Positions 1 through 57,932 of a stretch of DNA of 57,932 nucleotides are shown here, in pieces. The notes beneath the pieces were generated by a model, which saw nothing but the letters and a program-made list of their open reading frames with translations, was not told the DNA's origin and made no database searches. This DNA is from a virus. The stretch lies in IMG/VR virus record IMGVR_UViG_3300021961_010926, positions 1 to 57,932 of that record. The stretch is one strand, 5' to 3'. Each line of letters opens with the position of its first letter. Position 1 is the first letter of the stretch. The position numbers were made by a program, and so were the translations under genes.

Positions 1-377
1 CCCTTCACCACGCGATAGCACTTGGATACGTTGAACGTGGTACCTACGGCAAACTCGGCCAGGTCGGTGATGTTCTTGAGACCGGCACGCTCGAGGGCTT
101 TCAGAACCGTATAGGTTTTACCCAGGCCACCCTCACCGGTGATGATAACCGAAGGCATCGACGCCTTGGCCACCATGTTGACCATCTGAGTCACGAAGTC
201 AAAGCGCTGGTTGATCGAGAATTCCGATGGGCGAGCCTGGGCTTCTTTCACCGCACCAGACATCTCTTTGACCTTGGCTTTGACGTAGTACTGCGAGGTC
301 GACTTGACCACTACCTTGCCGGCTACGATGCCGTGATACTTACCGGAAACTGCGTCGTACTTAACTTCGTTCATCAT
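1..377 (-). CDS. P-loop ATPase, N-terminal part (runs off window)
   Basis: This gene reads leftward and continues beyond base 1, so only about 125 N-terminal residues are visible. It starts at a double ATG (377 or 374) a few bases after a strong ribosome binding site (AGAGG) in the leader of the promoter at 408-436. Near residue 85 a Walker A motif, GEGGLGKT, follows a beta-strand-like run (SVIIT), so it is a nucleotide-binding P-loop protein. The preceding segment (QRFDFVTQMVNMVAKA) looks like the lead-in to an AAA-type ATPase core. The Walker B and sensor regions lie outside the window, so the subfamily cannot be named. Codon use is G+C-rich like the rest of the first 4.5 kb. Confidence 0.8.
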   Translation of the reverse strand, partial: MMNEVKYDAVSGKYHGIVAGKVVVKSTSQYYVKAKVKEMSGAVKEAQARPSEFSINQRFDFVTQMVNMVAKASMPSVIITGEGGLGKTYTVLKALERAGLKNITDLAEFAVGTTFNVSKCYRVVK

Positions 378-407
378 CTCGTTATCCTCTTCTCAATTTG
401 TACAGCC

Positions 408-436
408 ATTATACTACCGTTACGACCAAAAGGCAA
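408..436 (-). promoter_or_regulatory. sigma70-type early promoter, copy 1
   Basis: Minus-strand -35 TTGCCT (431-436) and -10 TATAAT (408-413) are separated by exactly 17 bp. The spacer (TTTGGTCGTAACGGTAG) is shared almost unchanged with the other copies in the first 4.5 kb. It drives the ATPase gene starting at 377. Confidence 0.85.
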
Positions 437-459
437 CTGTTTTTTCAAGAAAAAACACT

Positions 460-495
460 AAGGAAATCAACAAGTTATAACCCATTGATTTCCTT
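460..495 (-). terminator. hairpin terminator, palindromic family, copy 1
   Basis: An 11-bp stem (AAGGAAATCAA pairing 460-470 with 485-495) encloses a loop containing the self-complementary GTTATAAC. On the minus strand the stem is followed by a T-rich run (AGTGTTTTTT). It sits just after the stop of the gene at 503-859 and just before promoter copy 1. Confidence 0.7.
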
Positions 496-502
496 GGAGA
501 AA

Positions 503-859
503 TTACCGACCTACGTAGCGCTGGAAGTTACTCGACACCGTAGTGGGTTTCATGAACGGATTCGGCATAACCGATTCTGACGCATGCGGATCGCGATCCT
601 TACCTGACTTAGCAACCATATTCTTGACTGCTGCTTTGCGGTCTTCACTCGCTTCCATGTCACTCTCGACGTCGCGAGTGTCGACCACCGGCTTAGCTCT
701 AACACCGGACTTCAGCAGCTTCGAAGCTTTGGTGTGGTATACGAAGGCATTGCCTTTCTTCACACCCAGCTCATTCATCAGACGCTCGATGCAGGCCTGC
801 TTATTCGGGGTTACACGTACAATCTCTACTGCTTTCTGAAGGTTCGTCGTTTTCATCAT
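503..859 (-). CDS. small basic hypothetical protein
   Basis: About 118 residues; family not recognised. The start is set at ATGATG (859/856) because the promoter leader supplies GAGGAG at the right distance; a longer reading frame upstream merely runs through the leader. The N-terminal half (residues 1-50) is helical and lysine-rich (KTTNLQKAVEIV, then ACIERLMNELGVKKGNAFVY) and resembles a compact DNA-binding fold. The middle is charged and probably disordered (DTRDVESDMEASEDRKAA). It is a single-gene cassette with promoter copy 2 upstream and a hairpin terminator downstream. A DNA-binding or host-takeover role is only a guess. Confidence 0.7.
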   Translation of the reverse strand: MMKTTNLQKAVEIVRVTPNKQACIERLMNELGVKKGNAFVYHTKASKLLKSGVRAKPVVDTRDVESDMEASEDRKAAVKNMVAKSGKDRDPHASESVMPNPFMKPTTVSSNFQRYVGR

Positions 860-882
860 ATATCTCCTCAATTGGTACAGCC

Positions 883-911
883 ATTATACTACAGTTACGA
901 CCAAAATGCAA
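883..911 (-). promoter_or_regulatory. sigma70-type early promoter, copy 2
   Basis: -35 TTGCAT (906-911), 17-bp spacer, -10 TATAAT (883-888). Drives 503-859. The leader carries GAGGAG before the ATG. Confidence 0.85.
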
Positions 912-924
912 CTGTTATTTTCTT

Positions 925-962
925 CAATGAAATCAACAAGTTATAACCCATTGATTTCATTG
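925..962 (-). terminator. hairpin, palindromic family, copy 2
   Basis: A 12-bp stem (CAATGAAATCAA, 925-936 with 951-962) surrounds the same GTTATAAC core. The T-run (GAGTTTTTAG) follows on the plus-strand side, overlapping the 3' end of the next gene, and the minus-strand side is only weakly T-rich. It may therefore be bidirectional or partly regulatory. Confidence 0.5.
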
Positions 963-968
963 GAGTTT

Positions 969-1214
969 TTAGAACGGTGCATCTTCACCGTAGCAGCCGT
1001 AGTCCTCATCGGTACCCCATCCGGCAGAGGCCAGAGCCGAAGCGTGGTCTCCGTCCATGGAATCATCACCGATGTACTCCTCAGATTCCATAGCCTCCAA
1101 AACCGTCTGTACCCATTCAATCGGTACGGACAATCCTTTAGATACCTGCTCTACACTGTAGCCAGCGCACAGCATCTCTTCAATATCAATCATCACATCA
1201 GAAATACGTCCCAT
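969..1214 (-). CDS. small acidic protein with conserved C-terminal tail
   Basis: 81 residues, start preceded by AGGAG. Residues 1-45 (ISDVMIDIEEMLCAGYSVEQ, then VSKGLSVPIEWVQ) fit a helix-turn-helix-like or small helical domain. The last 18 or so residues (ASAGWGTDEDYGCYGEDAPF) are strongly acidic and aromatic. The protein at 2995-3261 is a clear paralogue sharing both the IDIE-ML head and the tail, while the middle differs. The invariant tail suggests a binding peptide. Own promoter (copy 3) upstream, hairpin downstream. Function unknown. Confidence 0.75.
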   Translation of the reverse strand: MGRISDVMIDIEEMLCAGYSVEQVSKGLSVPIEWVQTVLEAMESEEYIGDDSMDGDHASALASAGWGTDEDYGCYGEDAPF

Positions 1215-1250
1215 CTTAGATCTCCTCTTGGTTTCTCATTTTGTACACGT

Positions 1251-1279
1251 ATTATACTACCGTTACGACCAAAAGGCAA
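1251..1279 (-). promoter_or_regulatory. sigma70-type early promoter, copy 3
   Basis: -35 TTGCCT (1274-1279), 17-bp spacer, -10 TATAAT (1251-1256). Drives 969-1214. Confidence 0.85.
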
Positions 1280-1365
1280 CTGTTTTTTACAGAAGAATAC
1301 CTGAGCAGATCGATAGGATATAGAGGTACTCGCCCTGTTTGTCTCCCCCCGTCTCCGGTTGCCGT
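1280..1365 (-). ncRNA. possible short untranslated RNA between two promoters
   Basis: A second promoter (1371-1399) fires into this stretch, which holds no convincing reading frame before the next promoter. The minus-strand transcript would contain a roughly 7-bp stem, GAGUACC with GGUAUUC, near its 3' part. This is a candidate small RNA or a relic cassette that lost its gene. Evidence is structural only. Confidence 0.3.
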
Positions 1366-1371
1366 ACGGCA
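1360..1371. promoter_or_regulatory. 12-bp perfect palindrome over a start site
   Basis: TGCCGTACGGCA is perfectly self-complementary and covers the expected transcription start of the promoter at 1371-1399. It touches the -10 box, the position expected for an operator. Confidence 0.35.
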
Positions 1372-1399
1372 TTATACATCATTTCGGTCGGAAAATCCA
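1371..1399 (-). promoter_or_regulatory. sigma70-type promoter with unrelated spacer
   Basis: -35 TGGATT (1394-1399), 17-bp spacer, -10 TATAAT (1371-1376). The core matches copies 7 and 9 but the spacer sequence is different, so it is not a simple duplicate of the cassette promoter. No obvious gene follows before the next promoter. Confidence 0.6.
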
Positions 1400-1412
1400 C
1401 TAGAAAAACCCT

Positions 1413-1448
1413 AAGGAAATCAATGGGTTATAACTTATTGATTTGCAA
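1413..1448 (-). terminator. hairpin, palindromic family, copy 3 (inverted, degenerate)
   Basis: AAATCAAT (1417-1424) pairs with ATTGATTT (1437-1444) around GGGTTATAACTT, which is the loop of copies 1-2 in reverse orientation. The outer pairs have decayed. The 3' arm overlaps the last codons of the gene at 1435-1755. A T-run (AGGGTTTTTC) follows on the minus strand. Confidence 0.5.
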
Positions 1449-1755
1449 GGCCTTTTGTAGCTACCACCAACATAGCCATAGCTCGATCGATCACGCGGTG
1501 TGCACCACCGGCCACCCAGCCAGCTTCCTCGCAGAAGTCGACACTGGAGGACTTGTAGATGTCATCCTTCGTGGTAATACCGTTAGCGATGAACAGATCC
1601 AGCAACTCAGAGGCTGAGGTAGCTCGACCCACTCTCACTCGATTGACGTCTACTTCTAACGCCGATGCACGTGCACTGATGAATACATGGTTGATCATGG
1701 TACGCTCCCATTCACCGTTTACTTTTTTGAAGCCAGGTGGAGTAAAATAGGCCAT
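1435..1755 (-). CDS. hypothetical protein, last gene of a three-gene operon
   Basis: 106 residues, not recognised. The N-terminus (AYFTPPGFKKVNGEWERT) is followed by a mixed alpha/beta body and a hydrophobic C-terminal helix (RVIDRAMAMLVVATKGLA). Its ATG overlaps the stop of the upstream gene by one base (TAATG), so it should be translationally coupled in the operon 2221 to 1435 driven by promoter copy 4. The stop lies inside a degenerate hairpin terminator. Confidence 0.7.
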   Translation of the reverse strand: MAYFTPPGFKKVNGEWERTMINHVFISARASALEVDVNRVRVGRATSASELLDLFIANGITTKDDIYKSSSVDFCEEAGWVAGGAHRVIDRAMAMLVVATKGLANQ

Positions 1756-1988
1756 TACGCTTGCTCCGCATATTCCTGAACTTCATCGATGCAGTTCATG
1801 AGATCTTCACACATTCCGAACATCTCATTGAACGCCTGGCGTTCTTCGCGTGACATGTCGTTCAAAAACTCATGAGCCCCTTCTCGACCGTTTTCCAACG
1901 CTTCTCGCATATTATCGATTAGCTGATCCATGGCTTGCTTGGTGTTCTCGAACATGCAGTATGACATATTAGGGTAACGGCTTGACAT
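1755..1988 (-). CDS. NMSYC-motif small phage protein
   Basis: 77 residues. The N-terminus carries PNMSYCMFENTKQAMDQLI, the motif of a widespread family of small phage proteins (usual form NMSYCRFENT). A second member lies at 4226-4435. The rest is acidic and helical (EEREAFNEMFGMCEDLMNCI-like), with several Met and Cys residues. It is the middle gene of the operon, with one-base TAATG overlaps on both sides. No biochemical function is known to me for the family. Confidence 0.75.
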   Translation of the reverse strand: MSSRYPNMSYCMFENTKQAMDQLIDNMREALENGREGAHEFLNDMSREERQAFNEMFGMCEDLMNCIDEVQEYAEQA

Positions 1989-2221
1989 TAGATAGTCTCC
2001 AGTTGTTTTTCAGTATCGCGAAAGAGAACAGTGAATCTCATGAGACTCAGGTTCAGGTCAGTACCACAGATTTCAACCCGGTTCGAACCGTATTCAATCG
2101 TCAACCACGGTACCAGCTCTTCATTGGCATTTAGAACTAGTCTAATATCTACGATCTCACCACGAATAACACCCGCAACGCATTCCCAACGAACCCTATC
2201 ACCAATCTGTATACTTTTCAT
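1988..2221 (-). CDS. small beta-rich protein (KOW/Tudor-like)
   Basis: 77 residues beginning MKSIQIGDRVRWECVAG. The start at 2221 follows GAGGAG; the in-frame extension upstream merely translates the promoter leader. The pattern GDRVR...GEIVDI...LVPWLTIEYG...FTVLFRD is shared with the protein at 3451-3702, making them paralogues. GDRVRW followed by alternating beta strands is what KOW- or Tudor-like barrels look like, so nucleic-acid or protein binding is a reasonable guess. First gene of the operon from promoter copy 4. Confidence 0.75.
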   Translation of the reverse strand: MKSIQIGDRVRWECVAGVIRGEIVDIRLVLNANEELVPWLTIEYGSNRVEICGTDLNLSLMRFTVLFRDTEKQLETI

Positions 2222-2246
2222 ATCTATCTCCTCATTTCGTACAGCC

Positions 2247-2275
2247 ATTATACACCAGTTACGACCAAAAGGCCA
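2247..2275 (-). promoter_or_regulatory. sigma70-type early promoter, copy 4
   Basis: -35 TGGCCT (2270-2275), 17-bp spacer, -10 TATAAT (2247-2252). Heads the operon 2221-1435. Confidence 0.85.
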
Positions 2276-2282
2276 CTACTTT

Positions 2283-2504
2283 TTACTGGAAGTCAGGATA
2301 ACCACCAATGATTTTGATCTGGTCGTATGCCTGCTGAATAGAGATGGGCCTAATACCGGCCGCGTCCAGATACTCCGGACCTACGTACATCACCGGACAC
2401 CAGCGACCGGTCTGACCCTGAGCTACTATCCAGGCACCCTTCACCGGTACCGGGTACTTGCGTTCGGTGAAGTCGCACTCTGTTACCATGGCTCTCACGT
2501 ACAT
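2283..2504 (-). CDS. hypothetical protein, single-gene cassette
   Basis: 73 residues with an AGAGGAG site before the ATG and promoter copy 5 upstream. The sequence looks like a small beta-sheet domain (MYVRAMVTECDFTERKYPV, then GAWIVAQGQTGRWCPVMYVG) with a C-terminal helix (ISIQQAYDQIKII). It has two cysteines but no metal-binding pattern. I do not recognise the family. No hairpin separates it from promoter copy 4, which begins just after its stop. Confidence 0.7.
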   Translation of the reverse strand: MYVRAMVTECDFTERKYPVPVKGAWIVAQGQTGRWCPVMYVGPEYLDAAGIRPISIQQAYDQIKIIGGYPDFQ

Positions 2505-2534
2505 ATCGATCTCCTCTTCTCAATTTGTACAGCC

Positions 2535-2563
2535 ATTATACACCAGTTACGACCAAAATGCCA
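2535..2563 (-). promoter_or_regulatory. sigma70-type early promoter, copy 5
   Basis: -35 TGGCAT (2558-2563), 17-bp spacer, -10 TATAAT (2535-2540). Drives 2283-2504. Confidence 0.85.
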
Positions 2564-2566
2564 CTG

Positions 2567-2869
2567 TTATTTTACAATGCTCGTAGATGCATCTACAAAC
2601 CCTTCCGAATCGACGGTGATATCCCGAACGAGAACTTTGGATCGCAACACTGCCTGAGTAAATTCATCCCGAATAACGCTGGTGATTTCATCGATGTATT
2701 CATCCAACATACCGCATTCTACCTCAACTTTAATTGCATCCTCTAGTACCGAACTCGCACTTACATATGAGGCATAATCGCCGGGCATATCTGACATCAT
2801 TTCCTTAGCGCGCGCCACGCAGAATTCCGTAAAATTTTCAACCAGCTGATTAATATATTCTTTTTGCAT
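2567..2869 (-). CDS. acidic helical hypothetical protein
   Basis: 100 residues, almost entirely alpha-helical and acidic (EYINQLVENFTEFCVARAKE, later ECGMLDEYIDEITSVIRDEF). The start is set at 2869, six bases after GAGGAG; the ATG at 2875 abuts the ribosome binding site and is too close. Family not recognised. It is a single-gene cassette with promoter copy 6 upstream, and its stop lies four bases from the -35 box of promoter copy 5. Confidence 0.7.
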   Translation of the reverse strand: MQKEYINQLVENFTEFCVARAKEMMSDMPGDYASYVSASSVLEDAIKVEVECGMLDEYIDEITSVIRDEFTQAVLRSKVLVRDITVDSEGFVDASTSIVK

Positions 2870-2899
2870 AACCATCTCCTCTTCTCAATTTGTACACGT

Positions 2900-2928
2900 A
2901 TTATACTACCGTTACGCCCAAAAGGCAA
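2900..2928 (-). promoter_or_regulatory. sigma70-type early promoter, copy 6
   Basis: -35 TTGCCT (2923-2928), 17-bp spacer, -10 TATAAT (2900-2905). Drives 2567-2869. Confidence 0.85.
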
Positions 2929-2951
2929 CTGTTTTTTCAAGAAAAAACTCC

Positions 2952-2987
2952 AATGAAATCAATAGGTTATAACTCGTTGATTTCATT
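2952..2987 (-). terminator. hairpin, palindromic family, copy 4
   Basis: An 11-bp stem, AATGAAATCAA (2952-2962) with TTGATTTCATT (2977-2987), surrounds GTTATAAC in the inverted loop orientation. T-rich on the minus side (GAGTTTTTTC) and also on the plus side (ACTTTTTAG). It follows the stop of 2995-3261. Confidence 0.65.
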
Positions 2988-2994
2988 AGACTTT

Positions 2995-3261
2995 TTAGAA
3001 CGGTGCTTCTTCACCGTAGTACCCGTAATCCTCATCGGTACCGTAGCCAGCCGAAGCCATAGCCGTGTCCCAATCACCATCCATTTCAGCCTGATATCGA
3101 TCGATGCGGTGGGATTCCTCTTCGATCATCTCTTGGATCATCTCTTGGATTGGAGTTACCCATGAAGTCGGGATACCCAGCGCTTTCGCGGTTTCCTCGA
3201 CCGTCTTTCCGTTCAACAGCATGTCTTCAATATCGATAGCAAGATCACTCATACGGCTCAT
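2995..3261 (-). CDS. small acidic protein, paralogue of 969-1214
   Basis: About 88 residues from the ATG at 3261, after AGAGGAAAG in the leader. Residues 1-35 (SRMSDLAIDIEDMLLNGKTV, then EETAKALGIPTSWV) look helix-turn-helix-like, followed by a repeated IQEMIQEMIEEE helix. The C-terminal tail (ASAGYGTDEDYGYYGEEAPF) is nearly identical to that of 969-1214. The head and tail are conserved while the linker differs. Cassette with promoter copy 7 upstream and a hairpin downstream. Function unknown. Confidence 0.75.
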   Translation of the reverse strand: MSRMSDLAIDIEDMLLNGKTVEETAKALGIPTSWVTPIQEMIQEMIEEESHRIDRYQAEMDGDWDTAMASAGYGTDEDYGYYGEEAPF

Positions 3262-3299
3262 ATCACTTTCCTCTTGTGGTTTCCTCATTTCGTACAGCC

Positions 3300-3328
3300 A
3301 TTATACTACAGTTACGACCAAAAATCCA
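3300..3328 (-). promoter_or_regulatory. sigma70-type early promoter, copy 7
   Basis: -35 TGGATT (3323-3328), 17-bp spacer, -10 TATAAT (3300-3305). Drives 2995-3261. Confidence 0.85.
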
Positions 3329-3343
3329 CTACTTTTTACAAAA

Positions 3344-3395
3344 AAAACTCCAATGAAATCAATAGGTTATAACTCGTTGAATTCATTGGAGTTTT
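3344..3395. terminator. long bidirectional hairpin, palindromic family, copy 5
   Basis: The longest member. AAAACTCCAATGAA (3344-3357) pairs with TTCATTGGAGTTTT (3382-3395), so the A-tract/T-tract flanks become part of the stem, with GTTATAAC in the loop. It lies between the 3451-4157 operon and promoter copy 7. A second GC-rich hairpin, GGGTGC (3413-3418) with GCACCC (3433-3438), lies between it and the stop at 3451. Confidence 0.65.
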
Positions 3396-3450
3396 CGAAG
3401 AAGCGAGGGCCCGGGTGCAAAGAGGAGGAGAAGCACCCAGACCCCCTTAA

Positions 3451-3702
3451 CTAGCAGGTGAATCGACAGCGACTCTGCATAGCCACGTCGCGGAACAACA
3501 CCTTAATATCTTTAGTAACATCTACCATGGCAATACGGTTATAGCTGCCATCCATATACGAGATCTCTGCCACCGGTACGAGCTTACCACTGGCCGTCTC
3601 CTGAACCACGATGTTAGTAACCTCACCAAACCAATCGCTTGGATGATTCTTCAACGGGAACCGCACTCGATCCCCTACGCTCAGATTGAATCGCTTACTC
3701 AT
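3451..3702 (-). CDS. small beta-rich protein, paralogue of 1988-2221
   Basis: 83 residues. MSKRFNLSVGDRVRFPLKNH leads into GEVTNIVV, then LVPVAEISYMDGSYNRIAMV and KVLFRDVAM, matching the paralogue at 1988-2221 along its length. Probably a KOW/Tudor-like small barrel. Its ATG overlaps the stop of the upstream gene by one base (TAATG). Its own stop is followed by two hairpins. A cysteine at the extreme C-terminus is not shared by the paralogue. Confidence 0.7.
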   Translation of the reverse strand: MSKRFNLSVGDRVRFPLKNHPSDWFGEVTNIVVQETASGKLVPVAEISYMDGSYNRIAMVDVTKDIKVLFRDVAMQSRCRFTC

Positions 3703-4157
3703 TACGCAGCCTCCACAATAGAACCCAACCGCTTCACCAGATCACGACCGTAATCCGTGAAGAGAATGCCCTGCATGTAAACCCAATGCTCTAAATCCTG
3801 TTCGCCCTGAACTAACCAGCGAAGTGCAGTCTCCTCGTCACCTGCTCCCATCTCAATGGTGTGTTGAACCAGAGCTTTGAACTTCTCTACTGCCTGAGCA
3901 GCTTCCTTCTTTTCGAAGTCGATAGATTCTACCACGCGATCCGACCATGCGATGCACTCTTCCTCGAGCTCAGCAATGGTCATGTTTGTGATATCCATCC
4001 GAACACGCCAGCCCTGAGCGTCCTTAGATGCATCTGAGATATATTGATACAGCTCCACTGCGTAGGCCTCCATTGCTACTTCAGGAGTGCTATAGCGGCT
4101 GGCATCAACGCCATCGGCGATTACGGTGTATCCTACGTAGTCTTGTGTGGTGTTCAT
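3702..4157 (-). CDS. hypothetical acidic protein
   Basis: About 151 residues from the ATG at 4157 (MNTTQDYVGYTVIADGVDAS), seven bases after GGAG. The 18-codon open extension upstream is the promoter itself and is not coding. The sequence is mostly helical and acidic, with tryptophans (WRVRMDI, AWSDRVV, LRWLVQGEQDLEHWVY). No recognisable motif. First gene of a two-gene operon from promoter copy 8. Confidence 0.7.
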   Translation of the reverse strand: MNTTQDYVGYTVIADGVDASRYSTPEVAMEAYAVELYQYISDASKDAQGWRVRMDITNMTIAELEEECIAWSDRVVESIDFEKKEAAQAVEKFKALVQHTIEMGAGDEETALRWLVQGEQDLEHWVYMQGILFTDYGRDLVKRLGSIVEAA

Positions 4158-4182
4158 ATCGATCTCCTCATTTCGTACAGCC

Positions 4183-4211
4183 ATTATACCATGGTTACGA
4201 CCAAAAGGCAA
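4183..4211 (-). promoter_or_regulatory. sigma70-type early promoter, copy 8
   Basis: -35 TTGCCT (4206-4211), 17-bp spacer (3' part CATGG instead of the usual CGGTAG), -10 TATAAT (4183-4188). Drives 4157-3451. Confidence 0.85.
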
Positions 4212-4225
4212 CTGTTTTTTCAGGG

Positions 4226-4435
4226 TTACTCGTCGAGTACATGGTGCATAGTTTCGCTCAGGCGATCATATTCCTCGAGGAACTGTTGACAAAGGCTTCT
4301 CATGTATCGATAAGCACTGTACTCAGTTGAGTTCAGATCTAGATCTTGCCAGGTATTAGACTCTATCATAGCATCGACGCAATCACGAAGATCCCCACTG
4401 GTATTCTCAAAACGACAATAGCTCATGTTCGGCAT
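4226..4435 (-). CDS. NMSYCRFENT small phage protein
   Basis: 69 residues from the ATG at 4435 (AGAGGAAAG upstream). The N-terminus PNMSYCRFENTSGDLRDCVD is the canonical form of a small protein family common in phages. The rest is helical (YRYMRSLCQQFLEEYDRLSE). It is a paralogue of 1755-1988. The family's function is unknown to me. Single cassette from promoter copy 9. Confidence 0.8.
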   Translation of the reverse strand: MPNMSYCRFENTSGDLRDCVDAMIESNTWQDLDLNSTEYSAYRYMRSLCQQFLEEYDRLSETMHHVLDE

Positions 4436-4473
4436 ATCACTTTCCTCTTGTGGATTCCTCATTTCGTACAGCC

Positions 4474-4502
4474 ATTATACGGCAGTTACTTCCAAAAATC
4501 CA
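4474..4502 (-). promoter_or_regulatory. sigma70-type early promoter, copy 9
   Basis: -35 TGGATT (4497-4502), 17-bp spacer, -10 TATAAT (4474-4479). Drives 4226-4435 and is the last copy of the dense array. Confidence 0.8.
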
Positions 4503-4516
4503 CAACAATAACATGC

Positions 4517-4539
4517 GGTATTAGTTTAAGTTAATCAAA
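4517..4539. repeat. 23-bp direct repeat, left copy
   Basis: GGTATTAGTTTAAGTTAATC plus AAA, identical to 4935-4957. The two copies bracket the plus-strand homing-endonuclease-like gene. The core TTAGTTTAAGTTAA is itself an imperfect palindrome. Confidence 0.8.
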
Positions 4540-4541
4540 CG

Positions 4542-4549
4542 GATAAATA
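4542..4549 (+). promoter_or_regulatory. gp55-type late promoter candidate
   Basis: GATAAATA differs at one position from the T4 late consensus TATAAATA and lies 30 bases before the plus-strand ATG at 4579. T4 homing-endonuclease genes often carry their own late promoter, so this fits, but one 8-mer is weak evidence. Confidence 0.4.
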
Positions 4550-4578
4550 CGTATATCCACTCTGCTTATTTCGAGAAT

Positions 4579-4899
4579 ATGATATCTTTCAAAGTGTTTA
4601 TAATAGAAGGTGGTGATACACTTTCACCACAGCACAAACAAGCTATAGCTAGAGGCAGAAGAGGTTCTAGACATTCGAGCACTACTAAGCTTAAGATAGC
4701 TAAGTCCATGGAAGGTAAAAAGAACTTCGAAGGTGAAGAGCACACCGAAAGATCTAAAGATCTTATAGGCGCTAAGCGTGGCTCAGCCGATAGAATTAAA
4801 GGCAGGCGATGGATAGTCAATCGCCGCGGCAAAACTTACCGCAAGTATCAAGCCCCCGTAGGCTATAAGCTAGGCAAGCGTGAATTTAACCGACGATAA
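4579..4899 (+). CDS. NUMOD3-type homing-endonuclease-like protein (short)
   Basis: 106 residues on the opposite strand from its neighbours, very basic. Residues 13-70 hold two DNA-binding repeats of the NUMOD3 type (SPQHKQAIARGRRG; HSSTTKLKIAKSMEGKK, then EEHTERSKDLIGAKRG), as found C-terminal to GIY-YIG or HNH catalytic domains in T4 Seg-type enzymes. No GIY-YIG or HNH catalytic residues are visible, so this is either a DNA-binding remnant or a minimal derivative. A terminal segment (RWIVNRRGKTYRKYQAPVGY, then KLGKREFNRR) resembles the end of the homologue at 11789-12343. Flanked by 23-bp direct repeats. No good ribosome binding site. Confidence 0.7.
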   Translation: MISFKVFIIEGGDTLSPQHKQAIARGRRGSRHSSTTKLKIAKSMEGKKNFEGEEHTERSKDLIGAKRGSADRIKGRRWIVNRRGKTYRKYQAPVGYKLGKREFNRR

Positions 4900-4934
4900 G
4901 TTTCTGTATATTCTCTTCGCGATCTCTTACTTGT

Positions 4935-4957
4935 GGTATTAGTTTAAGTTAATCAAA
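4935..4957. repeat. 23-bp direct repeat, right copy
   Basis: Identical to 4517-4539 and 418 bp from it. It closes the segment carrying the homing-endonuclease-like gene. Confidence 0.8.
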
Positions 4958-5150
4958 ACAACGTATACCTGTATATACTACGACCAAAAGGCAACTGATT
5001 TTAAACTATTGATTTTAGTGGAGTTTTACCCTGTTTTTTCTCGATTTGCAATATTTTCCGACACTTACTCGATATCGCCGTAGTATAATCGATTACGCGC
5101 AGTTTTTCTTTTTCTATATAATACCAATGTATCAGTTTAACGTTCTTAAA

Positions 5151-5188
5151 TAGTAGTGTAATCTACTAACTAGTAGTGTATTCTACTA
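5151..5188. repeat. two tandem hairpin repeats (20-bp period)
   Basis: TAGTAGTGTAATCTACTA (5151-5168) and TAGTAGTGTATTCTACTA (5171-5188) are tandem near-identical units. Each is an inverted repeat (TAGTAG...CTACTA) with a 6-base loop. They lie downstream of the minus-strand gene block ending at 5238, so they could stabilise or end its transcript, or form two adjacent dyad binding sites. Confidence 0.6.
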
Positions 5189-5237
5189 CTATTCGATCTC
5201 TTCAGCGAAGCTTCCAGCGATGTGGTCTAGCGAAGTG

Positions 5238-5504
5238 TTATAGCGAATAGCCATACTCTTCTACTAGTTTATCAAAGCGTTTCAGGGCTTTTTTGAGTCC
5301 TTTGCGAAGAGCTTTCACTTCATCTCTATGGCATTCTTTAATAGGACCACCGAAAGTATAATACTCAATATTCCTTTGAATGATCTCTTCCCAAGTCTCT
5401 ACTTCATTGACCTGACTCTGATCAGTATCACCGATCCATACAGTTTTACGAATACCCTTAGGGTCTAGATCTGCGGTACATACTACGTCTAATACTGTTT
5501 TCAT
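5238..5504 (-). CDS. hypothetical protein ending the small-gene operon
   Basis: 88 residues, not recognised. The first half is beta-like (MKTVLDVVCTADLDPKGIRK, then TVWIGD), and the second is a basic amphipathic helix (HRDEVKALRKGLKKALKRFD). Its ATG overlaps the stop of the preceding FGVE-family gene by one base (TAATG), so it is co-translated with that array. It is not itself a member of the FGVE family. Confidence 0.7.
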   Translation of the reverse strand: MKTVLDVVCTADLDPKGIRKTVWIGDTDQSQVNEVETWEEIIQRNIEYYTFGGPIKECHRDEVKALRKGLKKALKRFDKLVEEYGYSL

Positions 5505-5755
5505 TATTCAACTCCGAACTTTTTTTCCACCGCTTCCATAGACTTATACCAGGCCGGTAGATTAGAAAGATCTATATGGTGTTTATCCATCTGATCGCAT
5601 AACTCATTTAAGCAATCTTTTACAATCAACTCGGCGAACTTTTGTACTTCTTCTAGGTCAGCATGACCATGAATGAAACATCTTCGCGGAGTTTCGTTAT
5701 CCACATAGTTGAGCAATCCTGCATCTAAAGCAAGTTCACGAATTCGTTCATTCAT
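5504..5755 (-). CDS. FGVE-family small protein, copy 1
   Basis: 83 residues: MNERIRELALDAGLLNYVDN, then VQKFAELIVKDCLNELCDQM and the C-terminal KKFGVE. The head (NERIRELA), the FAELIVKEC helix and the HFGVE-type end define a family of small phage proteins frequent in aquatic phage and metagenome contigs; their function is unknown to me. Four copies lie in tandem, joined by one-base TAATG overlaps. This one is the most diverged at its C-terminus (KFGVE rather than HFGVE). Confidence 0.8.
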   Translation of the reverse strand: MNERIRELALDAGLLNYVDNETPRRCFIHGHADLEEVQKFAELIVKDCLNELCDQMDKHHIDLSNLPAWYKSMEAVEKKFGVE

Positions 5756-5979
5756 TATTCAACTCCGAAATGTTCTTTAATGTGTCTAGCAATGATAGCA
5801 CCCATATCATCATCACGATGACTATGTTTTAGTGATACTTGTTTACATTCCTTCACAATCAGCTCGGCAAACTTTTCTATTTGTTCATCAGTGAAAGCGG
5901 TAACTGTTCCGTTAGTGTAATAATCGTTTATCCGTTGGTATCCAGCTTGTAGAGCAAGTTCACGAATTCGTTCATTCAT
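5755..5979 (-). CDS. FGVE-family small protein, copy 2
   Basis: 74 residues. MNERIRELALQAGYQRINDY, a variable middle, EKFAELIVKECKQVSL, then ARHIKEHFGVE. Head and tail are nearly invariant among the copies while the middle and the stretch after ELIVKEC vary. That is the pattern of a scaffold presenting variable surfaces. TAATG overlaps join it to both neighbours. Confidence 0.8.
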   Translation of the reverse strand: MNERIRELALQAGYQRINDYYTNGTVTAFTDEQIEKFAELIVKECKQVSLKHSHRDDDMGAIIARHIKEHFGVE

Positions 5980-6215
5980 TATTCAACTCCGAAATGTTTT
6001 CTAATCTGTTTGATATGTTTCATTGACCGTAGATACTTTTCAGTATTGTGGCCATCACGAGTAATGCCCATTTGAATAGTTAGAATACATTCCTTCACAA
6101 TCAACTCGGCGAATCGTTCTACTTCAGTCTGACTTAATCGCCAGTCTCCCTCGGCATCATATGATAACATACCTCCAGCAGCCTGATTTGCAAGTTCTTT
6201 AACTCGATTATTCAT
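5979..6215 (-). CDS. FGVE-family small protein, copy 3
   Basis: 78 residues. MNNRVKELANQAAGGMLSYD, then VERFAELIVKECILTIQMGI and ending IRKHFGVE. The head is slightly diverged (NNRVKELA). Same one-base overlaps with its neighbours. Unknown function. Confidence 0.8.
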   Translation of the reverse strand: MNNRVKELANQAAGGMLSYDAEGDWRLSQTEVERFAELIVKECILTIQMGITRDGHNTEKYLRSMKHIKQIRKHFGVE

Positions 6216-6439
6216 TATTTTACACCAAAATGTTCTTTAATACCTCTCGCAATCTGCTCTTGACTGGGTTGGAACATCCATCGTGTTTCTTCTACAAACT
6301 TAGCGCATTCCTTCACAATCAGCTCGGCGAACTTTTCTAATTCAAACTCGGTGAATAACACACCATCATGCCTTCCCATAGCCATTACATTACGCACGGC
6401 ACCGACTTGCTTGGCAAGTTCTTTAATTCGTTCGTTCAT
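6215..6439 (-). CDS. FGVE-family small protein, copy 4
   Basis: 74 residues from the ATG at 6439 (MNERIKELAKQVGAVRNVMA), with LEKFAELIVKECAKFVEETR and ending IKEHFGVK. It starts inside the 3' end of the 49-residue gene at 6423-6572. An upstream in-frame extension is possible, but the family head begins at this ATG. Confidence 0.8.
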   Translation of the reverse strand: MNERIKELAKQVGAVRNVMAMGRHDGVLFTEFELEKFAELIVKECAKFVEETRWMFQPSQEQIARGIKEHFGVK

Positions 6440-6572
6440 CTTTATCACCATATAATGCAGCGTGTAGTCTCTCAATTCGTTCTGCTGCTATAATCAATAA
6501 CATCTGCAAAGCAATGTTATCTTGACTTTCACTGGCTTTTTTCAAGGTACTAATCAATTCTTGATTAGTCAT
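6423..6572 (-). CDS. 49-residue helical protein
   Basis: MTNQELISTLKKASESQDNI followed by ALQMLLIIAAERIERLHAAL and a charged end. It overlaps the stop of the upstream gene (6565) and the start of the downstream gene (6439), as in the rest of this operon. Short proteins starting MTNQELI...LR/KKASE and ending with a helical ERI-L segment recur beside FGVE-family genes in aquatic phages, from memory. Probably two helices. Function unknown. Confidence 0.65.
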   Translation of the reverse strand: MTNQELISTLKKASESQDNIALQMLLIIAAERIERLHAALYGDKDERTN

Positions 6573-6825
6573 TTTTTACCTCTACAAAAATACCCTCTTT
6601 GGTACTCGAAATACGAGTAATAGGCTTATTATCTACCTTATAGCCAATACTAACAAAGGGTCCACCTGAAGGATCAAAATAACCCAGATCAGTTTCGTCT
6701 AATTCTGTTTGCCCATCCTGAACACCAAACCTCATCCATTCGTCAGCACCTTCTTCCATATGGAATCGATAAGTGGTCTCAGAGACCTTCTCAAACCAGT
6801 ATTCTTTACCGTATCTATTCTTCAT
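6565..6825 (-). CDS. hypothetical protein
   Basis: 86 residues. Largely beta-strand with aromatic residues (GKEYWFEKVSETTYRFHMEE; DLGYFDPSGGPFVSIGYKV) and a terminal strand (TKEGIFVEVK). I do not recognise the family. It overlaps its upstream neighbour by 11 bases and its downstream neighbour by 8, so it belongs to the coupled small-gene operon. Confidence 0.7.
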   Translation of the reverse strand: MKNRYGKEYWFEKVSETTYRFHMEEGADEWMRFGVQDGQTELDETDLGYFDPSGGPFVSIGYKVDNKPITRISSTKEGIFVEVKND

Positions 6826-6955
6826 TAATTACCCCAGTACCACCACAGGCATAGCAGATGTACTCATTCCCAGATTCTTCTTCAAATCCGTGATTACCAA
6901 ACCCACCGCAACTGGGGCAGTATTCAAGCTCAGTCTTCTTACAGTATACGTTCAT
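6815..6955 (-). CDS. zinc-ribbon microprotein
   Basis: 46 residues. Two CxxCGG knuckles, CPSCGGFG at residues 13-20 and CYACGGTG at about 34-41, separated by an acidic loop, look like a DnaJ-type zinc finger or minimal zinc ribbon. It should fold around one zinc ion and bind nucleic acid or protein. It overlaps the next gene by 11 bases. Confidence 0.65.
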   Translation of the reverse strand: MNVYCKKTELEYCPSCGGFGNHGFEEESGNEYICYACGGTGVINEE

Positions 6956-7013
6956 AATAAACCACACAAGCTATTCCTATTAATAACATAATCAACATAT
7001 ATACTCCCATCAT
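6939..7013 (-). CDS. possible 24-residue membrane peptide
   Basis: Reads M-M-G-V-Y followed by a hydrophobic run (MLIMLLIGIACVVYY) and a short charged end. It overlaps the zinc-ribbon gene start. No clear ribosome binding site, so it could be chance, but two better-supported membrane peptides lie nearby (7043-7138, 7518-7601). Confidence 0.3.
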   Translation of the reverse strand: MMGVYMLIMLLIGIACVVYYERIL

Positions 7014-7042
7014 CGAGCAGAAATCAATCGTGAATGACTCTG

Positions 7043-7138
7043 TTAAAGGTTAAAGTCATGATAGTCACCCATGATTTGACCAATACAGTATCCTATTACA
7101 AAAGAAATCGATACTGCCATCAACAACAAAAATAACAT
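7043..7138 (-). CDS. 31-residue membrane peptide
   Basis: MLFLLLMAVSISFVIGYCIG forms one transmembrane helix and a short acidic tail follows (QIMGDYHDFNL). AGGA lies nine bases before the ATG, and the gene starts five bases after the stop of the 7143-7460 gene. Probably an inner-membrane microprotein. Function unknown. Confidence 0.5.
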   Translation of the reverse strand: MLFLLLMAVSISFVIGYCIGQIMGDYHDFNL

Positions 7139-7142
7139 ACCA

Positions 7143-7460
7143 TTAAGATCCTGTAGTCAGTATAAGTACGCCAGGTTGTCCCCTGCTTTTACTGAATCTC
7201 TCAATATACACATGATGTAAGTCATTACTCGTAAGAATACACTTATCTGCAGCTGCCCATAAATCTAACCAGCTTTTTCCGCAGATAGGGGCTGATACAT
7301 CGTTATACACTAACTCTACAGCATTGGGAAAAGGGTGAGGTTGATGGATTCTATTACCACACCAGACTTCGTAAATCGACCAGCATGACGTAAAACCATA
7401 GCTAACTCGAATCGCTTCGAAGTAACTTAGTTTTTCTAAAAAGTTGTCCTTGTATTCCAT
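7143..7460 (-). CDS. hypothetical protein, 105 residues
   Basis: Starts MEYKDNFLEKLSYFEAIRVS after a GAGGA site and is driven by promoter copy 10. Cysteines and aromatic residues are frequent (FTSCWSIYEVWCGN; PICGKSWLDLWAAADKCIL). The fold looks mixed alpha/beta. No motif I recognise. It heads the operon that runs down to 5238. Confidence 0.65.
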   Translation of the reverse strand: MEYKDNFLEKLSYFEAIRVSYGFTSCWSIYEVWCGNRIHQPHPFPNAVELVYNDVSAPICGKSWLDLWAAADKCILTSNDLHHVYIERFSKSRGQPGVLILTTGS

Positions 7461-7484
7461 AATGTATCCTCTTATCGTACAGCC

Positions 7485-7513
7485 ATTATACCATGGTTAC
7501 TACCTAAAATCAA
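7485..7513 (-). promoter_or_regulatory. sigma70-type early promoter, copy 10
   Basis: -35 TTGATT (7508-7513), 17-bp spacer, -10 TATAAT (7485-7490) with the GGCTGTAC sequence after the -10 as in the left array. The spacer has drifted. It heads the operon 7460 to 5238. Confidence 0.8.
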
Positions 7514-7517
7514 GAGG

Positions 7518-7601
7518 CTAGGTATCGTGAAGGAAGTAAGCTATTAAGTAACCACTCACGAAAGCAATAAAAAATGCCAACAGTATAGACAAATCACTCA
7601 T
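7518..7601 (-). CDS. 27-residue membrane peptide
   Basis: MSDLSILLAFFIAFVSGYLI then AYFLHDT: a single transmembrane helix. The ATG overlaps the stop of the APS-kinase-like gene (ATG at 7601, stop at 7594), so it should be translated by coupling. Its stop lies just before promoter copy 10. Confidence 0.5.
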   Translation of the reverse strand: MSDLSILLAFFIAFVSGYLIAYFLHDT

Positions 7602-8028
7602 AATCTTTTTTCTTTACGATTTGTTCTACCAGATAATCTGACCAGCTATCTGAATGATGGCTTATCATTAAATCGTAACGTTCAGGTGGTTCGAATACCC
7701 TATTAGTATCTTCGTACCGTCCCTCTGGTATAGTATTAAGCCATACCGTGTAGTCAGGTTTTAAAATATCTCTCATATCAGCTAAAGGAGCTACCAGGTC
7801 TAACAGTATAACATCAGCTTTAGAATTGTTCGCTAGATATAACATCCTATAGCTTTGTCTAAGTCTGCCTTCTCGACTGAAATCCCAATCGTTGTGATCT
7901 TTTCTTACTTCATCAGCATTGAACCAGTCCACCGAGACATATCTCTCTAGTTTTTCTTTTAATTCTCTTGCTAGAGTGGTTTTACCTGATCCTGGTAATC
8001 CCATAATTAAAACGGTTCTATACGGCAT
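7594..8028 (-). CDS. APS-kinase-like nucleotide kinase
   Basis: About 144 residues from the ATG at 8028; a TTG start six codons upstream is possible. The N-terminus VLIMGLPGSGKTTLARELKE (Walker A at residues 10-18) is followed by VDWFNADEVRKDHNDWDFS and GRLRQSYRM, which match the adenylyl-sulfate kinase pattern (a D-G/A-D-x-x-R motif and an E/G-R-x-R segment). APS kinases turn adenosine phosphosulfate into PAPS. This protein is shorter than cellular CysC (about 200), so related small-molecule kinase activity is also possible. A PAPS-using sulfotransferase lies at 45934-46704, and a degenerate relative of this kinase at 41883-42806. Confidence 0.7.
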   Translation of the reverse strand: MPYRTVLIMGLPGSGKTTLARELKEKLERYVSVDWFNADEVRKDHNDWDFSREGRLRQSYRMLYLANNSKADVILLDLVAPLADMRDILKPDYTVWLNTIPEGRYEDTNRVFEPPERYDLMISHHSDSWSDYLVEQIVKKKDYE

Positions 8029-8659
8029 TGGATTCTGATTTTCCAAATTCTGTCATGTAGCTGCTGTCTGTAAACGTTACTCGAGTATTTTCTACTGTAT
8101 ATTCCGTCATATCAATTCGATAACCTGGGTTTTTAGAGATGGGATTATGTATCCAAGCATCATCATGCCAAATTATACGGTTGTTAGGGTAAAGAAAATA
8201 GTTACCTGAATCCTCTTTTATAAAATGAGCACACTTATGTTCTGGAGTCTCAGAAAAATTAGTGTTGAGATTGGTTCTGTTTTCCCATGACCAATCGAGA
8301 GTAAACATATAAACCCCGTAATGAATATCCCCTTTCCAATCTATCAGCTTGCATCGAAGACCCTGAAGTCTAGATCTCACGTTAACATCAATATAAGGAG
8401 AAAAACAATCCCAGTACTGATGAATGTTTAAATCATAAACTGGAGCTTCTTTCTTCCAGGCAAAAGCTGTAATGGGGCGACGAGTCCAGTTTACCCCATT
8501 TTCTAACAAAGCTTCAAATAACGGAACTCTTTTTTCAATAGAGGCTACGGTATGAATATCACAGGGAGTATATTCACCGTGACCTTTTTCATGATTAAAC
8601 AAATACTCGTTGCGAATATATCCAGTAACTGTAGGTATAGAATGATTAAGATACGCCAT
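8018..8659 (-). CDS. conserved-looking phage hypothetical protein
   Basis: 213 residues. MAYLNHSIPTVTGYIRNEYL begins a soluble protein rich in Trp, His and Tyr (FAWKKEAPVYDLNIHQYWDC; GVYMFTLDWSWENR; NNRIIWHDDAWIHN). The many His/Asp/Trp residues hint at a metal or ligand site, but no known motif is evident. It overlaps both neighbours by 10-14 bases. Product unknown. A beta-jelly-roll or cupin-like fold would fit the strand-rich composition but is not demonstrated. Confidence 0.7.
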   Translation of the reverse strand: MAYLNHSIPTVTGYIRNEYLFNHEKGHGEYTPCDIHTVASIEKRVPLFEALLENGVNWTRRPITAFAWKKEAPVYDLNIHQYWDCFSPYIDVNVRSRLQGLRCKLIDWKGDIHYGVYMFTLDWSWENRTNLNTNFSETPEHKCAHFIKEDSGNYFLYPNNRIIWHDDAWIHNPISKNPGYRIDMTEYTVENTRVTFTDSSYMTEFGKSESNAV

Positions 8660-8870
8660 TTTTTAATAGTTGTACGTGAAGGACCATATTTTCTACCAGA
8701 AGACTAACTAAACAGGCTTTTAGCATTATCGGATCATCATCCATCTCTTGACAGTGTAACGCCATTAAACGATACGCATCCTCTTTAGATACCTGAATTT
8801 CTGACCAATCAAATGAAATTTGCGATTCAGATTCTTTAGCTAGATCAACTAACTGATTAAGGGGAATCAT
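8646..8870 (-). CDS. small helical hypothetical protein
   Basis: About 74 residues from the ATG at 8870 (MIPLNQLVDLAKESESQISF). The longer open frame upstream lies inside the exonuclease gene and is not used. The C-terminal half is an alpha-helical hydrophobic stretch (LKACLVSLLVENMVLHVQLL) ending in NG. The pattern resembles small proteins beside exonuclease genes in T4-like cyanophages, from memory. Unknown function. It overlaps the exonuclease stop by 14 bases. Confidence 0.65.
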   Translation of the reverse strand: MIPLNQLVDLAKESESQISFDWSEIQVSKEDAYRLMALHCQEMDDDPIMLKACLVSLLVENMVLHVQLLKNGVS

Positions 8871-9324
8871 GGAACGGGTTGTCGTACATATGTTCATAGG
8901 GAAGAAGAGATAACTCTCTGCTGAGCATAGCAATTGCTCGACAGTCTTCTAGTGCATTATGCGGTATTTTAGATTTACTAGAAGACAGATCACGTCTTAC
9001 CTCGCAGGAAAAAGATGGAACAGACATCATCTCCCCGGGTTTAGTTATAATCGATTGCATAAAATATTTAATATCCTCAGGCCAATCTGATATCAGATTA
9101 AAGTCTGTATACCAAGCTAGAAAATACCAGAGTTTTTGTTGAAATATATAGTTAGGGATAGGTTCTTTATTGAGATAGGGTATTACATGTTGCTCTACCC
9201 AAGGTTGAATTGGTTCAGATGTGTTTAATACTTCGTAAAATTCTGCTCCGTCCTCTGCCACTAAAGCCATGGAAATTAATTCACCCCCATGTCCGTTAAA
9301 TTCACAGTCGATGTATATGTTCAT
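8857..9324 (-). CDS. DEDD-family 3'-5' exonuclease
   Basis: 155 residues. MNIYIDCEFNGHGGELISMA carries the ExoI motif (D6-x-E8). SDWPEDIKYF near residue 80 fits ExoII. HNALEDCRAIAML near residues 122-134 is the ExoIII motif in its DEDDh form (H-x(4)-D). All four acidic residues and the histidine of a two-metal DnaQ-type exonuclease are present. The short single-domain form resembles exoribonuclease-type DEDDh proteins of phages rather than a polymerase proofreading subunit. T4 DexA is a longer member. Likely role: RNA or DNA 3'-end trimming during infection. Confidence 0.8.
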   Translation of the reverse strand: MNIYIDCEFNGHGGELISMALVAEDGAEFYEVLNTSEPIQPWVEQHVIPYLNKEPIPNYIFQQKLWYFLAWYTDFNLISDWPEDIKYFMQSIITKPGEMMSVPSFSCEVRRDLSSSKSKIPHNALEDCRAIAMLSRELSLLPYEHMYDNPFHDSP

Positions 9325-9551
9325 ATTATTTTCTCTACAGATACCGCTTGTCTATATTCAGATTGAACTATAAAAACATGAAGATTGTTGTTGCTATCCC
9401 AGATATTTAGTTCACCAGTGTAATCGTAATCAATAGCTTGTCGGGTTATTATTTCAGCTAGAATAATTGCATCTTGAGTTGATAGATCAAAATTTAAATG
9501 AGTACAAAAATGAGATCTAGTTCCATCAATTTCAAAATAAAATTTATTCAT
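9321..9551 (-). CDS. hypothetical protein
   Basis: 76 residues, beta-alpha-beta-beta in outline (MNKFYFEIDGTRSHFCTHLN; a helix DAIILAEIITRQAI; then LNIWDSNNNLHVFIVQSEYR). It could be a small ferredoxin-like fold. No motif recognised. Starts four bases into the 3' flank of the next gene and overlaps the exonuclease start (ATG/stop overlap). Confidence 0.65.
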   Translation of the reverse strand: MNKFYFEIDGTRSHFCTHLNFDLSTQDAIILAEIITRQAIDYDYTGELNIWDSNNNLHVFIVQSEYRQAVSVEKII

Positions 9552-9672
9552 TATATTTTCTCTCTAGAACTGTAAATTCAAATCCTGAGTTACGGCCATA
9601 ATGATAAGCTTCTTCGCGTGTGTTAAACCAAATAGTATGACCCATAGTATAAAAATAACAGCCGAACTTCAT
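9544..9672 (-). CDS. 42-residue hypothetical protein
   Basis: MKFGCYFYTMGHTIWFNTRE then EAYHYGRNSGFEFTVLERKY. It resembles a tiny alpha/beta peptide with an EEA-H helix, and the layout is like that of short phage proteins whose middle reads TREEAxxx. ATGA overlap with the gene upstream (stop at 9669) and overlap with the ATG of the next gene at 9551 support translation by coupling. Confidence 0.6.
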   Translation of the reverse strand: MKFGCYFYTMGHTIWFNTREEAYHYGRNSGFEFTVLERKYNE

Positions 9673-9833
9673 TGATACCTTCTATTAGAGTGTTTTTTGT
9701 AATGATATTTTATATTGTTACTGGTTAATTTACCAGCGCTCTGTAAAGTTTTAAGTACCTCTATAAGTTCTTGTATATCTTTAGAATCTTTTTTAGGATC
9801 AATCTCGATATTAATCTCAATTTTTACTTTCAT
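9669..9833 (-). CDS. 54-residue hypothetical protein
   Basis: MKVKIEINIEIDPKKDSKDI followed by an amphipathic helix (QELIEVLKTLQSAGKL) and a basic C-terminus (YHYKKHSNRRYQ). The start at 9833 overlaps the stop of the previous gene as ATGA; a longer frame starting at 9872 lies within that gene. Short strand plus helix, unknown function. Confidence 0.6.
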   Translation of the reverse strand: MKVKIEINIEIDPKKDSKDIQELIEVLKTLQSAGKLTSNNIKYHYKKHSNRRYQ

Positions 9834-9997
9834 CCGATCTGGAATCCCTGGTTGTACTTTACTCGATTCCAACCCATTACATACATTTCACTCTTACCTT
9901 TAAGTAACTCTCTATCTTCCGGATCAACCATTTTAAGTCTATCTGAAGACATTCGAGAAGGAGTGACAATGTCTTTCTTTTTTTCTTTCTTAGCCAT
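9830..9997 (-). CDS. 55-residue basic hypothetical protein
   Basis: MAKKEKKKDIVTPSRMSSDR begins a strongly basic protein, then LKMVDPEDRELLKGKSEMYV and MGWNRVKYNQGFQIG. It is chosen over the competing frame at 9877-10065 because it ends exactly in an ATGA overlap with the next gene and has normal composition. Function unknown. Confidence 0.6.
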   Translation of the reverse strand: MAKKEKKKDIVTPSRMSSDRLKMVDPEDRELLKGKSEMYVMGWNRVKYNQGFQIG

Positions 9998-10006
9998 ATA
10001 GATTTA

Positions 10007-10303
10007 TTAAAAAGAGGCCCATTCGTATATAGAGTTATTGGTTTTAAACCGAACATAATCACCATATTCCGTCTTACGAGACTCTATAATTTCTGTAATT
10101 ACTGTTGTCTGCCACCAATCTTGACCGTACGTTCTAGTAAACCGGCTACCTACTCGCATAGCAACTCCAACAGCAGGGCGAGCATCCTCTTTAACTTCCA
10201 TGTGCTCTTTTCCCGTACTCGGATCAATAGTAAAGATTAAAGCCTGGCTCATAGAGCCACTATCTCCAGCACCATCCTGTGTACGTCGCAAACTATATGT
10301 CAT
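10007..10303 (-). CDS. hypothetical protein
   Basis: 98 residues from the ATG at 10303 (MTYSLRRTQDGAGDSGSMSQ), adjacent to the stop of the preceding gene. A beta-rich body (ALIFTIDPSTGKEHMEV; GVAMRVGSRFTRTYGQDWWQ; TEYGDYVRFKTNNSIYEWAS) suggests a small barrel. No match recognised. Confidence 0.7.
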   Translation of the reverse strand: MTYSLRRTQDGAGDSGSMSQALIFTIDPSTGKEHMEVKEDARPAVGVAMRVGSRFTRTYGQDWWQTTVITEIIESRKTEYGDYVRFKTNNSIYEWASF

Positions 10304-10304
10304 A

Positions 10305-10922
10305 TTAGTCCCATAAATGCTGATAGTATTTACCAAATAATACAAGACCGTTGTGAATACGATCCTGATGTGCTTTTAATCCTTTTCTATCTACTTTTAG
10401 ATTTCTTAAATAATCTTCAAAAGAAGAACCTGCTTTAAATTCATCTTTGCTGTAAAATTGAGCTTCATTATCCTCTTTATTAATGATCTGCTCAAATGAC
10501 CAGATCATTTCATCCATTACCCAGTTCCATCGTTCTTCTAAAAAACTATCTTCTTCCTCAGTTACAGGAAATTGAGATCGAATATTTCTGGGAAGATCTT
10601 TATCATTTACATAGCAGCAGCCATGCTGGGTTTCTTTAAGTTGTTTAAGCATAGGAACAATAATTAAAGCTAAAGTATGATCCATACTCCAGGTATCATA
10701 CTTATCAATTTTTATTTTAATTTTTCTTTCTTTATGGGCTTCCAACCATTCAAGAGCAAAACCCACCCAGGTATTACTTAGCCATTCACCAAAATCTTCG
10801 ACCCAGTTAGGATATATTTCTACTCCATACTTATCTTCCACCCGATCAACCCAAAAGCACAACAGTCGCGCTAGCTGATAAGGACCGAAATAATTAGTAT
10901 AAGGGCCAATGTTAATTTTCAT
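10305..10922 (-). CDS. conserved T4-like phage protein of unknown function
   Basis: 205 residues. KIKIDKYDTWSMDHTLALII then VPMLKQLKETQHG is the hallmark of a protein seen repeatedly in T4-like phages (usual wording ...IDRYDTWSMDHTLA.ILPMLKQLKE). The catalytic role is unknown to me. The N-terminal part (residues 1-60) is Trp-rich and helical (WVDRVEDKYGVEIYPNWVED, LSNTWVGFALEWLE). The C-terminal part (160-205) holds RKGLKAHQDRIHNGLVLFGK, a conserved basic helix. The MDH/D/H residues could suggest a metal site, but this is unproven. Confidence 0.8.
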   Translation of the reverse strand: MKINIGPYTNYFGPYQLARLLCFWVDRVEDKYGVEIYPNWVEDFGEWLSNTWVGFALEWLEAHKERKIKIKIDKYDTWSMDHTLALIIVPMLKQLKETQHGCCYVNDKDLPRNIRSQFPVTEEEDSFLEERWNWVMDEMIWSFEQIINKEDNEAQFYSKDEFKAGSSFEDYLRNLKVDRKGLKAHQDRIHNGLVLFGKYYQHLWD

Positions 10923-11182
10923 TTCAAAAACTCTTTAAGAGTAAAATGAGCATCAAGAACGGATTGACCGTAGTTAAGAAGGGCGATAAACTCTTTTTCT
11001 GGTAAACAGGCAATTAACCTACCTCCTACCGATTCAACATAATAACCTTCTTTATTCAAACGCCAAAATGCTATAGTATAGCAAGTCCCGTTTTCTAGAA
11101 ATTTAACAATTTCCGGGTCTCGATTACGGTCACTTTCCGATTCACCATGACGATATTCAAATGATCCAATACGAAGTTTCAT
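10919..11182 (-). CDS. hypothetical protein
   Basis: 87 residues. MKLRIGSFEYRHGESESDRN then a strand-rich middle (TCYTIAFWRLNKEGYYVESV) and a C-terminal helix (EKEFIALLNYGQSVLDAHFT). It overlaps the next gene by four bases (ATGA). Family not recognised. Confidence 0.7.
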   Translation of the reverse strand: MKLRIGSFEYRHGESESDRNRDPEIVKFLENGTCYTIAFWRLNKEGYYVESVGGRLIACLPEKEFIALLNYGQSVLDAHFTLKEFLK

Positions 11183-11187
11183 ATATT

Positions 11188-11292
11188 TTACATTAAAGTG
11201 ATAAGAGGGGCCACATATGGAAATAGAATAATTACAGCGAAAGTACTAATTGTAATAACAGTTTCAATACAGATTTGATTTACAGTTTTCAT
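11188..11292 (-). CDS. 34-residue membrane peptide
   Basis: MKTVNQICIETVITISTFAV followed by IILFPYVAPLITLM gives a single hydrophobic segment of about 22 residues. AGGAAA lies just before the ATG. It may be expressed from the late promoter at 11344-11351, with a hairpin in the leader. Probable membrane microprotein. Confidence 0.5.
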   Translation of the reverse strand: MKTVNQICIETVITISTFAVIILFPYVAPLITLM

Positions 11293-11320
11293 TGGGTTTC
11301 CTATGAATTAATTTCGTTGA

Positions 11321-11341
11321 GTTGACTCTTGTAAAGTCAAC
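11321..11341 (-). other. 5'-leader hairpin
   Basis: GTTGACT (11321-11327) pairs with AGTCAAC (11335-11341). On the minus strand it begins a few bases after the late promoter at 11344-11351, so it would be the 5' end of that RNA. A second dyad, ATTCTC (11351-11356) with GAGAAT (11369-11374), lies just upstream and may act after the gene at 11382-11615. Confidence 0.5.
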
Positions 11342-11343
11342 CC

Positions 11344-11351
11344 TATTTATA
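11344..11351 (-). promoter_or_regulatory. gp55-type late promoter candidate
   Basis: Minus-strand TATAAATA, exact T4 late consensus, about 52 bases upstream of the membrane peptide gene at 11292. Confidence 0.55.
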
Positions 11352-11381
11352 TTCTCATATGGTTATACGAGAATAATTAAA

Positions 11382-11615
11382 TTATAAATTGTTACTGCTT
11401 AATGTTCTACTATTTTTTTTTAACCTCTCTTTTTCTTGTTCCGTCTGTTCGTTACGAAGTCTAATAGTAGTAGGGCTTAAATAACATAAAGCTTCTACCA
11501 AATGCTGTCTAGTAAGCTCGCTGATCTCACCTTTACCATCCAACAACGCTTTGGCAATATAACACCTAGCATTGTGAAGGCATACAATATCTTCATCAGT
11601 TACTATATACTTCAT
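11382..11615 (-). CDS. small hypothetical protein
   Basis: 77 residues from the ATG at 11615 (MKYIVTDEDIVCLHNARCYI). Helical, with two cysteines near the N-terminus and a very basic C-terminus (QTEQEKERLKKNSRTL). The longer upstream frame lies within the neighbouring gene. It overlaps the stop of 11596-11778 by 20 bases. Unknown function. Confidence 0.6.
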   Translation of the reverse strand: MKYIVTDEDIVCLHNARCYIAKALLDGKGEISELTRQHLVEALCYLSPTTIRLRNEQTEQEKERLKKNSRTLSSNNL

Positions 11616-11778
11616 GGTTAGCCTCTTGTCGCACTTTATAATATTTAGTAAGCACCTCGAGGGTAGAAGTATTGTATTCCATAGCAATGTCTCTCATTAC
11701 TTCCCTAAACTCATCTTTAGTGTCAAAACCACGAAGCATTTCGGTTTTTAACGTATCTTCTAGACTTATTCTTACCAT
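11596..11778 (-). CDS. 60-residue hypothetical protein
   Basis: MVRISLEDTLKTEMLRGFDT then KDEFREVMRDIAMEYNTSTL, ending with a basic tail. All-helical and acidic-to-basic, like a small adaptor. The ATG is eleven bases from the plus-strand homing-endonuclease start, so that insertion may have cut off an upstream promoter. Confidence 0.6.
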   Translation of the reverse strand: MVRISLEDTLKTEMLRGFDTKDEFREVMRDIAMEYNTSTLEVLTKYYKVRQEANHEVYSN

Positions 11779-11788
11779 ATATATTTTA

Positions 11789-12343
11789 ATGATCCATTAC
11801 TATTGTTTTCACAAAACTAGACAAATAATCGTTTCTGATCTTCCTGTAGAAAAGATCAGAAAGAAATATGGTCATGAGTACGAAATTCTTACTTCTGTAA
11901 AAGAAAAATCTTCTGTAGAAGTAATTAATGCTCGTACTGCTCGATCTTATTCCAAATATATTATAACTGAAGACTATTTAGTAATCAAGAAGAGAAATAC
12001 CGAAAAAGCTGTAGCTGCTGCAATTCTAGCTACTAAAGGTAAACCGAGAAGTGAGGAAGTAAAACGTAAAATATCTTTAAAGCTTAAAGGCCGGGGTAGA
12101 TTTACGGGTAAAAAACATAGACCAGAATCTAAACAAAAAACTTCTGAAGCTATGAAAGGCAATACTAATTCTAAAGATTTATATTGGGTTTACGATCCTA
12201 ATTCTGATTATGAAACTCGTATTAAAAATAGAGAGGACCTTCCCCCAGGCATGAAGTTTGGTAGAGATTATTATTCTACTGAAGCAATATCTATGTTTAA
12301 ATCTTCTACCAGGCCTCCCACCAATTCTCCCAAGGAAAAATAA
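11789..12343 (+). CDS. NUMOD3-type homing-endonuclease-like protein
   Basis: About 184 residues on the plus strand, against its neighbours. The start is assigned at the ATG at 11789; an upstream frame overlaps the minus-strand gene. Residues 55-125 hold NUMOD3-type repeats (KPRSEEVKRKISLKLKGRGR, then GKKHRPESKQKTSEAMKGN), each a helix-loop DNA-binding motif seen in Seg/Mob homing enzymes of T4. The N-terminal 50 residues are an alpha/beta module (VEKIRKKYGHEYEILTSVKE) without a GIY-YIG or HNH signature, so catalysis is uncertain. The C-terminus (YWVYDPNSDYETRIKNREDL) recalls T4-like homing enzymes. Its 3' end overlaps the convergent phosphoribosyltransferase gene by 38 bases. Confidence 0.7.
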   Translation: MIHYYCFHKTRQIIVSDLPVEKIRKKYGHEYEILTSVKEKSSVEVINARTARSYSKYIITEDYLVIKKRNTEKAVAAAILATKGKPRSEEVKRKISLKLKGRGRFTGKKHRPESKQKTSEAMKGNTNSKDLYWVYDPNSDYETRIKNREDLPPGMKFGRDYYSTEAISMFKSSTRPPTNSPKEK

Positions 12344-12743
12344 CCCAGCAAGGGTCTTCTAGCTTGTTAATTGTAAGCCCGGAAAAATCTGCCGTAAAAG
12401 TAGAAGACTCATTATCAATTAAATAGCAATACTTTACATTTAGTTTTGCATATCTAGAATCTAAATCTTGTTTTATTTTATGGGATGATGACCCGGTGTC
12501 GTTTATATCATCTATAAACAATATCTTAATGTGAGGAAATATTTGAGGGAGGATTATTCCTACCCCTTTATTAATAATATAACAAGGTATATCATAATAT
12601 TGACTGATGTAGTTCGCAGGAACGATGCCTCCTCTCGCTGGCCCTAAAACCAGATCCGGTCTCCAGTTTTTAAGAGTAAGTTGCCGAATAATATCAGAAG
12701 TATATTTTTTTACTTGTGTATCACTGATATACAATTTTTTCAT
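12306..12743 (-). CDS. type-I phosphoribosyltransferase
   Basis: 145 residues. LVLGPARGGIVPANYISQYY near residues 31-50 and the PRPP loop ILFIDDINDTGSSSHKI near 73-89 are the two signatures of PRTases; the two acidic residues in DDINDTGSS bind the ribose of PRPP. The C-terminal hood is short. The closest families are xanthine/hypoxanthine PRTases (base salvage) found in T4-like aquatic phages. The neighbouring gp46/gp47 and deazaguanine genes suggest purine metabolism, though the substrate base cannot be read from sequence. Confidence 0.85.
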   Translation of the reverse strand: MKKLYISDTQVKKYTSDIIRQLTLKNWRPDLVLGPARGGIVPANYISQYYDIPCYIINKGVGIILPQIFPHIKILFIDDINDTGSSSHKIKQDLDSRYAKLNVKYCYLIDNESSTFTADFSGLTINKLEDPCWVIFPWENWWEAW

Positions 12744-12745
12744 AT

Positions 12746-13150
12746 TTAAGATCGAGTAATAGATATAATTTTATCTATTTGTTTTTGAATAAGGGCTGAT
12801 CTGTTCGGCCAATGTATATAGTCTTTCTCTGGATTCTTCATTAAGTTAACCAGCAGAGGCATGATCATACTTTCTAACAGTTTAAGCTTTTCATTAATAT
12901 CTTTACTAATTAATGCTTTATACTCTTCAGTGTCTAGGTTAGGAGTACTGGCTTGTTCTATTCGTTCTAAAATATTTACGACTTCTTCGATATTGGTTTC
13001 TAATTTTTTAATACGCTCTAGAATAGGTCCAGAAATTTCTTCTGTGCTTACTGCAGGAGCAGAAGGTACTGGGGTTTTATCTGGGTCGTCTACAGCAGAA
13101 AAACCAAAATCGAAACTTGATTCTAGATATTCTTTCGGTATGGTCGACAT
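12746..13150 (-). CDS. coiled-coil protein next to gp46
   Basis: 134 residues. An N-terminal low-complexity stretch (DPDKTPVPSAPAVSTEE) is followed by a coiled coil (GPILERIKKLETNIEEVVNI, then LERIEQ) and a helical C-terminus (YIHWPNRSALIQKQIDKIIS). Location between the phosphoribosyltransferase and gp46 resembles a conserved unknown protein in T4-like aquatic phages, from memory. A partner of the recombination complex is possible but untested. Confidence 0.65.
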   Translation of the reverse strand: MSTIPKEYLESSFDFGFSAVDDPDKTPVPSAPAVSTEEISGPILERIKKLETNIEEVVNILERIEQASTPNLDTEEYKALISKDINEKLKLLESMIMPLLVNLMKNPEKDYIHWPNRSALIQKQIDKIISITRS

Positions 13151-13157
13151 ATTACCT

Positions 13158-14870
13158 CTAAGCTATAGTACTGAAGTTATTTTTCTTTACAAATCTAATG
13201 ACAGATCTAAATTTATCGAATAACGCATCTTTATGACTAATTACAAAGATGTTACTCTCTTCACCTATAGTATTTAGAATATTCATTACATAATCTGTAC
13301 CATTAAGGTCTAGAGACCCATCAAATACTTCATCCAGCAGAAGTAAATTAGTATTGGTAGAATTTTTCATCCTAGCAATAGTTCTCCAGGTAAATAACAA
13401 TGCCAAGTCAATTTTAGCTTTTTCGCCTTCAGAAAACGAAGCATAGCTAAATTCATCTCGGTGTCTAGATTTAATAGTTTCGTTAAATGACTCATTTAGT
13501 TCAAAAGAAACAAAAAAATCCATAGATTGTAAAAATTTATTTACTAGTTTATTAATCAACGGTAGATATTGTTTAATAATTTTAGTCTTGATGCCCGTAT
13601 CTTTTAATAAAATTTCTGCCATATTTAAATATTGACGTTCTTCAGCTGCAGCGGCTTTCTCTTCGTTAAGTTTTACGACCTCTTTAGCTATTTCTTTTAG
13701 TTTTAACTTCTCATCATCTATATTACCAGTATTAGTTCGACATTGTTCAATCTCTTTATTCATTCTACCAATGAGAGATTGCTCTGTAATAATATCGCTC
13801 GAGGTTTTATTAATTAAATTTTGATTAGCAATAATTTCATTTTTAATTTCATTTATTTGTTCTAATCTACTCTCTACATCCAGAATTTGATTTTCAATCT
13901 GCTCTATAGCAGCTGCTAATTCATTCAATTTTTCTTCATGACTATGTACAGCTTGTACTTTAAACTCTTCATCTAAAGTTTGACTGCATGTAGGACAGGT
14001 ATCGTTATCTTTATAAAAATTAATCTCTTTAATAGAGTCTTTCTTTTTTAACTTTAACTTATCTAAAATAGCTTTTAGTTTACTCTCTTTTGATGTATTA
14101 GCGTCCAGATCAGTAATAGAGTTTTTTAGATTATCGATAATGCTTTGTTGCTTATCTCTAGTATCGATTAAGACTTGTATCTTTTCATTACACTTTTCTA
14201 TCTCTGCTGTGAGTAGATTTACTTTTTCCAGCTTATCATTCTCTAGCGTTTCTATATACCCTTGCTGCAGTTTAGCTTTAGACTTTCCTAGCTGAATATT
14301 ATTTTCTAATAAAGTTATATTATTTTTATTCTCGTTGTGCTTTTCTTTCAGCACATCGTTCATATACGAAAATATTTTAATATCCAGAAGATCTTCGATG
14401 ATCTCTCGACGGTGACCGGCTGGTAGTTGCATGAATGGAGTAAAAGAAGCCGACCCCAGAATTACTATCTGAGTAAACGATTTATAATTAAGCTTTAATA
14501 CATGCTCTTCTAGATATTGCTGATAATCTCTAGAATCAGCTACTTGGTTTACCAGATCACCGTTTAGATATATTTCAAACACAGTAGGCTTAGCTCCCCG
14601 AACAATTTTATATTGCTTGGGACCTACATTAAAATCTATCTCCACCACCATTTGCTTTTGATTAATACTATTAACCAGCTGTGGCTTATTAATATTTCTA
14701 AACGGTTTATTAAACAGAACATAACAAATGGCATCGAGTATTGTACTCTTGCCAGCACCGTTTTCCCCTACAATAAGTGTAGTAGGAGATCTATCTAGCT
14801 TGATTTCAGTAAATTGTGCGCCCGTAGATAAAAAGTTACGATAGCGCACTGCTTTAAAGTGTACAGACAT
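13158..14870 (-). CDS. 46: gp46 recombination endonuclease subunit (Rad50-like)
   Basis: 570 residues, the usual T4 gp46 size. Walker A GENGAGKST is at residues 35-43. Two long coiled coils flank a zinc-hook motif CPTC near residue 291. The ABC signature FSEGEKAKIDLAL and Walker B LLLLDEVFDGSLD lie near residues 480-515. It is a Rad50/SbcC-type SMC ATPase that works with gp47 on DNA ends, supporting recombination-dependent replication and host DNA breakdown in T4. Its ATG overlaps the gp47 stop by one base. All catalytic motifs are intact. Confidence 0.95.
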   Translation of the reverse strand: MSVHFKAVRYRNFLSTGAQFTEIKLDRSPTTLIVGENGAGKSTILDAICYVLFNKPFRNINKPQLVNSINQKQMVVEIDFNVGPKQYKIVRGAKPTVFEIYLNGDLVNQVADSRDYQQYLEEHVLKLNYKSFTQIVILGSASFTPFMQLPAGHRREIIEDLLDIKIFSYMNDVLKEKHNENKNNITLLENNIQLGKSKAKLQQGYIETLENDKLEKVNLLTAEIEKCNEKIQVLIDTRDKQQSIIDNLKNSITDLDANTSKESKLKAILDKLKLKKKDSIKEINFYKDNDTCPTCSQTLDEEFKVQAVHSHEEKLNELAAAIEQIENQILDVESRLEQINEIKNEIIANQNLINKTSSDIITEQSLIGRMNKEIEQCRTNTGNIDDEKLKLKEIAKEVVKLNEEKAAAAEERQYLNMAEILLKDTGIKTKIIKQYLPLINKLVNKFLQSMDFFVSFELNESFNETIKSRHRDEFSYASFSEGEKAKIDLALLFTWRTIARMKNSTNTNLLLLDEVFDGSLDLNGTDYVMNILNTIGEESNIFVISHKDALFDKFRSVIRFVKKNNFSTIA

Positions 14871-15931
14871 CAGTCATCGCCCTTATTCTGAGCTTCAATA
14901 TAAAGTGTTTTCATTAGAGTCTTCAAACGATTTTTATCACCCATAATATCAACACTGTCAATATATTGAGAAAGTAATGACATAGTATCTTCTACATCTA
15001 GATTATCATCCTGAAGTATGTCTGCTTCAAATTCTGACATATCTTCTATTATTTTTAACTCGATAGGACCATAATTATTAATCCTATCGATTAATTGATC
15101 AAACTTATAATAGTCTGTTTTATTTACTACCACCAGCTTCACGTGTTTATCTTTAAAATCATCTTCTGAATATCCCCAATCTTTAGTATCATCGTAATAT
15201 ACTTTTGTAAAGATAGTGAAGGGGTTTGGAATAAATTCTAGCTCAGCAGTATCAGTATTAAATAGGTGAAAACCTCGAGGATCATCATAATCTGACCATG
15301 TCATTTCATACGGATTGCCCAAATAGGTAATATTACCTTCTGTAGATCTATGATGAAAATGACCTGAGCAAACTAAATCAAATTTATCGAATACTTTACG
15401 ATCAAATCCTTCATGGTTATCATGGCCTTTATACATCTGAAACCCGGCAATCTCAAAATGACCAAACATAACTTTAGAGTTAGTTTCTTTTATTTTAGTC
15501 TGAAAGAGCTGGTAATTATCAGTACACACCCAAGGCATAAGTAATATTTGAGTATTACCTACTTTAATCTCAACTGGTATTGAGTGTGATATTACATTAT
15601 TATACTCTCTAAGAAGAAGATCAGGAGAATTAACATCATTAGTATTCTTATGGTAGGTATCGTGATTTCCTACAATCATAACAATACGAACATCACGTTT
15701 CTTAGCTTGATCAAAAAAATATTCTCTACAAGACTTAAGCGTGTTGTAGTTAATATATTTCCTTCTATCAAAACAGTCCCCTAGATGAAAGATAGTTTTA
15801 ATACCTTTTGCATCTATAGTTGGCCAGAAGCATTCTTCGTAAAACTTTTTAAAGAATGAATCGAAAGGAAGGGAATCTGATCTAGCTCCAAAATGAGTAT
15901 CTGTTACTAAAGCTACTAGCTTATCCTTCAT
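14870..15931 (-). CDS. 47: gp47 recombination endonuclease subunit (Mre11-like)
   Basis: About 353 residues. LVTDTHFGARSDS (D-x-H, residues 10-13), FHLGDCFDRR (GD-x-x-D), MIVGNHDTYH (GNHD), FGHFEIAGF and CSGHFHHRS are the five metallophosphoesterase motifs of Mre11/SbcD nucleases, all present. The protein forms the gp46-gp47 complex at DNA ends. The start is uncertain: ATG at 15931 (MKDKLVALVTDTHFG) fits the family best; ATG 15952 and TTG 15967 lie in frame upstream. It overlaps the end of queD by 11 bases. Confidence 0.93.
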   Translation of the reverse strand: MKDKLVALVTDTHFGARSDSLPFDSFFKKFYEECFWPTIDAKGIKTIFHLGDCFDRRKYINYNTLKSCREYFFDQAKKRDVRIVMIVGNHDTYHKNTNDVNSPDLLLREYNNVISHSIPVEIKVGNTQILLMPWVCTDNYQLFQTKIKETNSKVMFGHFEIAGFQMYKGHDNHEGFDRKVFDKFDLVCSGHFHHRSTEGNITYLGNPYEMTWSDYDDPRGFHLFNTDTAELEFIPNPFTIFTKVYYDDTKDWGYSEDDFKDKHVKLVVVNKTDYYKFDQLIDRINNYGPIELKIIEDMSEFEADILQDDNLDVEDTMSLLSQYIDSVDIMGDKNRLKTLMKTLYIEAQNKGDD

Positions 15932-16439
15932 AGATAGCGGAGTTTCCGGCATGTTCAAATACTTCAACAGATTTAACTCTTACTGTATGATTTAACAACT
16001 TACCATCGAAGAGTTTAATATGTAGGATTCTAGATAGCTCTTGATAGGCCATTTCGGCAAATCTCTCACAACCTACCCCAGGTACGATTCTAAGATCACA
16101 AACAGCACCACGTTTATAAGCAACTGAACTTTCGAGATCAAGTGCTGTCATATCTACTATATTAGATAGTTCGCGAAAGGTACTAATATGAGGATCGTCT
16201 TCTGCAATGAGTAGAGTATGATCGAACATATAGTCTAGCCAATTTTTGAAATCTTTAAGACCGCCGAAATCCATTACCCAGTTTCTTTCATCTAAACTTT
16301 CACACTCAAAAATAACTTTAACACCGATAGAATATCCATGCAACGTAGAGCAGTGTGAATGCTTAGCTCGCCACTGACGAAAACAGCACGACAGCCCACG
16401 ATCAGTTCCATATGTCTTTGTAGAATAAAATTTGCCCAT
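15921..16439 (-). CDS. queD: QueD-family 6-carboxytetrahydropterin synthase
   Basis: 172 residues. It converts dihydroneopterin triphosphate, the product of FolE, to 6-carboxytetrahydropterin, step 2 of 7-deazaguanine synthesis. Visible residues: SCCFRQWRAKHSHC (residues 17-30), STLHGYSIGV (31-40), ERNWVMDFGGLKDFKNWLD (near 52-71), FDHTLLIAEDD and the C-terminal VEVFEHAGNSA. The E-x-x-x-N/S-A end is typical. The zinc site departs from the usual H...HGH form: HGY replaces HGH, and Cys19 sits where the first histidine is expected, although His27 and His29 are nearby. I recall this as a recurrent phage/proteobacterial subfamily. Confidence 0.87.
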   Translation of the reverse strand: MGKFYSTKTYGTDRGLSCCFRQWRAKHSHCSTLHGYSIGVKVIFECESLDERNWVMDFGGLKDFKNWLDYMFDHTLLIAEDDPHISTFRELSNIVDMTALDLESSVAYKRGAVCDLRIVPGVGCERFAEMAYQELSRILHIKLFDGKLLNHTVRVKSVEVFEHAGNSAIYEG

Positions 16440-16445
16440 ATTATC

Positions 16446-16796
16446 TCACATTTTGCAATTAGTAAAGTCTGCAGTATACCAATTAGCTTGTGCTTCAGGT
16501 GATTTATCTTTCTGCCATTTTTTACTTACCGGGTCGTATTGGCCTACTCGAGAAGATATTTCTTTGATTACTTCGTTCATAACTTTATCGCCATTATAAC
16601 CGTACTTAGCAATCTCCCCATAAGCAAATACAATAATATCTGCCATAGCATCTATGCGACCTTCTGTATCGGGAGCTGCAATAAATTCTCCAAGCTCTTC
16701 GACGATCATAGAAACGAAACCATTACGATCAGGTGTTTGAAACGTAATCAGACGTTCATCAGACCAGTCTCTAATACGTTCAAAATTAGTTTTCAC
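16446..16796 (-). CDS. MazG-like nucleotide pyrophosphohydrolase
   Basis: 116 residues with a GTG start at 16796 just after GAGAGG. VSMIVEELGEFIAAPDTEGR then IDAMADIIVFAYGEIAKYGY give the E-E-x-x-E...D-x-x-x-D helical motif of all-alpha NTP pyrophosphohydrolases (MazG/HisE type). Such phage enzymes hydrolyse (d)NTPs or may act on ppGpp-like signals; for cyanophage MazG a preference for dGTP/dCTP has been reported. Beside a deazaguanine pathway, dGTP turnover would make sense but is inference. Shorter than E. coli MazG, with a single domain. Confidence 0.75.
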   Translation of the reverse strand: MKTNFERIRDWSDERLITFQTPDRNGFVSMIVEELGEFIAAPDTEGRIDAMADIIVFAYGEIAKYGYNGDKVMNEVIKEISSRVGQYDPVSKKWQKDKSPEAQANWYTADFTNCKM

Positions 16797-16962
16797 TCTT
16801 AACCTCTCGATCTTTAACTAAACTCATTTTTCTAGCCTGATCAGCACACAATTGAGCTGATACCACCGAACGCAGGTATTTACCTCTTTCGTGTTTATCT
16901 AGATATCTAGATGCGATAATTTTATTTTCCTTATTTAGTTTAAATGTATCGGTAGGTTTCAT
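16786..16962 (-). CDS. 58-residue basic hypothetical protein
   Basis: MKPTDTFKLNKENKIIASRY then LDKHERGKYLRSVVSAQLCA and DQARKMSLVKDREV. Strongly basic and helical. It starts with a TAATG overlap at the amidotransferase stop and ends 11 bases inside the MazG-like gene, so it is clearly part of the operon. Function unknown. Confidence 0.65.
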   Translation of the reverse strand: MKPTDTFKLNKENKIIASRYLDKHERGKYLRSVVSAQLCADQARKMSLVKDREVKSEN

Positions 16963-17561
16963 TAGAACTCCATGAAGTACGGGTTTTCAAAAGTGTTAAA
17001 TTCGTGTATTGATATTAATTTTCTTTGCGCTAGATCTATTTTAAAGACATGATTAGGAATAAGTGACTGACTATTCTCAAATTTAGTAGAAGAAAAATTC
17101 ATCTGACTATCATAATACATAGGAGATATTTCATTACGAAAAACATACAGCCCGTCGTTATTATATAAGATACAAGCAAATGTTCCATCTATTTCGGAAA
17201 GAGAATCCCATCCCTGTTCTTTAATTTTTTGTAGTAACCAAATAGTATCCCACTGACCGGGTACTAAGGTTTTCTGTTTTACTATACCATTATGCCAGAG
17301 ATAAGAACCTCTATACACAGCAGGATGTATATTACTTGCTTGAGTAGTAGGAGCCTGTGAGTGACAGACTGTAAAATACGATTTATCATTAAATAAAAAA
17401 TCAGGAGCTACGCCTTTACCTCTTACTAACTCTTGCATAGTAAACTCTTCTTCCCACAAAGTAAAGTATGCAAAAGAATAACTCAAAGATCCTCTGTACG
17501 AATTTAGCGTATAAAGATCTTTGAGTTTATTAGAAGAGAAAGATGCGATTATAGAGCACAT
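16962..17561 (-). CDS. class-II glutamine amidotransferase domain protein
   Basis: 199 residues. It begins M-C-S-I, so Cys2 becomes the N-terminal nucleophile after Met removal, as in Ntn-hydrolase amidotransferases. FTVCHSQAPTTQ near residue 75-86, YLWHNGIVKQ (HNG loop) and LSEIDGTFACILYNNDG near 120-138 are the glutamine-site motifs. It releases ammonia from glutamine. In archaea and phage 9g this domain is fused to QueC (Gat-QueC) for archaeosine-type amidination of preQ0. Here it is a free protein separated from queC only by a homing endonuclease gene. T4-like cyanophages also carry a lone class-II amidotransferase, so a link to deazaguanine is likely but not certain. Confidence 0.8.
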   Translation of the reverse strand: MCSIIASFSSNKLKDLYTLNSYRGSLSYSFAYFTLWEEEFTMQELVRGKGVAPDFLFNDKSYFTVCHSQAPTTQASNIHPAVYRGSYLWHNGIVKQKTLVPGQWDTIWLLQKIKEQGWDSLSEIDGTFACILYNNDGLYVFRNEISPMYYDSQMNFSSTKFENSQSLIPNHVFKIDLAQRKLISIHEFNTFENPYFMEF

Positions 17562-17563
17562 AG

Positions 17564-18151
17564 TTATTTTTTCTTACAGTTATCAAAATGCCATCTCTTA
17601 GCATTACCTATAGTAGTAGTATAGTTGCAATAAGGACAAGTTGCCATAAGTTTAGCAGGGTGTTTACCGGAACTAATAGCGTTTTTTGCTGCTATACTTT
17701 TTGCTGCCCGATCTTCTTTTGATCTAGTTTTACCTTTCCACCATTTATTAATACCTAACTTAATAAACGTTTCTCTAGCATCTGGTCTAGGTCTTCCTCT
17801 GTTAGCTTGAGAGATTTTTTGTTTCGATTCTTCGGAATGATAAAATACTCTTTCTAAATAATATGTGTAGCCTCCGTGACCCCCTATCGCTAAATTATAG
17901 CATGCTGGATCCTTAACAACATCTTCTGTAATAATTTTTTGCTCTTCCAAAATTAATTCTTTTTCTGTACTATGTATGGAAATAATTTTTTTATTAAAAT
18001 TTTGTTTACCGTATTTTTTAATAGCGGCTTTTAACCTCTTACCTGAACCAAAATATAAATCTTGCTCAGGGTCCTTTCCATCGAAAGCTCTTCTACCGTA
18101 ATAATAATGATTATTTAAAACGTTAGTTATTTTATAAATGTAGTAAACCAT
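17564..18151 (-). CDS. GIY-YIG homing endonuclease
   Basis: About 195 residues from the ATG at 18151, after AGGA. VYYIYKITNVLNNHYYYGRR is the GIY-YIG catalytic block, with the arginine and later E (LILEEQKIITED) of this nuclease superfamily. NUMOD3-type repeats follow (EESKQKISQANRGRPRPD; GKTRSKEDRAAKSI), then a C-terminal zinc finger (CPYCNYTTTIGNAKRWHFDN). It sits between queC and the amidotransferase gene, which may be its insertion site. The upstream leader forms a hairpin that buries the ribosome binding site. Confidence 0.85.
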   Translation of the reverse strand: MVYYIYKITNVLNNHYYYGRRAFDGKDPEQDLYFGSGKRLKAAIKKYGKQNFNKKIISIHSTEKELILEEQKIITEDVVKDPACYNLAIGGHGGYTYYLERVFYHSEESKQKISQANRGRPRPDARETFIKLGINKWWKGKTRSKEDRAAKSIAAKNAISSGKHPAKLMATCPYCNYTTTIGNAKRWHFDNCKKK

Positions 18152-18158
18152 TTTTTTT

Positions 18159-18191
18159 CCTAATAAACGTATATAATATATAGCTATTAGG
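18159..18191 (-). promoter_or_regulatory. hairpin covering the homing endonuclease ribosome site
   Basis: CCTAATA (18159-18165 on plus) pairs with TATTAGG (18185-18191). On the RNA the 3' arm contains UUAUUAGG, whose AGG belongs to the Shine-Dalgarno site before the ATG at 18151. Transcripts reading through from queC would hide the site. T4 I-TevI is known to be controlled by such a hairpin, opened when transcription starts inside it from a late promoter. Confidence 0.55.
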
Positions 18192-18201
18192 ATCTTTAGA
18201 T

Positions 18202-18936
18202 TTACCATGTAATTTTTATATTATACGGGGCGGGGTCTTTAAGTTTTAATTTTAAGAAAGCATTGATTCTTTCAGCACACGAGGGACACTTTCCGCATGA
18301 ATAGCCGTTTTTTCCGGGGTTATAACACGTTATCGTGTTAGCTAAAAGGTCGGTATTACCATCAAGCTCCTGTAGAATTTTTATTTCTTCATATTTACTT
18401 AAACTACTAAAAGGTGCAATAAGCTTGATTTTTATTATTCTATTTTCAGACAACAAGTCATTAACCTTACCAATCCATCGCGCTGTAGTGTCGTGATAAT
18501 TATATTCATCCGTTGATTGAAGACCGCAAAGAATAGTATCTACATTTTTAGTCTCTGCATATGCAGCTGCAATCGACATAAGTATCATATTGCGATTAGG
18601 GACATACGTTGGAGGACGAGGGTCCCCTAGAACATCTCTAATAGTAGGCATCTCAATGTTTTTATCTACATTAGCTGAGAAACCTTGAGATATATCTCCT
18701 AAGAAAGAAGCATCTACTACTTTATGACAGACCCCTAACATGCTTGTTGATAGCTTGGCGCATTCTATTTCAAATGCCTGTTTCTGACCGTAAAAAAAAG
18801 TAAGAGCCGAAACATTTTCAGCCCCATACTTTTCTACAGCCAGTCGCATGGTAATAGTAGAATCTAAACCACCGGAAAGAATAACTACACAACCCTTGGT
18901 ATCGGGTAGTAAATTAAGAGCTTCACTTAAGATCAT
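18202..18936 (-). CDS. queC: QueC 7-cyano-7-deazaguanine synthase
   Basis: 244 residues. The PP-loop SGGLDST is at residues 21-27. A four-cysteine zinc site, TCYNP...SCGKCPSC, lies near residues 205-223. YVPNRNMILMSIAAAYAE and GLQSTDEYNYHDT are standard QueC blocks. The enzyme converts 7-carboxy-7-deazaguanine with ATP and ammonia to preQ0 (step 4). Size and motifs match cellular QueC. It starts 14 bases inside the preceding small gene. Confidence 0.95.
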   Translation of the reverse strand: MILSEALNLLPDTKGCVVILSGGLDSTITMRLAVEKYGAENVSALTFFYGQKQAFEIECAKLSTSMLGVCHKVVDASFLGDISQGFSANVDKNIEMPTIRDVLGDPRPPTYVPNRNMILMSIAAAYAETKNVDTILCGLQSTDEYNYHDTTARWIGKVNDLLSENRIIKIKLIAPFSSLSKYEEIKILQELDGNTDLLANTITCYNPGKNGYSCGKCPSCAERINAFLKLKLKDPAPYNIKITW

Positions 18937-19135
18937 CTTTTACTCTCATCAACTCTTTTTGAATTCTATGAATATACACACAAGAATCCATAAGCTCTTC
19001 CTTGAGGTGTTGTATCCAGTCTTCCAATGATAGATCATTACGCTCAGTGGTAACACCGTATTTGGTAAATCCTTTTTGTGATCTGCTTACAAACTCTTCA
19101 CATAGTTCATTTACATTCTTATCAGGTGAGTTCAT
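18923..19135 (-). CDS. small conserved phage protein (MazG-like helix pattern)
   Basis: About 70 residues from the ATG at 19135, which overlaps the queF stop (TAATG) and has GAGG upstream. SRSQKGFTKYGVTTERNDLS then LEDWIQHLKEELMDSCVYIH is a pattern common in small phage proteins, where KYG-T-ER-DLS and HLKEEL-D recur. The EE-x-x-D helix resembles one half of an all-alpha NTP pyrophosphatase, but the domain is too short to assign activity. Embedded between queF and queC. Confidence 0.7.
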   Translation of the reverse strand: MNSPDKNVNELCEEFVSRSQKGFTKYGVTTERNDLSLEDWIQHLKEELMDSCVYIHRIQKELMRVKDDLK

Positions 19136-20052
19136 TATTGCCTCGGTGTCTTTTGACATGGACGAGTAACGTTAAGAATATTCGATTGACGGTAAGCTAA
19201 TTCATATGAAGAAGCTCGTATAGGGTTGATATCAATGCCCCCTCTCCGAGTATAGAGGCACATCACTAATAGCTCCTCGGGTTGTATTAGATCCCACAAA
19301 CGCTTATAAATGCATTCGGTAATCTCTTCATGAAAGTGGTTCTCTTTTCGCATCGATACAATATACTTAAGTAAAGATTCCGGTGTAACCGCCTTATCCC
19401 CTTTAATATGGATATAGACATCTCCCCAATCGGGCTGATTAGTTACACGACAGTTCGATCGAAGTGAGTGTGAACGCCATCTTTCATACCGTCCAATGGA
19501 TGGTACTACTTCAAGAATATCAGCTGATTCATTATAATCTGTAAATACCATTTTTTCAATATTACAATACTTCTCAAGCGAGATGAAATCGCCTGTGACT
19601 GGTTTAAACGTATCTACATCACCTATATGGATAGTTACATTAACTTCACCGCCTACTACATCTGATAAATCCATAGAGATTTTATCTTCTATGATCCATA
19701 AATCATCTAATGTGGTCATAATCTTATCCATATTATATGAATTAAGATATAACTTGACAGATTTAGATTCTACGATATTAGGTGTATTAGATTGGTATTG
19801 AAATTTTAACCAACCGGATACTGGAAATCCATTCTTAAGAAGAGTGGAAAATTCATACGCGTTCCAGGCATCACCACCTACGAAAGGCAGATTATCATCT
19901 TCGATACCGTAAGCAGTTCTATTAAGAGAACGAGGAACACCGACTAAGAGACTGCTGTCTACTTTATCGGGCGTAACGTATGGTTTTACTACAGATCCAT
20001 CTCCAGCTTTACCAAGATGGACCGAAGCTAGTTCGTTAATTTTATCGACCAT
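19135..20052 (-). CDS. queF: QueF NADPH-dependent preQ0 reductase
   Basis: 305 residues, the long bimodular form. ESKSVKLYLNS (95-105) is the QueF signature. Cys201 in SNCRVTNQPDW with Asp208 seven residues later matches the catalytic Cys194/Asp201 pair known for the bimodular type. ENHFHEE (238-243) and YTRRGGIDINP near the end are further family blocks. It reduces the nitrile of preQ0 to the aminomethyl group of preQ1 with two NADPH. Its presence shows the phage goes beyond preQ0. It overlaps the start of the kinase gene by 11 bases. Confidence 0.95.
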   Translation of the reverse strand: MVDKINELASVHLGKAGDGSVVKPYVTPDKVDSSLLVGVPRSLNRTAYGIEDDNLPFVGGDAWNAYEFSTLLKNGFPVSGWLKFQYQSNTPNIVESKSVKLYLNSYNMDKIMTTLDDLWIIEDKISMDLSDVVGGEVNVTIHIGDVDTFKPVTGDFISLEKYCNIEKMVFTDYNESADILEVVPSIGRYERWRSHSLRSNCRVTNQPDWGDVYIHIKGDKAVTPESLLKYIVSMRKENHFHEEITECIYKRLWDLIQPEELLVMCLYTRRGGIDINPIRASSYELAYRQSNILNVTRPCQKTPRQ

Positions 20053-20575
20053 TAATCACCTCAAGTACTTGATTGACTCTTTCTCTTACGGAGCCGGATA
20101 CATAATGCACCGGTATGTTATGTTCTTCAATTACATCTATGAAGGATCTATTGATCTGATTCCGAAATGATGTATTGGTAGAACGAACACCATCTGAAAC
20201 TATATCAAACTCTGGTTTAATAAAGAACAGATAATCATAATAAGAAATAAGCTTATGAAACACATTATAGGCTATTTCCATAGTTTCTTCTTTTATGTTA
20301 CCGCTCTGTCTTAGCCATTTCGTATACACTAAACCATCTAATACAGTTCGATCAGTAATCATATTCTTATTTAAAAATATATTATAAACATGTTTCATCA
20401 TGATTAACTCTTGAGTATGGTCATTACCTTGCTCGTTAATTGGTAGACCGATTTTTTTTACCCATCGAGTTACTTCGTCACACACTACGTAATCTTGAAA
20501 TTCCTTTTCTGATCTTAGAGCGTTAAGCAGAGTTGTCTTACCTACTGACTGCGACCCCGTTATTCCAATACGCAT
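20042..20575 (-). CDS. NadR/AAA_28-like nucleoside or nucleotide kinase
   Basis: 177 residues. MRIGITGSQSVGKTTLLNAL carries Walker A GSQSVGKT at residues 7-14. VVCDEVTRWV supplies the acidic residue, and MITDRTVLDGLVYTKWL (TDR-x-x-xD) matches the NadR-type kinase pattern. The family includes ribosylnicotinamide kinases and phage nucleotide kinases. It lies between queF and the formyltransferase and overlaps both, so a role in handling deazaguanine or purine nucleotides, or NAD(P) supply for QueF, is an attractive inference. Confidence 0.75.
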   Translation of the reverse strand: MRIGITGSQSVGKTTLLNALRSEKEFQDYVVCDEVTRWVKKIGLPINEQGNDHTQELIMMKHVYNIFLNKNMITDRTVLDGLVYTKWLRQSGNIKEETMEIAYNVFHKLISYYDYLFFIKPEFDIVSDGVRSTNTSFRNQINRSFIDVIEEHNIPVHYVSGSVRERVNQVLEVINGR

Positions 20576-21107
20576 TAGTTCTCATCCTCATGAATTGTGT
20601 CCACGATTGTAATGACAATTCCTTTAAAGTTCCATATACTTCATCTAAGTTTTTTGCCAGATTCTTTTGGTGCTTCTTAGTATAAATCTCACCAGCATCT
20701 ACTTCAGGTATTACTCTATGAACTACTGATCCCAGAGTATTATATTTACCCTCCCATGTTCTTACTTGCGGGTCCTTACCTTTGAGTTCTGGGTAGATAT
20801 CAATAGCTGCAGGGTGGCCATTATAAATCTCATACATTTCACAAACGTCTTGTGGTACAAGTCGAAGATATCCATGCAGGGTAATTATAGTATCACAGGG
20901 TCGCCAAAGGGTCTGTTCTCGTAAGAAGGTCATCAGCATATCGTGACTGCCATACTGAATCGGCGCACCAATCATTCTAAGCTTAGGGTTAATTTTTAAT
21001 GTCGTCTCGTAATTATTAGTAGCAATTAAATCCGGTACTTTGTTTAAAGATTGGGATAACTGAACAATCTCAGAACCGGTCTGACTAAAAAATGCAATCC
21101 ATTTCAC
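20538..21107 (-). CDS. PurN-like formyltransferase (DpdN candidate)
   Basis: 189 residues with a GTG start at 21107 (GTGA overlap with the DpdA-like stop). MKWIAFFSQTGSEIVQLSQS matches the GAR-transformylase N-terminus. TIITLHGYLRLVP, then YNGHPAAIDIYPELKGKDPQ with Asn96 and His98, and EVDAGEI with Asp137 reproduce the N-H-D catalytic triad of PurN/Fmt enzymes using 10-formyltetrahydrofolate. Full-length phage purine synthesis genes are not present here. Overlap with dpdA and closeness to queF point instead to N-formylation of preQ1, as proposed for the phage enzyme DpdN (7-deazaguanine literature, from memory). True purine GAR transformylase activity is the alternative. Confidence 0.75.
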   Translation of the reverse strand: MKWIAFFSQTGSEIVQLSQSLNKVPDLIATNNYETTLKINPKLRMIGAPIQYGSHDMLMTFLREQTLWRPCDTIITLHGYLRLVPQDVCEMYEIYNGHPAAIDIYPELKGKDPQVRTWEGKYNTLGSVVHRVIPEVDAGEIYTKKHQKNLAKNLDEVYGTLKELSLQSWTQFMRMRTNAYWNNGVAVSR

Positions 21108-21913
21108 TCATAATCTCCTGTTACAATTTGTCTAAACACATCAATATTCAAGTCAATAATATCAGAAGAAATATTATCAGGTTGAGCATTAATAAGGTTA
21201 ACCAGCTTGGTAGATTCTTTAGTCATCAGACCGGTAGATTCATACATTATATTTTTTAGACCATGTACTATAGGGTTAGATGTATCGACTGATTCTATCC
21301 AATCAAACCCGTTACGATAAAATAGGAATTCAATAGGAAGAGAACAACCTAACAGATGATGTGGTTTACTTTGATTTATAATACCTTCTTCCAACATCCT
21401 ACTCAGTACATGAACTCGGCCTAGCGCAAATGATACCCACTTATTAGGGTGTGGAAATACTTTTTGATAATAAGAATAATCAAAAGAAATAGCCAACTTA
21501 TCTACGTTGATTATTTCATCTAGATACCGATAACAGCCAACAATTTCTTCATATGATCTACCCTGAGCCACTCCAATACTTTTACATTGCTGTGGAATAC
21601 TATCTGCATAAGTAGTCTTCCATTTAACCGCATTAGTAATAGTAGAGATACTATCTTCTAACGCATCTGGAAGAATATATTCGGTTGGAACTAGTTTCTT
21701 AACCCACTCTGCATACTTATTCATATCGAATGCAGTTCCTAATTCGAATATCGAGTTATCTAAAATAACCTCTCGACCCATTTTAAGAGAATCAACAAAG
21801 AACTCATGATATTGTGGTATTTCATCTAGAAGGTGTACTAAACAATAATCATAGTCATTATACACTCTCGAATGTTCGAGCATCGATAGAGGGGATTCAT
21901 GTGAAATTTTCAT
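21104..21913 (-). CDS. dpdA: DpdA-like DNA guanine transglycosylase
   Basis: 269 residues with a TIM-barrel TGT-like order of motifs: ILDNSIFELG (50-59, D52) in place of DSGGFQ, YILPDALED (79-87), GVAQG (114-118), HHLLGCSLPIEF (185-196) and SVDTSNP (208-214), where Asp210 aligns with the TGT nucleophile. TGTs exchange guanine for a 7-deazaguanine base; DpdA proteins do so in DNA. The short length suits the compact phage DpdA subfamilies rather than the large bacterial form. It shares ATGA overlaps with both neighbours. With FolE-QueDEC-QueF it completes a DNA hypermodification pathway. tRNA modification is the alternative but is less likely given the motif differences. Confidence 0.8.
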   Translation of the reverse strand: MKISHESPLSMLEHSRVYNDYDYCLVHLLDEIPQYHEFFVDSLKMGREVILDNSIFELGTAFDMNKYAEWVKKLVPTEYILPDALEDSISTITNAVKWKTTYADSIPQQCKSIGVAQGRSYEEIVGCYRYLDEIINVDKLAISFDYSYYQKVFPHPNKWVSFALGRVHVLSRMLEEGIINQSKPHHLLGCSLPIEFLFYRNGFDWIESVDTSNPIVHGLKNIMYESTGLMTKESTKLVNLINAQPDNISSDIIDLNIDVFRQIVTGDYE

Positions 21914-22347
21914 TGTAATTGCTCAATTATCTCTGTTTTTACTGGGACCCACAACAATAAATCACCAAATTTATTAGGTTTTTTCCTAGATAAATTTGCC
22001 CGTATATAATCTATCATATCATTAACTTTATAACGGTAGATGGATTTTGTTTCAGTATCTACACCATAAATTTCTTTTGCTGCAGATGAATATATCCACC
22101 CAACATTTTCACGTCTTTTATTATAAAGTTCAACACCAAGGTAACCTTTAAAATAATTGGACTTTACATCTACCGGTACACCATTAATAATAAAGTCAAT
22201 CTTTAAATTAACTTGACTGTTAGGATCTACTTTGTGTTCGTAATTAAGCTTATTATGCTCACAGTAAATACGAACAATCTCTTCACCCTCGTCCCCTTTG
22301 GCTCCGTTAGTACCGTATCTACCTTCTGAATTATTATACCAGGTCAT
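21910..22347 (-). CDS. PD-(D/E)XK nuclease-like protein
   Basis: 145 residues. GDEGEEIVRIYCEHNKLNYE (E helix), then KIDFIINGVPVDVKSNYFKG give the E...D...D-x-K pattern of the restriction-endonuclease fold. The rest (YNKRRENVGWIYSSA; KSIYRYKVNDMIDYIR) is compatible with that alpha/beta core. ATGA overlap with dpdA and spacing of one base from folE tie it to the modification operon. It could be a nuclease that spares the modified phage DNA and cuts the host's, or a recombination nuclease. No substrate can be inferred. Confidence 0.65.
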   Translation of the reverse strand: MTWYNNSEGRYGTNGAKGDEGEEIVRIYCEHNKLNYEHKVDPNSQVNLKIDFIINGVPVDVKSNYFKGYLGVELYNKRRENVGWIYSSAAKEIYGVDTETKSIYRYKVNDMIDYIRANLSRKKPNKFGDLLLWVPVKTEIIEQLQ

Positions 22348-22348
22348 A

Positions 22349-23026
22349 TTAGCGTTTAATTAAAGACATAAACTCAGCACGGGCTTCAGGTTCAGTTCTA
22401 AAACACCCACCCAGCTTAGCAGTGTAAGTATAAGAGGAATGATCTTCCACCCCTCTCGACTTTACACAATAATGAACCCCTTCAATAACAACTGCAATAT
22501 CCTCAGTACCAAGAATAAATGCAAGAGAATGATATACTTGCTCAGCAATGCGTTCTTGGACCTGCGGTCGTCGAGCAAAATATTCAACGATACGATTAAG
22601 CTTAGACAAACCGAGAACTTTATCTTTAGGAATATATGCTATATGGGCTTTACCGTCAATAGTTACAAAATGATGTTCGCAGTTAGACATTAATGTAATG
22701 TCTTTTTCAATTACCATCTCATCGTAACCCATCTTATTCTGAATTACAGTTACCTTAGGAAAATTATCTGGTTTCAACCCCCAGAAAATTTCATTTACAT
22801 ACATCTTTGCAACACGTTTAGGGGTATCAATAAGAGAATCATCTTGAAGATCTAAACCCAAAGTTTCCATAATAGATGTAAAATATTTTTCGATCTTTTT
22901 AATCTTCCATTCTTCTTTCTTAAGAAGAGGATCAATCAGCGTAGGGGTATGAACCCCTTTCGATTTTAAATACTCTTCCACTTTATAACCGAGCTCGGCA
23001 TCGGTTTTACCTTTTTGAAACGACAT
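22349..23026 (-). CDS. folE: GTP cyclohydrolase I
   Basis: 225 residues, TAAGGAG before the ATG. SNCEHHFVTIDGKAHIAYIP then KDKVLGLSKLNRIVEYFARR, and GVHYCVKSRGVED, are the canonical blocks. Zinc ligands Cys116, His119 and Cys187 are present. It converts GTP to dihydroneopterin triphosphate, the entry step for 7-deazaguanine (and folate). The first ~40 residues are a variable extension. Located two bases from the nuclease-like gene and 18 bases after queE. Confidence 0.97.
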   Translation of the reverse strand: MSFQKGKTDAELGYKVEEYLKSKGVHTPTLIDPLLKKEEWKIKKIEKYFTSIMETLGLDLQDDSLIDTPKRVAKMYVNEIFWGLKPDNFPKVTVIQNKMGYDEMVIEKDITLMSNCEHHFVTIDGKAHIAYIPKDKVLGLSKLNRIVEYFARRPQVQERIAEQVYHSLAFILGTEDIAVVIEGVHYCVKSRGVEDHSSYTYTAKLGGCFRTEPEARAEFMSLIKR

Positions 23027-23044
23027 ACTTTACTCCTTAGTTAA

Positions 23045-23881
23045 TTAAGTTCCCCACTCGTTTTTGAAAAGAGGAACCTGCAATCTATCTGAATATCTCC
23101 ATCCTCTCTTCATAGCCATCTCAGCTACTGTTCGATTATTGAGATGATATACTGATTCCACACCACCTACGGGCATCAAGTATACAGGACCTTTAAACCC
23201 AGCTTGCCTGTATAGTTTAACAGCTTTCTCGGCATCCTCTGCATCTTCTTTTGTTGCTACCACAAACTTAAGATAAGTATACCCTACCTCTTCATAAGAT
23301 GCTACGATATCCGGTAGAATAGCATCTTCCCATTTTTCACCTGAGACCGGTAGTTTAGGTGATACGGAAAATGTGATACCATCCCATTTAAAACCGTAAA
23401 GTGAACGCTCAAGTTCTTCAGTAATTACTTGTGTTCCGTTAGTTTCAAAAGTGACATCTGTCAACGTCATCATCTTTTCGTTTTCTAACAAAGCCGGGTA
23501 AGCTCGTTGCCACCCGAGAAGTGGTTCCCCACCAGTTATAACTAAATGCTCTCCATCCCATACACCATGGGGAAGTAATTGTATAATCTTTTCTACGATA
23601 GTTTCAACCGACAGCATCGGTGAAAGATGTTTAAACCTTACGTCCCAAGATGCGTAAGAATCACATCCTGTAGAGACTAAAGGTAACTCTTCGTATTTTT
23701 TGAAAGACTTTGCATCGGTAGCGATTATATCACGCTCAGTAGAAACTTCACCTATAGGCATACCGAAGCCTGAGCAAGTAAAGTTACAACCGAAGGTACG
23801 GAGAAACACAGACGGTACGCCCATGTACCGCCCTTCACCCTGAATAGAGTAAAACAGTTCTGCTATTTTTATCTTGGACAT
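23045..23881 (-). CDS. queE: QueE 7-carboxy-7-deazaguanine synthase (radical SAM)
   Basis: 278 residues. IAELFYSIQGEGRYMGVPSV then FLRTFGCNFTC is typical of QueE. ITGGEPLLGWQ and FETNGTQ are the SAM-binding blocks. The cluster cysteines appear as Cys32 and Cys36, with the third at Cys73 in STGCDSYASWD after an insert of about 36 residues, instead of the common CxxxCxxC. The enzyme rearranges 6-carboxytetrahydropterin to 7-carboxy-7-deazaguanine (step 3). It is the first gene of the modification operon, downstream of a sigma70 promoter and a preQ1-riboswitch-like leader. Confidence 0.93.
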   Translation of the reverse strand: MSKIKIAELFYSIQGEGRYMGVPSVFLRTFGCNFTCSGFGMPIGEVSTERDIIATDAKSFKKYEELPLVSTGCDSYASWDVRFKHLSPMLSVETIVEKIIQLLPHGVWDGEHLVITGGEPLLGWQRAYPALLENEKMMTLTDVTFETNGTQVITEELERSLYGFKWDGITFSVSPKLPVSGEKWEDAILPDIVASYEEVGYTYLKFVVATKEDAEDAEKAVKLYRQAGFKGPVYLMPVGGVESVYHLNNRTVAEMAMKRGWRYSDRLQVPLFKNEWGT

Positions 23882-23886
23882 TTATG

Positions 23887-23921
23887 CTCCTAGTTTTGTT
23901 AATAGGTGGAAGGGCACCTAT
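23887..23921 (-). promoter_or_regulatory. preQ1-I riboswitch-like RNA element before queE
   Basis: The RNA reads AUAGG-(10-nt loop)-CCUAU, then UAACAAAACUAGGAG, whose AGGAG is the queE ribosome site. A 20-nt hairpin with a 5-bp stem and 10-nt loop, followed by an A-rich tail, copies the class-I preQ1 aptamer geometry; the tail is nearly identical to that of the Thermoanaerobacter tengcongensis aptamer (UUAACAAAACAAGG). CCU in the loop can pair with AGG, forming an H-type pseudoknot that hides the ribosome site. In this register the base that should read preQ1 (C15) is A, so binding may differ or be absent. Confidence 0.4.
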
Positions 23922-23930
23922 CACCTGCAC

Positions 23931-23959
23931 ATTATAAATTATAACAATCAGAAAATCCA
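23931..23959 (-). promoter_or_regulatory. sigma70-type promoter of the deazaguanine operon
   Basis: -35 TGGATT (23954-23959), 17-bp spacer, -10 TATAAT (23931-23936). Same core as early-promoter copies 7 and 9. The -35 touches the stop of the gp55 gene. It places queE and the genes to about 11.4 kb under early control. Confidence 0.75.
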
Positions 23960-24550
23960 CTACTCCATATCTGAATTATCCGATTCATCGTAACTATCAA
24001 CCTTTTTTTCACGCTGCTTAATCATCTTGCGTTCTGGTTCGATAGTATCATTATGTTTCTTTACTAGCTCCAAAAGATAATTTACAAATTCTTCATTATC
24101 TTCTGCTTGCGAGACAATTTGATCGATATCAATATTATCTAGTAACCTATATTTAGTTGCCTGATACTTTTTTTCTTTCTGAATTCTTCTTACGAATGCA
24201 AAAAAAGTTATCTGAGTGTAGTAAGCAAAGGGGTTTGAAAATCTCGTAGGGTCAAATTTATCGACTGCAGATAAGCAATTTTCTATACCGTCAGATATCA
24301 TATCATCTTTAAAAGTATAGTTAATAAAATTACCCTTATAAGAAAGGTGAGTTGCTATCTTAATGAAGCAATCGCCTATGTAGTTACTTACTTTAGGTTT
24401 GGGCAAACCCTTGGCAGCTGCATCTGCAACTTGAGCTCTATACTCAATTAAAGCTTCGAGAAATTTTTTATTATCAACGTAGTGAGCATTTCTAAGCTCA
24501 ATGGATTGTTGGCTTTTCTGCGACTTCGCTTTCTTCTTCATCATCTGCAT
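23960..24550 (-). CDS. 55: late-transcription sigma factor gp55
   Basis: About 196 residues; ATG at 24550 or 24544. KDDMISDGIENCLSAVDKFD then PTRFSNPFAYYTQITFFAFV and RRIQKEKKYQATKYR are the diverged sigma region-2 blocks of T4 gp55, which lets host RNA polymerase recognise TATAAATA late promoters. The N-terminus is basic and the C-terminus acidic. Exact or near-exact late -10 boxes are found before structural genes in this window, which fits. It overlaps the upstream gene by 53 bases. Confidence 0.92.
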   Translation of the reverse strand: MQMMKKKAKSQKSQQSIELRNAHYVDNKKFLEALIEYRAQVADAAAKGLPKPKVSNYIGDCFIKIATHLSYKGNFINYTFKDDMISDGIENCLSAVDKFDPTRFSNPFAYYTQITFFAFVRRIQKEKKYQATKYRLLDNIDIDQIVSQAEDNEEFVNYLLELVKKHNDTIEPERKMIKQREKKVDSYDESDNSDME

Positions 24551-24899
24551 TACTAATATAGTCCATGAGTTCGTTTAGATAAGAATATTCTTCGGAATCT
24601 TCTTTGCCTACCATTCTAATATATTCTTCGTACTTATTAGAAGCTTCTTGAGATAGCCTTGCAACAGCAAGAATAGAACTACCTTTGATGTGTATTATAC
24701 TATCATCAGTCATATTAATCCACGGGTTTATAGAACAACCTTGATATACTCTGCCATTTTTATCAGCAGTTCTATAATAATTAACGAGCATAGGGTGATG
24801 AAGTTCAACTAGTTCTGAATCTTCAAAATAAAAAATATCCTCAGCAATTTGTGCTAAAAGCTCATCACCGCTTATGAGTTTAATTATTCTATTATACAT
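24498..24899 (-). CDS. Sm/LSM-like conserved T4-type phage protein
   Basis: 133 residues. MYNRIIKLISGDELLAQIAE then ELVELHHPMLVNYYR look like the two-strand opening of an Sm fold (K-L-x-x-G-x-E). The middle has WINMTDDSIIHIKGSSILAV, the second Sm-type motif. The last third is an acidic tail. Hfq/LSM-like proteins at this place beside UvsW and gp55 occur in aquatic T4-like phages, from memory. RNA binding is inferred from the fold pattern. Confidence 0.6.
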   Translation of the reverse strand: MYNRIIKLISGDELLAQIAEDIFYFEDSELVELHHPMLVNYYRTADKNGRVYQGCSINPWINMTDDSIIHIKGSSILAVARLSQEASNKYEEYIRMVGKEDSEEYSYLNELMDYISNADDEEESEVAEKPTIH

Positions 24900-26377
24900 T
24901 AGATATCTACCTTTACAGTATTGTAATCGAATTTTTCATCGTTGTAGATTTTAATTCTTTCGATCATATGAAGCAAGGTATAGTTTTTTCTACCTTTCCA
25001 TTCCATATCATCACCAATATCGTAAAGCTTGCATTGCTCTTTCTGATCACCTTTTCTCAGCCCTCGGCCGATAGACTGAAGATTTCTAATTCTTGATTTA
25101 CCAGAGGATGCAAATATAATATTATGAAGGTTTTTTATATTTATACCCGTACTATAAGTACCATATGATGCGACAATTATAGCATCAGTTTCTTTCTCTA
25201 TAATCTTTCTTATTTGTTCTCTTGACTCAGTTTCAGTAGCACCTGATACAAAAAATACTTTTCGATTTTCAGCTTTCTTAGATATCATATCATGTAATAG
25301 CTTACCGTGCTTCTCAACATACTGAAACAGTACCAGTGTGTTACCTTGCTGAGAGGTAGCAAGGTTTCTTATAAACTTATTTCTTGCTTCGTATTGTAGT
25401 AGAAAGTCTACCTCTTCCTGATATTTAAGTTTGGAGTTTTGTTTTCTTATTTCTGGTGAGTAAGACAATACTAAGCAAAATATTTTTATATCTGCAAGTT
25501 GATCTTTATCAATTAACTCTCTTGTTGTAGTAACATGATACACTTGACCGAACATACCTTCTAAAACTAGCTTGTGAGTCTTAGTGCCGTCTAGCGTACC
25601 GGTTGTACCTATCCTGTATTGAGCTTTAGTTAACTTACCCATGATACTGGTAAGAGACTTTGCTTTGAAAGTATGACTTTCATCACCTACGACGACATCG
25701 AATACCTCAAACCATTTCTTAGGCAATTCATAAACCGATTGCCAAGTAGATATTACAATTGGCAGATCCGTTATCTTTTCATGACCCGAATATATTCGAT
25801 GGCAGTTAGTAATTACATCCCAACCATTTAAGCAGGAATAATCCTGAAAGTCAGAATACATTTGTTCAACTAGTGACGTAGTAGGTACCAGGATAAGCTG
25901 TCTCTTTTCAAATTGTTCGTACCATCTAAGTAGACAATAGATTATTAGAGATTTACCAGACCCTGTTGGAGATAGTAGCAAGCGTCTTTCATCACAAATA
26001 GCTTTGTATACTGCCTCTATTTGATAGTCGCGAATCAGAAGAGGGTTACCTCCTGATCCTAGATTTAGATTGCTGCAAAACTCAGCAACTTGATCGTAAG
26101 TAACATCAGTATCTTTAGTCGGAAGATCTGTACTATCGATAGGGTAGTTATTTACTTCACAAAAATGCTTTAAGTAAGGAAGAAGACCGACATACAGCTC
26201 TTTTGTCACTAATGAGTATAGTCGAAGTTTACCATCCCACATTTTGTTGCGATACATAGGTGTAAATTTCGCACCAGGTACTTCAAAAGTAAAGTGCTCA
26301 GAAATCTCTTGTGCGATAGACATCTCGCACAAAACTTTCATATAGACTTCATCGCGCTTAATTATTTTTACAGACAC
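24899..26377 (-). CDS. uvsW: UvsW-like DNA/RNA helicase
   Basis: 492 residues with a GTG start at 26377 (TAGTG overlap with the uvsY stop). LLLSPTGSGKSLIIYCLLRW (Walker A), VVVGDESHTFK (motif II, DESH), RIGTTGTLDG (motif III) and the C-terminal QSIGRGLRKGD (motif VI) define an SF2 helicase. The first ~90 residues (MSIAQEISEHFTFEVPGAKF) match the N-terminal DNA-binding domain of T4 UvsW. In T4 it unwinds branched intermediates and R-loops and switches off origin replication late. Length is close to T4 UvsW. Confidence 0.93.
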   Translation of the reverse strand: MSVKIIKRDEVYMKVLCEMSIAQEISEHFTFEVPGAKFTPMYRNKMWDGKLRLYSLVTKELYVGLLPYLKHFCEVNNYPIDSTDLPTKDTDVTYDQVAEFCSNLNLGSGGNPLLIRDYQIEAVYKAICDERRLLLSPTGSGKSLIIYCLLRWYEQFEKRQLILVPTTSLVEQMYSDFQDYSCLNGWDVITNCHRIYSGHEKITDLPIVISTWQSVYELPKKWFEVFDVVVGDESHTFKAKSLTSIMGKLTKAQYRIGTTGTLDGTKTHKLVLEGMFGQVYHVTTTRELIDKDQLADIKIFCLVLSYSPEIRKQNSKLKYQEEVDFLLQYEARNKFIRNLATSQQGNTLVLFQYVEKHGKLLHDMISKKAENRKVFFVSGATETESREQIRKIIEKETDAIIVASYGTYSTGINIKNLHNIIFASSGKSRIRNLQSIGRGLRKGDQKEQCKLYDIGDDMEWKGRKNYTLLHMIERIKIYNDEKFDYNTVKVDI

Positions 26378-26817
26378 TAAAATGCACCATTAGTAAACTT
26401 AGTATATTCTATTGCTGACTTAATATCCCAAGTTCTAGAATTTATCGAGCGTATAATTTGCTCAAGCGTATAAATTACAGTTTTAAAATACTCGACTTTG
26501 TCGACTAGCTCTACCAGGTCAGTATCGCTTTGCAAGAATTCATCCATCTCAGCTTTGAGAGGTTTATTGCCTTGGTACTGCAACCAGTCCATCGCTTGAA
26601 GTTCTTCTTGAGTTAGTTCGCCTCGATAGTAACGATACTTTATCTTGCGAGTACGTAGATAATCTGACTCTGCTTTTCTAAGCTGTAACTTAGCTTTAGA
26701 TAACAGAGTCAGATACTTGGCGTGTAAAGTTGGAACCTTAGTTGCTTCTCTACCAAGGTTCAACTCATCAATGGCCGAATCAATAGCCCATTGATCGGTG
26801 ATATCAGTTAATTTCAT
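26377..26817 (-). CDS. uvsY: UvsY recombination mediator
   Basis: 146 residues (T4 UvsY 137). MKLTDITDQWAIDSAIDELN then LGREATKVPTLHAKYLTLLS, and basic coiled-coil stretches (LQLRKAESDYLRTRKIKYRY), match UvsY, which loads UvsX recombinase onto gp32-coated single-stranded DNA. The gene order UvsY-UvsW-LSM-gp55 agrees. Its own promoter is not evident. Confidence 0.88.
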   Translation of the reverse strand: MKLTDITDQWAIDSAIDELNLGREATKVPTLHAKYLTLLSKAKLQLRKAESDYLRTRKIKYRYYRGELTQEELQAMDWLQYQGNKPLKAEMDEFLQSDTDLVELVDKVEYFKTVIYTLEQIIRSINSRTWDIKSAIEYTKFTNGAF

Positions 26818-26835
26818 AATATAAGATTAATCTAC

Positions 26836-27705
26836 TTAGTCAGGAAGATCAATCGTTTTTACTTCTTGTGGTACCGGTTGTTGTTGTTGTGGTTTTTCCC
26901 AGTTAATGATCGCTTGCGGGTTACCCTGGAAGCAGAAATGACCGTAATGGTTTAGAGAAATAGTAGGATCTAACCAGATATCACCGCCAATATCCTGCCA
27001 GCGACGACAGAACGTATAATCTTCTGAAAGGTATCGACGATCTACCGGGTCAATCATAGTATCAAATAGCGCATAGAAATTATCTTTAAGATCGCCGTTA
27101 TTGATTACTACATCGTTGTTGTACTTAATTTCCGGGTAAGCGCGAATCAGCTTTAGAATAGCGTCTCGCTTGATCATCATGAAACCGGTGCCTGCGTCGT
27201 GTAATTTAACAAGACCATTCTCTACAGCGATTGATTTGGTTTCACGATTAGTAAATTTAAAGTTAACAGCGTAGTCAGAACCGTGAGCTGCTATTTCTTT
27301 ATCTGTAAGCGGTTGGTCGAGAGGAGTAGTGTGCATATTTTGACGAATACGATTCCAGGCAACTCCTTTCTTAGGATACGCCCCTACAGCCACTTCTTTA
27401 TCTGCTGCGTAGAGCTTCAACACATCCTCTACACTAAACTCGATATCTGCGTCAATAAAGAGAAGATGTGTATAATCTGAATTAAGGAAATACGCTAGTA
27501 GTACGTTACGGGCTCTAGTAACTAGAGACTCGTTAGCAATTGTACCGAATGCTAGAGGAATTTGATGCTGGTTGAAAAAGGTCATCATTCTGATGGTAGA
27601 CCTAAAATAAGGCTCCATCAATTGACCACCATAGCAGGGGGTTGCGATAAAGAATTTATTCTTGCGGATTTCTTCCAGACTAATCTGGCGAGTTTGGTTT
27701 TGCAT
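26836..27705 (-). CDS. GT-A glycosyltransferase
   Basis: 289 residues. KFFIATPCYGGQLMEPYFRS opens the nucleotide-sugar domain. TRARNVLLAYFLNSDYTHLL then FIDADIEF holds the D-x-D metal/sugar-nucleotide motif near residues 88-90. DAGTGFMMIKRDAILKLI and YLSEDYTFCRRWQDIGGDIW supply the acceptor-side acid (ED). Similar proteins lie beside gp23 in aquatic T4-like phages. The target could be a virion protein, DNA or a host glycan. The C-terminus is low-complexity (QQQQPVPQEVK). Confidence 0.83.
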   Translation of the reverse strand: MQNQTRQISLEEIRKNKFFIATPCYGGQLMEPYFRSTIRMMTFFNQHQIPLAFGTIANESLVTRARNVLLAYFLNSDYTHLLFIDADIEFSVEDVLKLYAADKEVAVGAYPKKGVAWNRIRQNMHTTPLDQPLTDKEIAAHGSDYAVNFKFTNRETKSIAVENGLVKLHDAGTGFMMIKRDAILKLIRAYPEIKYNNDVVINNGDLKDNFYALFDTMIDPVDRRYLSEDYTFCRRWQDIGGDIWLDPTISLNHYGHFCFQGNPQAIINWEKPQQQQPVPQEVKTIDLPD

Positions 27706-27723
27706 GATCTACTCCAAGGTTAA

Positions 27724-28311
27724 TTATAATGTTTCAATTGTTAACGTTCTGAACTTAAAAGTTGCTCTTGAGGTTAGATACTCTAAAGAACCACCCGCAG
27801 TAGTAGTATCGAAATCCAAAGGCTCTACTGATATAGGGAATAAGTCTTTGAGTATTATATTAGTTTTAGCATTATTATTGCTATCTAAAATGGTCAAAGT
27901 TCCGTCTGAATATCCCAAAACTTCATTATTAGATGAACCAGCTTTAAAGGGAAATCTATTAAGTCTTTCATTTGCAAAGTTTTTAAATTCAGCATAATTG
28001 TTAGGAAACCCTAATGCTGTAACCCATTCATATAGCTCAACGTAATTGCTTAGATCTTCTGCAATAATAAATTTAATAGTTAAATCGGTGTACATGAGCT
28101 TGTCACCGATAATTGGTCTATCAATAAAAGGTGTAGGTTGGTTAATGAAACCTAACTGAATACCAGGTAGGTTAGCAGCCTGGCAAGTATAAGAAACTTT
28201 AGGGAGGTCTTTTATAACTAATCTAAAACCGTTAGGTCTTAGAAAGTTATGGACTGCAACAGAAGGAGATGTTACAGTCGACTTTAATTCTGAAAGATTA
28301 GATGTGTACAT
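27724..28311 (-). CDS. gp19/gp54-like tail tube-fold structural protein
   Basis: 195 residues. NFLRPNGFRLVIKDLPKVSY then TCQAANLPGIQLGF, MYTDLTIKFIIAEDLSNYVE and LYEWVTALGFP follow the pattern of the T4 tail tube/tube-initiator fold. It differs from the true tube gene at 34694-35272. A second such protein near gp23 may be the baseplate tube initiator (gp54) or another tube-like part. The candidate late promoter (GATAAATA at 28317-28324) is so close that the message would be nearly leaderless. Confidence 0.6.
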   Translation of the reverse strand: MYTSNLSELKSTVTSPSVAVHNFLRPNGFRLVIKDLPKVSYTCQAANLPGIQLGFINQPTPFIDRPIIGDKLMYTDLTIKFIIAEDLSNYVELYEWVTALGFPNNYAEFKNFANERLNRFPFKAGSSNNEVLGYSDGTLTILDSNNNAKTNIILKDLFPISVEPLDFDTTTAGGSLEYLTSRATFKFRTLTIETL

Positions 28312-28333
28312 ATCATTATTTATCTCATAAAAA

Positions 28334-28356
28334 TAGGGGGAGCTTAGCTCCCCCTA
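28334..28356 (-). terminator. strong intrinsic terminator after gp23
   Basis: A perfect 10-bp stem (TAGGGGGAGC with GCTCCCCCTA) with a 3-base loop is followed on the minus strand by TTTTTATG. It lies 26 bases past the major capsid stop. It would insulate the capsid message from the gene at 27724-28311. Confidence 0.9.
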
Positions 28357-28381
28357 ATACCACTCTTAATTGGTGGTTCAA

Positions 28382-29713
28382 TTACATCAGGTTTACAACT
28401 TTGGTACGGCGATAGTACTGGTTGCGGTTTGCTGTAAATGTATCACCATCGGCAGCAGCGCTTCCACCAGTAGTTGTAACGTACGGGTTAGCAATCATAC
28501 CGTAGCGAGTCTTGAAGCCAATCTTTGGCTGGAAGCTACTTGGATCTACTGCACGAACCATCTGGAGAGGTACGTAAGGACAGTAGAAGATACCTGCGTC
28601 ATAAGGCGAAGTACCTTTGTAACCAACTACGTAGAACTGCGAGGCTGCACCAAGGTTTGCAGAATATGGATCTACATATACTTTGAAGCGACCGTTCAGA
28701 ACACCGGCAAAAGTATTACCAGTATCATCTACGTTCAGGTTGGTTGAAAGAGCGGGTGCATAGTCAAGTACACCAGCCATTGCTAAGGCGCTTGCAACGT
28801 CTGCAGAACAGACGATGAAGTTACCTTTGCCACGACGGGTATCCTGACCGATGTGGTTGGCATCACGTTCGATGTTGAACAGAAGACCTTTGAAGCGTTC
28901 TACCGACCAGCGACCGTTGGAGTCAACGTCAAGGTTAAAGGTACCAGCTGTTGCAGTAGCAGGCGAACCGGCTTTAGCAACTGTATAGATGGTACGAACA
29001 ACTTCACGGTTAATTTCAAACATAATTTCCTGTGACAGGATGTTTGAAAGTTCCGACTCTGCATCAAGACCATGAACTGCTTTCAGGTCCTGCGCAAGTT
29101 CAAGGGTGTATTCAGCTTTCAGAGCACGGGTGCGAGCAGTAACCGTGGTCTTATCGATAGCGAATGCCATTGAACCGAAGTTATTAGTAGAAGCGTCACC
29201 AAGAGCTTCACCCTGTGCATTGGACATACCTTTGCCAGTAGTGTAAGAACCATCTACTGGGTTATCACCAGCATGTGTTCCGTTCTTAGGTGTACCGGCG
29301 TAGTCGGCATCGAAACCAGATGACGAGAAGTCGGTATCGGCTTCGTTGAAGAGAGCTTCGGTTAAGCCTGAATCAGTACGAACGTTACCGTATACTGAAC
29401 GCATTGCAAAAATAAGACCGGTAGGACCAGTCATAGGCTGAACGCCACAGATGTCGTAAGCCATCAGGTTAGGCATCGAACGACGAACAAGACCGATAAG
29501 GATTGGATCGTAACGATCAATACCTGCGGTTGAATCGTAGTTGTTAGCTGGTGCTACTTCGGAAAGCATCTGACGCTCTTCGCGAAGTGCTTTCTCCTGG
29601 TTTTCAAGAAGAACTGCGGTTACAGACTTCTTGTAGCTGTCTTTGATTTCTGGCAGATCTGCGTGGTCTAGGACAGCGCCCCACTTAGTCTGAAGTTGTT
29701 CTGATAAGTACAT
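28382..29713 (-). CDS. 23: major capsid protein gp23
   Basis: 443 residues. ERQMLSEVAPANNYDSTAGI then DRYDPILIGLVRRSMPNLMA and YDICGVQPMTGPTGLIFAMR are the N-terminal blocks of T4-type gp23. FEINREVVRTIYTVA and the C-terminal AIDPSSFQPKIGFKTRYGMI also match. Forms the icosahedral shell after cleavage by gp21 (a probable cleavage site lies near residues 50-65). It has its own late promoter (29742-29749) and a strong terminator downstream, as expected for the most abundant protein. Confidence 0.97.
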   Translation of the reverse strand: MYLSEQLQTKWGAVLDHADLPEIKDSYKKSVTAVLLENQEKALREERQMLSEVAPANNYDSTAGIDRYDPILIGLVRRSMPNLMAYDICGVQPMTGPTGLIFAMRSVYGNVRTDSGLTEALFNEADTDFSSSGFDADYAGTPKNGTHAGDNPVDGSYTTGKGMSNAQGEALGDASTNNFGSMAFAIDKTTVTARTRALKAEYTLELAQDLKAVHGLDAESELSNILSQEIMFEINREVVRTIYTVAKAGSPATATAGTFNLDVDSNGRWSVERFKGLLFNIERDANHIGQDTRRGKGNFIVCSADVASALAMAGVLDYAPALSTNLNVDDTGNTFAGVLNGRFKVYVDPYSANLGAASQFYVVGYKGTSPYDAGIFYCPYVPLQMVRAVDPSSFQPKIGFKTRYGMIANPYVTTTGGSAAADGDTFTANRNQYYRRTKVVNLM

Positions 29714-29741
29714 TACCTTCTCCTTTTTAGAAGTTCTAAGA

Positions 29742-29749
29742 TATTTATA
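29742..29749 (-). promoter_or_regulatory. late promoter of gp23
   Basis: Minus-strand TATAAATA, exact T4 late consensus, about 29-36 bases before the gp23 ATG, with AAGGAGAAGG as ribosome site. Confidence 0.85.
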
Positions 29750-29751
29750 TG

Positions 29752-30852
29752 TTATCGAGTTTTGATAGCGCGCGAGAGATGTCTCACGTACTGATCAACC
29801 GTTGTGTTATTTTCAAACGAGCTAGCGCTGTTTATAGCGGTTTCTTCAACAAGAACCTGCTCTGGTGATTTACCTGTGTGAGTAGGGAAATAATTTTCCG
29901 TAATTACAGCAAGCTTTTCACGATACAGGTCTTCTGATTCAAAATCGACCCCTTCTACTAACTTTTTAAGTTTTTGTGCTTCAGTAGAAGTTAGATTTTT
30001 AGTCTGCTCTTCGAAGATACTAGCTTTTTTAACAGAACTAAGTTCTTTTGAAGTCTCGACATTCTTTTCAATTGCTTCATCAAGCTTAGCGCTTAATTCT
30101 TCGTTCTTAGCTTGAAGGTCAGCAAGTACATCATACTTCTCTTCAGGAATATCTATGTAATGTTCTTTGAAGAGTTCTTTCATACCGGTAATGAAGTCTT
30201 CTGCAATCTCGGTACGAAGACCTGATTCAACAGCTAATGCATTCTCATCCATCCACTGTTCAACAACATAGTTGAGGTATGAATCTACTTTTTCAACTAA
30301 TGACTCAGTGTATTCTTTAAGCTGGTTTGCATTAGCTTCTTCTAATTTAGCAGTTACTTTTTCCATCTCGTGATTAACACGAGCGATAACAGCAGCTTCA
30401 AATATAGAAGTAGCTTTCGCTTTGAATTCCTCAGATAGTTCTTCTCCGAAAATTGAGTTTAGCTGAGCTGAAACATCAACGTCGTTTTCGGAAATAGCAT
30501 TATCTTGTTCTTGTTTTTCTTCCATGTTTGGAACTTTTACTGACTTAGCGTCGCCTTTAGTGGCTGGGACTGGTGCTTTTGATACTGAAGAAGAATTCTT
30601 GGCACCTAAATTAGTGTCATCTTCGTCAGATGTTGTGAAAGAAGCGTCTTGTGAGGATCCCTGCTTAGGCTGTGTGGTATCACCAGCTGTAGCTGCCTGA
30701 CCTGCTTTAGAAGTATCCTTCTTAGCATTTGAAGCGGCTTTTGAGCCGGTGTCGGCCATTCCACCTGCAGCAAGGTTCTCAGTAGATTCTTCAGTCAGTT
30801 TTTGCTTATCTTTTCCAGATAGCAACTGTGCAATTTTACTTTCCACTGACAT
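29752..30852 (-). CDS. 22: prohead core scaffolding protein gp22
   Basis: 366 residues, highly charged. An N-terminal low-complexity segment (residues 10-110, A/S/T/K-rich) is longer than in T4 gp22. Coiled coils follow (EELSEEFKAKATSIFEAAVI, RVNHEMEKVTAKLEEANANQ; LQAKNEELSAKLDEAIEKNV). The C-terminal NTTVDQYVRHLSRAIK is the conserved gp22 end. It forms the internal core of the prohead and is digested by gp21. Position between gp21 and gp23 and a late promoter at 30889-30896 fit. Confidence 0.88.
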   Translation of the reverse strand: MSVESKIAQLLSGKDKQKLTEESTENLAAGGMADTGSKAASNAKKDTSKAGQAATAGDTTQPKQGSSQDASFTTSDEDDTNLGAKNSSSVSKAPVPATKGDAKSVKVPNMEEKQEQDNAISENDVDVSAQLNSIFGEELSEEFKAKATSIFEAAVIARVNHEMEKVTAKLEEANANQLKEYTESLVEKVDSYLNYVVEQWMDENALAVESGLRTEIAEDFITGMKELFKEHYIDIPEEKYDVLADLQAKNEELSAKLDEAIEKNVETSKELSSVKKASIFEEQTKNLTSTEAQKLKKLVEGVDFESEDLYREKLAVITENYFPTHTGKSPEQVLVEETAINSASSFENNTTVDQYVRHLSRAIKTR

Positions 30853-30888
30853 CCGTATTTCTCCTAAGAGTTTTTTGTTTAACGTTAT

Positions 30889-30896
30889 TATTTATA
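30889..30896 (-). promoter_or_regulatory. late promoter of gp22
   Basis: Minus-strand TATAAATA, exact consensus, about 37 bases before the gp22 start, with AGGAG before the ATG. Confidence 0.8.
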
Positions 30897-30904
30897 TGGC
30901 TGAG

Positions 30905-31549
30905 TTACTTGATACTTCTCAAGAAAGAATTGAAAACCTTTAGTTTTGTTTCATTTAAACTGTGTTTTGACGCTTTCTTAATAGCTCTCTGCGCATACTC
31001 AACATCAACGGCTTTCCACACCCCGTTGTCTAAAATCCATTCAGCTGATTCCATAATGCCATTAACAAAAGCATCAGGGGCTGATGGGTCGGCAACAATA
31101 TCTACGGTTGCAAGATGAAAATCATCCTGTACTTCGTTGATACCGTCTTTTTCTTTTAAAGAGCCAAGACCACGCGAGGATACTCCCAATCTCACCCCTT
31201 CTTCAATAAAGTTCTGAGCAATCTTTCCCATTGGAGTGTCTAATACCTTGGCACGTCCAATAACATCATTGCCTGTGAACTTTAACTCAGTAATAAGATG
31301 AGAAACATTATTTAAATTAATTTGAGGATTAGGAGGATGACCTAGCTCTCCTAATGCTCTTTTTTCTTTAATAAGATCTTGATAACGGCTAACTTCTCTT
31401 TCCATAACTGCTTTTGGATAACGTCTGCCATTACGGTTGTCTTTATCTGCCTGCATAAAGATACCTTCAATAAAGATACCTTTCTTACCAGACTCTTTAG
31501 CTTCAGTAATATACTTAAGCTCTTGTGAAATTTCTTTAATTAGTTTCAT
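30905..31549 (-). CDS. 21: prohead protease gp21
   Basis: 214 residues (T4 gp21 212). GIFMQADKDNRNGRRYPKAV; EKRALGELGHPPNPQINLNN with the catalytic His; VRLGVSSRGLGSLKE with the Ser; and VDIVADPSAPDAFVNGIMES are the herpesvirus/T4-type serine protease blocks. It cleaves gp22 core and gp23 during head maturation. The ATG overlaps the stop of the preceding gene (TAATG). Confidence 0.95.
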   Translation of the reverse strand: MKLIKEISQELKYITEAKESGKKGIFIEGIFMQADKDNRNGRRYPKAVMEREVSRYQDLIKEKRALGELGHPPNPQINLNNVSHLITELKFTGNDVIGRAKVLDTPMGKIAQNFIEEGVRLGVSSRGLGSLKEKDGINEVQDDFHLATVDIVADPSAPDAFVNGIMESAEWILDNGVWKAVDVEYAQRAIKKASKHSLNETKLKVFNSFLRSIK

Positions 31550-31962
31550 TAGTATGGATCCACTCCAGGGCCTTGGTGTTGAAGGTTACGATCGATATAA
31601 CCATTCCCTTTTGTAAACTGAATGATCATAGTACCTTGAGCGGCACCTAAATTAACTTCTACGTTAGCGTTAGCTTGGTCACCTAGTACACAGCCAATCT
31701 TTTCGGTAAGGTTAAACTCACCGGAGCCAGATACCGCTAGAATTAAATTACCACCCCTGGTAATATTAGCAGCATTACCAACATCGTAAGCAATATCCGT
31801 AATAGTTAAAACTACGTTTGCAGGGGTAACAATCTGAGTATCAGTTGTAGCGTTCGGGCCAGGGTGAGCTAGCTCATAAATAGAGATATTGGCGTTACCA
31901 GACCCTACAATTGCAACGGCTGCTTGACGCTTTGTAATTTTTAAAATGCGTTTATCTGCCAT
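31549..31962 (-). CDS. beta-rich structural protein between core genes
   Basis: 137 residues. MADKRILKITKRQAAVAIVG leads into alternating strands (NISIYELAHPG; VVLTITDIAYDVGNAANI; GNLILAVSGSGEFNLTEKIG) and ends NLQHQGPGVDPY. No catalytic motif. In T4 this place between gp67/gp68 and gp21 holds core proteins. The composition here looks more like a capsid decoration or tail-fibre-fold protein found in aquatic T4-like phages. TAATG and 11-base overlaps tie it to the late head operon. Confidence 0.65.
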   Translation of the reverse strand: MADKRILKITKRQAAVAIVGSGNANISIYELAHPGPNATTDTQIVTPANVVLTITDIAYDVGNAANITRGGNLILAVSGSGEFNLTEKIGCVLGDQANANVEVNLGAAQGTMIIQFTKGNGYIDRNLQHQGPGVDPY

Positions 31963-32926
31963 CGTTCATTCTCTTTTTCTTTTTGTGGTTACCGTGATAT
32001 TCAGCAAGCATTATATCAAGATCCTCTGTATACACCTTATGAATACCGTCTTTGAATTCTACCATATACCATTCAACCTGACCTTCGTCATTAGGGTCAG
32101 CGTGCTGAGCTTCTAATACAACCCCGTCACCAAGAAGAGCTGAGCGAACGTGCTTAGCGCAGTAATGAACATCTTCTTTCCTGATAATACCAGCATCTTC
32201 GAGATCTTTTTTGCGCTTTAAAGTATCTTCGATGTTTTTCTTGTACCATGCTTGTCTTTGAGCTAGGGTCTCCCCGGTCTCTTTTCTAGTTAGTTTATCC
32301 CAGCGGTCGTAGACTTTTGCTGCACCGAACAGCTTAGTTTTTTTAGCTTCTTCTATCTCACCTTCTTCTTTTTCACCTTCTTCTTTTTCATCTACATCTT
32401 GTTTGCTGTGCATTAAGAAGTCGTGAACAGAATCTAAATAATCAGAAGCCATGGTAAGCTTAGACTGTACCCAACCATCCAGCTGAGTATCATCATTCAT
32501 TATTCTTGCGAGGCCAGATGCCTGATTTACCATGCGCATCAGCTGACCTTTTGCCATGGCTCCTTCATCATCAACGGCTTCTTTTACACTCGAGGTAGGT
32601 TTATTACCTACTATTCTTTCATGCGCTCTTTGAATGCCTTTTAAGCGCTGAGCGAGTTTAGTTTTAGTTTTCGGAATTCCGTATATAGGGTCTACAGCTT
32701 TCTTAACATAACTTGTTAGGGTCGATTTTTTTAGTTCATCAATCTGGGTTGATTCTTCAGCAACACGCTTAGCTGTCTTTGTAGCTATGGCCATCTTCAT
32801 ACCCATGGGCATATCTGGGTTTTCACGCTCAATAGCTTTAGCTACCTCTTCACGCTTCTTTTTTTCGGCGGAGGTAAGAGTCTTTTCTGTAATATGATTT
32901 CGAAAAGAGAAAAAATCTTTAGACAT
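31952..32926 (-). CDS. prohead-core-like protein with charged repeats
   Basis: 324 residues. A helical N-terminus (EKKKREEVAKAIERENPDMP, MGMKMAIATKTAKRVAEE) resembles a short helical motif seen in several phage head proteins. An acidic repeat (EKEEGEKEEGEIEEAKK) lies near residue 180. The C-terminal domain (YCAKHVRSALLGDGVVLEAQ, HADPNDEGQVEWYMVEF) is a strand-rich module. By position it may take the role of T4 gp68, but it is larger (T4 gp68 about 140), so this is only a synteny guess. Confidence 0.55.
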   Translation of the reverse strand: MSKDFFSFRNHITEKTLTSAEKKKREEVAKAIERENPDMPMGMKMAIATKTAKRVAEESTQIDELKKSTLTSYVKKAVDPIYGIPKTKTKLAQRLKGIQRAHERIVGNKPTSSVKEAVDDEGAMAKGQLMRMVNQASGLARIMNDDTQLDGWVQSKLTMASDYLDSVHDFLMHSKQDVDEKEEGEKEEGEIEEAKKTKLFGAAKVYDRWDKLTRKETGETLAQRQAWYKKNIEDTLKRKKDLEDAGIIRKEDVHYCAKHVRSALLGDGVVLEAQHADPNDEGQVEWYMVEFKDGIHKVYTEDLDIMLAEYHGNHKKKKRMNDGR

Positions 32927-33110
32927 GGTCGCTGGTCTCTGTATCTTCTTCTGGTGCGGAATAGACGTTTTGAGCTATTTCCATTTTCTTATCGTTAAGC
33001 GCAGAGTCTAATTTTGATGCAAGGATTGCATAGACATCTTCCTGCGCCTCTGCATTTTCACCGTTAATAATTTTGTTAACTAAATTGTTGACTAATTCTT
33101 TATCTGACAT
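32919..33110 (-). CDS. prohead core protein, gp67-like
   Basis: 63 residues. MSDKELVNNLVNKIINGENA then DSALNDKKMEIAQNVYSAPE match the short acidic prohead core protein family, in which a helix LD-AL--KK-EIAQ-- is conserved. In T4 gp67 follows portal gp20 exactly as here. Small, highly charged and helical, it would be a minor component of the scaffold core. Confidence 0.65.
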   Translation of the reverse strand: MSDKELVNNLVNKIINGENAEAQEDVYAILASKLDSALNDKKMEIAQNVYSAPEEDTETSDHV

Positions 33111-33127
33111 AAATCACCCATTAATAT

Positions 33128-33135
33128 TATTTATC
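33128..33135 (-). promoter_or_regulatory. late promoter candidate before gp67-like gene
   Basis: Minus-strand GATAAATA, one mismatch to TATAAATA, overlapping the portal stop codon and 18-25 bases before the ATG at 33110. Confidence 0.45.
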
Positions 33136-34675
33136 TTACTTCTCTGCTTAGAGCAGCTACTTGTTCAGACCCCGGCATTCCTGGTTGCGATACTGGAGGC
33201 TGTTCTTCATTTTCTGCTTCTATTCTTTCTATTTCCGCGTCGGTCATTTTAAGAACATTCTTTTTAACATAACTTTGACTGAAATATACTCCAACGTACG
33301 GAGACATTTGATTCAATACGTCAAGTCTATTTCTTAAATTCTCAGCTTCTTTCATTTCTTGATAATATTGATCTTGAGCATACTTGTAATTTATACTTTG
33401 TTTTATTTCTTCCCATTCATCTAATCTAATTACTTTTTTAAGCACCAATTGTGTCTTAAGAAGATCATCAAACAGAGCATTAAATTTTCTACGGAGTCTA
33501 GAAATAAACTTTGCAAATTTAATTTCATCTCTAGAAATTTCAGCCTGTCTGCCGAAATTAAAACCAGATGATTCTTGAAATCTTGATGTAGGTACATTGA
33601 GCGATTGATATACTTTATTCTGAAAGTATTCAATATCTGCGATCTGACCAAGATTCTCTCCTCCAGGTAGAGTACTAATCTCAGTACCTCTTCCCCCTTC
33701 TCGTCTTGGTAACCAGAAATCTTCTAACATAGTCATGAACTTACGGTCATCTTTAATTTCACCCGTGGTGGAATCATAAACAATCTTATTTCTATATCTG
33801 GTCATTAAATCTTTCATATATTGTTCAGCTTTCTGCTTCGGCAGATTACCAACGTCAATGTAGAAGATTCTTCTTTCTGGTGCGCGGGATAGACGATATA
33901 TTACTAGCGAATCTGCCATCATCTTAAGCTGATTAACAGGCTTAATAGCTTTATGAAGGTATCCGTTTATAATATTTCTGTCAAGATCTAATAGACCGGA
34001 AGGAACAAAAGTAACTGCATCAGGGCTTATCTTTATTCCTGTGTTTGTTTGAGCAGGAGCAGCACCCGGAGTATATGACATACCTTTTTCATTATAAAGA
34101 AAATACTCGTCAACAGATTGAATAAGCTCGACGCCTGTATCGTCAACTTTATCTTTTTTAACTTCCCTTACTTTACGAATTTTCTTAGGATCAATATATC
34201 TTAATTCTAAAATTCCTGCAACAGGCTTTGAACTATTAATTAATTTTTGATAGTACAGTCTTCCGTCTACGTACCATCTTCTAAAAATGTCATGGGCTTT
34301 ATCTTTAAAATCTAGAAGTTGAAGAATCTTATCAAATTCTTCTCTTATAGATTCTTTTATGGAGTCCGGGATTTCAAGATTATCAACATCGATAGTCACA
34401 GGGTTCTCGCTGTCGATAGCAGCGATTGCCTCTGTGACTATCTCTTCTATAGCGTTATCACAATCTGGATACTTTGCAATCTCTCTATATCTGGAAATTA
34501 GATCTGCTTCATTTCTAGCTGTAGCGTCTATATCGACGTAAGTGCCGTAGTAACCCCCGGCATTTACTGTAGACGCACCGTCATCAGACACAGGCGTGAT
34601 GAATTCTTGCTTCTTCGACGGCTGTGTCTGATCGGTTTCACGACCAATCGTAAATCCAAATAAGGTAATCGCCAT
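33131..34675 (-). CDS. 20: portal vertex protein gp20
   Basis: 514 residues (T4 gp20 524). VDIDATARNEADLISRYREI then AKYPDCDNAIEEIVTEAI; YFLYNEKGMSYTPGAA; YRLSRAPERRIFYIDVGNLP; KFMTMLEDFWLPRREGGRGT; and FGRQAEISRDEIKFAKFISR are the conserved T4-type portal blocks. It forms the dodecameric DNA entry pore and nucleates prohead assembly. The N-terminus (residues 1-35) is variable. Confidence 0.97.
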   Translation of the reverse strand: MAITLFGFTIGRETDQTQPSKKQEFITPVSDDGASTVNAGGYYGTYVDIDATARNEADLISRYREIAKYPDCDNAIEEIVTEAIAAIDSENPVTIDVDNLEIPDSIKESIREEFDKILQLLDFKDKAHDIFRRWYVDGRLYYQKLINSSKPVAGILELRYIDPKKIRKVREVKKDKVDDTGVELIQSVDEYFLYNEKGMSYTPGAAPAQTNTGIKISPDAVTFVPSGLLDLDRNIINGYLHKAIKPVNQLKMMADSLVIYRLSRAPERRIFYIDVGNLPKQKAEQYMKDLMTRYRNKIVYDSTTGEIKDDRKFMTMLEDFWLPRREGGRGTEISTLPGGENLGQIADIEYFQNKVYQSLNVPTSRFQESSGFNFGRQAEISRDEIKFAKFISRLRRKFNALFDDLLKTQLVLKKVIRLDEWEEIKQSINYKYAQDQYYQEMKEAENLRNRLDVLNQMSPYVGVYFSQSYVKKNVLKMTDAEIERIEAENEEQPPVSQPGMPGSEQVAALSREVR

Positions 34676-34693
34676 AACTAGTTAAATACTCAC

Positions 34694-35272
34694 TTATTGA
34701 TTATTAAATAAACCAGCGAAATCAACTGTACCGCCAGCTGTTGTGGTGGACGTGGTGAAGTGCTGATACTGCCAGGTAACAGTAAACTGTGAGATCTGAT
34801 CGTTAGCACCAAAGTCTAATGCCACTGGCGACAGGTCTACAGGGAACGCGTTAACTAGCTTGTAAGACTTAAGTACGTTACCATTTCTATCTAGCTGGAA
34901 TACGTCTAAATCTCTTTGATACTGAGCTGGCTGTAATCTGCCGGTCTTAGTAGCATAGTCTTCCATTCCACCCATCCATTCTTCTATAGCATTTCTAATG
35001 GACATTTCTGAATCGTTTAGAACGGTAATAGTCCATGGTGCGAAGATACGATCGCCAACAAATTTAACCTCACGGCCGCGATACTGCACGACCGCTGGGT
35101 TAACTGTCTGACCTGGTAGCTCTGCAACTGAAACTAAGAACGGTGAACGCGCTACGGCAGTTGCTTGACCAGTTACATACGTTGGGTATGATAACTGTAC
35201 AGCAAACTGGTTAGGGCGAGCACCACCATTGGTAAGAGCTGATTTAAAACGCTCTACGTTAAATGTAGTCAT
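34694..35272 (-). CDS. 19: tail tube protein gp19
   Basis: 192 residues. FNVERFKSALTNGGARPNQF then AVQLSYPTYVTG; LVSVAELPGQTVNPAVVQYR; GREVKFVGDRIFAPWTITVL; NAFPVDLSPVALDFGANDQI; and FTVTWQYQHF match the T4 gp19 tail tube protein and its relatives. It stacks as hexameric rings inside the sheath. It follows gp18 by 12 bases, in T4 order. Confidence 0.95.
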   Translation of the reverse strand: MTTFNVERFKSALTNGGARPNQFAVQLSYPTYVTGQATAVARSPFLVSVAELPGQTVNPAVVQYRGREVKFVGDRIFAPWTITVLNDSEMSIRNAIEEWMGGMEDYATKTGRLQPAQYQRDLDVFQLDRNGNVLKSYKLVNAFPVDLSPVALDFGANDQISQFTVTWQYQHFTTSTTTAGGTVDFAGLFNNQ

Positions 35273-35284
35273 CTATTCTCTCCC

Positions 35285-36958
35285 TTATGCGCCAACTTCT
35301 TCGAATGCAATACCAGATCTGGTTGCAATGAAGTTCAACTTAATGAAGTTAATCGAGCGTGATGGCTTAACATAAATGTCAGCTACAAACTCGTTTCTAT
35401 CGATAACTTCACCTGTGTTGTTTGTTTCATCACACACAACCTTGTATTCTGTAACACCGCGGCGACCTTGTACATCACGAAGGAATGGTTCTACCAGATT
35501 ACGGAATTGCGCGCGAGTAAAGGCATCATTGAACTCGAACAGCTGGAATTTAGCTGCCGAAGCAATTGCTTTCTCGATCGTGATGAACAGTCTGCGTACA
35601 TTTATTCTATCGAACGCAGATGGTTTAGCAAGCAGAGTCTTATCACCATACAGAACAGTACCCTGACCAGGCATTGAAACTACCGGATTAACCCCTTTTC
35701 TGTATAAGCTATCCCGCTGAGTTTTCGATGGCGACCAGGCTAGCTTAACTGAATTTTTAATCTGACCGCGGTTTAGACCAGCTGGCGAGAACCAAGGATC
35801 AGCGGTATAATCAGTACGAACTGCTGTACCTGCTACGTCACCATTTAAAGGAATCCAGCGGTATACATCGTTATAGCGGTCGTACTGGTATTTCCAGCCC
35901 GAATCCATTACTGCGTAGGATGAGGATGGAAGAGCATCGCGATATGCAGTAACATCTGTTACTTCTGAACCACCGTTGTTGTACACATCGTCTAGATCTG
36001 GGGATACGAATACTACACAATCTTTACGAGCTTCAGCTATGTTTGTAATTACATAACTCGCTACTGCATTAGAAACTGCGCCTACCGGAATTAGCGAGAT
36101 ATCGTAAAGTTCATCATTCGCAAATGTTAAGAACCCTACCATGAGGTTACCATCGTTAGGGGCATCGGCAGATACACCACCGGCTAGCGATACTGTAACG
36201 TTAGCTGTTAGGTTAGCAAAGGTTACACCTTGAGCAGATGAACCCCAGTTTGAACCGGCCGATGGGTGATCCATCCACCAGATATATTTCGACTGATTGT
36301 TTAGTACGTCTTTGTAATAAGCAGATGTACCGTCTGGTCTCTTAGCATCGGTAGCTTTCGAAAGATAAGAAAACTTCTCTAGAACACTACCAGATACACC
36401 TGTCCACAGACCGTCTTCATCAATTACAATTACATGAAGTTCATCATGGCTTCCGCCAAGATCGCTTGCGTATGTAGACGTAGAAGGGGTTGTATCGAAT
36501 TGCGAGGCATAAGCCCAAGAGCTATATGTATTAGCATCTGCTACGGAAACTTTTAATGAGTTACCTAATGCACCTGGATACTTAGCTGCAAATTCACCTA
36601 CAGTTGCAGATCCATCCGAATAAGTATCTTCATATTTGGTTTCGTTTGTAATAAGTAGGGCGTTAGCTGATTGTACAACGGCGTTTTTAGCAGTAGCTTT
36701 GTTAACAACGCGGACTACCTGTAGGTTGTTTCCATATGACAGAAAGTTAGCAGCAGTAAAGAAAGATTGATAAACCGTACTGTTTGGTTTACCAAATCTT
36801 TCTACTAATTGATTTTCTGATTCTACAACAACAACTTGATCTACAGGACCCCATTGAAAAGCACCAGCAAAACCGCCAGCAGTAGTAGCAACCGCAGGAA
36901 CGACAGCTGTCAGATCCTTTTCGGTAACTAGAACACCTGGTGAAAGCTGAAAGGTCAT
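35285..36958 (-). CDS. 18: tail sheath protein gp18
   Basis: 557 residues (T4 gp18 659). FQLSPGVLVTEKDLTAVVPA opens the N-terminal strand used in sheath linkage. TTAGGFAGAFQWGPVDQVVV, RQVNQSEN-type loops, SFFTAANFLSYGNNLQVVRV and the C-terminal NAFDRINVRRLFITIEKAIA then FLRDVQGRRGVTEYKVVCDE are standard sheath motifs. The shorter length fits a simpler outer domain than T4. Exact late promoter upstream (37010-37017). Confidence 0.97.
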   Translation of the reverse strand: MTFQLSPGVLVTEKDLTAVVPAVATTAGGFAGAFQWGPVDQVVVVESENQLVERFGKPNSTVYQSFFTAANFLSYGNNLQVVRVVNKATAKNAVVQSANALLITNETKYEDTYSDGSATVGEFAAKYPGALGNSLKVSVADANTYSSWAYASQFDTTPSTSTYASDLGGSHDELHVIVIDEDGLWTGVSGSVLEKFSYLSKATDAKRPDGTSAYYKDVLNNQSKYIWWMDHPSAGSNWGSSAQGVTFANLTANVTVSLAGGVSADAPNDGNLMVGFLTFANDELYDISLIPVGAVSNAVASYVITNIAEARKDCVVFVSPDLDDVYNNGGSEVTDVTAYRDALPSSSYAVMDSGWKYQYDRYNDVYRWIPLNGDVAGTAVRTDYTADPWFSPAGLNRGQIKNSVKLAWSPSKTQRDSLYRKGVNPVVSMPGQGTVLYGDKTLLAKPSAFDRINVRRLFITIEKAIASAAKFQLFEFNDAFTRAQFRNLVEPFLRDVQGRRGVTEYKVVCDETNNTGEVIDRNEFVADIYVKPSRSINFIKLNFIATRSGIAFEEVGA

Positions 36959-37009
36959 GTTCTTCTCCTTATAATGTGTAATTTTTCATAATAAAAATCT
37001 CTCGTGTAT

Positions 37010-37017
37010 ATTTATAA
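37010..37017 (-). promoter_or_regulatory. late promoter of the sheath gene
   Basis: Minus-strand TATAAATA, exact consensus, about 52-59 bases before the gp18 ATG, which has AAGGAGAAG as ribosome site. It lies just inside the gap after the gp17 stop (37029). Confidence 0.8.
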
Positions 37018-37028
37018 ATAGCAAAATT

Positions 37029-38690
37029 TTAACGAGTATAATTTTCACGTATGAATGCTTGGAGATCTTTATTATATGAGTCTGTAAGCCAGAGATCACT
37101 GCCTGCTACTTCTACTGCATCTTCAGGTACACCATTATCAATAAAGCCGAATGGTGTTAAATCTTCTTCTATATTCTTAATTTGTTGGCTGTATAAGGCT
37201 TTACGGTTATTAGAATTCATTAGATCTTTAAATAACGGGTCGTTAGAGGCCCATGCAAAAAGAACTAAAGTCATTACTAAGTCGTCATTATATCCTTCAT
37301 CTGCTTCAAACGACCCTTTATTTTCAACAAATGTTGAGATTTCGGAAATAATATCTTTATCAAAAATTAACAGTTTACTATTTTCAACCAGAGATTTTAG
37401 AGATGAACAACCTATTCTCTTAATCTGTTTGGTTGTTCTAATACCTAGGCTGGAGTTTTTACCGGATATAGATAGCGTCTGACCGTACCTTGCATCGCTC
37501 CCCACCCATATCATATTTTCATATTCTAATTCATTATATATTAAATCAGCAACTTGTTGACCTATATCATTTATCTCAACAAGAATATAAGCGTTATTAT
37601 AATCTTTAGCCAGTTTTACTATAATATCCGGGTACAACAGCGGGCTGATTGTATTATTGCGATATTTAGCTACTACAGAAAACGGATACTTTGTAGTATC
37701 AATAACGGTAAAAGCAGAGTAATCTCCTCCTACCCCTCTTGATGTATCTACTGTTATAAAATAAGAATTATTTAATTGAGGAGATTCTAGTATATCTAGA
37801 TTATCTTTTTCGTATATGTAACTCTTCGGTGAAAGATTAGAAATAACATCAGGGGAGATAAGTGTGTTAGTGGAACCTAAGAACTTACACAACACCTCTT
37901 GATTAAACTTAACTTCACCTAGAAGTGCTTTCTGCTCTTCAGCCCACTTTAAATCTCTCTTTGGATGTTCGAAATATTCCACTTTAATTGGAATAAATCC
38001 GTTTGTACCTCTTTCTGCTTCATTCCAAAACTTCCAGAAGTGGTTATATCCTAGCGGAGTAGATGTAAGAATGATCTTGGTTGTTTGACCGGCTGATACT
38101 ACGGGATATACGGATGTAAAGAATTGCTCTGCGATGTTATTTGGTACAATTGCCACCTCGTCCACATACAGTAAGTTTACTGACTTACCACGAATACCAG
38201 ACTGAGATGTTGCTGCTGTAAATACGGATGACCCGTTCTCAAGCTCTACGTCACCCTTATTCCATGTCTTTATACCCTGCTGCATCCACAAAGGTAGGTT
38301 TTCATACATTAATTGATAACGAGATAAAATTTCCATTGCACCATCTGATTTGTGTGCAAGGATAGCAACTGTTTTGTTTCTATTAAAAAGCGTATACCAG
38401 AGAACATATGCAGCCACTACCTGGGACTTACCCATCTGTCTAGGCTGCATACTAATAACGCGTCTATTTTCTTGAATTGCATTTAGAAATCTTTCTTGAT
38501 AAGGAAAGAGATCAAAAGGAATAAGCATCTCTGAGTCAAGAGATACTATCTGGCAATATTTACGAATAAAATAGATCGGGTCGTCTTTGCAAATCATTAA
38601 TTCAGATACCTGTTCTGAGGTATACTGAATTACGAAACCTATTTGCTTGAGTGATCTATTACCGTTGTAGGAGTTTTTACTTTGAGTCAA
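37029..38690 (-). CDS. 17: large terminase subunit gp17
   Basis: 553 residues with a TTG start at 38690 (AAGG eleven bases upstream); the next in-frame ATG is 31 codons in. ISMQPRQMGKSQVVAAYVLW (Walker A-like, near residues 79-98), LLYVDEVAIVPNN (Walker B, near 172) and the coupling motif LTSTPLG form the packaging ATPase. ITVDTSRGVGGDYS, LVEINDIGQQ and NDDLVMTLVLFAW carry the three acids of the RNase-H-like nuclease. It cuts and pumps concatemeric DNA into the prohead. It overlaps gp16 by 14 bases. Confidence 0.97.
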   Translation of the reverse strand: MTQSKNSYNGNRSLKQIGFVIQYTSEQVSELMICKDDPIYFIRKYCQIVSLDSEMLIPFDLFPYQERFLNAIQENRRVISMQPRQMGKSQVVAAYVLWYTLFNRNKTVAILAHKSDGAMEILSRYQLMYENLPLWMQQGIKTWNKGDVELENGSSVFTAATSQSGIRGKSVNLLYVDEVAIVPNNIAEQFFTSVYPVVSAGQTTKIILTSTPLGYNHFWKFWNEAERGTNGFIPIKVEYFEHPKRDLKWAEEQKALLGEVKFNQEVLCKFLGSTNTLISPDVISNLSPKSYIYEKDNLDILESPQLNNSYFITVDTSRGVGGDYSAFTVIDTTKYPFSVVAKYRNNTISPLLYPDIIVKLAKDYNNAYILVEINDIGQQVADLIYNELEYENMIWVGSDARYGQTLSISGKNSSLGIRTTKQIKRIGCSSLKSLVENSKLLIFDKDIISEISTFVENKGSFEADEGYNDDLVMTLVLFAWASNDPLFKDLMNSNNRKALYSQQIKNIEEDLTPFGFIDNGVPEDAVEVAGSDLWLTDSYNKDLQAFIRENYTR

Positions 38691-39093
38691 TTATATTAGC
38701 CTTCTGCGCACTTATTAATTTCATAAGTTCTGCTGTAGACCCTGCAAATAATATATTGTTAGTTTGATTACCTATCTTTGATGTAGGTACCTCATCACCT
38801 TTTAATTCACGATTCTGCTTTTGCACCGATAGAAGGCTCTTAGCAATTTCGGTTTGTGTCTTAATCAACTGACCGGCTACTTCGTATGCAGATCCTCTCT
38901 CAGACCTCTTAGCGTTATCTACCATGTTATTGATGAGATCGTTATTAACATCAATAAGTTTTCTAAGAGTATTTCTTGCCAGATTAAAATCACTAGTAAT
39001 CTCATCAGTATTATCTTTCTCGATAATAGGAGATATTTCTTGTATAGCAAGTTCTACATTGAAAAGATTGGAAAGATTTTGATCCATTAACAT
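38677..39093 (-). CDS. 16: small terminase subunit gp16
   Basis: 138 residues. LFNVELAIQEISPIIEKDNT then DEITSDFNLARNTLRKLIDV, and RSERGSAYEVAGQLIKTQTE with IAKSLLSVQKQNRELK, give the long antiparallel coiled-coil core of T4-type gp16, which binds DNA and regulates gp17. The C-terminus (FAGSTAELMKLISAQKA) is the conserved end. TAATG overlap with gp15. Confidence 0.9.
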   Translation of the reverse strand: MLMDQNLSNLFNVELAIQEISPIIEKDNTDEITSDFNLARNTLRKLIDVNNDLINNMVDNAKRSERGSAYEVAGQLIKTQTEIAKSLLSVQKQNRELKGDEVPTSKIGNQTNNILFAGSTAELMKLISAQKANIIDSK

Positions 39094-39842
39094 TAGAAAT
39101 CCTCAAACATTTCAATGAAATCAATATCATCCCCTGGTACAGCAGTTCCTGGATCTACCGTTGCACTGTATCTTAGTATCTGTTGAGTTCTCGCTTCATC
39201 ATTAAAGATATTAGCAATAGAAGTACGAATGAGACTTTGTCTGCTCGCCGGTCCAAAGAAGTTAAGCTTGAGTGTAAAATTAAGTGTCCATATAATAGAT
39301 CTACGAGAAGTAAAATTACCTTCATAAGTATCTTCGTAAGCCACATTATCTAATACGATAGATAGGTCGTTCTTAATATTCATACTCGGAACAGCATTCA
39401 ATGTTAAGTTAAAATCAGGATTGAAATAAGGAAGAATCTGCTCTATTACCTGCAGACCGTCATCTTGATTTTTTGAATACAGGTACAACGACATAGAAAC
39501 ATTATATGGTGTTGGTACAAATTGAACAGTACTGGTTGACGTTGAGGTATTATTTACTCTATTTTTTTGAACCAGACTTAATTTTCTATTTGGGTCGTAA
39601 GACAGACCGGTCATTTCAAACGCCATTCTAGGCAAACTTATTTGAAATTTAGCATTTGGAAGATCTGGCTCAGCTTCAACTCTTGCTAGAAATTTTTGTC
39701 TAGGTGCGTACGACAAGGGTACTTTCAACGTCTGTACAACGTTACCAGACGAATCTAATCTATCGAGGTAGATATCGTTAAATATATTACCAAAAGCTAC
39801 AACCGATTTTCGAATCGTACCCCAGTAGAATTTTTGAAGCAT
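39093..39842 (-). CDS. 15: tail sheath stabiliser/completion protein gp15
   Basis: 249 residues (T4 gp15 272). LQKFYWGTIRKSVVAFGNIF then NDIYLDR; VPLSYAPRQKFLARVEAEPD; ISLPRMAFEMTGLSYDPNRK; VDRGV-type strand TPYNVSMSLYLYSKNQDDGL; and FNLTLNAVPSMNIKNDLSIV match gp15, which caps the tail tube and sheath and joins the tail to the neck. Order gp13-gp14-gp15-gp16-gp17 is as in T4. Confidence 0.94.
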   Translation of the reverse strand: MLQKFYWGTIRKSVVAFGNIFNDIYLDRLDSSGNVVQTLKVPLSYAPRQKFLARVEAEPDLPNAKFQISLPRMAFEMTGLSYDPNRKLSLVQKNRVNNTSTSTSTVQFVPTPYNVSMSLYLYSKNQDDGLQVIEQILPYFNPDFNLTLNAVPSMNIKNDLSIVLDNVAYEDTYEGNFTSRRSIIWTLNFTLKLNFFGPASRQSLIRTSIANIFNDEARTQQILRYSATVDPGTAVPGDDIDFIEMFEDF

Positions 39843-40585
39843 TATAGAACCTCTCCAAATGGGTTAGTTTCAGAGAAATCTAGAATACCTGATTCGTCCT
39901 CAAAGTTTTCATTTTGTGCAGAGGGGTCAATTACATTAAGCAGGAAGTTTTCTAGGATAAGCGGAACTTCGGCTTCTGCTTCAATTAAGAATCTTGAATT
40001 ATCTTCTAAATCTAAAGTATATTCTTCAGTAATAGAAATAGATTCTATATCTGCTTGATCATTTATTGAGTCGATAGTTGTGTTGAATCTTTCTGACGAG
40101 AACTGCATTAGCTCGCATTCCAGTTTGTATACGTAAAGCTTACCAACCTGGAAAAACGGGTCGCGTGTCTCGACTCTTCTAATCTCAAAGAAAGAATTTG
40201 TAAGAGGGAAGAATAGAACATCACCTTCAGCAGGTCTTGTAGTAAGCGCTGCTGTTCCTGATTTAGCTACTACATCATCCCATCTTCTTCTCGATACGAT
40301 AAATGTTGCAGTATCTCTTATCTCTACCCCAAACTTAGAAAGAAGATCACCCTCGCCTTCGAAACCGGTTACGTTACTCATATACATCTCCAACGGAAAT
40401 GCATTATCGTATTTTTGTAAGGCGTCTTCTGTAAAAATCTGGTCTTTATTTACAGCTGTTTTCGGCAGATAATATACATCGAATCCATATATTCTCAGGC
40501 ATTCGATTATGATGTCCTCCATGAGCAGCTGCTCTGAGGCTCTTCCCCCGGGTATACCAGACTGAAAATAAAAGTTAGTGGGCAT
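39842..40585 (-). CDS. 14: neck protein gp14
   Basis: 247 residues (T4 gp14 256). NFYFQSGIPGGRASEQLLME then DIIIECLRIYGFDVYYLPK is the conserved start. MSNVTGFEGEGDLLSKFGVE; GDVLFFPLTNSFFEIRRVET; and FFQVGKLYVYKLECELMQFS follow. With gp13 it forms the head completion collar on the portal. TAATG overlap with gp15. Confidence 0.95.
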   Translation of the reverse strand: MPTNFYFQSGIPGGRASEQLLMEDIIIECLRIYGFDVYYLPKTAVNKDQIFTEDALQKYDNAFPLEMYMSNVTGFEGEGDLLSKFGVEIRDTATFIVSRRRWDDVVAKSGTAALTTRPAEGDVLFFPLTNSFFEIRRVETRDPFFQVGKLYVYKLECELMQFSSERFNTTIDSINDQADIESISITEEYTLDLEDNSRFLIEAEAEVPLILENFLLNVIDPSAQNENFEDESGILDFSETNPFGEVL

Positions 40586-40653
40586 AGACGGTATCTTTGC
40601 GGTGGCCGTAGATTTCAGTTACTGCTATAATGCATATGTCGAACATGAGAGAA

Positions 40654-41607
40654 TCAACCTACAAACATATCAACGGGTAACTGATATGTTTTTTCTGCTT
40701 CATCTCTAAGTTCTTTTAACTCTTCAGTAGCTTCATCAAAGATCTTTTGACCATTCAGTGTAACACCCCCGGGTAATTGAACACCTTCAAATTTCTTTAG
40801 ATTAACACCCCATTGTTGCTTTAATAATGCAGTTGCGTATCGTTTGAGAAAATGATCGTTATATACGTCAGTGAATGTACTAGGATCAAGAATTCTATAC
40901 GCTTCGATAACAACGTAGTCTCCGATTTCAACATCAGTATTCCAGTCCATATCGATGTACAAACGATTTTGATGTCTATTAAAGCGAGTAGGTTTTTGTC
41001 CTACAAGAATATCATTGATAAGATTAAGCTGCGTCTTAACCTGACTGTAATATATTATATCGGTTGATTGTAAGGAATATAGATCGTTTAGCAGGATTTG
41101 ATATCTAACATCAAACATATCGATTCCTCGAGTCTTGGAGGAAAACGGCATGATCTTTACAACACCTGTAATGTTATCATTTAATGAAAGATATTTGTTA
41201 TCAAAATTACCTAAAGTAACAGAACTAATCACCGCAGAAGTACTTGACGTACCCCCTGAAAACGTCTCACCAGGGGTAAATGTACCGGATACATTCTTAA
41301 TGGATATTCTATTAGCAGAAATATTAGATATTACAGTAGCAGTCGCACCAGAAGATACACCTGTTAGTCTTTCACCATTTAGGAAAGATGCAGCATTAAC
41401 CCCGGTAATTTGAAGAGTACTTGCCGTTATCTTCTCAGAAAGATATACAAGCTCAACCGAATCATAGTGAAACTCGCGATAAAATTGAAAAGCTTCGTCA
41501 ATTCTATCTTCGATCTGGTCGTCATCAATATTAATTTCAAGTACAGGATGACCTAATTTTCTCAGACAATAATCTATAAGTTCTTGTCTAGATGAAGGAT
41601 TAGCCAT
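40654..41607 (-). CDS. 13: neck protein gp13
   Basis: 317 residues (T4 gp13 309). SSRQELIDYCLRKLGHPVLE then INIDDDQIEDRIDEAFQFYR is the signature start. FDVRYQILLNDLYSLQSTDI; NRLYIDMDWNTDVEIGDYVV; and ALLKQQWGVNLKKFEGVQLP follow. An inserted Gly/Thr-rich segment near residues 60-135 (FLNGERLTGVSSGATATVIS) looks like an extra beta domain, common in aquatic T4-like neck proteins. A late promoter candidate lies at 41631-41638. Confidence 0.95.
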   Translation of the reverse strand: MANPSSRQELIDYCLRKLGHPVLEINIDDDQIEDRIDEAFQFYREFHYDSVELVYLSEKITASTLQITGVNAASFLNGERLTGVSSGATATVISNISANRISIKNVSGTFTPGETFSGGTSSTSAVISSVTLGNFDNKYLSLNDNITGVVKIMPFSSKTRGIDMFDVRYQILLNDLYSLQSTDIIYYSQVKTQLNLINDILVGQKPTRFNRHQNRLYIDMDWNTDVEIGDYVVIEAYRILDPSTFTDVYNDHFLKRYATALLKQQWGVNLKKFEGVQLPGGVTLNGQKIFDEATEELKELRDEAEKTYQLPVDMFVG

Positions 41608-41630
41608 AAATTTTCCGTAAATTTAATTAA

Positions 41631-41638
41631 TATTTATT
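41631..41638 (-). promoter_or_regulatory. late promoter candidate of the neck-terminase operon
   Basis: Minus-strand AATAAATA, one mismatch to TATAAATA, 24-31 bases before the gp13 ATG. Confidence 0.5.
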
Positions 41639-41646
41639 CTTTTTAC

Positions 41647-41880
41647 CTACTCATGAATAGGGACTATTTGATATCCTATCAGTTTTTTAGAGTCAAATAC
41701 TTTTACGAAGTTATTCGTTTTAAAAGTTATATCACTTCTACTTTGAAATAGACTTTCAAGATGAGTTACAGCGTGATCGGGGTCGGTGAGTGTACCATTG
41801 ATTGTTAAGTCAGGGGTAAATTCAATCAAGTGCATTCTGCCGTTTCTATCAATCACGTAAATCTTTTTAGTACTGTTCAT
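41647..41880 (-). CDS. hypothetical protein
   Basis: 77 residues. TKKIYVIDRNGRMHLIEFTP then a helix (HAVTHLESLFQSRSDITFKT) and a terminal strand pair (FVKVFDSKKLIGYQIVPIHE). Probably a small alpha/beta protein. No match recognised. Ends the glycan/Fe-S module and precedes the gp13 promoter. Confidence 0.65.
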   Translation of the reverse strand: MNSTKKIYVIDRNGRMHLIEFTPDLTINGTLTDPDHAVTHLESLFQSRSDITFKTNNFVKVFDSKKLIGYQIVPIHE

Positions 41881-41882
41881 AG

Positions 41883-42806
41883 TTACCTCTTAGTATTGAT
41901 ACGTCTAATCATATCTTCAATTGCTAGGTTATTTATTGCAGTATATCTGCTATCATACATCTTAGGTTCTTGAAACTCTTCAAATACCTCATCAGTATCA
42001 TCTATCCAGAATAATAAATCAGGATTTAAAATGCTGCGTTGTTCGTCGAGAGGGCAGACTGAATTAATTAGTACAATATCATCTGCGGCCGAATTACGAG
42101 CCATAGTTAAAAGTCTGTTAGTATGTCGTAACCTACCTCCTTCTGTATAGTCAATATCTTTATGTATTACTCTCTGTTCTCTACTATTAAGTACTCTGCA
42201 CTGATCAAAATGCTTTGTTAGTTCATCTACTACTAGCTTTCTACTCGAACCGGGCTTACCCATTACTAAAACTCTGAAGTGTCTATCAGTTATTAATCTA
42301 TAATATTGAACTAAATTTGAATCCAGTGTATGGAATACCCACGGTCTTATAAAAACACCTTGATTTGGTTCTAGCATTACGTTAGTGTGTAGATCCCATT
42401 CGAATAAGTTTCTGTAGTTAAATTCATAACCCTCTAAAGCAGATTTTGCATCTATTGCCCCGTTTTTATTTTTATGATGAAATAAATTTAAGGTATTTTT
42501 TTCAAGTGCTACTATGAAACACCATTCATTGAGAGAGTTAAAATCTTCGAAATGAATAATGTTGTTGAAGGGTCTACGAAATATTCCAGATCTTTTATGA
42601 TCAATTATTACGCGTTCGCCCAGTACTCTACCTAATATAGGTTCTAACCCGCTTAAAACCATATTAAAATTATCTAGCTCGTAACCGTACTCTTTTTCGC
42701 TGAACCTAATATCTCTGACTACAGCTGCGCAGCGCTCTACATCTCCAGCTGGAAAAAATCCATCTGCATGGAGCATTTTTACCATGGGTCTATTAGATGC
42801 TTTCAC
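41883..42806 (-). CDS. cupin/oxygenase-like domain fused to degenerate kinase
   Basis: 307 residues with a GTG start at 42806, after GGAG; an ATG seven codons in is possible. Residues 1-175 include FNNIIHFEDFNSLNEWCFIV and GVFIRPWVFHTLDSNLVQYY, which look like a cupin or 2-oxoglutarate-oxygenase-type barrel, though a full metal triad is not clear. From about 178 the chain resembles the APS-kinase-like protein at 7594-8028 (RVLVMGKPGSSRK; YTEGGRLRHTNRLLTMARNS; DIVLINSVCPLDEQRSILNP), but GSSRK replaces GSGKT, so nucleotide binding is probably lost. The match in layout (GRLR...ILNPDL-W) is strong. It may be a sensor, binding partner or altered kinase. Confidence 0.65.
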   Translation of the reverse strand: MKASNRPMVKMLHADGFFPAGDVERCAAVVRDIRFSEKEYGYELDNFNMVLSGLEPILGRVLGERVIIDHKRSGIFRRPFNNIIHFEDFNSLNEWCFIVALEKNTLNLFHHKNKNGAIDAKSALEGYEFNYRNLFEWDLHTNVMLEPNQGVFIRPWVFHTLDSNLVQYYRLITDRHFRVLVMGKPGSSRKLVVDELTKHFDQCRVLNSREQRVIHKDIDYTEGGRLRHTNRLLTMARNSAADDIVLINSVCPLDEQRSILNPDLLFWIDDTDEVFEEFQEPKMYDSRYTAINNLAIEDMIRRINTKR

Positions 42807-43554
42807 AAACTTTCTCCGCTATAGATCTGTAAATATCGCTTATTTTACCGGTATTAAAAGCTATAGGTATTCCTTGATCTGCTTTTATTCTAATTGATGT
42901 CTGAAGAGGTATCTTACCGAGAACTGGTACTGAATACTTCTCACTTAAACTATCAGCACCATTTTCCCCAAAAATATAATCGACATTATTACAATGGTTA
43001 CACAAGTGTCCACTCATATTTTCTACAATACCCACTATCTTAATATTTCTTTGTACGAATAGCTCAATACCTTTCTTACAATCTAATAATGCTACATCTT
43101 GAGGGGTTGTTACGATTACAGCTTTAGCGTGTGGAATAATCTCACAAAGTGATATCTGAATATCACCGGTACCCGGGGGCATGTCAACTATAAGATAATC
43201 CAATTCACCCCATACCGTATTTAATAATAAGTTTTTAAGGGCAACAGTGGCCATTGGTCCTCGCCAACTTACAGCTTGATCATCTCTAATACTACTAGCT
43301 ATCGACATTATTTTTAGTTGGTAAGCTTCAAACGGTAAAGTAAATTTTTTATCTTCTGTAAGATTATATGGTTGATTGTTCTCCAATCCGAACATCATAA
43401 ACTGACTAGGACCGTATATGTCAGAATCAAACATACCTACTTTAAGATTTAACATAGAAAGAGAAGCTGCAAGATTAGCTGCAACAGTACTCTTACCCAC
43501 ACCTCCTTTTCCAGAGGAAACTAAAATAACATTTTTTATTTGCTCTATACCCAT
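42793..43554 (-). CDS. Mrp/ApbC-type Fe-S carrier ATPase
   Basis: About 253 residues from the ATG at 43554. VILVSSGKGGVGKSTVAANL has the deviant Walker A of Mrp/MinD proteins (residues 12-23). MFDSDIYGPSQFMMFGLENN is the Mrp DxDxYGPS motif. LIVDMPPGTGDIQISLCE is Walker B, and ENMSGHLCNHCNN carries the Cys185-x-x-Cys188 pair that holds a bridging [4Fe-4S] cluster between subunits. It has the core of a functional Fe-S carrier and lacks the N-terminal DUF59 domain. Such a gene is unusual in phages. QueE at 23045-23881 is a radical-SAM client that could use it. Confidence 0.88.
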   Translation of the reverse strand: MGIEQIKNVILVSSGKGGVGKSTVAANLAASLSMLNLKVGMFDSDIYGPSQFMMFGLENNQPYNLTEDKKFTLPFEAYQLKIMSIASSIRDDQAVSWRGPMATVALKNLLLNTVWGELDYLIVDMPPGTGDIQISLCEIIPHAKAVIVTTPQDVALLDCKKGIELFVQRNIKIVGIVENMSGHLCNHCNNVDYIFGENGADSLSEKYSVPVLGKIPLQTSIRIKADQGIPIAFNTGKISDIYRSIAEKVCESI

Positions 43555-43555
43555 A

Positions 43556-44491
43556 TTATTCCGAATAAATGTCATGGTTAATAATATTACACCAATGTTT
43601 CAACTCAGTTTTTGAGAAAGACATTATACCATCGTTTATTCTATCTGTAAATTCGCCGTCTACACCTCCGAGCCTGATAGGGTTATATACAGGCTGTCTA
43701 TCTTCTTTCCTAAAAATCCTGAAATGATCTGGATATGTTACATTTTTCTCGAAAGTTGAGCCCATGAATACAGCACCGGGCTTATCAAACGCGCGCGCCA
43801 TATGCTGACCAACCGAATCACACCCTACAAAATAATCACACTCACTAATTAAAGCCATAAACATTCGAAGATCAGTATTAAGATTTTGAAAATCTACCGA
43901 TATATTATCGCCCGGATGTCTAAGTTCCTTAGGACCGAAAAAGAATATTAAACTATCTTTGCTAATATTTTCTATCATATAGAGATAGTCGTCGCAATCT
44001 AAGCTCCGATGAGAAGTATCATAAGGCCTATTATTATTAATCTGCATTGAACTGCCGTAAGGCTGAAATACAATTACTTTACTCTTATTTTTATTCGTTT
44101 TAAACTCCTGTATTATTCTTTTAACCGAATTTTTTTCGTATGTACTTAGATATAGATTAGGCTTGGTAAGATCTGAATGATCTTCGGTCTTATTTATTTC
44201 TCGATCAAAAGCTTCAGTAAGAGAAATCTTCTGATTATAATAATCATAAAGATAGTAAGGCTCTGGGCACACAACAATATTAGGCTTTACATAATTATCA
44301 AATATATCTTTCTGATGTATACCTATAGTTCGCTGTTGAAGTAGAGGATGACTCCAGTACAGACTCTCCCACCCATGAACAAGCACCTTAAAGTTATTAC
44401 CCGGGTTGAGACGATGAAATTTCTCTAAAGCGGGTATTGCCGTTATAACCCTACCTGCACCACCGTTAATTATAAAAGTTGTATTAGTCAT
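43556..44491 (-). CDS. GT9-like (heptosyltransferase fold) glycosyltransferase
   Basis: 311 residues. FIINGGAGRVITAIPALEKF is a G-G-x-G-R start typical of GT-B heptosyltransferases. KVIVFQPYGSS and CDYFVGCDSVGQHMARAFDK then PGAVFMGST form the nucleotide-sugar site (S-D/C-S-x-x-H-x-A-x-A pattern). It would transfer a sugar, perhaps onto a cell-surface-type glycan or virion protein. One of four glycosyltransferase-like genes in this module. Confidence 0.75.
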   Translation of the reverse strand: MTNTTFIINGGAGRVITAIPALEKFHRLNPGNNFKVLVHGWESLYWSHPLLQQRTIGIHQKDIFDNYVKPNIVVCPEPYYLYDYYNQKISLTEAFDREINKTEDHSDLTKPNLYLSTYEKNSVKRIIQEFKTNKNKSKVIVFQPYGSSMQINNNRPYDTSHRSLDCDDYLYMIENISKDSLIFFFGPKELRHPGDNISVDFQNLNTDLRMFMALISECDYFVGCDSVGQHMARAFDKPGAVFMGSTFEKNVTYPDHFRIFRKEDRQPVYNPIRLGGVDGEFTDRINDGIMSFSKTELKHWCNIINHDIYSE

Positions 44492-45149
44492 TTATTAACA
44501 TATTCCAGGGGGCAATGATACCCTCACAATGTATACTTTCTACTTCCATTAATTTAGATTTATCAATATACATGAACATAGCTTCTTCAATAGTTATGCC
44601 TTGAACTAAGTGTTCATAAAATGATTTGGATATTAAATTACCCATATTATCAATTAGCGTACCACATACGGACCAAAGTCTTGTGTGTAGGGATATAGCA
44701 TTATAATCGTTAGTATGGCGAGTTTTAAATACATAACAGTCGTGTAGATTATTATAAAAATTAATATCGAATTGATCACTTAGTTTATATCGACCAGATA
44801 TCTTAAAGATTCTCTTTGGAGCTAATTTATTTAGTATTATTAGATCTAAAGCTACTAGTAACATATATGCTTCGCCAGCACCTTTTGCACCTGAATTGTT
44901 TAGCTCTTTACAAGGTGTTCTACTTCCAATATCAATAAAGAAGGTTACATTTTTTGAAAGCTCATTATACCATTTATTTTCAAGAGGAAAAGAAGAATTA
45001 TCTATTAAGATAATTATTGCAGCTGGATCTTTTTTCTTTATAGAATCTATAGTTTCGAGTGTTTGTAGATACCGATCACTTATCGAAATATGTCCCCATG
45101 GTGTGTTTATAGTAGATGTGATAATAAAGATATTATTTAGTATACTCAT
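44484..45149 (-). CDS. predicted glycosyltransferase-like protein
   Basis: About 221 residues from the ATG at 45149 (MSILNNIFIITSTINTPWGH). ILIDNSSFPLEN is a D-N-S type nucleotide-binding segment. KRIFKISGRYKLSDQFDINF is a pattern seen in phage and bacterial glycan-synthesis proteins of unknown specificity. No clear D-x-D. Its start lies in the end of the next gene (17-base overlap). Confidence 0.6.
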   Translation of the reverse strand: MSILNNIFIITSTINTPWGHISISDRYLQTLETIDSIKKKDPAAIIILIDNSSFPLENKWYNELSKNVTFFIDIGSRTPCKELNNSGAKGAGEAYMLLVALDLIILNKLAPKRIFKISGRYKLSDQFDINFYNNLHDCYVFKTRHTNDYNAISLHTRLWSVCGTLIDNMGNLISKSFYEHLVQGITIEEAMFMYIDKSKLMEVESIHCEGIIAPWNMLIND

Positions 45150-45915
45150 CCCACCAGGTTTCCCATTTAATAAAAGGGTCTTTCTGCTGATCAAACTGTA
45201 AATGTAATGCTAGACTTGGTATAGGATTAAATCTTATCGCTCGATTATCTAACCAAATATTCCATATGGTGTTTGATTCTTCATAATGTTCTGTTCTAGG
45301 TTTAAGATAATTCCCGTTATATTTAAGTGCCAAGGTCTCAAACAGCCCCCAGTTAGATTTAAATATCTGAGGTGTAGTGAATAAGACATTTGTAGTAAAA
45401 ACACCGGTACGCCAATGCCTGTTAGAGCCATGTACAATAAAATCCGTTCTACTTGGGGGATTATATTCACTTGGTTCATCAAAAGGGTACAATACTATAT
45501 CATCTCGCTTTAATCTATCAGAGAAGGTATAAAAACTATCAATCATTTCTTGAATAGCAGAAGGCTGGTGCAGATAGTCATCTTCAACGGAGTATACTAA
45601 ATCTGCATGACTATCTCTACATAGCAACCATTGTTGATGCGCTGAATAATTGTACCCCTGCTCCGGTAAAGATATAAACTCACCGTTAACTTCTTCTATT
45701 ATTTGTTTTATCTTACTAACAGTTTCCTCAGAGGAACTATCATCTAATACTGTTAATTTGATAAGTACATCGCGTACATTTTTTATACTATTTACAAGCG
45801 ATCTAGTACAGCCTACAACAATATCATTTTTTGGAATATCACAGTATCTTACTCTCCAATCTACGTGAACGTTAGTTCTGTCACAGGTTCTTAAGATAAT
45901 ATCTAATGTTTTCAT
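45133..45915 (-). CDS. GT2-like glycosyltransferase
   Basis: 260 residues. KTLDIILRTCDRTNVHVDW, LTVLDDSSSEETVSKIKQII and LVYSVEDDYLHQPSAIQEMI (E-D-D in place of D-x-D, near residue 110) form the GT-A nucleotide-sugar domain. The C-terminal half has HWRTGVFTTNVLFTTPQIFK. Probably an inverting transferase acting in glycan synthesis with its neighbours. Confidence 0.75.
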   Translation of the reverse strand: MKTLDIILRTCDRTNVHVDWRVRYCDIPKNDIVVGCTRSLVNSIKNVRDVLIKLTVLDDSSSEETVSKIKQIIEEVNGEFISLPEQGYNYSAHQQWLLCRDSHADLVYSVEDDYLHQPSAIQEMIDSFYTFSDRLKRDDIVLYPFDEPSEYNPPSRTDFIVHGSNRHWRTGVFTTNVLFTTPQIFKSNWGLFETLALKYNGNYLKPRTEHYEESNTIWNIWLDNRAIRFNPIPSLALHLQFDQQKDPFIKWETWWDEYTK

Positions 45916-45933
45916 GACTTTATTATTTCAACA

Positions 45934-46704
45934 TTATTTACGCCAAACTTCTAAACCATGATACTTATTTAAAATGTCCGGGGGTAGGATAAAATCCCTA
46001 GCCTTGAATTCTACTCGCTTTCTTACATCATGTAGCTTTATACCGATTTCCTGATCATACTCATCCCAACTTGCTTCTACATTGTTAAAATCATGCTGAA
46101 AATAAGGCTCATCAATAAAATTATACAGGGCTTTTAACATTTGCTCAGGTTGTTTAGCTAGTTGCTCATACTCTAAGATAAAAAGTAAATTTTTTTCTAG
46201 ACCGGTTATTGCTTGCTTAATACCCACATAAGGAAAACCTACTACACCGGCTTCTGAAAAAAGGGATTCTGCTCTGGAATAAACCGAACCTGAAAGACCC
46301 CCGGTTACTGTATTAGTTGAGAAAGGATTGCGTCTGTGCGCTAGTTCAAAACTATCCAAGACCCAGTTAATATCTCTAACACATACAATAAATTTAGATT
46401 TAGGGTAAAGATCTTTTATAACACCCGTTAAATATGTCCAAGCGCGATTAGTATTAAAAATAATCGGCTTATCAACATCTTGATAGAAACCGTCAAACAA
46501 CCCGGCAACTATATTTTTTCTTCGCTGTACAGGAACCTCTGCTTTCGACCCGGGGCTATCTTGTGTAGCCTCAATTACCCCTTTTACTAAATTAGCTAAA
46601 GGGTCGGTGATAGAGGAATGAAAGCGGGGGTTCTGTCTTAGTATTGAGGTAAGAAGGGTTGACCCTGATCGCGGTAAGCCAGTTATAAAATGATATTGTT
46701 TCAT
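45934..46704 (-). CDS. sulfotransferase
   Basis: 256 residues. FITGLPRSGSTLLTSILRQN is the PAPS-binding 5'-phosphosulfate loop (G-L-P-R-S-G-S-T-x-L at residues 8-17). KFIVCVRDINWVLDSFELAH supplies the 3'-phosphate motif (R-D...S), and LLFILEYEQLAKQPEQMLKA is typical of Stf0/type-1 families. It transfers sulfate from PAPS to a hydroxyl or amine acceptor, probably a carbohydrate. The APS-kinase-like gene at 7594-8028 could provide PAPS. ATGA overlap with the TPR gene. Confidence 0.85.
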   Translation of the reverse strand: MKQYHFITGLPRSGSTLLTSILRQNPRFHSSITDPLANLVKGVIEATQDSPGSKAEVPVQRRKNIVAGLFDGFYQDVDKPIIFNTNRAWTYLTGVIKDLYPKSKFIVCVRDINWVLDSFELAHRRNPFSTNTVTGGLSGSVYSRAESLFSEAGVVGFPYVGIKQAITGLEKNLLFILEYEQLAKQPEQMLKALYNFIDEPYFQHDFNNVEASWDEYDQEIGIKLHDVRKRVEFKARDFILPPDILNKYHGLEVWRK

Positions 46705-48056
46705 AATTTACTCATTAATTTAAGTACTTCTTGTTTAACATTATTAAGCGGTGTGTGCCAATCTCTCACTTTAGTTTGTTTGTGAACTTGAAAATTGTCA
46801 CCATACCAAGGGGTAGTGGTACCTTTATGCGAAGTGGACCAGATATAGTATTCAGCAATAGGTACAACAACAAAGCATGTCTTTCCTATCGCTCCTGCTG
46901 CATGTACTAAACTGGTGCAGCTGCTTACAATACAATCCATTTGATCAATAAAATCTAAAGTATCCTCCCAAGTATCAATTCTACTGCCTAAGTCAATACA
47001 ACCTGGGTGACCATCTTCTTTATCAATGTAATAAACCTCTGCACCCTCAGGTATATAGCTGAGCAACAACTCAAGAGGTATCTTGCGGTATTCATCTTGG
47101 GAAAAATATGGATTACCGGAACATTTAATACCTATCTTAAATTTGTCACTATTGATTTTATTTTTAGGATTCCTTACCGGGATAAGATAAGGTTTTCGCC
47201 AAAGCTTATCCTCAGTTAAATTAAGATACCCAGGCAAGCTCATCATAGGAGTCCATAGCTGTCTTCTATCTATAGAGTATGTTTCAGTTATTACTTCATA
47301 TCCGTTGCGACGAAACAGACTAACTGTATCCTCTCTATACTTTGACCAAGTAGAATATAATATTGGTCTCATACCTAGATCTTTAATATGATCAAAGAAT
47401 CTTATGTTAATTATCTCGTCACCAATACCTCCCTCACCATCAACGTAAATAATTCTGCCTGGTTGAATTGTACCGGACCATTTAGTCATACCTAAAGCAT
47501 CTTCAAATCTTCCGTTCTTAGGTTTAATAGAGCCCATGAACGCCAGTACACCTTCAGCGATCCTTCCTTCTCTTAATACCTTTCCGCTTAAAGCATTCTT
47601 CATATCATCAGCTTTTTCAGGGTGTTTTTCAGCCAAAGAAAGTAACAAATCTTCGGAAGTTTTTCTATCACCCATTAAAGCTATATTAAATGCTCTTTGT
47701 GTTTGAGTTTCAAAATCATCTGGGGTTAATTTTAAATTAAGATCGATATAGAAAAGAGCTTTTTCCGGCTGATTCAATGCATTATAGGCTTTATATAAAT
47801 TAGCGCGAGCAATGTAAAGTTGATCGGCGTTTTCAGCTCTAGAGTAAGCAGCCTCTGCACATTTCAAGTAAAGAGGTCTATGCTCTGCTTTTAGGGAAAG
47901 ATATCCAAGTGTATCAAAATCTTCTACTGAATCTGCACGCTTAAAGTAATGTTCAAGCATTTCAAAAACGATTTTTCGTTTTTCATTACCAAGCAAATCC
48001 ATTACAACAGTAGTTAAATCTTGGATCTTAAATTCTTTATTCTTTAATGACGACAA
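46701..48056 (-). CDS. TPR-glycosyltransferase (GT9/GT41-like) fusion
   Basis: 451 residues; TTG start at 48056, with an in-frame ATG 18 codons later, so the start is uncertain. Residues 20-170 are tetratricopeptide-like helices (QLYIARANLYKAYNALNQPE, KALFYIDLNLKLTPDDFETQ). The C-terminal half is GT-B-like: RIIYVDGEGGIGDEIINIRF, FKIGIKCSGNPYFSQDEYRK and CIVSSCTSLVHAAGAIGKTC then FVVVPI. The S-C-T-S-x-x-H-x-A-x-A block is the usual donor site. TPR plus GT recalls O-GlcNAc-transferase-type architecture used on protein acceptors. Confidence 0.75.
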   Translation of the reverse strand: MSSLKNKEFKIQDLTTVVMDLLGNEKRKIVFEMLEHYFKRADSVEDFDTLGYLSLKAEHRPLYLKCAEAAYSRAENADQLYIARANLYKAYNALNQPEKALFYIDLNLKLTPDDFETQTQRAFNIALMGDRKTSEDLLLSLAEKHPEKADDMKNALSGKVLREGRIAEGVLAFMGSIKPKNGRFEDALGMTKWSGTIQPGRIIYVDGEGGIGDEIINIRFFDHIKDLGMRPILYSTWSKYREDTVSLFRRNGYEVITETYSIDRRQLWTPMMSLPGYLNLTEDKLWRKPYLIPVRNPKNKINSDKFKIGIKCSGNPYFSQDEYRKIPLELLLSYIPEGAEVYYIDKEDGHPGCIDLGSRIDTWEDTLDFIDQMDCIVSSCTSLVHAAGAIGKTCFVVVPIAEYYIWSTSHKGTTTPWYGDNFQVHKQTKVRDWHTPLNNVKQEVLKLMSKL

Positions 48057-48582
48057 GTTTCACCCACAATTCTTCAATAATATTATTATGTTGTTTTAAA
48101 TAAGCTTCTACTTCATTTCGCGGCATGCCTACAAACTGATCTTTAAATTCTTTAGAAGGTATGTAATTCCAGTCTAAAATCTCAAAATCAACACCAAAAT
48201 AAAAACCTAATCTCGAAGAAGCAGCGCCCTGCTCTTCGCACAGTCTGTTGTGTTTTTTACTAAATAAAAGCAGACCACCAACAGTTACTGGTCTACGATG
48301 AGTGGGATCGTCGTAGAAGTAATCGTGTCGATGATGGGGTACACGTATATCGATAGTAGCACCGTGCTTGCAGACTCGATACAGTTCTTGCAAGCAATGG
48401 AAGTAGCCCTCTCCTAGATGCTCTAATACATGATGGGCTACAACTACTTCGACGGAATTGTCCGGGAAGGGGAAAGGATCTTTTTCTAAATTAAAACAAT
48501 AATCTGGATTTTCTCTAGCATCATAATCACAGGTTACGAAACCTTCAATTTTTGTTGACCCTGCACCAATATTAATCTTCAT
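48037..48582 (-). CDS. SAM-dependent methyltransferase
   Basis: About 181 residues from the ATG at 48582. KINIGAGSTKIEGFVTCDYD (motif I with the acidic residue at the end of strand 2), FPFPDNSVEVVVAHHVLEHL (motif IV-like, D-x-x-x-H-x-L-E-H) and LQELYRVCKHGATIDIRVPH match class-I methyltransferases that act on small molecules or sugars. It is the first gene of the glycan module. Confidence 0.85.
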   Translation of the reverse strand: MKINIGAGSTKIEGFVTCDYDARENPDYCFNLEKDPFPFPDNSVEVVVAHHVLEHLGEGYFHCLQELYRVCKHGATIDIRVPHHRHDYFYDDPTHRRPVTVGGLLLFSKKHNRLCEEQGAASSRLGFYFGVDFEILDWNYIPSKEFKDQFVGMPRNEVEAYLKQHNNIIEELWVKLVVIKE

Positions 48583-48612
48583 AATTTTATCCAAGTAAAA
48601 ATAACAAATTAA

Positions 48613-48641
48613 ATTATATAGTATATTTTATTAAAAATCAA
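48613..48641 (-). promoter_or_regulatory. sigma70-type promoter of the glycan module
   Basis: -35 TTGATT (48636-48641), 17-bp spacer, -10 TATAAT (48613-48618). The -35 overlaps the stop of the last RCC1 gene. It should drive the methyltransferase and the genes down to 41647. Confidence 0.7.
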
Positions 48642-49987
48642 TACTTTTGAATACCAAGTGAGTGTAATCTTCCAGCACTTACTTCGTACCAGCCAACAGA
48701 ACCCCCTACGACAGAAACGGGCGATGATCTTGATGATGACTGGTTTTCCCCTAACATACCGTCGGCGTTATTACCCCAAGCCCAAGCTGTTCCATTTCGT
48801 CTTACTGCTAACGAATGACCGTATTTACCTGCGCTTATTTGACACCAGTCAGTAAATCCTCCTACCACGGAAACCGGTGATGTTCTATCAGTAGCACTAT
48901 TATCCCCTAACTGACCATTGGCATTACGACCCCAGGCCAGTAGGCTACTATTACCTACAATACCTAGCGAATGACAATACCCAGCACTTACTTGACTCCA
49001 ATTACTAAAGCCTCCTATGATAGATACAGGTGATGAGCGGCTAGTAGTTGTATTATCGCCTATCTGTCCGCAGTTATTCCTTCCCCACCCCCATGCTGTA
49101 CCGTTCTGTCTTACGGCTAATGAATGACCACCGCCAGCACTTATTTGACACCAGTCGGTGAAGCCACCCACAACTGATACAGGCGAGGATTTGCTAACAG
49201 TAGTATTATCACCTAGTTGACCGTCAGTAGCACAACCCCAACTCCACACCGTACCATTAGTTCTTAGTGCAAGGGAAAACTTAAATCCGGCACTTACTTG
49301 ACACCAGTCAGTAAACCCTCCTACCACAGAAACCGGGGATGATCGTGGTATATTAGTACTGTTATTACCTAACACACCATAATTACCAAACCCCCATGCC
49401 CAAAGAGTACCATTCTCTCTTAAACCTAAGGAATGACAGAATGCAGATACCTGACACCAATCGGTAAAACCTCCTACTACGGAGACTGGGGAGGATCTAT
49501 GTAAATTACAATTATCACCTAAATTTCCGCTACCATACTGCCCCCAACTCCATGCGGTGCCGTTATTTCTAACTGCCAATGAATGATTAACACCGGCGCT
49601 TATATCATACCAGTCAGTAAAACCACCTGCAACCGAAACGGGGGAGGATCTATCATTAACATCGCCCAACCCGAGTTTGCCTCGATAATTGTCACCCCAC
49701 CCCCACGCTTGACCTGACGTACAGTCCTGTCGTAAAATACGGTTGTCTAGAGACATCCAACAACCAGCACCGGCTACTACCGGTATACAGAGAGATTGTA
49801 CAAATATTACTGTACCTACTGAAATACTATTAGTAGCTTGATCAGGTAAATCACCCGTATCAGACACTACTATTGAACGATTAGTAGTAGCATTGCTAGT
49901 TTCAGCAGCGAGTACAACCATCTCGGTTACTTCAGAGTTGGCTGTTAAATTTGTTATACAAGTTTGAATTTCACTGAGTGTTGGCAT
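48638..49987 (-). CDS. RCC1-repeat (seven-blade) protein A
   Basis: 449 residues. An N-terminal region of about 90 residues (first ISEIQTCITN-type helix, later LPDQATNSISVGTVIFVQS) is followed by exactly seven blades. Each blade has the plan WGWGDNYRGKLGLGD...SSPVSVAGGFTDWYDISAGV, NHSLAVRNNGTAWSWG. The G-Q/K-L-G, SSPV and D-W...SAG-HSL repeats are RCC1 repeats, so a closed seven-bladed beta-propeller is expected. The chain ends just after the last blade (HSLGIQKY). It is likely a tail-fibre tip or receptor-binding protein. An 84-bp block (49139-49222) is identical to one in protein B. Confidence 0.85.
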   Translation of the reverse strand: MPTLSEIQTCITNLTANSEVTEMVVLAAETSNATTNRSIVVSDTGDLPDQATNSISVGTVIFVQSLCIPVVAGAGCWMSLDNRILRQDCTSGQAWGWGDNYRGKLGLGDVNDRSSPVSVAGGFTDWYDISAGVNHSLAVRNNGTAWSWGQYGSGNLGDNCNLHRSSPVSVVGGFTDWCQVSAFCHSLGLRENGTLWAWGFGNYGVLGNNSTNIPRSSPVSVVGGFTDWCQVSAGFKFSLALRTNGTVWSWGCATDGQLGDNTTVSKSSPVSVVGGFTDWCQISAGGGHSLAVRQNGTAWGWGRNNCGQIGDNTTTSRSSPVSIIGGFSNWSQVSAGYCHSLGIVGNSSLLAWGRNANGQLGDNSATDRTSPVSVVGGFTDWCQISAGKYGHSLAVRRNGTAWAWGNNADGMLGENQSSSRSSPVSVVGGSVGWYEVSAGRLHSLGIQKY

Positions 49988-49988
49988 T

Positions 49989-51344
49989 TTATATACTCTG
50001 CAGTGGGACTGTTGCTATTGTTCTGCCTAGTGAGAATCTTCGACCCGCACTAACTTGGGCCCAGTTAGTAAAACCACCTACAACAGAAACAGGAGATGAT
50101 AAATCTCCTGTAGCATTATTCCCCAACTGACCGTAATTATTATCCCCCCAAGCCCAAGCTGTACCATTGGTTCGAACCCCCAGGGAATGCCGAAAGCCTG
50201 CTGAAGCCCGACACCAATCGGTGAAACCACCTACTATTGAAGCAGGGGTAATACAACAATAATTACCCCCTTTATTAACACCTATCTGACCGTAACGCGT
50301 GGATCCCCATCCCCAGGCAGTCCCGTTTGATCTTACCCCTAACGTAAAATTATTACCCGCGCTAACCTGAATCCAATCAGTATATGTTGACACCTGGGTA
50401 GGAGATGAGGCACTAGTGTTACCCCCGTTACCTATCTGCCAGTAATTATTACGCCCCCAGGCAAAGGCAGTCCCATTTGTTCTTACTGCTGCTGAATGCG
50501 TATGGCCAGCGCTAATATTACACCAGTCAGTAAATCCTCCTACCACAGAAACCGGTGATGATCTATTAGTAGCACTATTATCACCTAATCGACCCGAACC
50601 GTTATACCCCCAAGCCCAGAGGGTCCCGCCTGATCTTAATGCTAAAGAATACTTGTAACCAGAACTTATTTGACACCAGTCGGTGAAGCCACCCACAACT
50701 GATACAGGCGAGGATTTGCTAACAGTAGTATTATCACCTAGTTGACCACTTTCGTTACTACCCCAAGCCCAAGCCGAACCATTAGTTCTTACTGCTAAAG
50801 TAGAATTTCTCCCGGCGGCCGCTTGACACCAGTCAGTAAATCCTACAACAGAAACCGGTGATGATCTGTTAGTAGTACAATTATCACCTAATCGCCCCTG
50901 GCCATTGCATCCCCAAGCATACAACACACCATTAGTTCTTAACCCTAAAGAGTGTTGATAACCGGCTGACACCTGACGCCAATCGGTAAAGCCTCCTAAT
51001 ACGGAAATTGGCGAAGATTTATTTACAGTAGTATTATCTCCTAACACACCATTATAGTTACGTCCCCATACATATGCCTGACAGCTTACCGCATGCGAAA
51101 AGGTTGAAAAATCGCTGTTCCACGCCCCTTGAACAGCGTAGTAATATTTGTTTTCATCATCCACATATACCATTCTACCATTATAAGTAGTAGCGTTAGG
51201 TAGATTGGTGCAAGTAGAAACTTTAAAAACTGGCTGGCACAGAATAGTAAGTGCGTTTTCTGCTTGGCAGCACTGCAAAGAGGTTAAGCCTCCTGCGCAT
51301 AGCAGGCTGCATATTTTATCTATAAGCGGTTGAGTATTAATCAT
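49989..51344 (-). CDS. RCC1-repeat (seven-blade) protein B
   Basis: 451 residues. The N-terminal segment (MINTQPLIDKICSLLCAGGL, then LPNATTYNGRMVYVDDENKY with a Y-Y-A...W end) is a recurrent module also seen in proteins D, E and F. Seven RCC1 blades follow, with one unusual blade (WGRNNYWQIGNGGNTSASSP). The blade containing NKGGNYCCITP is divergent. Shared exact tracts with A (50664-50747) and E (50583-50640) indicate recombination. Same inferred role as its paralogues. Confidence 0.85.
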   Translation of the reverse strand: MINTQPLIDKICSLLCAGGLTSLQCCQAENALTILCQPVFKVSTCTNLPNATTYNGRMVYVDDENKYYYAVQGAWNSDFSTFSHAVSCQAYVWGRNYNGVLGDNTTVNKSSPISVLGGFTDWRQVSAGYQHSLGLRTNGVLYAWGCNGQGRLGDNCTTNRSSPVSVVGFTDWCQAAAGRNSTLAVRTNGSAWAWGSNESGQLGDNTTVSKSSPVSVVGGFTDWCQISSGYKYSLALRSGGTLWAWGYNGSGRLGDNSATNRSSPVSVVGGFTDWCNISAGHTHSAAVRTNGTAFAWGRNNYWQIGNGGNTSASSPTQVSTYTDWIQVSAGNNFTLGVRSNGTAWGWGSTRYGQIGVNKGGNYCCITPASIVGGFTDWCRASAGFRHSLGVRTNGTAWAWGDNNYGQLGNNATGDLSSPVSVVGGFTNWAQVSAGRRFSLGRTIATVPLQSI

Positions 51345-51346
51345 AT

Positions 51347-52750
51347 TTAATCGAATGTAATTCCTACGCTAAGTCTACCACCGGTGGTTACTTGAAACCA
51401 GTTATTGATACCTACAACTGATACAGGTGAGGACCTGCTGGTATTATTGTTTGTACCGAGTTGGCCGTAGTCATTATTTCCCCACGCCCAGGCAGTCCCC
51501 CCTTGTTGTACAGCTATATTATATCGGCAGCCGGCAGATACCTGACCCCAGTTAGTAAATCCCCCTACCACGGAAACCGGGGATGAGCGATTCGTCCCGT
51601 ATGGACTGCAATTATTTCCTAACTGACCCGAACCACTTGCTCCCCATGTCCAAAGGGTACCGTTAGTTCTCACTGCTGCTGAATGATCATAGCCAGCGCT
51701 AATATTACACCAGTCAGTAAAACCACCTACCACTGTAACAGGGGATAAGCAACTTACTGTGTTATTATTACCCAGCCTACCTGAACTCCCATACCCCCAT
51801 GCATAAAGGACCCCGGTTTGAATTAAACCTAAAGAATGCTGGGCACCTGCTGATACCTGACACCAGTTAAAAATCCCCCCTGTTACGGAAACAGGGGATC
51901 GACGACTAGTTGTCGTACCATCGCCTAACTGCCCTCGATCGTTTAACCCCCACCCCCATGCTGTACCGTTCTGTCTTACGGCTAATGTGGTGTTTCTGTT
52001 GGAGGTACCGGTTCTGTTACCTGAAATTTGACACCAATCGGTAAACCCACCTACTACTGAAACTGGCGATGATTTATTAGCATTAGTATTGTCCCCCAAT
52101 GCCCCCTGATAGTTATACCCCCATCCCCAAGCAGTACCGTTCTGCCGTATACCAACAGAAAATCTATGCCCTGCACTAATATTACACCAGTCAGTGAATC
52201 CTCCTACTACAGATACAGGAGAGGATCTACTAGTAGTACAATTGTTACCTAATCTACCAGCTTCTCCAGACCCCCAAGCATAAAGGACCCCATTATTACG
52301 TAAACCAAGCGTATGCTGACAACCTGCGCTCACTTGACCCCAATCGGTAAATCCTCCTATTGTGGAAACAGGTGACGACCTCGATTCTGTACAATTATCT
52401 CCGAACTGCCCTACACTATTACAACCCCACGCCCAAACTGCATTATTGTATTGCGCGTCTGTTCTTAAAACTGTACCATCCAGCGCAAGCCAAGTATTAC
52501 CTGAACTTACAGCAATAATACCTAACGATTCAACATAATATACCATTCCATCGGGTAATATATTACTACCATAATAAAGATACGGTAAACTATACTTATC
52601 TGCAGCAGTGATAATACTGATGTCGTTTAAGTTGTTACCAGACAAAGCATACGCTAGAATATCGTCAGGGGTATAATCCACCAGATTATACGGTCTGCAT
52701 AATTGAGTATTTAATTTAGATAATATACAGCTAGCATTTACCGTTGGCAT
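51347..52750 (-). CDS. RCC1-repeat (seven-blade) protein C
   Basis: 467 residues. The N-terminal ~110 residues (PTVNASCILSKLNTQLCRPY, later DGMVYYVESLGIIAV, SSGNTWLALD) form the head, followed by seven RCC1 blades. One blade has a small insertion (QISGNRTGTSNRNTTLAVRQ), and another an extra turn (NNCSPYGTNRSSPV). A 40-bp stretch (51948-51987) is identical to part of protein A. It directly precedes the DUF4376-like gene in transcription order but starts two bases after it, so both are one operon. Confidence 0.85.
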   Translation of the reverse strand: MPTVNASCILSKLNTQLCRPYNLVDYTPDDILAYALSGNNLNDISIITAADKYSLPYLYYGSNILPDGMVYYVESLGIIAVSSGNTWLALDGTVLRTDAQYNNAVWAWGCNSVGQFGDNCTESRSSPVSTIGGFTDWGQVSAGCQHTLGLRNNGVLYAWGSGEAGRLGNNCTTSRSSPVSVVGGFTDWCNISAGHRFSVGIRQNGTAWGWGYNYQGALGDNTNANKSSPVSVVGGFTDWCQISGNRTGTSNRNTTLAVRQNGTAWGWGLNDRGQLGDGTTTSRRSPVSVTGGIFNWCQVSAGAQHSLGLIQTGVLYAWGYGSSGRLGNNNTVSCLSPVTVVGGFTDWCNISAGYDHSAAVRTNGTLWTWGASGSGQLGNNCSPYGTNRSSPVSVVGGFTNWGQVSAGCRYNIAVQQGGTAWAWGNNDYGQLGTNNNTSRSSPVSVVGINNWFQVTTGGRLSVGITFD

Positions 52751-52752
52751 AA

Positions 52753-53376
52753 TTACTCAACTATGGTGATGGCCAACAATTCTTCTTTAGTATCAGCAGT
52801 ATCTATTTGATCTGAGATATTTAACTCCCAATCAAAGCAAGATTGAATATACTGATTACCTGCTTGTACAACTAATCCTAGCTCTTGCTTGGTCAAAGTT
52901 AGCCAACCTTCAGGAAATTTCCAATTTACAGTATCACTATTAGCCATTAGTAAGTATTTTTGAACAAAGATATCACGCGCCCCTCGATTGGTATCAATAG
53001 TCACTGTCTTATCTTGAATTGTTGCTGTTGTACCTAAAACTTCTCTTTTATATCTTTCTTGAGCTGCAACTTGTTTTAAATTGTATCTCATAGAATCAAT
53101 CGGTGAGTCATGAACTTCGTAATTAGCTATGACCACATCATCAGTAATGTTCCAAAGCGGGCCATAGTAGTATTCTACAAGCGGATTCATTTCCGGTCTA
53201 ACTTCATCTACACTCATGATTTTAGCATGATCATTAATTATTAATGGTAGGGTATCTGGGGCAGTTCTTGGTAGGGGGTACTGTATACCTTGACGCTCTA
53301 ATGTACCTTGAAACATGCCGCGATTCCAATTCATTGGACCCACCAGCACTCTATTGTCATAAATTACCGCATACAT
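52753..53376 (-). CDS. DUF4376-like tail accessory protein
   Basis: 207 residues. An N-terminal domain (MYAVIYDNRVLVGPMNWNRG, MFQGTLERQGIQY) precedes a helical C-terminal part (DSPIDSMRYNLKQVAAQERY, KREVLG; GARDIFVQKYLLMANSDTVN, WKFPEGWLTLTKQELGLVVQ). The end resembles the C-terminal DUF4376-type domain common in phage tail-fibre-associated proteins that sit beside fibre genes. It is not an RCC1 protein. Placed in the middle of the array with its own late promoter candidate, it may be a fibre assembly or attachment protein shared by the array. Confidence 0.7.
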   Translation of the reverse strand: MYAVIYDNRVLVGPMNWNRGMFQGTLERQGIQYPLPRTAPDTLPLIINDHAKIMSVDEVRPEMNPLVEYYYGPLWNITDDVVIANYEVHDSPIDSMRYNLKQVAAQERYKREVLGTTATIQDKTVTIDTNRGARDIFVQKYLLMANSDTVNWKFPEGWLTLTKQELGLVVQAGNQYIQSCFDWELNISDQIDTADTKEELLAITIVE

Positions 53377-53394
53377 GTTTTTATCTCCTGATAT

Positions 53395-53402
53395 TATTTA
53401 TT
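53395..53402 (-). promoter_or_regulatory. late promoter candidate before DUF4376-like gene
   Basis: Minus-strand AATAAATA, one mismatch to consensus, 19-26 bases before the ATG at 53376, with AGGAG between. Confidence 0.45.
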
Positions 53403-53411
53403 TAGTGTTTA

Positions 53412-54788
53412 TTATGATATTCGTGTGCTTCTTATTGCTAGCGCATGGTAGTAATGTTGGGGGTCGCTGATGATCGCCCAGTCAGTAAAACCACCTACAA
53501 CAGAGACTGGCGAGGATTGGTTGCTAGTACCATTATCTCCTAGACTACCATTATATGACTCCCCCCATGACCATACAGTACCGTTTTGTCTTAACCCCAT
53601 ACTTTTTCTATAGCCAGCGGAAACTTGACACCAATCGGTAAAGCCCCCTACTACGGAAACAGGGGATGATCTATTAGTAGTACAATTATTACCTAGCCTA
53701 CCTGAGGTTCCGCAACCCCATGACCATGCTGTTCCATTAGTTCTCACCGCTAAAGCATGCGTACTGGCGCTGACTTGACACCAATCAGTAAAACCACCTA
53801 CAACAGACACGGGCGATCTCTTACTTACTATTGTATTATCACCTAATCTACCAGCCGTATTATCTCCCCATGCATAAAGAGTACCGTCTTGTCTTACAGC
53901 GGCAGTAAAATAACCTGTGCTCACCTGACACCAATTAGTAAATCCCCCTACTACTGATACCGGCGATGATTTATTAACATTAGTATTGTCCCCTAATTGA
54001 CCCTGACCGTTATATCCCCACGACCAAAGTGTACCATCTTGTTTTACACCATGACCTCTTCCGGGTCCGCTCGGTGTCGCGGCAACTTGACACCAATCGG
54101 TAAAGCCCCCTACAACGGAAACAGGGGATAAAACAACAGCACCGGAACCGGTATTATTACCTAAACCCCCATTATCACGATAACCCCATCCCCAAGCAGT
54201 ACCGTTAGATCTTACACCTAGACTGGTAAAATTACCAGCAGAAACCTGACACCAGTCTGTAAACCCCCCGACCACTGATACGGGCGAGGATTTAGCTACT
54301 TCAGTATTATCCCCTAGTCTACCTCCGACACCGTTACCCCATCCCCATGCTGTACCGTTAGTTCTGACTGCTAGCGTGTGGTTATAACCAGCGCTTACTT
54401 GACACCAGCTAGTAACTCCTCCCACTACTGATACCGGTGATGATTTACTAACAACAGTATTATCTCCTAACTGACCGCAATTATTTCTACCCCAAGCATA
54501 TGCAACATTATTATAAACAGGATCAGGTGAAACTTGTGACCAAACATTACCGTTACTAAAATATAAACGATCTACATTCTGCACAAAGTACAGCCAACCT
54601 TCATGTACTGAAACGTTGGGTAAATTGCAGGTTTGATCTATTGTTCTAATTTGACCCATGTTGAAAGTTTGAGCTGCCTTAGCAAGCTCAATATAGTACA
54701 TGGTAGAATTAACGTTATCCGCTGCAGCCAATGTATTGGCACTCTCAACAGCAGATTGAAACTGTACTTGTAGGTTGTTTATGTTCAT
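53412..54788 (-). CDS. RCC1-repeat (seven-blade) protein D
   Basis: 458 residues. The head (MNINNLQVQFQSAVESANTL, then LPNVSVHEGWLYFVQNVDRL, YFSNGNVW) is followed by seven RCC1 blades with the usual WG-N--GQLGDNT...SSPVSVVGG, FTDWCQVSAG pattern. One blade is disrupted by SGAVVLSPV, and the next has an enlarged loop (CQVAATPSGPGRGHGVKQ). ATG overlaps the stop of protein E as ATGA. Same inferred tail-fibre/receptor role. Confidence 0.85.
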   Translation of the reverse strand: MNINNLQVQFQSAVESANTLAAADNVNSTMYYIELAKAAQTFNMGQIRTIDQTCNLPNVSVHEGWLYFVQNVDRLYFSNGNVWSQVSPDPVYNNVAYAWGRNNCGQLGDNTVVSKSSPVSVVGGVTSWCQVSAGYNHTLAVRTNGTAWGWGNGVGGRLGDNTEVAKSSPVSVVGGFTDWCQVSAGNFTSLGVRSNGTAWGWGYRDNGGLGNNTGSGAVVLSPVSVVGGFTDWCQVAATPSGPGRGHGVKQDGTLWSWGYNGQGQLGDNTNVNKSSPVSVVGGFTNWCQVSTGYFTAAVRQDGTLYAWGDNTAGRLGDNTIVSKRSPVSVVGGFTDWCQVSASTHALAVRTNGTAWSWGCGTSGRLGNNCTTNRSSPVSVVGGFTDWCQVSAGYRKSMGLRQNGTVWSWGESYNGSLGDNGTSNQSSPVSVVGGFTDWAIISDPQHYYHALAIRSTRIS

Positions 54789-56143
54789 GAGTCTAAATTA
54801 TACCTTATACCTAGCACATGGCCAAAACCTGCTGAAACTTGACACCAATTAGTTAATCCCCCTATTACTGATACAGGGGATGATCTACTGAAGGCTTGAA
54901 GCCCTTCACCTAATTGACCGTAGTTGTTTTGACCCCATCCCCAAATTGTACCGTTAGTTCTTACAGCCGCAGCATTACCAACACCTGCATCTGCCTGACA
55001 CCAATCTGTAAACCCACCTACTACAGAAACAGGTGATGAACTGTCAGTAGTACTATTATTACCTAATCGACCCGAACCGTTATACCCCCAAGCCCAGAGG
55101 GTCCCGCCTGATCTTAATCCAATACTAAAACTATTTCCACCTGATACTTGACACCAATCTGTAAATCCCCCTACAACAGATACGGGGGAGGATTTAGAAA
55201 CAGTAGAATTATCACCTAATCTTCCGTTACTACCGTTACCCCAAGCCCATGCAGTACCATTTTGTCTTACCCCTAGGGAATGTTGGGACTGACTGAGTGC
55301 AGCGCTTACCTGACACCAATCAGTAAACCCTCCTACAACAGATACAGGAGAGGTTCTAGTAGTAGTACTATTATCACCTAAGTTACCATTACTATTATTT
55401 CCCCAACCCCAAGCAGTACCGTTTTGTCTTACAGCTAAAGCAAAATCGGACCCCCCTGATACCTGACACCAGTTAGTAAATCCCCCTACTACAGAAACAG
55501 GGGATGATTTACTTACTGTAGTACTATCACCTATTTGACCTTGAGCGTTGTAACCCCAAGCCCAAAGAGTTCCGTTTTGTCTTACACCTAAAGAGAATCT
55601 TATATTATTACCAAAAAACCCCCCGGCACTTATCTGACACCAATCTGTAAAACCACCTACAACCGATACAGGAGATGATCTAGATGTTGTAGAATTATCA
55701 CCTAAACTACCGTAAAAGTTTTGACCCCAGCCCCAAGCAGTACCATTGGTACGCACGGCAAGTGAATTACGTGTTCCTGCTGAAACTTGACACCAATCTA
55801 TAAAATTACCAACAACTGACACTGGAGAAGTTCTTTGTGTAACTGTATTATCACCCAATTGACCGGCATTATTAAACCCCCAAGCATACATAAATCCTTG
55901 AGGTATTTGATTGATAGTATCTATTGATACCCAATTAGTACTATTACTATAATAAATTCCCAACCCTCTAACATAATACATTTTACCAGTAGATGCAGAT
56001 GCCGCAGGTAAATCCACTATAGCATTTACGTGATTTACTTGACCTGCTTTCATTAAGTCAACTGACTTAGTTACAGCTAACTGATTATAGGTATTATCGC
56101 TAACTTTAGATTGAAGCTTTAAAATTAAATTAGTAATATCCAT
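54785..56143 (-). CDS. RCC1-repeat (seven-blade) protein E
   Basis: 452 residues. The head (MDITNLILKLQSKVSDNTYN, then LPAASASTGKMYYVRGLGIY, YSNSTNW) is followed by seven RCC1 blades. Inserts occur within blades, such as SAGGFFGNNIRFSLGVRQ and SAALSQSQHSLGVRQ. A 58-bp tract (55061-55118) is identical to one in protein B. Several blades share WGYNGSGRLG with protein B. ATGA overlap with D and three bases from protein F. Confidence 0.85.
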   Translation of the reverse strand: MDITNLILKLQSKVSDNTYNQLAVTKSVDLMKAGQVNHVNAIVDLPAASASTGKMYYVRGLGIYYSNSTNWVSIDTINQIPQGFMYAWGFNNAGQLGDNTVTQRTSPVSVVGNFIDWCQVSAGTRNSLAVRTNGTAWGWGQNFYGSLGDNSTTSRSSPVSVVGGFTDWCQISAGGFFGNNIRFSLGVRQNGTLWAWGYNAQGQIGDSTTVSKSSPVSVVGGFTNWCQVSGGSDFALAVRQNGTAWGWGNNSNGNLGDNSTTTRTSPVSVVGGFTDWCQVSAALSQSQHSLGVRQNGTAWAWGNGSNGRLGDNSTVSKSSPVSVVGGFTDWCQVSGGNSFSIGLRSGGTLWAWGYNGSGRLGNNSTTDSSSPVSVVGGFTDWCQADAGVGNAAAVRTNGTIWGWGQNNYGQLGEGLQAFSRSSPVSVIGGLTNWCQVSAGFGHVLGIRYNLDS

Positions 56144-56146
56144 AGT

Positions 56147-57490
56147 TTAAAATCCGCAACTCTTTCTTATAGCCAAGCTAGAATTTCCCCCGCCTGATAC
56201 ATCCCACCAATCTGTATACCCGCCTACCACAGATACCGGTGACGACCGATTAGTAGTACAATTATTACCTAAGGAGTCGCCGTTCCCCCAACTCCAAAGC
56301 GTACCATTTTGTCTTAATCCTAGCGAATGTGTAGAACCAGCACTTATTTTACACCAATCGGTAAATCCCCCTACTACCGATACTGGTGAAGGTTGACTAC
56401 CAATGGCACTATTATTACCTAATTGTCCGCTTGCACCTCGTCCCCAACCCCAAGCCGTTCCGTTTTGTCGTACACCTAATGAAAACATGTACCCGCCGGA
56501 TAATTGACACCAATTTGTAAATCCTCCTATTACTGATACAGGGGACGATCTAGTATATCCTGCGCCGCTGTAGCCATCGCCTAATTGACCGTAATAATTG
56601 TTGCCCCATGCCCAAGCTGTGCCTCCTGTTCTTATCGCTAAAGAATGTTTAAACCCGGTCGATAGCTGGCACCAATCGGTAAACCCTCCTACTACGGAGA
56701 CTGGTGAACTTGTAGATGATGTACTATTATTCCCCAACTGACCACAGTCATTAAACCCCCAAGCCCAAATTGTTCCATTAGTTCTTAAACCTAGGGAATG
56801 AAATCCTCCTGCAGATACACGAGACCAGTCAGAAAATGCAATGATAGAAACAGGAGATGTTCTATTAGTAGTACTATTATTTCCTAATCTTCCGCTGCCA
56901 CCGCAACCCCAAGCCCAAGCCGTGCTATTGGTTCGTACCCCCAGGGAATGTTCTCTTCCTGCTGAAACCTGACACCAATCTGTAAACCCACCTACTACCG
57001 AAACAGGTGATGATTTATTTTCCGTTGTATTATCCCCTAATCTACCACACGTATTATTTCCCCACGCCCTTGCAGTACCGTTAGAACGAACGGCTAATGA
57101 ATGACAAAGACCGGATGAAACTTGACACCAATCTGTAAAGATTCCTACAACAGATACGGGTGAAGATTTATTTACCGTAGTATTGTCTCCTAACTGCCCA
57201 TCGCTATTATTTCCCCACGACCAAACAGCGCTCGTTATACCGCTTACATCGCTTGTCCAAGCAGCCCCGGTGCTAAAATAGTACTTAGATTCATTTGTAA
57301 CGTATACAAATCTACCAGTATTACAAGAAGCGGTAGGCAATGAGGCTTGACATGCAACACTAAAAACAGTACATTTATCATTAAGCTGACATTCAGAACC
57401 AGTTAACTGAAGTATCTCTAATGCAGTTAAATTAGATCGAGTAGCTGCTTGATTTATACAGTTGATTAAATCATTAACACCAAAAGTCAT
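56147..57490 (-). CDS. RCC1-repeat (seven-blade) protein F
   Basis: 447 residues. The head (MTFGVNDLINCINQAATRSN, then LPTASCNTGRFVYVTNESKY, YFSTGAAW) is followed by seven RCC1 blades; the last is shortened (WSWGNGDSLGNNCTTNRSSP). It is the first of the six paralogues in transcription order. A blade carries RARAWGNN instead of AWAWG. It ends in SLAIRKSCGF. The gene lies a single base from the stop of the fibre-like protein upstream. Confidence 0.85.
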   Translation of the reverse strand: MTFGVNDLINCINQAATRSNLTALEILQLTGSECQLNDKCTVFSVACQASLPTASCNTGRFVYVTNESKYYFSTGAAWTSDVSGITSAVWSWGNNSDGQLGDNTTVNKSSPVSVVGIFTDWCQVSSGLCHSLAVRSNGTARAWGNNTCGRLGDNTTENKSSPVSVVGGFTDWCQVSAGREHSLGVRTNSTAWAWGCGGSGRLGNNSTTNRTSPVSIIAFSDWSRVSAGGFHSLGLRTNGTIWAWGFNDCGQLGNNSTSSTSSPVSVVGGFTDWCQLSTGFKHSLAIRTGGTAWAWGNNYYGQLGDGYSGAGYTRSSPVSVIGGFTNWCQLSGGYMFSLGVRQNGTAWGWGRGASGQLGNNSAIGSQPSPVSVVGGFTDWCKISAGSTHSLGLRQNGTLWSWGNGDSLGNNCTTNRSSPVSVVGGYTDWWDVSGGGNSSLAIRKSCGF

Positions 57491-57493
57491 TGT

Positions 57494-57932
57494 TTACCCC
57501 AGTGCTAATATAGATAACGTTCTCGCGTATTGATCGGTAACTCCTTCTGCCCCACCACCAGTTGCTGTGGAGTTAATTCTACCATTAGCGTCGATAGTTA
57601 TACTTTGTCCGGCTGTTAGAGCTGCTACAACTCTAGTATTAGTAAAATATAGATTACCGGATTCAGCTATGTTAGCCGTTGAAAGAACAACTGTACCGGT
57701 AAGACCGTTAACGGAATCGACTGCACCACCACCAGTTGCTGTGGAGTTAATTCTTCCATTGGCATCGATAGTGATACTCTGGCCAGCTGATAGCGCAGCA
57801 ATAGACCTAGCATTGGTAAAATATAAATTACCGGACTCGGCTATGTTAGCAGTAGTTAAGGTGACTGTACCAGTAAGATCGTTAACGGAAACGACATTAG
57901 CTGTAGAGCTAAAGACACCGGTACCGCTTGAA
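57494..57932 (-). CDS. repeat-containing tail-fibre-like protein, C-terminal part
   Basis: The gene enters from the right, so only about 145 C-terminal residues are visible, ending in TDQYARTLSILALG. They include at least two 58-residue repeats: VNGLTGTVVLSTANIAESGN, LYFTNTRVVAALTAGQSITI, DANGRINSTATGGGA. The DNA period is 174 bp. Such TGTV/LYFTN-type repeats are typical of long phage tail fibres. It is upstream of the RCC1 array and likely part of the same fibre complex. Confidence 0.75.
   Translation of the reverse strand, partial: SSGTGVFSSTANVVSVNDLTGTVTLTTANIAESGNLYFTNARSIAALSAGQSITIDANGRINSTATGGGAVDSVNGLTGTVVLSTANIAESGNLYFTNTRVVAALTAGQSITIDANGRINSTATGGGAEGVTDQYARTLSILALG

Follow-up and report, generated by a model that had tools for sequence, protein, structure and literature searches.

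The 57,932-nucleotide window analysed here, viral record IMGVR_UViG_3300021961_010926, belongs to a T4-like marine phage and carries a 7-deazaguanine gene cluster on its minus strand (15921-23881). The cluster encodes QueE, FolE, a TGT-fold DpdA, a PurN-like formyltransferase, a kinase, QueF, QueC and QueD. We predict, with a probability of about 0.75, that formyl-dPreQ1, or 7-(formylaminomethyl)-7-deazaguanine, substitutes for most or even all of the dG in the phage DNA. FolE, QueD, QueE, QueC and QueF would convert GTP to preQ1, the DpdA3-type transglycosylase would exchange guanine for preQ1, and the PurN-like enzyme would formylate the aminomethyl group, presumably with 10-formyl-tetrahydrofolate as donor. 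Which genes are present, how they are ordered, their folds and their key residues are read directly from the sequence or from predicted models. From them we infer that the replacement of dG would be extensive and that formyl-dPreQ1 would protect the DNA from host nucleases reading G. The genes considered are as follows.

23045..23881, minus strand: QueE, 7-carboxy-7-deazaguanine synthase, radical SAM (PHROG QueE-like, E = 5e-53)
22349..23026, minus strand: FolE, GTP cyclohydrolase I (TIGR00063, 242.8 bits; cut-off 181.6)
21910..22347, minus strand: small protein, PD-(D/E)XK-like by eye
21104..21913, minus strand: DpdA (DpdA3-type) guanine transglycosylase, TGT fold (sequence relatives and predicted structure)
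20538..21107, minus strand: PurN-like formyltransferase, DpdN-type (Pfam PF00551, E = 2e-6)
20042..20575, minus strand: P-loop nucleoside/nucleotide kinase, NadR/dNK/TMPK fold (Pfam and model; recurrent DpdA neighbour)
19135..20052, minus strand: QueF, preQ0 reductase, two-domain type (Pfam QueF_N, E = 5e-29; QueF, E = 1e-20)
18923..19159, minus strand: 78-residue conserved protein, between QueF and QueC
18202..18936, minus strand: QueC, preQ0 synthase (Pfam, E = 1e-50; TIGR00364, 153.7 bits; cut-off 150.3)
17564..18208, minus strand: SegE-type GIY-YIG homing endonuclease, flanked by QueC and the GATase-like gene
16962..17561, minus strand: class II glutamine-amidotransferase-like (Ntn) protein near QueC (weak Pfam match, below cut-off)
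16446..16796, minus strand: MazG/PRA-PH-type nucleotide pyrophosphohydrolase (Pfam)
15921..16439, minus strand: QueD, 6-carboxytetrahydropterin synthase (Pfam PTPS, E = 3e-18; PHROG QueD-like, E = 9e-39)
12306..12743, minus strand: phosphoribosyltransferase, a candidate for salvage of guanine released by exchange

The layout is compact. From FolE through the GATase-like gene every pair of neighbours overlaps or lies at most 2 bases apart; from QueE through gp47, which the QueD gene overlaps, 8 of the 13 gene pairs overlap. A second contig of 158.9 kb contains the entire operon at 99-100% protein identity, so the arrangement is not an assembly artefact of the one record.

The first-pass annotation had placed all five preQ1 pathway enzymes in one operon with their key residues intact, and profile matches and residues bear this out. 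QueE retains cluster cysteines C32, C36 and C73, and 36 residues separate C36 from C73. QueF scores 232 bits against TIGR03138, below the cut-off of 293; it carries C201, D208, E242 and the stretch E-S-K-S-V-K-L-Y, as expected of QueF and not of QueF-L. We take these to be the catalytic residues and NADPH motif of a nitrile reductase.

The protein at 21104-21913 matches nothing in Pfam or NCBIfam. Its model is a TGT barrel (pLDDT 96) for which Foldseek returns bacterial TGTs as top matches (E = 1e-7), and it superimposes on a solved tRNA TGT with Z = 18.1 over 236 residues (rmsd 3.2). The first-pass annotation, which had rightly described a TGT-fold DpdA-like protein and a PurN-like formyltransferase side by side, would have counted a best structural match to tRNA TGT against DpdA. 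That match is indeed the best among solved structures, but it discriminates poorly because DpdA itself belongs to the TGT-fold family. Sequence comparison puts the protein among phage DpdA: its nearest relatives are the protein annotated "DNA guanine transglycosylase" in Flavobacterium phage immuto (54.5% identity over 91% of the length) and DpdA of the Campylobacter CP220 group (43-44%). Across 51 sequences D52, D83, R166, H186, G189 and D210 are invariant and Q117 nearly so; these are presumably the TGT-type catalytic Asp and base-binding residues. D210 and KPHHLLG align with FDC and KPRYLMG of E. coli TGT, if weakly (E = 0.0074, probability 5%). Profile comparison with the phage 9g DpdA, for which one sequence served as template, gives nothing significant (E = 0.076). 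Two other properties are uninformative. The zinc motif C-x-C-x-x-C of TGT, missing by eye from the window DpdA, is also missing in 10 of 10 DpdA1 controls, and isoelectric point and charge of DpdA3 fail as a sign of DNA binding, with group medians of 5.0-5.8 against 5.5-8.9 in the ten controls, eight of which have negative net charge.

The formyltransferase assignment is marginal by score, at 28.0 bits against PF00551 (cut-off 26.1) and 26.6 bits against TIGR00639 (cut-off 150), and PurN chains align to the protein only at E = 0.011 and above. N96, H98 and D137 are invariant in all 10 aligned sequences and presumably form the N-x-H and D triad of Formyl_trans_N enzymes. Context is consistent: DpdA directly precedes the formyltransferase in 16 of 17 IMG/VR formyltransferase loci, and the seventeenth (L019) ends short of the DpdA position. 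Among dereplicated full-context window-type DpdA loci (best 80 per query), 33 of 34 have the formyltransferase and 34 of 34 have QueF. Its place between DpdA and QueF points to preQ1 or dPreQ1 as the probable acceptor. In one relative (locus L097) no formyltransferase was found, and the kinase has a GNAT-like acetyltransferase extension, matched below the cut-off (E = 0.0023, 18.3 bits; cut-off 23.6). A scan for further kinase-GNAT copies returned only the same contig, a single case. Acylation of the preQ1 amine may take more than one form, and this relative may make N-acetyl-preQ1.

An archaeosine (dG+) end product, with the GATase-like protein and QueC acting as a split Gat-QueC, is improbable. 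The GATase-like gene does lie near QueC, directly adjoins it in 16 of 19 GATase loci and does so too in KVP40-type Vibrio phages; moreover, Gat-QueC produces dG+ in phage 9g (PMC6884629). In the window, however, the two are separate genes with the GIY-YIG gene between them, and the GATase-like protein, whose Pfam match is sub-threshold, could simply supply ammonia to QueC. It was found in 19 of 96 window-type loci, many of them short, whereas QueF and the formyltransferase, purposeless for archaeosine, are present in nearly all full-context ones.

Several known systems lie close to the cluster. Phage vB_FspM_immuto_2-6A (MW353175.1; host Flavobacterium sp. LMO8) shares FolE, QueE, QueD, QueC, QueF and DpdA with the window, along with the formyltransferase (37.5% identity), the kinase (34%), a PRA-PH-type hydrolase and a phosphoribosyltransferase. 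The order DpdA, (small ORF), formyltransferase, kinase, QueF is the same, with QueE and FolE upstream. Immuto, a phage of a different genus, differs in that QueC is found some 15 kb ahead of DpdA, QueD precedes QueE and no GATase-like gene is among the matches. Cui et al. reportedly described in 2023 a DpdA3/DpdN system, in which a TGT-fold enzyme and a dPreQ1 formyltransferase yield formyl-dPreQ1. We read the window cluster as a probable new member of that system, with which it would share both enzymes and the product. More distant is the Firehammervirus CP220, whose DNA contains dADG (PMC8306585). It shares DpdA (about 44%), an AAA_28 kinase as the next gene and an HD-domain protein upstream, but has another end product and no formyltransferase match, and the 16.7 kb examined carries no QueF annotation.

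Two small proteins of the operon are harder to place. The first-pass annotation had added a kinase and a nuclease to the operon; the kinase is real and recurrent, while the protein at 21910-22347 resembles a nuclease by eye only. It has no Pfam match and no significant PHROG match, although HMM relatives recur in distant DpdA3 operons. The 78-residue protein matches only PHROG families of unknown function and shows no alignment to the small ORF that follows QueF in immuto. By eye it had been considered a minimal all-alpha NTP pyrophosphohydrolase, but profile comparison with solved structures yielded chance matches only, and this assignment was rejected.

The predicted chemistry leaves the substrate of DpdA to be considered. 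The first-pass annotation had preQ1 or N-formyl-preQ1 inserted into DNA in place of guanine; gene content and the immuto gene order uphold the chemistry, whereas insertion into DNA was an assumption with a serious rival that gives the same product by a different route. Here the substrate of DpdA3 would be dGMP or deoxyguanosine, whose guanine it would swap for preQ1. The MazG- or dUTPase-like hydrolase would beforehand make dGMP from dGTP, the kinase would phosphorylate the modified nucleotide, the polymerase would insert it and thereby replace G throughout, and the phosphoribosyltransferase would salvage the freed guanine. We hold this route at somewhat below even odds.

Its main evidence is the company that DpdA3 keeps. 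Loci were sampled as the best 80 per query from several hundred DpdA3 loci. The loci are not independent of one another, and for 16 of the 96 window-type loci the search started from the formyltransferase, which also neighbours the kinase; both points tell against the route. With HMMs seeded from such neighbours (best 80 per query, dereplicated), DpdA has a kinase no more than three genes away in 34 of 34 full-context window-type, 3 of 4 phiST-type and 26 of 43 Ahp1-type loci. A P-loop pattern count, which is seed-free, gives 71/82, 2/4 and 37/73, respectively (best 80 per query). By contrast, none of 13 DpdA1 control loci has a small P-loop protein within three genes of DpdA1, though the DpdA1 systems of 9g and CAjan share FolE, QueD, QueE, QueC and a TGT-like DpdA with the window. 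The kinases also belong to different families: AAA_28/NadR in the window and CP220, AAA_18 in phiST and MA9V-3, and the T4 gp1-type dNMP kinase PF21448 in Ahp1, D479 and, weakly, Bakedbeans. PF21448 was not found in the 158.9-kb relative, a record that may be incomplete. Structure comparison places the window kinase model among nucleoside and nucleotide kinases.

The slot of the window's MazG-type gene holds either of two unrelated triphosphate hydrolases, MazG in 5 of 19 loci and a DCD/dUTPase-like protein in 14, never both; DCD is present in 42 of 43 Ahp1-type loci (HMM, best 80 per query). Linkage of hydrolase and kinase to DpdA3 extends over three of four groups and is weak in the fourth, the BSTP12/StAshley-like group, with a kinase in 8 of 36, a hydrolase in 7 of 36 and a P-loop pattern in 11 of 59 loci (best 80 per query). 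Also contrary to the route, 15 of 43 Ahp1-type loci (best 80 per query) have a DUF3310 gene, mostly at the position of the kinase in others. An HMM search of 3488 predicted proteins from the four groups found no fusions among DpdA3, kinases, MazG, DCD, DUF3310, formyltransferase and pathway genes. Outside these groups, RHph_I1_18 is annotated with a DpdA3-DUF3310 protein (DUF3310 part, E = 6e-6).

This company resembles the T4 hydroxymethyl-dCTP pathway (gp56, gp42 and gp1), in which the canonical dNTP is removed, the base is changed at the monophosphate level and the phage's own kinase re-phosphorylates the product, and it suggests that DpdA3 may act on free dGMP or dG. To our knowledge, no TGT-fold enzyme acts on free nucleotides, and the base-changing enzymes of T4 and S-2L are unrelated to DpdA3. 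The same logic of dNTP removal and base change at the monophosphate level applies to the S-2L Z-cluster and its 2-aminoadenine genome, for which MazZ converts (d)GTP to (d)GMP (PMC8342488); according to PMC10653934, unorthodox phage bases, preQ1 included, need adapted kinase structures. Nucleotide-level exchange by DpdA is not proposed in the literature searched, the two most relevant papers lying outside that search.

Exchange on DNA after replication, as with DpdA1, with the kinase and hydrolases serving general nucleotide supply only, has in our view an even chance of being correct. Phages often carry such enzymes for ordinary nucleotide supply, and the predicted DpdA fold is that of a polynucleotide-acting enzyme. 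Net charge, which does not separate DpdA3 from DpdA1, lends nothing to a free-nucleotide substrate. Crippen et al. are said to have sought dADG phosphates in 2019 in Firehammervirus-infected Campylobacter cells and found none, and Cui et al. reportedly concluded in 2023 that 7-deazaguanines are inserted after replication. In E. coli, plasmid DNA is modified by the 9g DpdA together with Gat-QueC (PMC6884629), but modified DNA would by itself be compatible with pool-level exchange too. What post-replicative exchange does not explain is the association, in three groups but not in the DpdA1 controls, of DpdA3 with kinases of several unrelated families and interchangeable hydrolases. We advance only tentatively, and with slightly more reserve than the exchange step itself, a pool-level pathway in which DpdA3 acts on free deoxynucleotides, a pyrophosphohydrolase removes dGTP and a kinase is dedicated to the modified nucleotide, so that phages could substitute a 7-deazaguanine for every G.

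Chemistry of the kind predicted here, leading to formyl-preQ1, has precedents in related phages. The kinase that recurs beside DpdA3 is a hint that the exchange may occur on free DNA building blocks and not on finished DNA, which touches on how phages that replace all of one base make the replacement complete. If DpdA3 acts on nucleotides, the post-replicative picture of 7-deazaguanine DNA would be wrong for this subfamily, the TGT fold would gain a new activity, and a small gene set would provide a route for modified dGTP analogues into the DNA of a laboratory strain. Even if exchange is post-replicative, the presence of the kinase and of the alternating hydrolases beside DpdA3 still calls for an explanation, one that can be tested in cultivated phages such as immuto and phiST.

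The 57.9-kb record derives from a T4-like myovirus, with a gp23 capsid protein, a T4-type portal and a tail sheath, and its UvsW is ~53-54% identical to those of Pelagibacter, Methylophilales and Prochlorococcus phages. Seven genes of like size (447-467 aa) occupy ~46701-57490; the one examined, 53412-54788, consists of RCC1 repeats and is possibly a tail fiber or adhesin. The operon runs from 23881 to 15921 on the minus strand, in this order:

23045-23881, minus strand: QueE
minus strand: FolE
21910-22347, minus strand: small protein of PD-(D/E)XK-like appearance to the eye, for which HMMs find relatives in distant DpdA3 operons (loci L124, L131 and L166)
21104-21913, minus strand: DpdA
minus strand: PurN-like formyltransferase
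minus strand: P-loop kinase
minus strand: QueF
minus strand: 78-aa protein
minus strand: QueC
17564-18208, minus strand: SegE-type GIY-YIG homing endonuclease with a NUMOD3 motif
16962-17561, minus strand: class II GATase-like protein
minus strand: MazG/PRA-PH-type hydrolase
minus strand: QueD

From FolE to the GATase gene every neighboring pair overlaps or lies at most 2 bases apart, and overlap is seen in 8 of the 13 pairs spanning QueE through gp47. A second copy of the operon (99-100% protein identity) is found on a 158.9-kb contig, and a 76.8-kb contig that ends inside the formyltransferase carries its first part only.

The first-pass annotation read the gene cluster correctly: the operon genes it named are present, and key residues examined in QueE and QueF are retained. 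FolE and QueC score above their curated thresholds; the hits for QueF, QueE and QueD are clear, yet below the equivalog cut-offs. In QueE all three cluster cysteines are conserved; 36 residues separate the second and third iron-sulphur cysteines, much the spacing of one close relative and of cyanophage BUCT-ZZ01, where a comparable insertion is present. QueF belongs to the two-domain type, preserving Cys201, Asp208 and the ESKSVKLY stretch. The GATase-like protein starts with Met-Cys and lies near QueC, from which the homing endonuclease gene splits it; in KVP40-type Vibrio phages it is next to QueC, and in 16 of 19 GATase loci among the matches listed no gene separates the two. Together they look like a split Gat-QueC.

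DpdA has no match in Pfam or NCBIfam. Its AlphaFold model is a confident TGT barrel, and among solved structures it comes closest to tRNA-guanine transglycosylases, several of which hold preQ1 or preQ0. Of 50,697 phage records, 31 match DpdA; Flavobacterium phage immuto ranks first (54.5%), followed by the CP220 group at 43-44%. The formyltransferase, with Asn96, His98 and Asp137 kept across 10 aligned sequences, matches four immuto records only among phage records. Immuto is annotated in the order FolE, DUF4494, NTP pyrophosphohydrolase, small ORF, DpdA, small ORF, formyltransferase, kinase and QueF. Cui et al. reportedly named DpdA3 and DpdN in 2023 and described formyl-dPreQ1. Given this system and the kinship with immuto, the operon belongs to a known kind; its likely product is formyl-dPreQ1, a product already known in kind.

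For kinase linkage, loci were collected by one formyltransferase and four DpdA queries. For two DpdA queries the loci used are the best 80, out of at least 562 relatives in one case and at least 491 in the other, and the counts therefore speak for the nearer relatives of each query; another returned many weak matches, down to E 4e-4, that may not be DpdA3. Loci were dereplicated at 90% identity and required to have three predicted genes on both sides of DpdA; one Ahp1-type locus (L149) is without a usable ORF. Kinase HMMs were seeded from proteins beside DpdA, and a second, seed-free count identified small P-loop proteins by pattern, with no dereplication.

Kinase linkage in the four DpdA3 groups. 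HMM, kinase within three genes of DpdA in dereplicated full-context loci; pattern, P-loop pattern within three genes of DpdA vs four to eight genes away. Window-type and Ahp1-type counts are among the matches listed.
Window-type: 96 loci, 48 dereplicated; HMM 34/34; pattern 71/82 vs 2/71
phiST-type: 4 loci, 4 dereplicated; HMM 3/4; pattern 2/4 vs 0/3
Ahp1-type: 80 loci, 51 dereplicated; HMM 26/43; pattern 37/73 vs 7/70
BSTP12/StAshley-like: 69 loci, 46 dereplicated; HMM 8/36; pattern 11/59 vs 4/39

DpdA1 controls comprised 5 of 7 loci of one set (two near-duplicates excluded) and 9 of 236 records of another; L280 (Quesadilla) had too few genes to count, and in the remaining 13 the pattern found no small P-loop protein within three genes of DpdA. 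A NadR-type kinase lies five genes away in control L116, as does an adenylate kinase in L280. As the loci are related, the counts are not independent, and the differing kinase families beside DpdA are the stronger point. The AAA_28/NadR family is found in the window (E 8e-16) and CP220 (E 2e-12), AAA_18 in phiST and MA9V-3, and T4-type deoxynucleotide monophosphate kinase in Ahp1 (E 2e-17), D479 (E 6e-9) and Bakedbeans (E 8e-4). The BSTP12 neighbor is a P-loop protein with no match over cut-off, labeled 'putative thymidylate kinase' in sister records; StAshley and RHph_I1_18 have no adjacent kinase in their annotation. The modeled window kinase resembles the nucleoside kinases NadR (Z 18.9) and dNK (~16) as well as thymidylate kinase (~16), and its substrate may therefore be a nucleoside or a monophosphate.

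Among the matches listed, the slot between the GATase-like gene and QueD is filled in 5 of 19 loci by a hydrolase of the MazG type, like that of the window, and in 14 by a dCTP-deaminase/dUTPase-fold protein (Pfam DCD E 2e-16, dUTPase E 5e-5); none of the 19 has both in this slot. Three pairs of loci (L003/L026, L006/L034, L010/L031) come from a single contig each, which leaves 3 and 13 contigs, respectively. Both the MazG and the dUTPase enzyme types convert triphosphates to monophosphates; the DCD/dUTPase-fold protein may have a deaminase role. Its family occurs in 42 of 43 Ahp1-type loci among the matches listed, mostly two genes after DpdA. A DUF3310 gene is present in 15 of the 43 full-context Ahp1-type loci listed, often directly after DpdA, and one record has DUF3310 fused to DpdA3 (L106:5001-6269). 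A phosphoribosyltransferase is encoded at 12306-12743, with similar genes in 9 of 17 loci of the formyltransferase query.

T4 replaces a base before replication by means of three elements: a triphosphate hydrolase, an enzyme that changes the base, and a kinase for monophosphates. The operon holds candidates for these elements, which suggests that DpdA3 may exchange the base at the nucleotide level, before replication, a reading to which we give somewhat less than even odds. The 2-aminoadenine phages use the first two elements (PMC8342488). The kinase-poor BSTP12/StAshley-like group argues against nucleotide-level exchange. So does the reported failure to detect dADG phosphates, which were sought in infected Campylobacter; Cui et al. 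reportedly concluded that the base is inserted after replication, and we know of no TGT-fold enzyme that acts on free nucleotides. Phage 9g DpdA and Gat-QueC modify plasmid DNA in E. coli (PMC6884629), but our profile comparison detected no significant similarity between 9g DpdA and DpdA3.

A DpdA3 operon with no recognizable formyltransferase, L097, encodes between DpdA and QueF a kinase (L097:6123-7079) whose C-terminal extension matches GNAT below the curated cut-off; a scan for a second kinase-GNAT copy found none, making this a single case. The fusion, if real, would predict an acetylated base, possibly N-acetyl-preQ1, and would physically tie the kinase to the amine-modifying step. What gives the finding its value is the partner genes, the kinase and hydrolases; they make the route to complete base replacement in such phages directly testable.
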